A stretch of DNA of 24,533 nucleotides, from positions 1 to 24,533 of the forward strand of contig NZ_JABBDR010000300.1 of NCBI RefSeq assembly GCF_018854495.1, read 5' to 3'. Position numbers and translations under genes: made by a program. Numbering within the stretch: position 1 is the stretch's first letter; every line of letters begins with the position of its first letter. Origin of the DNA: Acidithiobacillus ferruginosus (GTDB lineage: Bacteria; Pseudomonadota; Gammaproteobacteria; Acidithiobacillales; Acidithiobacillaceae). Of this stretch, positions 1-24,533 are shown in pieces. A model generated the notes under the pieces. It saw only the letters and a program-made list of their open reading frames with translations, searched no databases and had not been told where the DNA came from.

Positions 1-60
1 TGGGGTTGGTGAGGAGCCCGGTGTCTCGGTTTCCCGCCCACCGGGTGAGTCCGATGCATC

Positions 61-89
61 TTGCCTGGGGTGGCCAGACGCTTTACTAT
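61..89 (+). promoter_or_regulatory. sigma70-type promoter of tRNA-Leu
   Basis: A -35-like TTGCCT at 61-66 and a -10-like TACTAT at 84-89 are separated by exactly 17 bp. The predicted transcription start, near 96, lies about 10 nt before the tRNA. This is pattern matching only. Confidence 0.55.
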
Positions 90-104
90 ACGGCTTGGTA
101 TTTT

Positions 105-191
105 GCCGGGATGGCGGAACTGGTAGACGCGCCGGACTCAAAATCCGGTGGTGGTGACATCGTGTCGGTTCGAGTCCGACTCTCGGTACCA
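105..191 (+). tRNA. tRNA-Leu (anticodon CAA)
   Basis: The gene has a 7-bp acceptor stem (GCCGGGA paired with TCTCGGT, two G-U pairs), a 5-bp anticodon stem (132-136 with 144-148) and a loop at 137-143 with anticodon CAA at 139-141, which reads UUG. A long variable arm of class II tRNAs, a TTCGAGT T-loop and an encoded ACCA end at 188-191 are present. It stands alone between its own promoter and terminator. Confidence 0.96.
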
Positions 192-204
192 TTTTGTGGT
201 TCGT

Positions 205-240
205 AGGCGTTCGTGGAAGTTCACGAGCGCCTTTTCTTTT
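205..240 (+). terminator. Rho-independent terminator of tRNA-Leu
   Basis: An 11-bp stem (205-215 with 222-232, one G-T pair) closes a 6-nt GAAGTT loop and is followed by a T-rich tail TTTTCTTTT. It begins 14 nt after the tRNA CCA end. Confidence 0.9.
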
Positions 241-300
241 AATGGCTTAGTGGGTTTTTCGTTCGCCGTGGTTCGCTCTGGTTCGGAGGAGGAATAGGTT

Positions 301-783
301 ATGCAACTCGTGTTGGTGCGGCATGGCAAGGCGGAAGACCCGGCGGCGCGGCCGTCTGATCTTGAGCGGGAACTGACCACTACAGGACGTTCGACGGTAA
401 AGGCGATGGCGAAAGGATTGCGACTTTGCGTGTCAGGGAAGGTCGCGATCTGGACCAGCCCTTTGCCACGAGCTCGCCAGACCGCCGATATCCTAGCCAA
501 TGCCTTTAGGGTTAAAAAGATTCGGGAGCACGACGCCATAGCGGCGGGCGATCTGGAGGTTCTCGCCAGCGATTGGCGGGATCTGGATCCCCAGCCCAAG
601 GCCTTGATCCTGGTCGGTCATCAGCCCCATCTGGGAAGCTGGGCAGAACGTCTCACTGGTGCCGTGCTGCCGATCAAGACCGCAGCGGCGCTGGCGGTGG
701 ACCTGGATGAGGACAGCGCGTTGAGCGGTATGCTGCGCTGGTACGCCCATCCCAAGGTGCTGGCCGGTCTTGCAGACCGTTGA
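301..783 (+). CDS. sixA: phosphohistidine phosphatase SixA
   Basis: This 160-residue protein matches the usual length of SixA, a small cytosolic histidine-phosphatase-superfamily enzyme. SixA removes phosphate from phosphohistidine, for example on phosphorelay HPt domains or the nitrogen PTS. The N-terminal RHG signature (VRHGKAED, catalytic His8) is present, with a TSPLPRARQTADI block near residues 52-64 and the second catalytic histidine in LVGHQPHLG near residues 102-110. The ATG is preceded by a strong GGAGGAGGA ribosome binding site around 286-293. It is a single gene after the tRNA terminator, and what follows on the other strand is decayed. Confidence 0.93.
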   Translation: MQLVLVRHGKAEDPAARPSDLERELTTTGRSTVKAMAKGLRLCVSGKVAIWTSPLPRARQTADILANAFRVKKIREHDAIAAGDLEVLASDWRDLDPQPKALILVGHQPHLGSWAERLTGAVLPIKTAAALAVDLDEDSALSGMLRWYAHPKVLAGLADR

Positions 784-890
784 GCCGGGAAGCGTGACCA
801 ATATCCTAAGCCGACCCTGGACGCGCGCATTGGGGGCGGTGAGCAATTCTAAAAATGCTATTAGTTCTGTACGCCCTCCAGCGATGAATT
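784..890. other. short intergenic stretch with no recognisable gene
   Basis: Between the sixA stop and the last readable codon of the epimerase remnant I see no terminator, promoter or RNA. One minus-strand frame stays open through this stretch (about 936 down into sixA), but I do not recognise its product and its low-coordinate part is antisense to sixA. Confidence 0.4.
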
Positions 891-1759
891 TCACCCGCTT
901 ATGATTGGCCGCAAGGGCACGGAGACCCGTGAGCAACCGCGGTTTGCCACCCGCAATTCATTCTCGGCCTGCTCGTTGCGGGGATTATCCACAAATTCCA
1001 CAGGGATGTCGGTCAGGGTATGGATCAATCGCGCCAAATCCCGAATACGATGGGTTTCGGTGGTCTGATTAAAGACCCGGACCCGCTCACCAGGCGCCGG
1101 AGGATGATCGACGGCTAATTCGATGCAGCGAACGGTATCGCGGATGTGGATGAAGGCCCGGGTTTGCCCCCCGTGCCATGGACCGTCAGCGGATGGCCCA
1201 CCGCCGCCTGCATGAGGAAACGGTTGAGCACCGTGCCGAAGTCGCCGTCATAGTCGAAGCGGTTGATGAGGCGTTCGTCCAACTGTGTCTCCGCCGTCTC
1301 CGTCCCCCAGACCACACCTTGGTGCAAGTCAGTGATTCGCAATCCATCGTTTTTGTTGTAGTAGTAAAAAAAGAGCTGATCCTGGGTCTTGGTCATGTGA
1401 TAGATGGAGCCGGGATCCGCAGGGTAAAGAATTTCTGTTTCTTCGCTTTCCTCGCAGTCCGGTGAGACCAGTTTTACCTTTTGGTAGCCCTCGGGCAGCT
1501 GGAAGCGGGATGTTTTGTAACCATAGACCCCCATGGTCCCGAGATGTACCAGGTGACAGTGGGCTTCCAGCCCGCATTCCACCAGGGCGCATAGCACGTT
1601 GTGGGTGGCGTTCAGGTTATTGTCCACGGTAAAGCGCTTGTGCCAGGAAGATTTCATGGAATACGGGGCGGAGCGCTGCTCCGCGAAATGGACAACGGCC
1701 TGGGGGCGCCAACGCCCAAGGAAATCCAGGAGTCGCTCATATTCCTTGGCAATGTCCAT
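891..1759 (-). pseudogene. truncated, frameshifted SqdB/SQD1-like UDP-sulfoquinovose synthase
   Basis: The conceptual product matches the middle and C-terminal parts of the SQD1/SqdB family, extended short-chain dehydrogenases that make UDP-sulfoquinovose for sulfolipid synthesis. Visible family motifs are VVHFAEQRSAPYSM, HLVHLGTMGVYG, YHMTK (the catalytic YxxxK), DLHQGVVWG and QAAVGHPLTVHGTGG. About 70 N-terminal residues, including the Rossmann NAD-binding glycines, are absent; the readable part begins abruptly at MDIAKEYERLL. At about 1163-1172, next to a run of six G, one base is missing compared with the expected GGQTRAFIHI reading. The original frame stops at 1115 (PFAASN), while the next frame continues with RAFIHIRDTVRCIELAVDH, VRVFNQTTETHRI and VDNPRNEQAENEL before its own stop at 891. 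Beyond about 942 the family similarity ends. I regard it as non-functional. A plain NAD-dependent epimerase of another specificity cannot be excluded. Confidence 0.8.
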
Positions 1760-1976
1760 GGGCTTCCAGAACCTCCATCAATTCTTGAATCCGATCCACA
1801 GCATCGGCCATCCGCACCATCCAGGCCTCCATATCTTCACATTGCCCCGCTTCGTCCATCAGGAACATAAACAGCGTGTCGCCCTGGATAGCCGTGTCCG
1901 TCGGGGCGCGATCGGGCGCATAGATACCACCGGCGTAATGTTGGGCTACTTGCTCTTCCACCGCATTGCGTTCCAT
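1737..1976 (-). CDS. small acidic hypothetical protein behind a Pho box
   Basis: I do not recognise this 79-residue protein. It begins MERNAVEEQVAQHYAGGIYA, is rich in Glu, Asp and Met, and its second half (MEAWMVRMADAVDRIQELME) would form an amphipathic helix; it has no signal peptide or membrane segment. The ATG at 1976 is supported by AGGAGG at 1981-1986 and by a promoter with a Pho box 60-80 nt upstream. Its last codons (HGHCQGI) overlap, in another frame, the first readable codons of the SqdB-like remnant. Its C-terminus may therefore be an artefact of the same deletion that beheaded that gene. Longer reading upstream is possible but would run through the promoter, so I prefer this start. 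Confidence 0.6.
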   Translation of the reverse strand: MERNAVEEQVAQHYAGGIYAPDRAPTDTAIQGDTLFMFLMDEAGQCEDMEAWMVRMADAVDRIQELMEVLEAHGHCQGI

Positions 1977-2022
1977 ACATCCTCCTGCCAGTCGACCATC
2001 ATGGATGGGGTTACCCAAACGA

Positions 2023-2056
2023 ACAGTACCATTCCAATGTGACAGTTTTATGAAGC
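2023..2056 (-). promoter_or_regulatory. PhoB box and -10 for the small gene at 1976
   Basis: On the minus strand, GCTTCATAAAACTGTCAC (2056 to 2039) has two half-sites, CTTCAT and TGTCAC, spaced 11 bp apart, matching the PhoB-box pattern. Exactly 10 nt later comes TACTGT (2028-2023) as a -10 element. The 12-base core TTCATAAAACTGTCAC is shared with the box before exbB2. Confidence 0.72.
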
Positions 2057-2230
2057 CGGTTGCGTCGGCATCGACATTGGCCGCGGAACATCGGGCACCA
2101 ACAGAGCGCTCGGTGCAGGCAGAAAGACTCTTCGCCCCCAACGCGTACGCTCCAGATGGGCGGCGTACATCGCCTTTTCAGGAAAGAATCCTTGTCCGGA
2201 GTTGGGGGGGCAGGGGACTCGTTGTTGTCC

Positions 2231-2983
2231 TCACCCCGGTTCGTACACTAGCCGCACCCGGGAAGCAGGATAGATCACCGTTGAGAACTCTATTCCCACA
2301 CCTTCCGGGTCGATGTTCACGTTCTCGCAGATAAAAACGGGATCGGACTTGTCTATGGCCAGTAACCGGCGTTCCCTGGCTTGGGGTAACTCGGCCGAGA
2401 CGGAGGACCTCAGTCGGGTGTAATCACTCACGCCTCGTTTTTTCAGCGACACCGTGATCCCCAGCCCCTGTTGCAGATCATCCACCAAGGCCAACAGGCG
2501 TTCACCAAAAAACAGGTGACGCGCGATGGATACGGGATGCTCACCAAGTTTGCCCAGCGTTTCAACCATCGCCACATTCGGATAGTCGGGAAACACTTCG
2601 TAGCGGAGAATACGCGGTAATTCGGGTAGATCCTGCAGGGGTATGATGGCCGCGTCCAGCACCTCGGAAGAGCCTGGCCGGTTGTACTTCTTGATCCATT
2701 CAGAGAACCTCGGGCGTTCTTCCAGTTGGTAATCAAAGACGGTAGACGCTACAAAAGAACCACGGCCATGGGCAATCTGCAGTCTTCCAATCGCAGCGAG
2801 TTCCTGCAGTGCTCGCCGAATCGTATGACGGTTAACCCCATAGGTCGAAGCCAAGGCCCCTTCGCTGGGCAGTTTCTCGCCGGGCCGCACCTCGCCTCTG
2901 TCCATCCGCTGCTGGATGTCATCGACGATCTGCTTCCAGACAGTGATGCCGGGTGCGTAAGGCACTTTGCTGATATCGGTCAT
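2231..2983 (-). CDS. phnF: GntR/HutC-family phosphonate regulator PhnF
   Basis: This 250-residue regulator has an N-terminal GntR winged helix (roughly residues 14-82; LPSEGALASTYGVNRHTIRR is the helix-turn-helix) ending in GRGSFV. A UTRA-type effector-binding domain fills residues 95-250, with a typical ARHLFFGERLLAL segment. PhnF proteins repress C-P lyase operons and respond to phosphate or phosphonate-related ligands; the ligand here is unknown. It is the last gene of the phn run and its ATG overlaps the phnN stop by 4 bp (ATGA). This makes it co-transcribed with its probable targets and autoregulated. A candidate operator lies before phnG at 9771-9782. Confidence 0.9.
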   Translation of the reverse strand: MTDISKVPYAPGITVWKQIVDDIQQRMDRGEVRPGEKLPSEGALASTYGVNRHTIRRALQELAAIGRLQIAHGRGSFVASTVFDYQLEERPRFSEWIKKYNRPGSSEVLDAAIIPLQDLPELPRILRYEVFPDYPNVAMVETLGKLGEHPVSIARHLFFGERLLALVDDLQQGLGITVSLKKRGVSDYTRLRSSVSAELPQARERRLLAIDKSDPVFICENVNIDPEGVGIEFSTVIYPASRVRLVYEPG

Positions 2984-3534
2984 GCTTTCGTGGTAAAGCG
3001 AAGAATGGTCGTCCGAAACTGAGCGGCGGCCTCCGCCAGGGTGCCATCGTTCTGTATGGTGGTCATCGGTACGTCCTCTGGTAACAAAACTTTTCGCGAC
3101 AGCCGTTCCTCGATATCGTTTGACTTCTCCCGATCTCGCAACTGCAGACGTGCTCGGATGTGACTATCCGAAGCGTTAATGAACACCACATAACCAGGGT
3201 GTTGAGCACAGATAGCCGGGATAACGGTACGCGATACATTCGCTATGATGACCTGCACCATGCCATGGGGCAAGAGTTCTTCTCGGGGAAGTCCATACAT
3301 CAGACCGTGGGCCGCCCAGTCAAACGCCAAACTGCCCTCGGCTTTCAGCCTCTCAAAAGTGCGCACGCTGACCAACCGTTCGCCGGGGCCCTGCGCGTCA
3401 CGGGTGACCACACGGCGGGCGAAGTAAATCCGCGGGTCAGAGGCCAGCAATGAACGACAGGCATTGATTATCGAGTCCTTTCCCGCACCGGAGGGCCCCG
3501 CGACCAGTATGAGGGTGTTAGGCATAGGTGCCAC
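2980..3534 (-). CDS. phnN: ribose 1,5-bisphosphate phosphokinase PhnN
   Basis: PhnN phosphorylates ribose 1,5-bisphosphate to PRPP, the last step that returns the ribose unit of the C-P lyase pathway to nucleotide metabolism. The 184-residue product has the guanylate-kinase-like P-loop GPSGAGKDS near residues 13-21 and the FARRVVTRDAQGPGE segment typical of PhnN. Length matches the family (about 185). The longest reading starts with GTG at 3534; an ATG three codons inside (3525) is equally possible. Both overlap the end of the DUF1045 gene, and the stop overlaps phnF, so translation is probably coupled. Confidence 0.92.
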   Translation of the reverse strand: MAPMPNTLILVAGPSGAGKDSIINACRSLLASDPRIYFARRVVTRDAQGPGERLVSVRTFERLKAEGSLAFDWAAHGLMYGLPREELLPHGMVQVIIANVSRTVIPAICAQHPGYVVFINASDSHIRARLQLRDREKSNDIEERLSRKVLLPEDVPMTTIQNDGTLAEAAAQFRTTILRFTTKA

Positions 3535-4195
3535 TGCCGCCAGCGAGAGGAATACGGGTGATCAAAATAAAATCCTGCTGTGGCTCTGGTTCCACAAAGA
3601 TTCCCACTGCACTGATCCGGCGGGGGCGTGCCGCACTCTCTGCAAAGAAGTCACAGGCCATCCGGAAGATATGGTCATCGGGTTGCTGATCACTGAGGGT
3701 CATGTGAAAAACCCATTCCGAAAAAACATAGGGGTATCCCCAGCGCTTCAGATTGGCGAGGTTTTGAGGGGTGAGATCTGAAGACGCTCGGATCTGCTCC
3801 TCCGCTGCCGCTGTGTGGGGCACCCGAAAATCGTCCAAATCCTGCACACACCGATCGGCCAGATCCACGAGGCGCGGACAAGGTGTGCCGAGACGGAGCG
3901 CCACAAAGCCGTCCTCCAGAGTCAGCCGCAACGGCGGTAGAGAAAATGGGGCGACCGTGGACAGGGATGCTTTAACGGCGTTTATCATCTCCGCCAACGG
4001 CTTTCGAATGGGCATGGGCGCCTTGAGCGTCGCGTGAAAACCATATCGGCTGGCTTTTCGGGTAGCCTGCGCCAAGCCGGGGACCGGTGGCCGCTCAAGA
4101 ACTTCACCGGATTCGGGGTCACGTCCCAACCAACGGGTACCCGCCGTCCACAGGGTGTCCTGACGATCTGGTACGTAATAAATTGCGACCCTCAC
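3518..4195 (-). CDS. DUF1045 phosphonate-operon protein, 2H-phosphoesterase fold
   Basis: This 225-residue protein belongs to the DUF1045 group that is regularly found inside C-P lyase operons. Two HxT motifs of the 2H phosphoesterase superfamily are visible: HATLK at residues 54-58 and HMTLS at 164-168. These would place two catalytic histidines around a cyclic phosphate or similar ester. I chose the GTG at 4195, preceded by GAGGAG at 4199-4204, because it gives the family N-terminus RVAIYYVP; a longer open frame would run into phnM. Since phnP (cyclic ribose phosphodiesterase) is absent from the cluster, this enzyme may open 5-phosphoribosyl 1,2-cyclic phosphate. That role is inference. Confidence 0.88.
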   Translation of the reverse strand: MRVAIYYVPDRQDTLWTAGTRWLGRDPESGEVLERPPVPGLAQATRKASRYGFHATLKAPMPIRKPLAEMINAVKASLSTVAPFSLPPLRLTLEDGFVALRLGTPCPRLVDLADRCVQDLDDFRVPHTAAAEEQIRASSDLTPQNLANLKRWGYPYVFSEWVFHMTLSDQQPDDHIFRMACDFFAESAARPRRISAVGIFVEPEPQQDFILITRIPLAGGSGTYA

Positions 4196-4202
4196 GATCT
4201 CC

Positions 4203-5339
4203 TCACGCGATCCGCTGGCCAGCCTTCCAGACCGATCGGACGATCGGGTGCCCATCCATGAGCCGGATGCGGACCAGATCGCCGCGCAGACCCACGCGAA
4301 TGGTGCCACGATCCGGCAGACCCAATATGCGCGCCGGGGCTGCAGTGATCATCCGTACCGCTTCGGGCAGCGCGAGAAGACCATCATCCACCAATCGGAA
4401 AGGTGCTTCACACAGCGCATTGGGCACATAGTCCGAGGCCAGGACATCCACACACCGAGCTTTGACCAGATCGCTGACGGCCACGTTACCGGAATGGGAT
4501 CCACCGCGCACCACGTTGGGGGCTCCTACCACAATTGCCATACCATGTTGGCGCGCCGTTCGTGCCGCCTCCATGGACACCGGGAACTCAGCGACCTTGA
4601 TGCCATCCTGGGCGTTGCGAAGGACCTCTGCCTCGGTGCGGTCATCATGGCTCGCCAGAGCCAGAGAGGAATATTGGAGTTGCTCCAGCAGATAGCCGCG
4701 GTTTTTCTCGCTGTGGGCATGACGTCGCGCCTGAGCTTCGACGATCATGCCCTCCAGTTCCTCGGACGAATATCCCTCGTCGCGCCGACTTTTTCGAAAC
4801 TTCTCCAGATTGGCGTACTGTCCGACACCCGGGGTGTGATCCATCAGGCTCACCATTTGGAGCTTGGCATGGTCCATGACCGCCTCAAAAAGTTCCTGCA
4901 TATTAGGCGCTGAGAGTTCGCAACGCAGATGGAGCACATGATCGGCGCGCAGCGACCCGCTAGCATCCAGGGCCGACAAGTCTACCACCGCATTTTTCAG
5001 GGTTTGGATGCGCCCGCTTTCAAAGCCGGCATCACCCACGCACAAGGCATTGGCGACAGTGGTGATACCCATCGCCGCGCACTGGGCATCGTGGGCCAGA
5101 AATGCCGAAGGAGAAGGCCAGCGGACATGGCTGCGCGGCTGCACCTGGCGCTCCAGATTATCCGTATGCACGTCCACAAAGCCTGGCAGAAGAAAATCGC
5201 CGGTGCAGTCCTCGGTGCCCAGGATGGGGGATGTTTCCTCAAGGATATCCGCAATGTTGCCTCCCGCACCCAGGAGCACCGCGCCATGCAATACGACATC
5301 CTCCAACACGATTCGCGCGTTGCTGAAACCCTGCGTCAT
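4203..5339 (-). CDS. phnM: alpha-D-ribose 1-methylphosphonate 5-triphosphate diphosphatase PhnM
   Basis: PhnM is an amidohydrolase-superfamily metalloenzyme that removes pyrophosphate from ribose 1-methylphosphonate 5-triphosphate, giving the substrate of the C-P lyase PhnJ. The 378-residue product matches the family length. Visible metal-site motifs are FLLPGFVDVHTDNLE (HxH-type, near residues 49-63), MDHTPGVGQY, ALASHDDRTEAEV and LASDYVPNAL. The ATG overlaps the phnL stop by 4 bp, and the stop lies 7 bp before the GTG of the DUF1045 gene. Confidence 0.95.
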   Translation of the reverse strand: MTQGFSNARIVLEDVVLHGAVLLGAGGNIADILEETSPILGTEDCTGDFLLPGFVDVHTDNLERQVQPRSHVRWPSPSAFLAHDAQCAAMGITTVANALCVGDAGFESGRIQTLKNAVVDLSALDASGSLRADHVLHLRCELSAPNMQELFEAVMDHAKLQMVSLMDHTPGVGQYANLEKFRKSRRDEGYSSEELEGMIVEAQARRHAHSEKNRGYLLEQLQYSSLALASHDDRTEAEVLRNAQDGIKVAEFPVSMEAARTARQHGMAIVVGAPNVVRGGSHSGNVAVSDLVKARCVDVLASDYVPNALCEAPFRLVDDGLLALPEAVRMITAAPARILGLPDRGTIRVGLRGDLVRIRLMDGHPIVRSVWKAGQRIA

Positions 5340-6034
5340 CTGTCGTTCTCCGTTAAAGAAGTTATTGGGATTTGACGATCGGCCACGCGCACGGTCATGT
5401 CCGGGTCATGGAAGATGCTGATAATGGCGCGACCCGCCCGTTTCGCATCCTGGATCAGGGACAGCACCACCGCGGCATTTTCGGCATCGAGAGAAGCCGT
5501 CGGCTCATCCAACAGCAACACCGGATGGTCAGTGACCAAGGCGCGCGCCAGGTTGACCCGCTGTTGTTCGCCCCCCGAGAAGGTCGCCGGAGGCAAGCCG
5601 TGCAAACGCAAAGGAAGGTTCAAAGTCAACAAGATGGACTCGGCGCGGGCGTCCGCGTCTGGCGAACGCACGCCCTGATCCTTCAGCACACTGGCCACGA
5701 TCGCGCGCGTGGATACCCTTGGAATCACCCGCAGAAACTGACTCACATAGGCGATGCTGTGCCGACGAATCACCAGCAATTGTTGCGGCGGCACTCGGGT
5801 CAGATCCACCAGTTCGCCATCATGCATGACGGTCACCGAACCGCTTTCCGCGCGATAATTCCCATAAATGGTGCGCAGTAACGTGGATTTGCCGGCGCCA
5901 GAGGGTCCAACGAGCGCGACACATTCGCCCGCCGCTACGGAAAAAGAGATATTACGGAGCACGGCCAGTTGCAATCCGCCCCGCAGGTGCAGGGTGAAGG
6001 TTTTGCGAAGGTCTTTCACTTCGAGCAGGTTCAT
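5336..6034 (-). CDS. phnL: C-P lyase complex ATP-binding protein PhnL
   Basis: PhnL is an ABC-type ATPase subunit associated with the C-P lyase core rather than with a membrane transporter. In the 232-residue protein the Walker A GPSGAGKST, Q-loop, signature FSGGEQQR, Walker B VLLLDEPTASLD and switch histidine (SIFHD) are all intact. Length and motif order match E. coli PhnL. Both ends overlap the neighbours phnK and phnM by 4 bp. Confidence 0.95.
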   Translation of the reverse strand: MNLLEVKDLRKTFTLHLRGGLQLAVLRNISFSVAAGECVALVGPSGAGKSTLLRTIYGNYRAESGSVTVMHDGELVDLTRVPPQQLLVIRRHSIAYVSQFLRVIPRVSTRAIVASVLKDQGVRSPDADARAESILLTLNLPLRLHGLPPATFSGGEQQRVNLARALVTDHPVLLLDEPTASLDAENAAVVLSLIQDAKRAGRAIISIFHDPDMTVRVADRQIPITSLTENDR

Positions 6035-6813
6035 GCAGGTAACACCGAACTGACCAGGAGTTGGGTGTAAGGATGCTGGGGATCATCGAGGACCTGATCC
6101 GTCACTCCCGTCTCGATAATGCGTCCGCGCTGCATAACGGCAATGCGCCCGGCCAACAACCGGGCCACCGCCAGATCATGGGTCACCAAAATCACCGCCA
6201 TCCTCTGCTCCGACACCAGATTACGCAGTAAATCCAGCAAACCGGCCTGCACCGACACGTCCAGCCCACTGGTCGGTTCGTCCATGAAAAGTAGATAGGG
6301 ATGACTGATCAGGGTTCTGGCGATCTGCAGTCGTTGCTGCATCCCGCCCGAGAAAGTTGTCGGCAAATCGTCGATGCGTTTGGGATCGATTTCTACTTTC
6401 TGAAGCCAGAACAGGGCCTTTTCGCGCAGTGTGCCATAGTGCTTTTCACCGGCGGCCATGAGTCTTTCGACGATATTGCCACCCGCTGTAATCTCCATAC
6501 GCAACGCGTCGCGGGGATTTTGGTGGACATAGCCCCAGGCAGAACGATGCAGATGCCGCAACTGCTGTCGCGGAAGCGTCTGCACGCAACGGTCCAACTC
6601 CCCATTCTCGCCGAAACGGACCTCGCCAGCGCCCGGGGCCAGCACCCCATAAAGGGTGTTCAGCAGGGTTGTTTTGCCGGAACCGCTCTCCCCGACAATG
6701 GCCAGCACCTCGCCGGGATAAATCTCCAAAGACACCGATTCCAGGGCGCGCAGTGTGCCAAAGGACAGGGTCAGATCGCGCGCCATCAGTATGGGAACGG
6801 GACGGTAACTCAT
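6031..6813 (-). CDS. phnK: C-P lyase complex ATP-binding protein PhnK
   Basis: PhnK is the ABC ATPase that docks on the PhnGHIJ core and couples ATP turnover to C-P bond cleavage. The 260-residue sequence carries Walker A GESGSGKTT (near residues 41-49), signature FSGGMQQR, Walker B LLFMDEPTSGLD and an H-loop VTHD. The C-terminal DDPQHPYTQLLVSS is the oligopeptide-transporter-like tail usual for PhnK. Its ATG overlaps the phnJ stop and its stop overlaps phnL, each as ATGA. Confidence 0.95.
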   Translation of the reverse strand: MSYRPVPILMARDLTLSFGTLRALESVSLEIYPGEVLAIVGESGSGKTTLLNTLYGVLAPGAGEVRFGENGELDRCVQTLPRQQLRHLHRSAWGYVHQNPRDALRMEITAGGNIVERLMAAGEKHYGTLREKALFWLQKVEIDPKRIDDLPTTFSGGMQQRLQIARTLISHPYLLFMDEPTSGLDVSVQAGLLDLLRNLVSEQRMAVILVTHDLAVARLLAGRIAVMQRGRIIETGVTDQVLDDPQHPYTQLLVSSVLPA

Positions 6814-7634
6814 CGACGATGCTCACAGAAATCGGTATCAGAGCAGATGAACTGACGGTTGCCTGCGTCATCGATCACGATCTCATCCTTGTAAGACTCT
6901 ACCGCGCCGCAGAGCGCGCAGGGCTGTCGGGTATTGACCGGATCAAAAGGGTAGTCGGTGAAGTCGAGCGGTATAACCCGCGTGTACGGGGGGATCGCAT
7001 AAAGGCGCTTTTCCCGACCCGCGCCAAATAGCTGTAGCGCCGGACTCATATGCATCTTTGGCACATCATAGGCAGGGATCGGGGACGGCGACGTAAGATA
7101 GCGATCGTGGACGATGACCGGATATTCATAACCGATGGCGATGCGGCCATAGCGAGTGATCTGATCATAGAGCTTCAGATACATGAGGCTGTAATCGGCC
7201 ATGGCGTGTAGGGCGATGGTTTCGGAGACCCTGGGCTCCAGCTTGAACAGGGGTTCCGGCATCGGCACCTGATAGACCAATATCTGTCCCGCATGCAGGG
7301 GCGTTTCCGGGATCCGGTGACGGGTCTGAATCAAGGTTGCTTCCCGGGTCGAGGTGGTAGTCCGCACTCCGGTGGTACTCCGGAAGAAGTTGCGGATGGA
7401 GACCGCATTGGTCGTATCATCGGAGCCTTGATCGATCACCTTGAGGATATCCTCAGGGCCAATAACGGCGGCCGTCACCTGGATGCCGCCGGTCCCCCAA
7501 CCATACGGCAAAGGCATCTCCCGGGAGGCGAAAGGAATTTGATGACCGGGGATGGCCACGGCTTTGAGCAGGGTTCGCCGTATTTTCTTCTTCGTCCCCT
7601 CATCGAGATAGGCGAAATTATAGTAGATTGTCAT
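6810..7634 (-). CDS. phnJ: C-P lyase, radical SAM-type PhnJ
   Basis: PhnJ cleaves the C-P bond of 5-phosphoribosyl 1-phosphonates with a [4Fe-4S] cluster and S-adenosylmethionine. The four cysteines C239, C242, C264 and C270 keep exactly the spacing of E. coli PhnJ (241, 244, 266, 272). The glycine equivalent to the proposed glycyl-radical site Gly32 is present as Gly30 in AVAIPGHQIPF. The segments MPLPYGWGTGGIQ, DDTTNAVSIRNFF and LQLFGAGREKRLYAIPP are nearly as in E. coli. All key residues are intact, so the lyase should be functional. The ATG overlaps the phnI stop by 4 bp. Confidence 0.97.
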   Translation of the reverse strand: MTIYYNFAYLDEGTKKKIRRTLLKAVAIPGHQIPFASREMPLPYGWGTGGIQVTAAVIGPEDILKVIDQGSDDTTNAVSIRNFFRSTTGVRTTTSTREATLIQTRHRIPETPLHAGQILVYQVPMPEPLFKLEPRVSETIALHAMADYSLMYLKLYDQITRYGRIAIGYEYPVIVHDRYLTSPSPIPAYDVPKMHMSPALQLFGAGREKRLYAIPPYTRVIPLDFTDYPFDPVNTRQPCALCGAVESYKDEIVIDDAGNRQFICSDTDFCEHRR

Positions 7635-8728
7635 ACCCTGTCTGCCCCGTCTTTTGTCGCAGTCTTGTGCAGATGCCGCAAGGTCTGAATCTCGCTCTGG
7701 AAATCCACGTAGTGCGGGAGTTTCAGATGCTCTACGAAGCCCGTCGTCTCGACGTTGTCGCAGTGACTAAGGACGAATTGCTCGTTCTGCGCCGGAGAAA
7801 GCGCTTCCTCACCCAGCTCACCGGCCCGCAGCGCCCGATCCACCAGGGCCATGGCGATAGCCTTGCGCTCACTATGGCCGAAGACCAGGCCGTAACCGCG
7901 GGTAAAGGCGGCCTCTTCGGGACTCCTGGCCTGAAACTGATTGATCATCTGGCACTCGGTGACGGTAATGGTCCCGATTTCGATGGAAAACCCCAATTCC
8001 GGTGGAGTGATCTCCACGGTCACCTCCCCCATGCGCAACTCTGCGATAAAGGGGTGATTTTGGCCGTATCCCCTTTGGGTGGAATAGGCCATGGAGAGCA
8101 GGAACCCTTCATCGCCGCGGGCCAGGGACTGTAAGCGTTGCGCACGAGTGGCCGGGAAAAGCAGGGGGTGCTGTGTGATGTCTTGCTGCGTGTTCTCTGC
8201 CGGTGGCGCACAGGCTGCGGCTGGCTCCATCAAACCTTCTTTTTCCAACAGGTCCATCACGCTGGTCATGGGCTCCGGCGGGACTGCGGTTTTGCCAGAC
8301 TCGATTTCGGACTCTGTCTCCAGGCGATCAAAATAGCCGAAGAGTCGGTGAGAATAGTCATAAGTCTGCCCCAGTTGTTGGCCGCCGGGCAAATCCTTGA
8401 AGGCTGCGGAGATACGCCGCTGCACCCGCATGGTATCCATCGCGAGCGGCATGGAATCCAGGAATCGGGTTAGGGTGGCGCGATAGGCACGCAGTAAAAA
8501 TATCGCCTCGATCATGTCGCCCTGCGCCTGAAGCATGGCCTGGGCCGCCAAATTCGCGTCGTAGAGAGAAGCTTCGGCCATGACACGATCCACGCCCAGA
8601 TGCATTTGCCCGCATATTTGCCGGGGAGTGATTTCAGGAGCGTCGGGGTCACCCCGCATCCGTTTGCGCACGAGGCGATGGGCGGCCTGAATGGCGGTGG
8701 AACCTCCCTTGACGGCCACGTAGGACAT
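7631..8728 (-). CDS. phnI: C-P lyase core subunit / ribose triphosphate phosphonate synthase PhnI
   Basis: PhnI, with PhnG and PhnH, attaches the phosphonate to the ribose of ATP with loss of adenine. The 365-residue protein starts MSYVAVKGGSTAI, typical of the family, and contains GMxx-like LLSMAYSTQRGYGQNHPFI and the conserved FGHSERKAIAMALVDRAL block near residues 290-310. Length is close to E. coli PhnI (354). It lies 3 bp after phnH and overlaps phnJ by 4 bp. Confidence 0.95.
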   Translation of the reverse strand: MSYVAVKGGSTAIQAAHRLVRKRMRGDPDAPEITPRQICGQMHLGVDRVMAEASLYDANLAAQAMLQAQGDMIEAIFLLRAYRATLTRFLDSMPLAMDTMRVQRRISAAFKDLPGGQQLGQTYDYSHRLFGYFDRLETESEIESGKTAVPPEPMTSVMDLLEKEGLMEPAAACAPPAENTQQDITQHPLLFPATRAQRLQSLARGDEGFLLSMAYSTQRGYGQNHPFIAELRMGEVTVEITPPELGFSIEIGTITVTECQMINQFQARSPEEAAFTRGYGLVFGHSERKAIAMALVDRALRAGELGEEALSPAQNEQFVLSHCDNVETTGFVEHLKLPHYVDFQSEIQTLRHLHKTATKDGADRV

Positions 8729-8731
8729 CGC

Positions 8732-9274
8732 TCAGGCCTCCTCTATTTCTGTGGTTCTCGGCAGGCAGAGAAAATCCCGGCCACTGCACAATATCAGGTC
8801 GACGCCCCGGGGATAGAGGCTATGGTTATGTTGCGAGAAGGGCAAGAATCCGGCGCCAATCTCAGGCGCAATCGCTCGCGTGCTCTGAATGCCCGGTCCT
8901 CTCAGGATCAGGTCCGGCCCGCCTTGCAGGGTAGGGATCTCGATGATCAGTGTGGCGCTGTTCTCTGGTTCCTCCTCAGTCCCGATGGGAAAAACATGTT
9001 CCTCCCAAGACCAATCCGTCGCGACAGCAAAGACAGCATCTTTGGGAGGGACCACCGGGGCATAACAGCGTGTTCTCAGCCAATGTTCCGCTGCGGCATC
9101 GGGGTACGCCAAGGCAACCGGGGTATCCGCATCCAGCAGGGTATGTAAGATGGTCGTGCAGGCAGGCCGGAAAGGCGATTCCTCCGCGGAGTCCGGCAGC
9201 GTCATGCGTTGCCCTGGGCAGGACATGGCTTCCAGGAGCATCCGAAAGGTCCATTGGCAATCCAATGTCATCAT
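8732..9274 (-). CDS. phnH: C-P lyase core subunit PhnH
   Basis: PhnH is a structural subunit of the PhnGHIJ core complex and needed for triphosphate phosphonate formation. The product has 180 residues, slightly shorter than E. coli PhnH (194) because the N-terminus begins directly at the conserved QWTFRMLLEAMSCPG region. RGPGIQSTRAIAPEI and YPRGVDLILCSG near the C-terminus are family hallmarks. The ATG overlaps the phnG stop by 4 bp. Confidence 0.93.
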   Translation of the reverse strand: MMTLDCQWTFRMLLEAMSCPGQRMTLPDSAEESPFRPACTTILHTLLDADTPVALAYPDAAAEHWLRTRCYAPVVPPKDAVFAVATDWSWEEHVFPIGTEEEPENSATLIIEIPTLQGGPDLILRGPGIQSTRAIAPEIGAGFLPFSQHNHSLYPRGVDLILCSGRDFLCLPRTTEIEEA

Positions 9275-9747
9275 GACCGCATGGTTTCCATTGTGAAGAA
9301 CTGCACACGACTACGTTGATTCTCCTGCCTTGTCTGCGCTTCGCGGGCTGTACGAAGGATCATGAGCGGGACGATGATTCGATCCCATAAGGACGATCGT
9401 CGCTCCGGATGTTGAAGCAGGGCATCCAGTTTGGCGGCGATTTCCGCATGGGCAAGACTATCGCCGAGGACATAGGCCAAACCCATGTAGCCTTGATCGT
9501 CCTGCACCATGCAGCGGGTGACCGTACATTCTCCCAAAGGAAAGGGATCACCCAGACCGCCCATGCGTCCATGGACCATGATCAAGCCGGTTTCCGGCGA
9601 ATGGATGGGAGTAAACTCCGGCCAGCATTCGACACCCGCCGCAGCATCCGCCAAGTCGGAGAACATTGCATGAGCGATCTCCGATATCCAGCGTGCGCGC
9701 ATGCCTGTCAGATCGGTGGGGTTGGTCGATGCTTCATCGAATCTCAT
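9271..9747 (-). CDS. phnG: C-P lyase core subunit PhnG
   Basis: This 158-residue protein is the first gene of the compact phnGHIJKLM run. Conserved segments are ETGLIMVHGRMGGLGDPFPL, GECTVTRCMVQ and, at the C-terminus, RVQFFTMETM, matching the family's SRVDFFTM end. Start at the ATG at 9747, with a modest GGAG eight nt upstream. It sits about 30 nt after the predicted start of a sigma70 promoter with a PhnF-like operator, and 99 bp after the MFS gene on the same strand. Confidence 0.92.
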   Translation of the reverse strand: MRFDEASTNPTDLTGMRARWISEIAHAMFSDLADAAAGVECWPEFTPIHSPETGLIMVHGRMGGLGDPFPLGECTVTRCMVQDDQGYMGLAYVLGDSLAHAEIAAKLDALLQHPERRSSLWDRIIVPLMILRTAREAQTRQENQRSRVQFFTMETMRS

Positions 9748-9770
9748 CGGAACGGCTCCAGATTATCTAG

Positions 9771-9782
9771 ATGTCTATACAA
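9771..9782 (-). promoter_or_regulatory. candidate PhnF operator
   Basis: The minus-strand sequence TTGTATAGACAT holds GTATAGAC. From memory, this is the core of the operator (TGGTATAGACCA) reported for mycobacterial PhnF; I could not check it here. It overlaps the -10 region and the expected transcription start of the phnG promoter, the right place for repression. The palindrome ATCTAGAT (9765-9772) abuts it. Confidence 0.45.
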
Positions 9783-9807
9783 TATGGGTGCGAATATGCC
9801 ATGTCAA
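9779..9807 (-). promoter_or_regulatory. sigma70 promoter of the phnG operon
   Basis: On the minus strand a consensus -35 TTGACA (9807-9802) is followed, after exactly 17 bp, by TATTGT (9784-9779). Transcription would start around 9772, about 25 nt before the phnG ATG. No Pho box is visible here. Confidence 0.65.
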
Positions 9808-9846
9808 GTATCGGCATCTGGGATCCTCCTTTGCATTCCTTGAGCG

Positions 9847-11244
9847 CTAATCCGCTATGGCCACAGCCACACGGATATTCGGCCTCGCTACTTCTGAAAC
9901 TTCCTCTAGACTACGGACACCGGGCTCCATATCGCGCCCCAGCAGCAAGGTCACCAGTAAACCCACCAGCGCCGTAGCTGCCAGAATCAGCATCAGCCAA
10001 CCATTACCTACCGCCGCATGCACGCTGGGCAGCAGAAAAACGGAGGTCGTCGCCGCCACGCGGGAACAGGCCGTCGCCAGGCCATGGGCTGAGGCCCGTA
10101 GATCCGTTGGGAAAATCTCTACCGGCAGGAGCCAAGTCGTGGTGGCTGGCCCGAAATTGTTGAAGAAGGTGTACCCGAAGATGGTGACCATGAGCAGCCA
10201 GATTGGGGGATGCATGTAGAGTGCTACCAGACCCAGGACACCCAGAAAAAAAGCATTCAGCGCAAAACCCGCGATTTGCGGAAAAATTCTACCAATCCGA
10301 CGTGTGCTCAGTGCCAGGGACGCGATACCGCACAAAGCGATGAAATCGAAGAGCACATTCCACAGCAAGGCATCCGTGTGAGAGTGGATGCCGAAGCCCT
10401 CCAGCAAGATAGGCAGATACACGATCAAACCATAACCACTGATATCCATCATCATCCAGGGTATGACTACCAACAGTGTGCGCCGTAACCATTGCGGAGC
10501 AAACAAAGTGGCCCAGGCGCGTATCTGGACGAGTTCTGGAGCCTGCCTTTGAAGGGTTTCACGAAGGCTCTGCGCATCCACTTCCGGCGACATACTCTGA
10601 AGCACCTGAATCGCCTCTTCCGGTCGGTTATGCGCGATATACCAGCGTGGGGTCTCAGGAAGGTTACGCCGCAACCAGAGTACTGCCAAAGCCGGAACAG
10701 CCCCACTGATGAACATCCAGCGCCAGGCATTCGGACCGGCCTGCAGCAGCACCAATCCAACGACTGCGGAAACCACAGCGCCGATCATCCACAATGTAAA
10801 TGCCCAAGAGAGTCCTGCTCCTCTCTGCGCTTTGGGCATGAATTCTGCGATGTAGCTCGAACTCAAGGGATAATCCATACCTACACCGACACCCAGAAGA
10901 AAGCGGAAAATGATCAGGGAGGTCACATCCCAAGCAACACCGGAGAGCAAAGCCGCCATAAAAAATGCCGCCACGTCAATCAGGTAAAGCATCTTGCGGC
11001 CAAAAAGATCGGCAATGCGCCCACCCACCAGACCACCGAGTGCCGCGCCTGCCAGCGTCGCCGCGCCTAGCAAGCCGGTAGTCACCGCCGACAAATGCCA
11101 GTCGGGCTTCAGCAAAAGCAGGGCGACAGCGATGATGGACAAATCATAACCATCAAGAAAAATGCCTAAACCAGCGGCCAGAACGATTCGGCGGTGTTGT
11201 TTGTTGATCTTCAGATCATCGAGTAGCGCATGGATTGTGTGCAT
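9847..11244 (-). CDS. MFS transporter, sugar/organophosphate-type, candidate phosphonate importer
   Basis: This 465-residue major-facilitator protein has about 12 hydrophobic segments. The loop 2-3 motif GGRIADLFGRK is present, as are the sugar-porter-like NLPETPRWY after helix 6 and the second-half motif PVEIFPTDLRASAHG. It resembles the metabolite:H+ symporter / sugar porter branch in the inner membrane. The start at 11244 has AAGGA about 8 nt upstream. It begins 38 bp after the HD oxygenase stop and lies 99 bp before phnG, all on one strand. No phnCDE ABC importer is present, so it is the best candidate for phosphonate uptake; substrate is inference. Confidence 0.85.
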   Translation of the reverse strand: MHTIHALLDDLKINKQHRRIVLAAGLGIFLDGYDLSIIAVALLLLKPDWHLSAVTTGLLGAATLAGAALGGLVGGRIADLFGRKMLYLIDVAAFFMAALLSGVAWDVTSLIIFRFLLGVGVGMDYPLSSSYIAEFMPKAQRGAGLSWAFTLWMIGAVVSAVVGLVLLQAGPNAWRWMFISGAVPALAVLWLRRNLPETPRWYIAHNRPEEAIQVLQSMSPEVDAQSLRETLQRQAPELVQIRAWATLFAPQWLRRTLLVVIPWMMMDISGYGLIVYLPILLEGFGIHSHTDALLWNVLFDFIALCGIASLALSTRRIGRIFPQIAGFALNAFFLGVLGLVALYMHPPIWLLMVTIFGYTFFNNFGPATTTWLLPVEIFPTDLRASAHGLATACSRVAATTSVFLLPSVHAAVGNGWLMLILAATALVGLLVTLLLGRDMEPGVRSLEEVSEVARPNIRVAVAIAD

Positions 11245-11282
11245 TGGGATTTCCTTACTCGCTGAAGGGAATGCGATAGTCG

Positions 11283-11882
11283 CTACAGGACGGAAACGCG
11301 GACGCTGCGCATGATATAAGCCATGACATCCTGGAAATCTGGTAGCGGCTTTTCGGGGTCTTTGGCGTGGTCGTCCCAGCGGCGCAGGCGAACGGCATCG
11401 GCGCTAAAGCATGTTTTCTCAAAGGCCGCGCACTCTCCTGCGGACATCGCTCCGCCCTGGAGGACCAGGCTTCGTTGAGAAACCAAGGAGAGGGACGCAT
11501 GATAGCTCGGCTCTGTCGCGCACAAGTAACGTTTTGCTGCAACATGCCAGCGAATCGGTTCTGTTACCGATGGCGGAAACCACTGCCCCAACCAGTTGGC
11601 CCCGATCTCCTCATGTTGGGCGTCGGTGCCACTCTGAAATTTGTCCCGCCCATTCAGATCGATGAGGTGGCCGATATCGTGGAGGAATGCGGCGCTTACC
11701 AGACGCTCCTCCGCACTCGCCGCAATGGCATTCTGCGCACATTGCAACGCATGCCGCGTCTGCGATACAGCTTCGTAACCGTCGTACCATTGCCGACTGC
11801 CAGGGCCCTCGAAAAGCGTGCGAATGTGATCGGCAATAGCCTTGCGTGCGGCGGCGTCATTTTCAGTAGCAGATGCTTCCAT
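11283..11882 (-). CDS. HD-domain phosphonate oxygenase, PhnZ/PbfA-like
   Basis: This 199-residue protein belongs to the mixed-valence di-iron HD oxygenases that oxidatively cleave alpha-hydroxyphosphonates, such as 1-hydroxy-2-aminoethylphosphonate, to phosphate and a carboxylic acid. Metal ligands are visible in order, numbered from the ATG at 11882: His44 (RHALQCA), His68-Asp69 and His72 (AAFLHDIGHL), His90 (QHEEIGANWL), His113 (WHVAAKRYLC, with Lys117 as phosphonate ligand) and Asp170 (RRWDDHAK). The lid glutamate is present as Glu37. The usual lid tyrosine three residues before it is replaced: the run reads YDGYE instead of YxxE. I chose this ATG because GGAGG lies 5 nt upstream; a TTG four codons earlier is possible. 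No PhnY hydroxylase is nearby. The gene follows tonB1 by 78 bp and precedes the MFS gene. Confidence 0.86.
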   Translation of the reverse strand: MEASATENDAAARKAIADHIRTLFEGPGSRQWYDGYEAVSQTRHALQCAQNAIAASAEERLVSAAFLHDIGHLIDLNGRDKFQSGTDAQHEEIGANWLGQWFPPSVTEPIRWHVAAKRYLCATEPSYHASLSLVSQRSLVLQGGAMSAGECAAFEKTCFSADAVRLRRWDDHAKDPEKPLPDFQDVMAYIMRSVRVSVL

Positions 11883-11960
11883 GTCAGCCTCCAAAAACCA
11901 AAAACCAAGGGAACGCCGCCCGCCCGAAAGTGGTCCGGGACCGTGGAGGCGAACTTTTCC

Positions 11961-12689
11961 TTAACTACCGTGAGCGGATAGATGCACCAACACATCGAAC
12001 GTCATGGGATGTTTGGGCATTTTCTTGATAAACGGTGGAAAGCTGGTGTTCTCCACGGTCTTCAAGGCGGCGCGATTAATGGCACCAATACCGCTGCTCT
12101 TGGCAACCTGCGCAGAGAGCAGATGCCCTGACGGCGTCAGGCGAAAGGAAATCACGGCGGTTCCTCCGACATGCATCATCCGGACGGAATCCGGCACGCG
12201 GGCATTGGCCTGTACCCGCGTACGCAGCATGGCCGCGTAGGTGTCTATGGCCGACTGGCGCGCTGCCGGACTTGGTGCGGGTGGCGGTGGTGGCGCGGGC
12301 GGTGTTACCGGCGGCGTGTATACTGGCGCCTGCGGTGCGGACGTTTTGGCGAGCAGGGGTTTGGGCGGCAGCGGATGATGTACCACCGGACGTGGAATCG
12401 GCCTTGGTAGAGGTGGTAGGGGCACTGGTTTCGGAATAGGCTTTGGATGCACCACGGGTTTCGGTGGCGGGGGCACCGGTTTGGGCTTGGGGGGTGCCGG
12501 TTTAATCATGTGAATCGCCATAATCTTGGGCTTTGGTTTGACCGTCACCGGCTGCGACAGATGGGAATATATCAATCCCCCAATCATCAGTGCCTCTATA
12601 ATGGCACCGATTATCAGCGCCCGTCCGAAGTGATCCTTCCTGAACTTCGGGGACTGAACCGGGGAGGAGAGGGAGGTGGCTGCGTTCAT
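11961..12689 (-). CDS. tonB: TonB-family energy transducer (module 1)
   Basis: This 242-residue TonB has a short cytoplasmic tail, one membrane helix (about residues 23-43, ALIIGAIIEALMIGGLIY) and a long periplasmic spacer of Pro-Lys and Pro-Val repeats. The C-terminal TonB fold runs over residues 145-242, with VGGTAVISFRLTPSGHL and the final FDVLVHLS strand. It would couple the inner-membrane proton motive force to outer-membrane receptors. It lies 74 bp after the phosphoesterase gene and is clearly paralogous to tonB2 at 19346, sharing the KDHFGRAL/KEHFGRAL start and the C-terminal fold. No exbD accompanies it. Confidence 0.92.
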   Translation of the reverse strand: MNAATSLSSPVQSPKFRKDHFGRALIIGAIIEALMIGGLIYSHLSQPVTVKPKPKIMAIHMIKPAPPKPKPVPPPPKPVVHPKPIPKPVPLPPLPRPIPRPVVHHPLPPKPLLAKTSAPQAPVYTPPVTPPAPPPPPAPSPAARQSAIDTYAAMLRTRVQANARVPDSVRMMHVGGTAVISFRLTPSGHLLSAQVAKSSGIGAINRAALKTVENTSFPPFIKKMPKHPMTFDVLVHLSAHGS

Positions 12690-12763
12690 ATGTTCTCAAT
12701 GTCCTTGCATAGGCCTGGTCGTGGCACGGAATATTTGGTGATTTTTGCGGTTGCATGGTTGGT

Positions 12764-15652
12764 TCAATGGAGTTTTCCTTCGTTGGCTTCATAGCTGGCG
12801 ATGGTCGCCCCATGGACTTGGGCATAGTGATGTAGGTAGGCCATAAAACGGTCATAGCTCCTGACTCCCTTGCTGGCGATCCACTCCTGCTTCAACTGCT
12901 CTGGCCCGCTGACCTTGAGCAGCGAAGTGGGGGTATAGGCGTTCGCCGCACTAACCGGCGCCAGACGCTGCCCGTGGGGATCGGTATGCGCCTTCAACCA
13001 TTCCGCAGTCAGCATATGACCGGTGGCCCCAGCCTCTCTTCTGAGTAATGTCCGATTGCTGCATTTGCCCGGATTGAAAGACACCGGCACCTGAATCGGA
13101 AGCACCGCCGGCGTCGGCGCGAAATCCGGATGATCTGTCCAGATACCCGCAATGACCGAGGCATTGGCATCCCACTGGGACATGGGCGGCAGACCTAAGG
13201 TCGCTTCAATGGTTTTGACGATATTCACCTGGGAATCCAGATGCGTTTCCAGCATGCCTTTTTTGACCCAGGGGCTGATGACCAGCGCAAAAGTACGATG
13301 ACCATTGATATGATCGGCACCGGACTGCGCATCGTCCTCGGTCAGGAAAATCGCCATATGCTTCCATTGCGGCGTCGTGGACAGGTAATGGATGAATTTG
13401 GCCGTGGCGTAGTCGTTATTGGCTACGTAATAATCTGGCGCGTAATAGCAGGGATCCAAACCTGCGGTGTGGTCATCCGGCATCCAGATATAAATGAAAT
13501 GTGGAAATTTTACGCCCGGATGTGCCTTAAGCCAGTGTTCTGCCAGTCTCTCACGAGCCGTATCCAGAATCATCCGATCCCAATAGGGATAACGGACATC
13601 CATATGCTGCAGTAAACCAGCACGAATGACGCCATCCCGGCGTCGCGTCACGTTCTCGCCAAAATCCTCAAAACGGACATGGTGTTCCAAAAGATCATTA
13701 AACAAATAGAGCTTTTCAGGATAACTGATCCAGGGGTTGGTATGATCTCCCAGCGGCTGATAGATATCATAGGGGTTGTGTGCGCCCTGTGCGGTGGGCT
13801 TGAGGGAAGAGCTACCGCCGGGACCGGCGTTCCAGAGCAAACCGCGGTTGGAATAATATTCGGGCCACAAGCGCTGCACCACGTCGGAATCCGAAGCGCC
13901 ATCGGTCCACTGATGACCCTGTGCGGTGACTTCTCCGTCGGCCATGAAGTTCACGAACAGCGTATAATGACGGGCCAGATTATACAAGTTGGGTAATTCT
14001 TTCTGATTATACAGATCAAAATGTGGATCTGCCCATTTGCCAGCCGCCGTGTAATTCCCTAAATCTTCATCAAAGGTCTTATTCTCACGCAGGATGAATA
14101 CAACATAGTGAATGTGCTTGCGTAGATTGATGGAGGTTTTGACATTTTCCTCGTGACGGGCGCTGCGCTGGGCCGACGTAAAACCATCGTCGTGCAAAGA
14201 CCTCTTGGTCCAATCGGCCAGATGGGCCGGGATTTCCTTGAGAGCCACCTTCTGGATCACCCCGTGCATCATATTGCCGATATACTGCCACTGTAGATTG
14301 GGCCCGGCACCCAGACCCTTGGCACAGCTGATATATAAGGCACCATTCGCCACCGTCAGGCTGGTCGGGTACCAGGCAGTGGGAATCAGGCCCAGACGCT
14401 GGCCCGTTCGGATGTCATACACCGCCACATCATTATTACCGGCGTTGGCGACATAGAGCTTGCCATCGGCAACCGCAAGTCCATCCGGATAGCTGCCGGG
14501 AGGGGCATCGGGATAGGGGCTGTCATCCACCACCCGCAGCGGACGCAAGCTTTGGGTATCGACTTCCACCACCTTGTCGACATTGGCGTCGGCCACAAAG
14601 ACATCGGGACTGTCGGGCACCGCAACCATCGCCGTAGGGTGCACACCCGCCGCTACGGTTGACGGGCTGACCGTTGGCCCGGTGGGAATTTCCCCCAGAA
14701 CCTTCAGGCGTTGCCGGTCCAGCACTACAACGCCGTTACCTGCCCAGTCGCTGACCACCAGCCGCTGCCCGTTATCGGCCAGAGCCACAGCAAAGGGGTA
14801 GGCGCCGACATTGACATATTCGGTCTTGCCGCTGGCGATGTTGATACGTGCCAGACTATTGGAGAGCATCCCCGTCACGTAGAGATGCTTATTCTGGGGA
14901 CCGACGACCACCGAGTCCGGGTAAAAGAGATATTTCTTCTGCTGGTTCCCCTGATACTGATAGGGATACTGATCCTTCGGGAAGGCTTGCCACTGCAAAG
15001 GATACTGATGAATCACCTCCACCTTGCCCTGCACACTGCGCAAAGCCACCACCTGATCAGAATCACCTCCTGTAGCGTAGAAGGTGCCATCCGGACCGGC
15101 AGTAAGCCCTTGGAAAAAGTCGCTATGCGAAATGACAGAACTGGGAATGGCTTTGGGATCGCTCTCGGCGGCAAGCGTGGCTTTGGCCTGGGCAATTTTA
15201 AGTGCAACGCCTTTTTTTGGGATATACACAACGCCTGCCGCACCCGCATGTTGCGGATTGATCGCGATACCGCTACCACCAGGTGTGGCGTAAGCCATCG
15301 CTTTAACGGGTGCCACTTTCGAAAACGCCGCTAGGCGATCTACCCGCCGAAGATCCTTCCCGTCATAAAACGTGATGGTTTGAAAAGGCGTCGCACCATT
15401 AGCCATCACGGCAATACGGTCGCCCTCTGCTGCTACCATTGTGGGGAAATTCGGGGTGCCGTTGATTGCGCCCGTCGGCGTCACTATGCGGCCCGTGGGC
15501 AATATGGCGGTGTAATTTGCTATATTTTGTGAATCGAGTTGCACCGAACTGGAAACATGCCGATTCAGGGGTATGGCCAAGGCAGAAGGTAAGTAACACA
15601 GCGGTCCTGCAAGGATGACGCAGATCACTGCCTTCCCGATCAAATTATTCAT
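12764..15652 (-). CDS. secreted YVTN beta-propeller / PF04185 phosphoesterase fusion
   Basis: This large 962-residue protein has a Sec signal peptide (hydrophobic residues 7-26, cleavage after ALA). A beta-propeller of YVTN/NHL-like repeats covers about residues 60-460; repeated units such as KHLYVTGMLSNSLARINI and KLYVANAGNNDVAVYDI are visible. The C-terminal alkaline-phosphatase-superfamily phosphoesterase domain (PF04185 type) spans about 510-860. Catalytic-site motifs are FILRENKTFDED (Glu523, Asp528), WMPDDHTAG near 724 and TEDDAQSGADHINGHR near 770-785, followed by FALVISPW. The family includes phospholipases C and acid phosphatases that free phosphate outside the cytoplasm. The ATG has AGGAG 8 nt upstream. 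Placement between exbB1 and tonB1 in one operon is unusual. Exact substrate unknown. Confidence 0.9.
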   Translation of the reverse strand: MNNLIGKAVICVILAGPLCYLPSALAIPLNRHVSSSVQLDSQNIANYTAILPTGRIVTPTGAINGTPNFPTMVAAEGDRIAVMANGATPFQTITFYDGKDLRRVDRLAAFSKVAPVKAMAYATPGGSGIAINPQHAGAAGVVYIPKKGVALKIAQAKATLAAESDPKAIPSSVISHSDFFQGLTAGPDGTFYATGGDSDQVVALRSVQGKVEVIHQYPLQWQAFPKDQYPYQYQGNQQKKYLFYPDSVVVGPQNKHLYVTGMLSNSLARINIASGKTEYVNVGAYPFAVALADNGQRLVVSDWAGNGVVVLDRQRLKVLGEIPTGPTVSPSTVAAGVHPTAMVAVPDSPDVFVADANVDKVVEVDTQSLRPLRVVDDSPYPDAPPGSYPDGLAVADGKLYVANAGNNDVAVYDIRTGQRLGLIPTAWYPTSLTVANGALYISCAKGLGAGPNLQWQYIGNMMHGVIQKVALKEIPAHLADWTKRSLHDDGFTSAQRSARHEENVKTSINLRKHIHYVVFILRENKTFDEDLGNYTAAGKWADPHFDLYNQKELPNLYNLARHYTLFVNFMADGEVTAQGHQWTDGASDSDVVQRLWPEYYSNRGLLWNAGPGGSSSLKPTAQGAHNPYDIYQPLGDHTNPWISYPEKLYLFNDLLEHHVRFEDFGENVTRRRDGVIRAGLLQHMDVRYPYWDRMILDTARERLAEHWLKAHPGVKFPHFIYIWMPDDHTAGLDPCYYAPDYYVANNDYATAKFIHYLSTTPQWKHMAIFLTEDDAQSGADHINGHRTFALVISPWVKKGMLETHLDSQVNIVKTIEATLGLPPMSQWDANASVIAGIWTDHPDFAPTPAVLPIQVPVSFNPGKCSNRTLLRREAGATGHMLTAEWLKAHTDPHGQRLAPVSAANAYTPTSLLKVSGPEQLKQEWIASKGVRSYDRFMAYLHHYAQVHGATIASYEANEGKLH

Positions 15653-15685
15653 TCATCCGACTCCTGGAGAAGCCGCGCCGCTCCA

Positions 15686-16378
15686 TCAGCCCGCCCTCGC
15701 TACGGCGGCCGCCATTTTCGGGGCGACCGCCCGCAAAAGGTTCTCCCTGTTATCGGGCATGAGGTGACCGTCCATGCGGTTGAGCAGCATGGTCTTGACC
15801 GAATCCATCGCTAGCAGAATCTGCCGCACCTGACTGTTGAACGCGTTAAAGGCAATCAATCCGAGGATGGCGATGAACAGTCCGGTAGCCGTGGTGACCA
15901 GGGCGTCAGCGACCCCTCCGGTCACCGCCGTCGGCGCATGGCCAGGGGCTGCGAGCACGGAAAACGCATGGAACATACCGATAATGGTTCCAAGGAGACC
16001 CAGCAGTGGCGCCAGGGTAATGATGGTGTCGAGCACCCAGAGCCTGCGGTCCAGTTGCGGCGCCATAATCAGGATGCTCTCCTCCAGGCGACTGGCGAGA
16101 GCATCGCCCTGCACATACCCCGAATGGATCACCGCCGTCTTCAGCAGGGCGGCCTCAGGCAAATCGCCGGCCTCATCCGCAAGGCTCTGCAGGGTTTCCC
16201 GATCCAGGGGGCCGTGCTGGGCGATCTCTCGAACGAATAGCGAGCCGCGCAGGATGGTGCGGCGCAGATACCAGAACCGGTCGACAATAACGCCAAGGGC
16301 GACCACAAGAAGACCGGCCAGTACATAAAGCACGCCGTCAGAGTAATTGGCGAGGTAGATGAGGTAAGCGGTATTCAT
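15686..16378 (-). CDS. exbB: ExbB/TolQ/MotA-family proton-channel protein (module 1)
   Basis: This 230-residue inner-membrane protein has three transmembrane segments: near residues 15-33, 122-140 (TIITLAPLLGLLGTIIGMF, the family signature) and 160-185 (GVADALVTTATGLFIAILG). ExbB pentamers hold two ExbD and drive TonB with the proton gradient. The ATG at 16378 gives the same N-terminus as the paralogue at 18240 (MNxxYLIxLANYSDG); a TTG one codon upstream is possible. AGGAG lies about 10 nt upstream. A Pho-box array and a TATAAT lie further upstream. The next gene is not exbD but the phosphoesterase, 33 bp away. Confidence 0.93.
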   Translation of the reverse strand: MNTAYLIYLANYSDGVLYVLAGLLVVALGVIVDRFWYLRRTILRGSLFVREIAQHGPLDRETLQSLADEAGDLPEAALLKTAVIHSGYVQGDALASRLEESILIMAPQLDRRLWVLDTIITLAPLLGLLGTIIGMFHAFSVLAAPGHAPTAVTGGVADALVTTATGLFIAILGLIAFNAFNSQVRQILLAMDSVKTMLLNRMDGHLMPDNRENLLRAVAPKMAAAVARAG

Positions 16379-16467
16379 CAATATAAGACTCCTGAAATAT
16401 CAGAAGGAGGCGGCGCCAACGCGACGCGCAGAGAACGGAACTGCGCGCCCAAGGTGGCCTTGCAACG

Positions 16468-16494
16468 ATTATAGGCAGACAACCGATCCAGCAA
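16468..16494 (-). promoter_or_regulatory. possible second promoter of exbB1
   Basis: A consensus -10 TATAAT occurs on the minus strand (16473-16468), with TTGCTG at 16494-16489 as a weak -35. The 15-bp spacer is shorter than ideal. It lies between the Pho-box array and the exbB1 start. Confidence 0.35.
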
Positions 16495-16521
16495 GGTCTT
16501 TTGCCTCCTGGAATGGTGCCC

Positions 16522-16576
16522 ATGCTAGCAGCCTCATGTGACAGCAGTGCGTCACGGAGGTGACTTTTTTATGACA
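16522..16576 (-). promoter_or_regulatory. PhoB-box array upstream of exbB1
   Basis: On the minus strand the half-sites TGTCAT (16576-16571), AGTCAC (16565-16560) and TGTCAC (16543-16538) sit in 11-bp register; the third position (16554-16549) is degenerate. The first two form a near-consensus 18-mer, TTGTCATAAAAAAGTCAC. Ten nt after the last unit comes TAGCAT (16527-16522), a weak -10. Confidence 0.68.
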
Positions 16577-16580
16577 ATAT

Positions 16581-16688
16581 GCACGTTTGCCTTCCGCGCT
16601 GGCGAACGTGCTGTGGATGTTCATGTGTGAGCTGTGATAGGATCCCAGACAATAGCGAAGAAGCCCGGTTCTGCCGGGTTTTTTGTCA
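16581..16688 (+). ncRNA. candidate structured RNA or attenuating leader
   Basis: An 11-bp hairpin (16581-16591 with 16601-16611, one G-T pair, 9-nt loop) is followed about 50 nt later by a classic intrinsic terminator (CCCGG, TTCTG loop, CCGGG, then six T) at 16663-16684. The terminator points along the plus strand, but no plus-strand gene lies upstream. The segment may be a small RNA of about 100 nt, or the leader of the DUF3568 lipoprotein gene with an attenuator. No convincing promoter is seen. Confidence 0.3.
16661..16686 (+). terminator. intrinsic terminator without an upstream plus-strand gene
   Basis: AGCCCGG and CCGGGTT flank a TTCTG loop and are followed by TTTTTT, giving a 5-bp GC stem plus two weaker pairs. 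It lies about 40 nt before the lipoprotein gene at 16727. Confidence 0.75.
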
Positions 16689-16726
16689 TTATTTCTCGGT
16701 TTCTTTGACGGAGCTAGGGGGTTGGC

Positions 16727-17239
16727 ATGGCGACGCAACGGCGGTTGGCGTGGTTGGCGGTGGTGGGTGTGGTAGCGGTTCTGCCGCTTGGTGGTTGTGT
16801 GGCGCTTCTCGCGGCGGGGGCTGGTGGTGGGGCCGTGGCCTATGTGGAAAATGGCGGGGTCGCCAATTTCTACGCCTACTATCCGACGTCGGTGACGCGG
16901 GTCAGTGCAGCGTCGAAGGCGGCGTTCGGAGAAATGGGCATTCACTATAACGGCGAAATCCGCAAGAGTCAGTCCGAGTATCTGATCGAGGGTACCACCA
17001 CGGACGGCCAGACCGCCAAGGTAACGCTGACTTCCATGGCCACGGATGTTACCAAGGTCAACATCCGTATCGGGACTTTTGGCGACAAGCCACTATCTTT
17101 GCAGTTCCAGAAGCTGCTTTCGCAACGTCTGGGCATGACCGCCAGTCCTCAGGCTCCGACGGGGGTGGTGTTGCCTCAGGCCAGCAGTCAGCCAGCGGCG
17201 CCACAGCAGCCGCAACAGCAAACCATCCCACTTCAGTAA
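16727..17239 (+). CDS. DUF3568 family lipoprotein
   Basis: This 170-residue protein has a lipoprotein signal peptide with lipobox LGGC (cysteine 24), so it is probably anchored in a membrane facing the periplasm. After a glycine-rich stretch the DUF3568 core (about residues 40-140) contains YYPTSVTRVSAASKAAFGEM and KSQSEYLIEGTTTDGQTAK, and the tail is rich in Gln and Pro. Function is unknown for the family. The ATG follows GGAGCTAGGGGG. It lies between the divergent exbB1 promoter and the PhoB-like regulator, so a place in the phosphate response is plausible but not shown. Confidence 0.85.
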   Translation: MATQRRLAWLAVVGVVAVLPLGGCVALLAAGAGGGAVAYVENGGVANFYAYYPTSVTRVSAASKAAFGEMGIHYNGEIRKSQSEYLIEGTTTDGQTAKVTLTSMATDVTKVNIRIGTFGDKPLSLQFQKLLSQRLGMTASPQAPTGVVLPQASSQPAAPQQPQQQTIPLQ

Positions 17240-17271
17240 TTCACTGATCTTCCATGCCTGGTTTGCGTTAC

Positions 17272-17292
17272 CGGAGACCACTGCGGTCTCCG
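17272..17292 (+). terminator. hairpin after the DUF3568 lipoprotein
   Basis: A perfect 8-bp inverted repeat CGGAGACC / GGTCTCCG encloses ACTGC, 33 bp after the lipoprotein stop. No U-run follows directly, so it is either a weak terminator or a 3'-stabilising hairpin. Confidence 0.45.
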
Positions 17293-17329
17293 TAAATCCT
17301 GTGTTGCAGTACGCATGCCGCTGGGTTTT

Positions 17330-17389
17330 TGTCATAAAATTGTCATTGTAGTTTCATAAAACTGTCATATTGTGGGTATATCCTGTCAT
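17330..17389 (+). promoter_or_regulatory. tandem PhoB boxes and -10 of the PhoB-like regulator gene
   Basis: Four half-sites follow each other at exactly 11-bp steps: TGTCAT (17330), TGTCAT (17341), TTTCAT (17352) and TGTCAT (17363), separated by A/T-rich 5-mers. This equals two complete PhoB boxes in tandem. TATATC at 17377-17382 is a suitable -10. A further TGTCAT at 17384-17389 lies near the transcription start, out of the 11-bp register. Confidence 0.82.
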
Positions 17390-17413
17390 AAGGTCCAGTT
17401 TCGGCAGGAAACC

Positions 17414-18175
17414 ATGATGGCCATACCGCAAGGCAGTACAACGAATAACAATGTGGAAATGGATCCGCTTTATCAGGCACGCATTCTGCTGCTGGCAGAG
17501 ACGGCGCCACCGAGTGGGCTGATATTCCGCCTGCAGGGATCGGGCGCCTTCCTGCGCACGACGAGCGCAATGAATGACGCCTTTCAGCTTGTTGCAGGAT
17601 GGCACCCGGCCCTGCTGATTTTGCACGACTGGTCTGCCCGACTTGCGCCGTGGCTCATGGAATTAAGCGCTTACCCGGCTTGTGCCGGTTTGCCGGTGCT
17701 GGCTATCGGGATGGATGGTGATGCAAACGCCATGTCCGCTCTGGATGCCGGCGCGAGCGCGTATGTCTCGACCCCGTATAGCGAGACGTTGTTGCTGGCG
17801 CAGGCATCGGCGCTGCTGAAAAAAAACCAGCACTGGAAATGCCTCGCAGTAGAGCAGGGGTCGCTGATCCAAGTCAATCCGGGAAGCTGTCGGGTATGGG
17901 TGAATGGTGAAGAAATACGTCTGAGTCGGCGACTATTCCGGTTTCTGCACTATTTGGCATTGCACCCGGATCGGACCTTCTCATCCCGTGAAATTGCCAA
18001 TGTATTGACGGATGGCCGCAGCCTCATCCAGGAAAATTCGGTGGCGGCTCAGGTGCACCGTCTGCGCAACTGTCTGGAAAAGGTTGGTGCGGCGGAGTGG
18101 CTGGAAACCGTGCATGGGTTTGGATATCGCCTGAGTTTGCCGCCGAAAAACGCCATTGATGTAAATTTGTCATAA
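17414..18175 (+). CDS. PhoB/OmpR-like regulator with degenerate receiver domain
   Basis: This 253-residue regulator starts at the ATG at 17414 (AGGAA four nt upstream; the next ATG at 17417 also possible). Residues 22-137 have the outline of a CheY-like receiver, but the key residues are gone. The acidic pair is AE (28-29), and the phospho-Asp position reads LLILHDW, with His71 where Asp is expected and Asp72 one place later. The Thr position is within LAIGMD, and the conserved Lys in KP is Thr120 (STPYS). The C-terminal winged helix (about 150-245) is PhoB-like: recognition helix SVAAQVHRLRNCL keeps two arginines (216 and 218), and TVHGFGYRL is the wing. It probably binds the Pho boxes around it independently of phosphorylation. 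That is inference. The stop codon lies inside the next Pho box. Confidence 0.85.
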   Translation: MMAIPQGSTTNNNVEMDPLYQARILLLAETAPPSGLIFRLQGSGAFLRTTSAMNDAFQLVAGWHPALLILHDWSARLAPWLMELSAYPACAGLPVLAIGMDGDANAMSALDAGASAYVSTPYSETLLLAQASALLKKNQHWKCLAVEQGSLIQVNPGSCRVWVNGEEIRLSRRLFRFLHYLALHPDRTFSSREIANVLTDGRSLIQENSVAAQVHRLRNCLEKVGAAEWLETVHGFGYRLSLPPKNAIDVNLS

Positions 18176-18211
18176 CAGGTTCATAAAACTGTCACATTGA
18201 TTTGCTATGGT
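18168..18211 (+). promoter_or_regulatory. PhoB-box array and -10 of the exbB2-exbD-tonB2 operon
   Basis: Half-sites TGTCAT (18168), GTTCAT (18179) and TGTCAC (18190) keep an 11-bp period. Exactly 10 nt after the last one is the extended -10 TGCTATGGT (hexamer TATGGT 18206-18211), the box-to--10 spacing seen in E. coli Pho promoters such as phoA. The first half-site overlaps the stop codon of the upstream regulator gene. Confidence 0.85.
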
Positions 18212-18239
18212 ACCGCCTCCGGTTAGAGAGGGAGTCCTT

Positions 18240-18923
18240 ATGAACCTGCAATATCTCATTCACCTCGCCAACTATTCAGATGGCGTTCTCTACGTGCTTG
18301 GCGCGCTGTTATTGGTCGAACTGGCCGTTATCGTGGACCGGTTCTGGTTTTTGCGGCGGACCATCCTGCGTGGGCTGATCTTTGTGCATGAACTGGGTAG
18401 CCATGGTCGCCTGGATCGTGACACGCTGAATCAGATGGCTGACGGGGCGAGTGATCTGCCCGAAGCCGCGCTGCTGCGTATGGCTGCCTCCCATCATGGG
18501 CAGGTGAAAGGCGAAGGTCTTGCCAGTCGTCTCGAAGAAAGTGTGCTGGTATTGGCGCCGCAACTGGATCGCCGTCTGTGGTTGCTCGACACTATCATCA
18601 CCTTGGCGCCGCTGCTGGGTTTGTTCGGCACGATTATCGGTATGTTCCACGCCTTTTCGGTGCTGGCCGCTCCGGGACATGCGCCTACGGCGGTCACCGG
18701 CGGTGTGGCTGACGCGTTGGTCGCCACGGCATCTGGCCTGTTTATTGCCATGCTCGGTCTGGTAGCTTTCAATGCCTTCAACAATCAGGTGCGGCAGATT
18801 CTCCTGCAACTGGATTCCGTAAAGACCATGCTGCTCAATCGGATGGACGGTCAACCCATGATCACGCCGGACATCAGTGACCAGCAACGCAGTGAAATGT
18901 TGTCTGTGGCGAGGGCCAGCTGA
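18240..18923 (+). CDS. exbB: ExbB/TolQ/MotA-family proton-channel protein (module 2)
   Basis: This 227-residue protein is a close paralogue of the one at 15686-16378: the stretch from LDTIITLAPLLGL to GGVADALV is almost identical. Three membrane helices are placed as in ExbB. I chose the ATG at 18240, preceded by GAGAGGGAG, over an upstream frame extension that would cross the promoter. It forms the energising channel with the ExbD encoded next; the exbB stop and exbD start overlap (TGATG). Expression is very likely Pho-dependent through the array at 18168-18211. Confidence 0.95.
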   Translation: MNLQYLIHLANYSDGVLYVLGALLLVELAVIVDRFWFLRRTILRGLIFVHELGSHGRLDRDTLNQMADGASDLPEAALLRMAASHHGQVKGEGLASRLEESVLVLAPQLDRRLWLLDTIITLAPLLGLFGTIIGMFHAFSVLAAPGHAPTAVTGGVADALVATASGLFIAMLGLVAFNAFNNQVRQILLQLDSVKTMLLNRMDGQPMITPDISDQQRSEMLSVARAS

Positions 18924-19324
18924 TGGAGCGCCGTTACTTCGAGCAGAAGAAGGGCCGGGTGGAGATCATCCCCATGATCGACATTATGCTCTTCCTGCTG
19001 GTGTTTTTTATCATGATCACGCTGCAAATGATCCCCGACAAAGGGCTGAGCCTGCAGTTGCCCAGGTCCAGCCAGGCGCAGCAGCTTCCGCGCCCGCACT
19101 ACACCATCAATATCGATAAGGATGGATCGGTGGACGTGAAGGGTCATCACTATGATCTGGACGACCTGCAAAAAATGCTCGCCGGTGATGGTAACCCTGC
19201 CAAGACCCAGATCACCATCGCTGCCGATAAGGGCGTGCCTTTTCAGGATTTCGTCCATGTGATGGATCGCTGCCAGAAGGCAGGAGTGAGTGATATCGGG
19301 ATTGCGGCGAAGGCGAGTGGTTAG
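18923..19324 (+). CDS. exbD: ExbD/TolR-family biopolymer transport protein
   Basis: This 133-residue protein has a short cytoplasmic N-terminus, a single membrane helix (about residues 16-38) carrying the essential proton-binding Asp20 in the motif IIPMIDIMLFLLVFF, and a periplasmic domain (residues 60-130; YTINIDKDGSVDVKG and TQITIAADKGVPFQDFVHVMD). Length and layout are typical. It is the only ExbD in the window and may serve both ExbB paralogues. Start overlaps the exbB2 stop by one base. Confidence 0.95.
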   Translation: MERRYFEQKKGRVEIIPMIDIMLFLLVFFIMITLQMIPDKGLSLQLPRSSQAQQLPRPHYTINIDKDGSVDVKGHHYDLDDLQKMLAGDGNPAKTQITIAADKGVPFQDFVHVMDRCQKAGVSDIGIAAKASG

Positions 19325-19345
19325 GAAAAACAAGGAAGGTAATCG

Positions 19346-20065
19346 GTGAATACAATCGTTGGTAACCCAACCTGGACGCCGCCGCCACTGAATACGGATA
19401 AAGAGCATTTTGGCCGGGCATTGTTGGTCGGTGCAGTATTGGAGGCGTTGCTGGTGGGCGGATTGATCTGGGTGGGAAGTAATACGCCGCCCCCCAAGCC
19501 GGTCGTAAAGAAAATTATTGCAATCCATATGGTGCAGCCGGTCCCCCCCAAGCCGAAGCCGGTACCGCCGCCGCCAAAGCCGATGGTGCACCCCAAACCA
19601 CTGCCGCGTCCAGTTCCGTTGCCGAAACCAGTGGTGCATCATGTGCCTGTACCTAAGCCGCTGATAGCCAAAACACCGTTGCCTCTCGCGCCGGTGGCAC
19701 CGCCTAGGCCGCCGGTGGTCCTGCCGCCGCCGCCACCTCCGCCGCCTGCGCCCAGCATGGCCGCACGTCAGGTGGCGTTAGCCGAATACGCAGCCATGGT
19801 GCGGGCCCAGGTCCAGGCGGATGCCCATGTGCCCGAAGCTATCCGCCTGATGCATTTAAGCGGCACCGCGGTCATCACATTCCGGCTTGCGCCTTCGGGT
19901 CGATTGCAGTGGGCAAAAGTTTCCCGGTCCAGCGGGGCGGGGCCCATCGATAGGGCGGCATTGAAGTCAGTGGAAGAAGGAGAGTATCCGCCCTTCTCCA
20001 AAGATATGCCAAAGCATGCCACCAATTTTACGGTAGAGGTGCATTTGTCGGGACGCGCTTCCTAG
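19346..20065 (+). CDS. tonB: TonB-family energy transducer (module 2)
   Basis: This 239-residue TonB starts with GTG at 19346, supported by AAGGAAGG at 19332-19339. A membrane helix (about residues 25-44, ALLVGAVLEALLVGGLIWVG) leads to a long Pro-Lys/Pro-Val/Pro-Leu periplasmic spacer, then the globular TonB domain (about 145-239; LSGTAVITFRLAPSGRL, VEEGEYPPF, FTVEVHLSG). It is paralogous to tonB1 at 11961-12689 over its whole length. It completes a contiguous ExbB-ExbD-TonB set. No TonB-dependent receptor gene adjoins it; the only trace is the remnant at 22420. Confidence 0.94.
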   Translation: MNTIVGNPTWTPPPLNTDKEHFGRALLVGAVLEALLVGGLIWVGSNTPPPKPVVKKIIAIHMVQPVPPKPKPVPPPPKPMVHPKPLPRPVPLPKPVVHHVPVPKPLIAKTPLPLAPVAPPRPPVVLPPPPPPPPAPSMAARQVALAEYAAMVRAQVQADAHVPEAIRLMHLSGTAVITFRLAPSGRLQWAKVSRSSGAGPIDRAALKSVEEGEYPPFSKDMPKHATNFTVEVHLSGRAS

Positions 20066-20092
20066 TATCCGCCGGCTATATGGGCGGATACT
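20064..20092 (+). other. intercistronic stem-loop between tonB2 and the phospholipase gene
   Basis: A perfect 10-bp inverted repeat AGTATCCGCC / GGCGGATACT with a 9-nt loop begins within the tonB2 stop codon. No T-run follows, so it may protect the upstream transcript or lower read-through rather than terminate fully. Confidence 0.5.
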
Positions 20093-20125
20093 TACCAATC
20101 TTTAATGGAATCAGGAGTTTTTTTC

Positions 20126-21697
20126 ATGGAGCGACAGAATCGCCGGCAGTTTTTGAAGCGGCTGGGGCTGGGGAGTGGTGCAGTTGTCGCTGCTCCGCAT
20201 CTGCTGGGGGTGGCACGTGCGGCAGGCGTCAGCGGAGAAAATCTCCTGCGCCAGAAGATCGAGCATGTGGTGGTGATCTTTCAGGAAAATCGTAGTTTTG
20301 ATCATTACTTCGGTACTTTTCAGCCGAAAAACGGGCAGCAGGTCGTCAACCTGCTGGATGGGCAGGGACAGTTGGATTCGCGTTTCCTCGGTTTACAGAA
20401 AAACCCTGCGGGCATCGCTTATGATAATCTGCCGTTACCTACGGAAATTCCGGGTTTCCAGAATGTGCAATTGCCGAATCAGCCTTTTCACATGGCGCCC
20501 TATATTCCGGTCAGGGGCAATGTGCACTGGGATCCTGCGCATCGCTTTTTCCGTATGATGGCGGAAGTGCATAACGGCAAAATGGATCGCTTCGTGGCCC
20601 TGGCGGGCGGCAGCAAAACCCTTTTGTCGCGGGATGAATTCAGGAAAATGAGCCCCGAGCAGATCGCCTTCGATCTGGCCCGCCCCAGCGGCCCGGTGCT
20701 AGGATATTATACCGGTGAAGATTTGCCCTTCTATCATCAGGTGGCGCACCAGTACACGCTCTTTGATCATTTCTTTCAGGCCATGAGCGGTGGCAGCACG
20801 GGTAATGCGCTTTATCTGGCGGCCGCCCGTTCCTGTATCCATCCCCATGCACCCAGGGAGGTCTGTGCGCCCTTCGATCCGAAGGAGGCGGGTTTGGAGC
20901 ACCGCTTCTTTGATCTGCCCTATGACCACCAAAAAGTGCTGGTCAACGACCTGCCGCCGGTACAGGGACCGACCCACGCGGATGCCGTGAAAGCGCTGAA
21001 GATATCTCCGCCGCCGGAGGCGCAGACCTACGACAATATCGGTGACCGTCTGGATGGCGCCAGAGTATCCTGGGCCTGGTATAACGAAAACTGGAACCGG
21101 GTGAAGCCATGGGCGCTCAAGACCGCGTTTGGTCCCGGCGATGGCTCGGCGGTGATCGACACGGGCCAGTTGTATGTGGCCCACCATAATCCCTTCCAGT
21201 ACTACCCGCGCTGGCCAGAATATGTGAAGAACGGTCGTATGCGCGATAGCGAAGACTTTCTCGCCGATGCCCGTGCCGGCAAGCTGCCCGGTGTTTCCTT
21301 TGTCAGGGCCAGCGCCGCCCATGACGAACACCCGGCTGACTGCGCACCAGCCTACGGTATGGAATGGGTGGAGCAACTGGTGCGCGCCGCTGCGGATGGT
21401 CCGGCCTGGGACAAAACCGCCATCTTCATTACCTATGACGAAGGTGGTGGCTTTTGGGATTCGCTGCCGCCTAAAGTGGTGGACGACTATGGATTTGGCA
21501 CCCGTATCCCGGCCCTGCTCATCAGCCCCTGGGCGCGGCAAGGGTTGGTGGATCACCACCTCGCCAGCACGGCGAGCATCCTCAAATTCATCGAAACTCG
21601 TTTCGGTCTGCAACCCCTCAACCAACGCGACGCCGACGCGTATGATCTGATGGGGGCTTTTGACTGGGATCAGCGGCCCCAAGGTTTCCGCATCTGA
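20126..21697 (+). CDS. Tat-exported phospholipase C / acid-phosphatase-like PF04185 phosphoesterase
   Basis: This 523-residue enzyme begins with a twin-arginine signal (NRRQFLKRLGLG, hydrophobic core to about residue 35, ending VARA), so it is exported folded. The phosphoesterase domain starts with VVIFQENRSFDHYFGT (Glu54, Asp59), the hallmark of the phospholipase C/AcpA family. It continues with FDHFFQAMSGGSTGNAL, VSWAWYNENW, VSFVRASAAHDEHPADC and FITYDEGGGFWD near residues 435-446, then ALLISPWARQG. The enzyme would release phosphate or phosphorylated head groups from organic phosphates outside the cytoplasm. I chose the ATG at 20126 (AGGAG 8 nt upstream) over one at 20105. It is a distant relative of the fusion at 12764 and ends the tonB2 operon. 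Confidence 0.92.
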   Translation: MERQNRRQFLKRLGLGSGAVVAAPHLLGVARAAGVSGENLLRQKIEHVVVIFQENRSFDHYFGTFQPKNGQQVVNLLDGQGQLDSRFLGLQKNPAGIAYDNLPLPTEIPGFQNVQLPNQPFHMAPYIPVRGNVHWDPAHRFFRMMAEVHNGKMDRFVALAGGSKTLLSRDEFRKMSPEQIAFDLARPSGPVLGYYTGEDLPFYHQVAHQYTLFDHFFQAMSGGSTGNALYLAAARSCIHPHAPREVCAPFDPKEAGLEHRFFDLPYDHQKVLVNDLPPVQGPTHADAVKALKISPPPEAQTYDNIGDRLDGARVSWAWYNENWNRVKPWALKTAFGPGDGSAVIDTGQLYVAHHNPFQYYPRWPEYVKNGRMRDSEDFLADARAGKLPGVSFVRASAAHDEHPADCAPAYGMEWVEQLVRAAADGPAWDKTAIFITYDEGGGFWDSLPPKVVDDYGFGTRIPALLISPWARQGLVDHHLASTASILKFIETRFGLQPLNQRDADAYDLMGAFDWDQRPQGFRI

Positions 21698-21700
21698 TGC

Positions 21701-22282
21701 TTACCCGGCCGGCGCGATAACTTTCTCCAGTGCGAGGAGGTACAACCCGTTGACCCTAGGGATGCCGTAGCGAACGTCATCGGGGAAGGGCAGGGTGGCG
21801 CCGGTAAGCCGATAGCCGCGCCGCTGATAATATTCCGCCAGTTCCGGACGTTGTTTGATGATCCACAGGCGCATGCGCGTCGCCTGCCAGGTTTCCCGAG
21901 AATATTGCTCCGCCGTACGGAGCAGCGCTTTGGCGATGCCCTGATTCTGCCAGGCCGGTGTCACGGAAAGCATTCCGCACTCGGCGACCGTCGCTGTGGC
22001 AAGTTGTACATGACAGCAGGCGATGATCTCGTCTTCTTTCGTGGCCACCAGGAAACCACTGTCCGGTCTGTCGGAGAGTTTTTCCAGCATCGCCACGTCA
22101 CAACGCTGGCCGCCCAGCAAATCCGCTTCTGTAGTCCATCCAGCCTTGGCAGCTTCGCCTCGATATACACTATTGATGAGCGCGCAAAGGGCAATCATTT
22201 CTGTTTTTTGCGCCATACGGCAAGAATAAAACGACTTTGAATGTGTCATCGTGATTTTCTTGCCTTGTGATTCTGTTGTCAT
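21701..22282 (-). CDS. GNAT-family N-acetyltransferase
   Basis: This 193-residue protein has the GNAT fold. The first strand and helix are FYSCRMAQKTEMIALCALIN, and the acetyl-CoA-binding motif A is LSVTPAWQNQGIAKALLRTA, with the Q-x-x-G-x-A loop. Motif B is RLWIIKQRPELAEYYQRRGY. The acceptor is unknown; an N-terminal INSVYRGE helix is common in amine- or amino-acid-acetylating members. Several starts are possible; I favour ATG 22282 because GGAAG precedes it by about 8 nt, with 22249 as alternative. It converges with the phospholipase gene, only 3 bp between stops, and no terminator is visible there. Confidence 0.86.
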   Translation of the reverse strand: MTTESQGKKITMTHSKSFYSCRMAQKTEMIALCALINSVYRGEAAKAGWTTEADLLGGQRCDVAMLEKLSDRPDSGFLVATKEDEIIACCHVQLATATVAECGMLSVTPAWQNQGIAKALLRTAEQYSRETWQATRMRLWIIKQRPELAEYYQRRGYRLTGATLPFPDDVRYGIPRVNGLYLLALEKVIAPAG

Positions 22283-22324
22283 CTGTGATGCTTCCAAATA
22301 AAAGCGTTATTTGTCGGAATTTTG

Positions 22325-22344
22325 TTATTAAGACTTCTTAATAA
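22325..22344. promoter_or_regulatory. perfect AT-rich palindrome upstream of the GNAT gene
   Basis: TTATTAAG and CTTAATAA face each other across ACTT (8-bp perfect arms) in an AT-rich island about 40 bp upstream of the acetyltransferase start. The form suits a dimeric repressor operator; the regulator is unknown. Confidence 0.4.
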
Positions 22345-22419
22345 TGTCATATTGTGTTGCTACAATCCTGCGCGGTTGCAGAGGACTCAATGACAAGTTC
22401 TATCCTGATGAGGACATGA

Positions 22420-22572
22420 TCATGTGACTGGTACGCGGATAACATTTTTAATGCCAACGATGTTCCGTATGAATATGAACGGTTGCGGAGCACAAAATAT
22501 GGCGGAAACTTCATTGCTGCGCAGGCGAGTGCGCCGGTTTTTGTCGGTGCCCAGGTGGCGGCCAAGTTCTAA
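22420..22572 (+). pseudogene. C-terminal remnant of a TonB-dependent outer-membrane receptor
   Basis: A frame without a start codon encodes about 50 residues including WYADNIFNANDVPYEYE and ending PVFVGAQVAAKF before TAA. That ending, alternating polar and hydrophobic residues with a final Phe, is the standard last strand of a TonB-dependent receptor barrel, and WYADNIFNAND resembles the preceding DNLFN-type strand. Just upstream, in another frame, LNDKFYPDEDM could be an earlier piece separated by an indel. The body and plug of the receptor are missing. The assignment rests on pattern only. Confidence 0.45.
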
Positions 22573-22609
22573 AGTCCGATTGGTATCTGCAGGTTATCTG
22601 CTGGTTTCC

Positions 22610-22641
22610 AAAAACCTCATCCGGTGGCCTTACGGTCACCG
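22610..22641 (-). terminator. possible terminator of the small lipoprotein gene
   Basis: Arms 22622-22629 and 22634-22641 form a stem around TTAC; on the minus strand there is one A-C mismatch. TTTTT follows 7 nt beyond the stem (22614-22610). This is a weak, imperfect candidate. Confidence 0.3.
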
Positions 22642-22647
22642 CGTTGC

Positions 22648-22797
22648 TCAGGGGATCAGGGACGCCCCGGCACTGACCATATCCCCGGTCGCCGATGCGG
22701 TATCAGAGACGGCAGCACAACCCGCCAGTGATCCAAAAATGACCAGGAGGCCTGCAGTGCGCATTATGAAACCGATGATATGGATTTTATGAACCAT
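22648..22797 (-). CDS. small lipoprotein, 49 residues
   Basis: A short frame encodes a lipoprotein signal peptide with a basic start (MVHK), a hydrophobic segment (GLLVIFGS) and lipobox LAGC (Cys27). A 22-residue mature part rich in Ala, Ser and Thr follows (AAVSDTASATGDMVSAGAS). It resembles small entericidin-type or orphan lipoproteins in layout only. Start may be ATG 22797 (weak AGAG upstream) or ATG 22764. Function unknown. Confidence 0.6.
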   Translation of the reverse strand: MVHKIHIIGFIMRTAGLLVIFGSLAGCAAVSDTASATGDMVSAGASLIP

Positions 22798-22835
22798 GGA
22801 AAATACTCTTTGGATAATATGAACCACCGGCCCGG

Positions 22836-22849
22836 ATAACAGTTGTTAT
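22836..22849. promoter_or_regulatory. palindrome between pyrD and the small lipoprotein
   Basis: ATAACA and TGTTAT arms surround a 2-bp centre about 40 bp upstream of the lipoprotein start. It may be an operator. Otherwise the 123-bp gap holds nothing I can name. Confidence 0.25.
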
Positions 22850-22920
22850 TCATTGATGGCTCATGAAACTAGTTTTTAACTGTTTAACATGTTCATGGAT
22901 TTCCAGCAAGCAGAAAATCT

Positions 22921-24015
22921 CTACAAGACGGTACTACCCCGCGCATGCGCAAGATCGGGATAACCATCCTTTAACCAAAGCCCCGGCAGTTCTTCCAGAA
23001 TCTCCCGTACCAGCCCGGGTCCGCGGAAAATCAGCCCGCTGTAGACTTGTACCAGGCTGGCCCCGGCCAAAATTTTGGCATAAGCGTCTGCCGCGCTCAG
23101 AATGCCGCCGACGCCAATGATGGGCACCTGTCCCTGGGTCGCACGATAGAGTTGCGCGATGACGGCATTGGATTGCTCCAGCAATGGTGCGCCGCTCAGG
23201 CCCCCGCTTTCGGAGAGTCCGGGTTGAGAGGCCGGACGTTCTGTCGTGGTATTGGTGGCGATAAAACCATTCACCAGAGGTGCCGTGCCTAAGGCCAGAC
23301 CACCGATAGCGTTGAGATCATCATTATCCAGATCCGGTGCGATCTTGAGAAGCAGGGGCAAGGGTGGGCGCTGATGCTGTAGGGCCAGACGCTGGTTGGC
23401 TGCGGCGACGGCACTGAGCAGTCCCCGTAAGGCTTCTTCACCCTGCAGCAAGCGCAAACCAGGGGTGTTGGGCGAGCTCACGTTCACACAGAGATAATCG
23501 CCATAGGGAAAAAGCAGTTCCAGCGCGGCAATATAGTCGTCCTGCGCCTGCTCCAGTGGGGTGTCCTTGTTTTTGCCGAGATTGATGCCGATAGGCACCG
23601 GATGGCCAGGTAATGCCGCCAGTCTTCGGGCGACTGCCGCAGCCCCTTCACCGGGGAAACCCATGCGGTTGATGACCGCCTGCTGTACCGGATAGCGAAA
23701 GATTCGGGGGCGTGGGTTGCCGGGCTGCGGGCGCGGGGTCACTGTACCGATTTCGATGAAGCCAAAGCCGAGAGCGGGGAGGGCGGCGGTGGCGCGGGAA
23801 TCCTTGTCATAGCCGGCGGCGAGGCCGACGGGATTGGCAAAATGCAGGCCCCAAAAGTCCTGCGCCAGACGCGGGTCGTGGATGGTGTAGTGCCGGGCCA
23901 CACGCGCGAGGCCGCGTGGCATGTGTCCCAGAGCTTCCAGCGCAGCGATGCTCAGGGTGTGGGCACGCTCCGGGTCCAGCGTAAAAAGCAGAGGGCGCAG
24001 TAGGCCGTAGCTCAT
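22921..24015 (-). CDS. pyrD: class 2 dihydroorotate dehydrogenase (quinone), PyrD
   Basis: PyrD is the membrane-associated flavoprotein that oxidises dihydroorotate to orotate with quinone in pyrimidine synthesis. The 364-residue product has the class 2 N-terminal membrane-binding helices ([19 protein letters not shown]). FMN and substrate motifs are [46 protein letters not shown] (catalytic Ser) and IGVGGI. Start at ATG 24015, which overlaps the hemF stop as ATGA; a TTG two codons upstream is less likely. Confidence 0.96.
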
Positions 24016-24533
24016 GCCCAATCCCTGGGTGTGAGGAAGTCTTCCTTGAGGCGGGCTTCGGGGCTACCGGCTTCGCCCTGCCAGTCGTAGGCCCAGGCCG
24101 CCAGGGGGGGCAGGGACATGAGGATGCTTTCGGTGCGCCCGCCGGACTGCAGGCCGAAGAGGGTGCCGCGGTCATAGACGAGGTTGAACTCCACATAGCG
24201 CCCCCGGCGCAGGAGTTGAAATTGGCGCTCGCGTTCGCCGTAGGCCAGGTCCCGGCGCCGGGCGACAATGGGCAGATAGCTGTCGAGGAAGCTGTTGGCC
24301 ATATCCTCCCAGAAGGCCTGCAGGAGACTGGCATCACCATGGAGATCGTCGAAAAAGATACCACCGATACCGCGCATTTCCTGACGGTGCCTGATGGTGA
24401 AGTAGTCGTCGCACCAGGCTTTGAAGCGCGGATAAAAGCCCGGATCGTGACGATCACAGGCGGTTTTGAGGATGCCATGGAAATGCCGGGCGTCTTCCTC
24501 AAAGCCGTAGATAGGCGTCAGGTCGGCGCCGCC
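24012..24533 (-). CDS. hemF: oxygen-dependent coproporphyrinogen III oxidase HemF (3' part)
   Basis: The gene runs off the end of the window; 173 C-terminal codons are visible. They start at [19 protein letters not shown] and include [51 protein letters not shown] and the terminal [16 protein letters not shown], all close to E. coli HemF. The enzyme decarboxylates coproporphyrinogen III in haem synthesis using O2, which suits an aerobe. It is translationally coupled to pyrD. Confidence 0.96.

Follow-up and report, generated by a model that had tools for sequence, protein, structure and literature searches.

Gene clusters that bring together a TonB receptor, ExbBD-TonB, AcpA/PhoD phosphatases, PhnG-M, an MFS permease, a PhoB-type regulator and a 'surface layer protein' have been described in Acidithiobacillus and Leptospirillum, and the parts of the report consulted here interpret them as serving, under control by Fur, the uptake of Fe(III) associated with phosphate (Osorio et al. 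2008, PMC2631029). The term Pho box is absent from its main text. In A. ferrooxidans, the tonB genes are numbered AFE2268 and 2275, the exbB genes 2270 and 2273, exbD 2269 and the phn genes 2278-86, and the C-P lyase operon of Acidithiobacillus was noted to be without the usual phosphonate permease (PMC2621215, in excerpt). Excerpts of both reports also raise the puzzle of why siderophore uptake should be so well provided for in habitats that abound in iron (PMC2621215, PMC2631029). Genes for TonB, ExbB and ExbD, which we do not equate with the present cluster, were raised in electroautotrophic growth according to an excerpt of another report (PMC10974421).

Two further systems bear comparison with the locus described here. 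In Sphingobium, an organophosphate hydrolase forms a complex with ExbB/ExbD/TonB (PMC7142613, in excerpt), and there, as here, a Tat-exported phosphoesterase is tied to a TonB system, phosphorus being obtained from organophosphates; however, the Sphingobium enzyme belongs to another family, and in our case the link is a genomic one with receptors. In Caulobacter, the exported protein ElpS, produced under phosphate starvation and associated with phosphatase activity, co-occurs with the TonB-dependent receptor CC0171 (PMC2996285, in excerpt), which again resembles the situation here. However, ElpS is a lipoprotein released by type II secretion and was suggested not to be a phosphatase itself, and the excerpt describes no linked ExbB/TonB.

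The window, by which we mean the whole analysed stretch of 24,533 nucleotides, is contig C224 of the Acidithiobacillus ferruginosus genome (G000; 3,009,601 bases in 309 contigs), hereafter its own genome. In common with the clusters of PMC2631029, as far as the consulted parts describe them, it encodes ExbBD-TonB, acid/alkaline phosphatases, PhnG-M, an MFS permease, a PhoB-type regulator and probably the 'surface layer protein' as well. A preliminary description of this DNA, made from its letters, knew of no named system of such composition, but like clusters and their gene content had already been published in 2008. The link to Pho control, the likely location of the partner receptors and a three-part cassette discussed below were not met in the literature looked at, part of which was seen in excerpt. 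A literature search, conducted mostly at title level, found no paper that connects Pho boxes with the TonB receptors of this group, none on Acidithiobacillus together with the Pho box and none on a bifunctional YncE family protein.

Gene organization and the two phosphoesterases

Open reading frames and profile matches confirmed the two gene sets first recognized in the window, exbB1-PE1-tonB1 on the minus strand and exbB2-exbD-tonB2-PE2 on the plus strand (Table 1). Two PF01618, one PF02472 and two PF03544 domains scored above cut-off, and the components of a TonB-ExbB-ExbD system are therewith present. Module 1 is without exbD and runs on into the PhnZ-like gene, the MFS permease gene and phnG to phnF, all of which lie beyond the region covered by the preliminary description. 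The gaps between exbB1, PE1, tonB1, the PhnZ-like gene, the MFS gene and phnG are 33, 74, 66, 38 and 99 bp, respectively, and no gap in the whole run exceeds 99 bp; this tight spacing is compatible with co-transcription of the module 1 genes. Among the C-P lyase genes, PhnI, PhnJ, DUF1045 and the GntR/UTRA protein (PhnF) were identified by Pfam, the names of PhnG, H, K, L and M come from position and sequence reading outside the profile scan, and the frame at 2980-3534, named PhnN, had no Pfam match. The MFS permease scored below the cut-offs of TIGR00895 and TIGR00887.

Table 1. Predicted genes and Pho-box-like sites of the window, in order of position
Feature	Positions	Strand	Basis
C-P lyase operon: PhnG, H, I, J, K, L, M, DUF1045, PhnN, PhnF	2231..9747	-	Pfam/position
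MFS permease	9847..11244	-	nearest solved structures 9kmq and 7sp5, phosphate transporters
PhnZ-like HD-domain oxygenase, phosphonate degradation	11283..11894	-	TIGR03276, 256.8 bits (cut-off 214.6)
tonB1	11961..12689	-	PF03544, 39.6 bits
PE1, PF04185 protein, 962 aa	12764..15652	-	open frame and profile match
exbB1 (MotA/TolQ/ExbB)	15686..16381	-	PF01618, 96.5 bits
Pho-box-like repeat (pair of half-sites) upstream of exbB1	16560..16577	-	consensus match
DUF3568 protein, between modules	16727..17239	+	PF12092, 62.3 bits
Four Pho half-sites (one weaker), 11-bp steps, upstream of regulator	17329..17368	+	consensus match
OmpR/PhoB-type regulator, DNA-binding domain	17372..18175	+	PF00486 only
Three Pho half-sites (one weaker), 11-bp steps, upstream of exbB2	18167..18195	+	2 mismatches to consensus
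exbB2	18207..18923	+	PF01618, 92.6 bits
exbD, sole one found in the window	18923..19324	+	PF02472, 106.6 bits
tonB2	19346..20065	+	PF03544, 37.3 bits
PE2, twin-arginine PF04185 phosphoesterase	20105..21697	+	PF04185, 255.7 bits

The two modules had been described as paralogous, and this holds for exbB1 and exbB2 (78% identity) and for tonB1 and tonB2 (59%) but not for the enzymes, which share 28% identity over 169 aa, nor for exbD, present in one module only. The single divergent control region that had been proposed for both was not borne out, as the DUF3568 gene and the regulator gene stand between the modules and exbB1, the regulator and exbB2 have Pho-like sites of their own. No receiver domain (PF00072) was recognized in the regulator of the window even at E 0.1. 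The regulators of C281, a receptor-bearing contig of the same genome, and of L045, a related module, were likewise without PF00072 at E 0.1, and the control regulator L037 has it; these counts omit the open frame of L047, which matched no family and is probably a wrong frame. This orphan regulator without a recognizable receiver domain is therefore probably not switched by phosphorylation.

Inspection of the signals by eye agreed with the proposal that each module encodes an exported PF04185 enzyme by a different route, the signal being Sec-like in PE1 and of the twin-arginine type (RRQFLK) in PE2. PE1 combines this signal with a YncE-like beta-propeller (about residues 59-471) and a PF04185 phosphoesterase domain scoring 36.4 bits, compared with 255.7 bits for PE2 and a cut-off of 23. 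Residues of the PF04185 domain that we take, from knowledge of the family, to be of catalytic type are conserved in 66-67 of 67 sequences (PE1 alone counted). A structure model of PE1 built from 67 sequences reached a pLDDT of 81.1, an earlier one from 15 sequences being poor (pLDDT 55.0) and set aside, and in the fold search all of the matches listed cover the propeller and not the phosphoesterase domain. The 'surface layer protein' of PMC2631029 (in excerpt) is probably PE1, the propeller of which gave a match to 1l0q, a surface layer protein from an archaeon. As for PE2, its designation as a phospholipase appears unsafe: its top model is the acid phosphatase TIGR03397 (217.9, cut-off 362.75), it falls short of the phosphocholine-specific phospholipase C model TIGR03396 (178.1, cut-off 580.25), and its solved relatives, 9gy2 and 2d1g, include the acid phosphatase AcpA as well as phospholipases C. 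Both proteins share the PF04185 domain with the AcpA/phospholipase C superfamily (2d1g, 9gy2), from which PE1 differs by its added N-terminal propeller and PE2 by scoring under both NCBIfam cut-offs. We infer that PE1 and PE2 are phosphate-ester-cleaving enzymes.

Relatives of the module and the missing receptor

A search with PE1 had hits in 32 of 57 genomes, a count that includes the own genome as well as short and PE2-type matches. Uniqueness to this strain, which had been named as grounds for refutation, failed to apply: genome G014 has the whole gene order of the window at 90-100% protein identity, and an intact exbB-exbD-receptor(s)-PE1-tonB module was found at four loci in three genomes (L039 and L044 in G006, L043 in G015 and L045 in G007). 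A like module with one receptor and an exbD split over two frames is present at L042 of G013. A chance neighbourhood was ruled out by this recurrence across genomes.

No TonB-dependent receptor is encoded in the window, and the preliminary description had seen the phosphoesterase as occupying the place of one. The relatives speak against replacement, as they carry the receptor between exbD and PE1. The window aligned to L042 from 7130 to 15412 and then from 15675 to 16439, and between these blocks L042 has an insert of about 3 kb, containing a receptor and exbD, that is absent in the window. Because L042 carries this segment, the adjacency of exbB1 and PE1 is, judged from the alignment, due to loss of about 3 kb with exbD and the receptor. 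Such receptor loss does not figure in the consulted parts of the PMC2631029 account.

The own genome encodes four TonB-dependent receptors, a pair on contig C281 and one each on C193 and C120. C281 has the order regulator, receptor, receptor, then cytochrome b561; its receptors are 95% and 89% identical to those of the intact module L045, to which it aligns minus the exbB-exbD and PE1-tonB stretches. Module 1 of the window and the C281 remnants thus plausibly complement each other. Identity to the L045 counterparts is just 72-73% for PE1 and tonB1 of the window, which suggests that two copies of the module lost complementary parts and not that a single module was split; G006 retains two copies (L039 and L044). 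We infer that the C281 receptors are the partners of the energisers in the window. The receptors match heme and siderophore models weakly, and no solved structure was matched by the one receptor of 812 aa used as a query, whose ligand is therefore not guessable in that way.

Pho-box-like sites at the modules and receptors

The Pho consensus was of the E. coli textbook type, and the pattern was picked after viewing the window; with it, the window gave six matches at no more than three mismatches, four of them at module promoters, against 0.40 expected, and none of 100 shuffled windows had six. The half-sites upstream of the regulator are of the type TTGTCAT/CTGTCAT. When a 17-bp pattern with at most one mismatch was applied to the own genome, it yielded 22 sites, compared with 5 for the backward pattern. 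Four of the 22 are the window sites 16560 and 17330-17352, two precede a pstS-like gene (PBP_like_2) that is followed by a permease gene, one precedes an OprD-family porin gene, and one (105942) precedes the C281 regulator by about 200 bp. The shared-Pho-box route to a partner receptor, suggested in the preliminary description, led to all four receptors of the genome, each with sites within 200 bp upstream (C193:19912; C120:49710 and 49732; C281:102320 and 104894), the chance of such a site at one receptor being about 0.0016 (p, for 22 sites in 3.0 Mb). For the receptor at C281:104292, the scoring used in the receptor survey below gave a minus-strand site only. The remaining 9 of the 22 sites stand at none of these genes and are near the chance number. 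Judged by predicted sites, the promoters of the locus resemble those of a Pho regulon.

The survey extended to receptor upstream regions in 23 genomes, with the 24 of 175 receptors from genomes G024-G028 outside its scope and 16 of the other 151 loci dropped for want of an open frame of the set size over the match, which left 135. A Pho-like site was present in 57 of these 135 regions, compared with 19 for the backward pattern and 2 inside the gene; at a stricter score, the corresponding counts were 33, 5 and 0. Site orientation agreed with gene orientation in 81 of 93 cases. At the fetched loci of the bacterial family, 14 of 34 receptor genes had a Pho-like site (backward, 2), as did 5 of 160 other genes (backward, 1).

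Phosphorus and iron as possible cargo

The reading that we favour, with modest confidence, is a Pho-controlled, TonB-dependent system for scavenging organic phosphorus under phosphate starvation. As the sites suggest, phosphate shortage would cause PhoB and/or the linked PhoB-type regulator to activate both energiser sets via the Pho boxes. ExbB1/ExbB2, the single linked ExbD and TonB1/TonB2 would then energise receptors encoded elsewhere, presumably the C281 pair and possibly those on C193 and C120, which would carry phosphoesters, phosphonates or their metal complexes across the outer membrane. In the periplasm, the imported compounds would be hydrolysed by PE1, exported by Sec, and PE2, exported by Tat, if the two act as their family would predict; inward transport of phosphate or of the organic product would fall to the MFS permease, and PhnZ/C-P lyase would receive the phosphonates. 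If true, a phosphorus role under Pho control would answer the puzzle of TonB receptors in iron-rich acid, and the supply of substrate to a C-P lyase operon that has no phosphonate permease of the usual kind might be accounted for as well. Of the dedicated system envisaged in the preliminary description, the link between TonB energisers and exported phosphoesterases stands, recurring in relatives under Pho-like sites, and the substitution of a receptor by the enzyme falls. Its alternative, that TonB energy exports or anchors the enzyme, gains no advantage over receptor-mediated import from any of the present observations. The defined promoters and receptors can now be put to the test in a biomining organism.

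Iron uptake, as modelled by Osorio et al. (2008), would have the phosphatases free phosphate as an iron chelator, or process Fe-phosphate complexes, and Fe(III) complexes enter by way of the receptors. The receptors' weak matches to siderophore/heme families are in line with this model, the cytochrome b561 gene adjoining the C281 pair could belong to iron metabolism, and the consulted parts of PMC2631029 report predicted Fur boxes in such clusters and experiments that place one PhoB-family regulator under Fur control. Fur-like scores of at least 13/19 were also found in 37 of the 135 receptor upstream regions, compared with 16 of 135 for the backward pattern, and weak Fur sites may stand beside the Pho sites at receptor promoters, where they may place the receptors under joint iron control. 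However, the top Fur-like scores were just 14/19 (8 of 135 against 2 of 135 backward), the excess of Pho-like sites at the stricter score is clearer, and the C-P lyase, PhnZ and MFS genes stand in line with module 1. The window itself had no Fur consensus match at up to three mismatches, which is a weak test as 0.00 were expected by chance. On these grounds we regard iron uptake as an unlikely function of the system.

The same observations bear on a mixed substrate, in which phosphonates or phosphoesters would pass through the receptors as metal complexes, so that iron and phosphorus are obtained together under joint PhoB/Fur control. Pho-like sites, weak Fur-like scores in excess of their control, the cytochrome b561 neighbour and, on general knowledge, the iron-rich acid niche are what such a system might present, but with the window devoid of Fur matches at that threshold we rate it somewhat less probable still than uptake of iron. 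Lastly, the enzyme might ride the TonB complex itself, with ExbB/ExbD/TonB binding and placing the phosphoesterase and no receptor of its own being needed. The exbB1-PE1-tonB1 order, in which neither a receptor nor exbD stands between the genes, prompts this thought, and the four-component organophosphate hydrolase complex of Sphingobium (PMC7142613, in excerpt) offers a precedent. Yet receptors are retained between exbD and PE1 in relatives, no gene accompanies PE1 more often than the receptor, and PE1 and PE2 match PF04185 and not the phosphotriesterase family, which makes this arrangement most improbable.

Genes recurring around PE1

Phosphorus scavenging under Pho control may reach further than the window. 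We put forward tentatively, as a possibility somewhat short of even, that TonB transport here and largely in the bacterial family serves the Pho regulon at the outer membrane and is not chiefly concerned with iron, with receptors, energisers and regulators all standing under Pho boxes, and that a widespread cassette of receptor, propeller phosphoesterase and MFS permease imports and digests organic phosphorus. Were this so, many 'siderophore receptors' of Acidithiobacillus would be phosphorus receptors.

Blind clustering of the genes within 4 kb of PE1 at 94 loci returned the TonB-dependent receptor at 39 of them, the MFS permease at 20 and TonB at 9, the next cluster counting 6. In 33 instances the receptor neighbour was upstream of PE1 and on its strand, and in 15 the MFS neighbour was downstream and likewise on the same strand. 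The family set consisted of 29 loci from 21 genomes, some of which gave two loci, and left unfetched such matches as G007:C52, G015:C33, G018:C3, G020:C55 and contig-edge fragments; the non-family set consisted of 65 loci, 15 of 80 having been removed as duplicates of family genomes, and other duplicates may remain in it.

Within the family, a receptor lies no more than 5 kb from PE1 in 20 of the 25 loci with enough flank, against 0.028 expected per locus, although the loci are related and a binomial value therefore overstates the evidence. Co-occurrence of ExbB/TonB with PF04185 neighbours, proposed as a check in the preliminary description, was found, TonB/ExbB/ExbD genes lying within 8 kb of PE1 in 12 of 25 family loci; an MFS gene directly downstream of PE1 was seen in 1 of 29 only. 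Beyond the family, the receptor is directly upstream of PE1 in 8 of 47 loci and no more than 5 kb away in 10 of 28, TonB genes are near PE1 in 1 of 28, and the MFS gene is directly downstream in 9 of 48, mostly in Planctomycetota. PE1 is thus strongly linked to the receptor inside the family and less so beyond, and its link to the MFS permease is strongest outside the family. Distant PE1 relatives (L067-L073) were kept outside these neighbour counts; four of them, L069 and L071-L073, about 24-25% identical to PE1, also stand among receptors and exbD/tonB genes.

Second TonB cluster and porin gene in the own genome

The genome that contains the window (G000) carries a second cluster (locus L036, G000:C193:11001-31000), in which a perfect Pho pattern is followed, in order, by genes for a TonB-dependent receptor, ExbB, ExbD, TonB and a PhoD-like phosphatase. 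Upstream of it lies a stretch resembling PE2, the twin-arginine PF04185 phosphoesterase; this stretch is perhaps a remnant. A perfect Pho pattern was also located immediately 5′ of an OprD-family porin gene (L155, G000:C297), whose product is possibly a phosphate or organophosphate porin.

Regulators and neighbors of the clusters

The PhoB/OmpR-type regulators of the window and of loci L035 (G000) and L045 (G007) may act independently of phosphorylation, as suggested by their domain content: no receiver domain was detected in these three, and the control regulator (L037:12843-13502) does have one. In L035, L045 and L039 (G006), a cytochrome b561 gene, whose product could serve in iron reduction, borders the module on the side of its receptor or of tonB.

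Features and their coordinates
Feature	Locus	Position	Remark
Second cluster	L036	9047-14560	
PE2-like stretch	L036	8441-8605	
OprD-family porin	L155	1035-2452	
PhoB/OmpR-type regulator	window	17372-18175	DNA-binding domain present
PhoB/OmpR-type regulator	L035	11928-12746	DNA-binding domain present
PhoB/OmpR-type regulator	L045	18448-19266	DNA-binding domain present
Cytochrome b561	L035	6119-6739	Pfam-checked
Cytochrome b561	L039	6196-6774	
Cytochrome b561	L045	6811-7386	Pfam-checked
PhnZ-type oxygenase	window	11283-11894	above TIGR03276 cut-off
Receptor pair	L169	6589-11433	second receptor interrupted
Region past phnF	window	1-2230	

Phosphonate genes, G014 and the enzyme-permease pair

The PhnZ-type oxygenase gene is in line with the C-P lyase operon, placing two phosphonate routes side by side. 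Past phnF, the window contains tRNA-Leu, a histidine phosphatase and an epimerase gene, where G014, the genome sharing its gene order, has two more TonB-dependent receptors (L165). In the G014 receptor pair (L169), the insertion interrupting the second receptor holds an open frame that, on reading, appears to encode a putative transposase.

In L121-L154, from records titled Planctomycetota, an MFS permease lies directly 3′ of relatives of PE1, the propeller phosphoesterase, and no receptor was found among the detected genes beside this pair. The core of the receptor-PE1-permease cassette may be the enzyme-permease pair.
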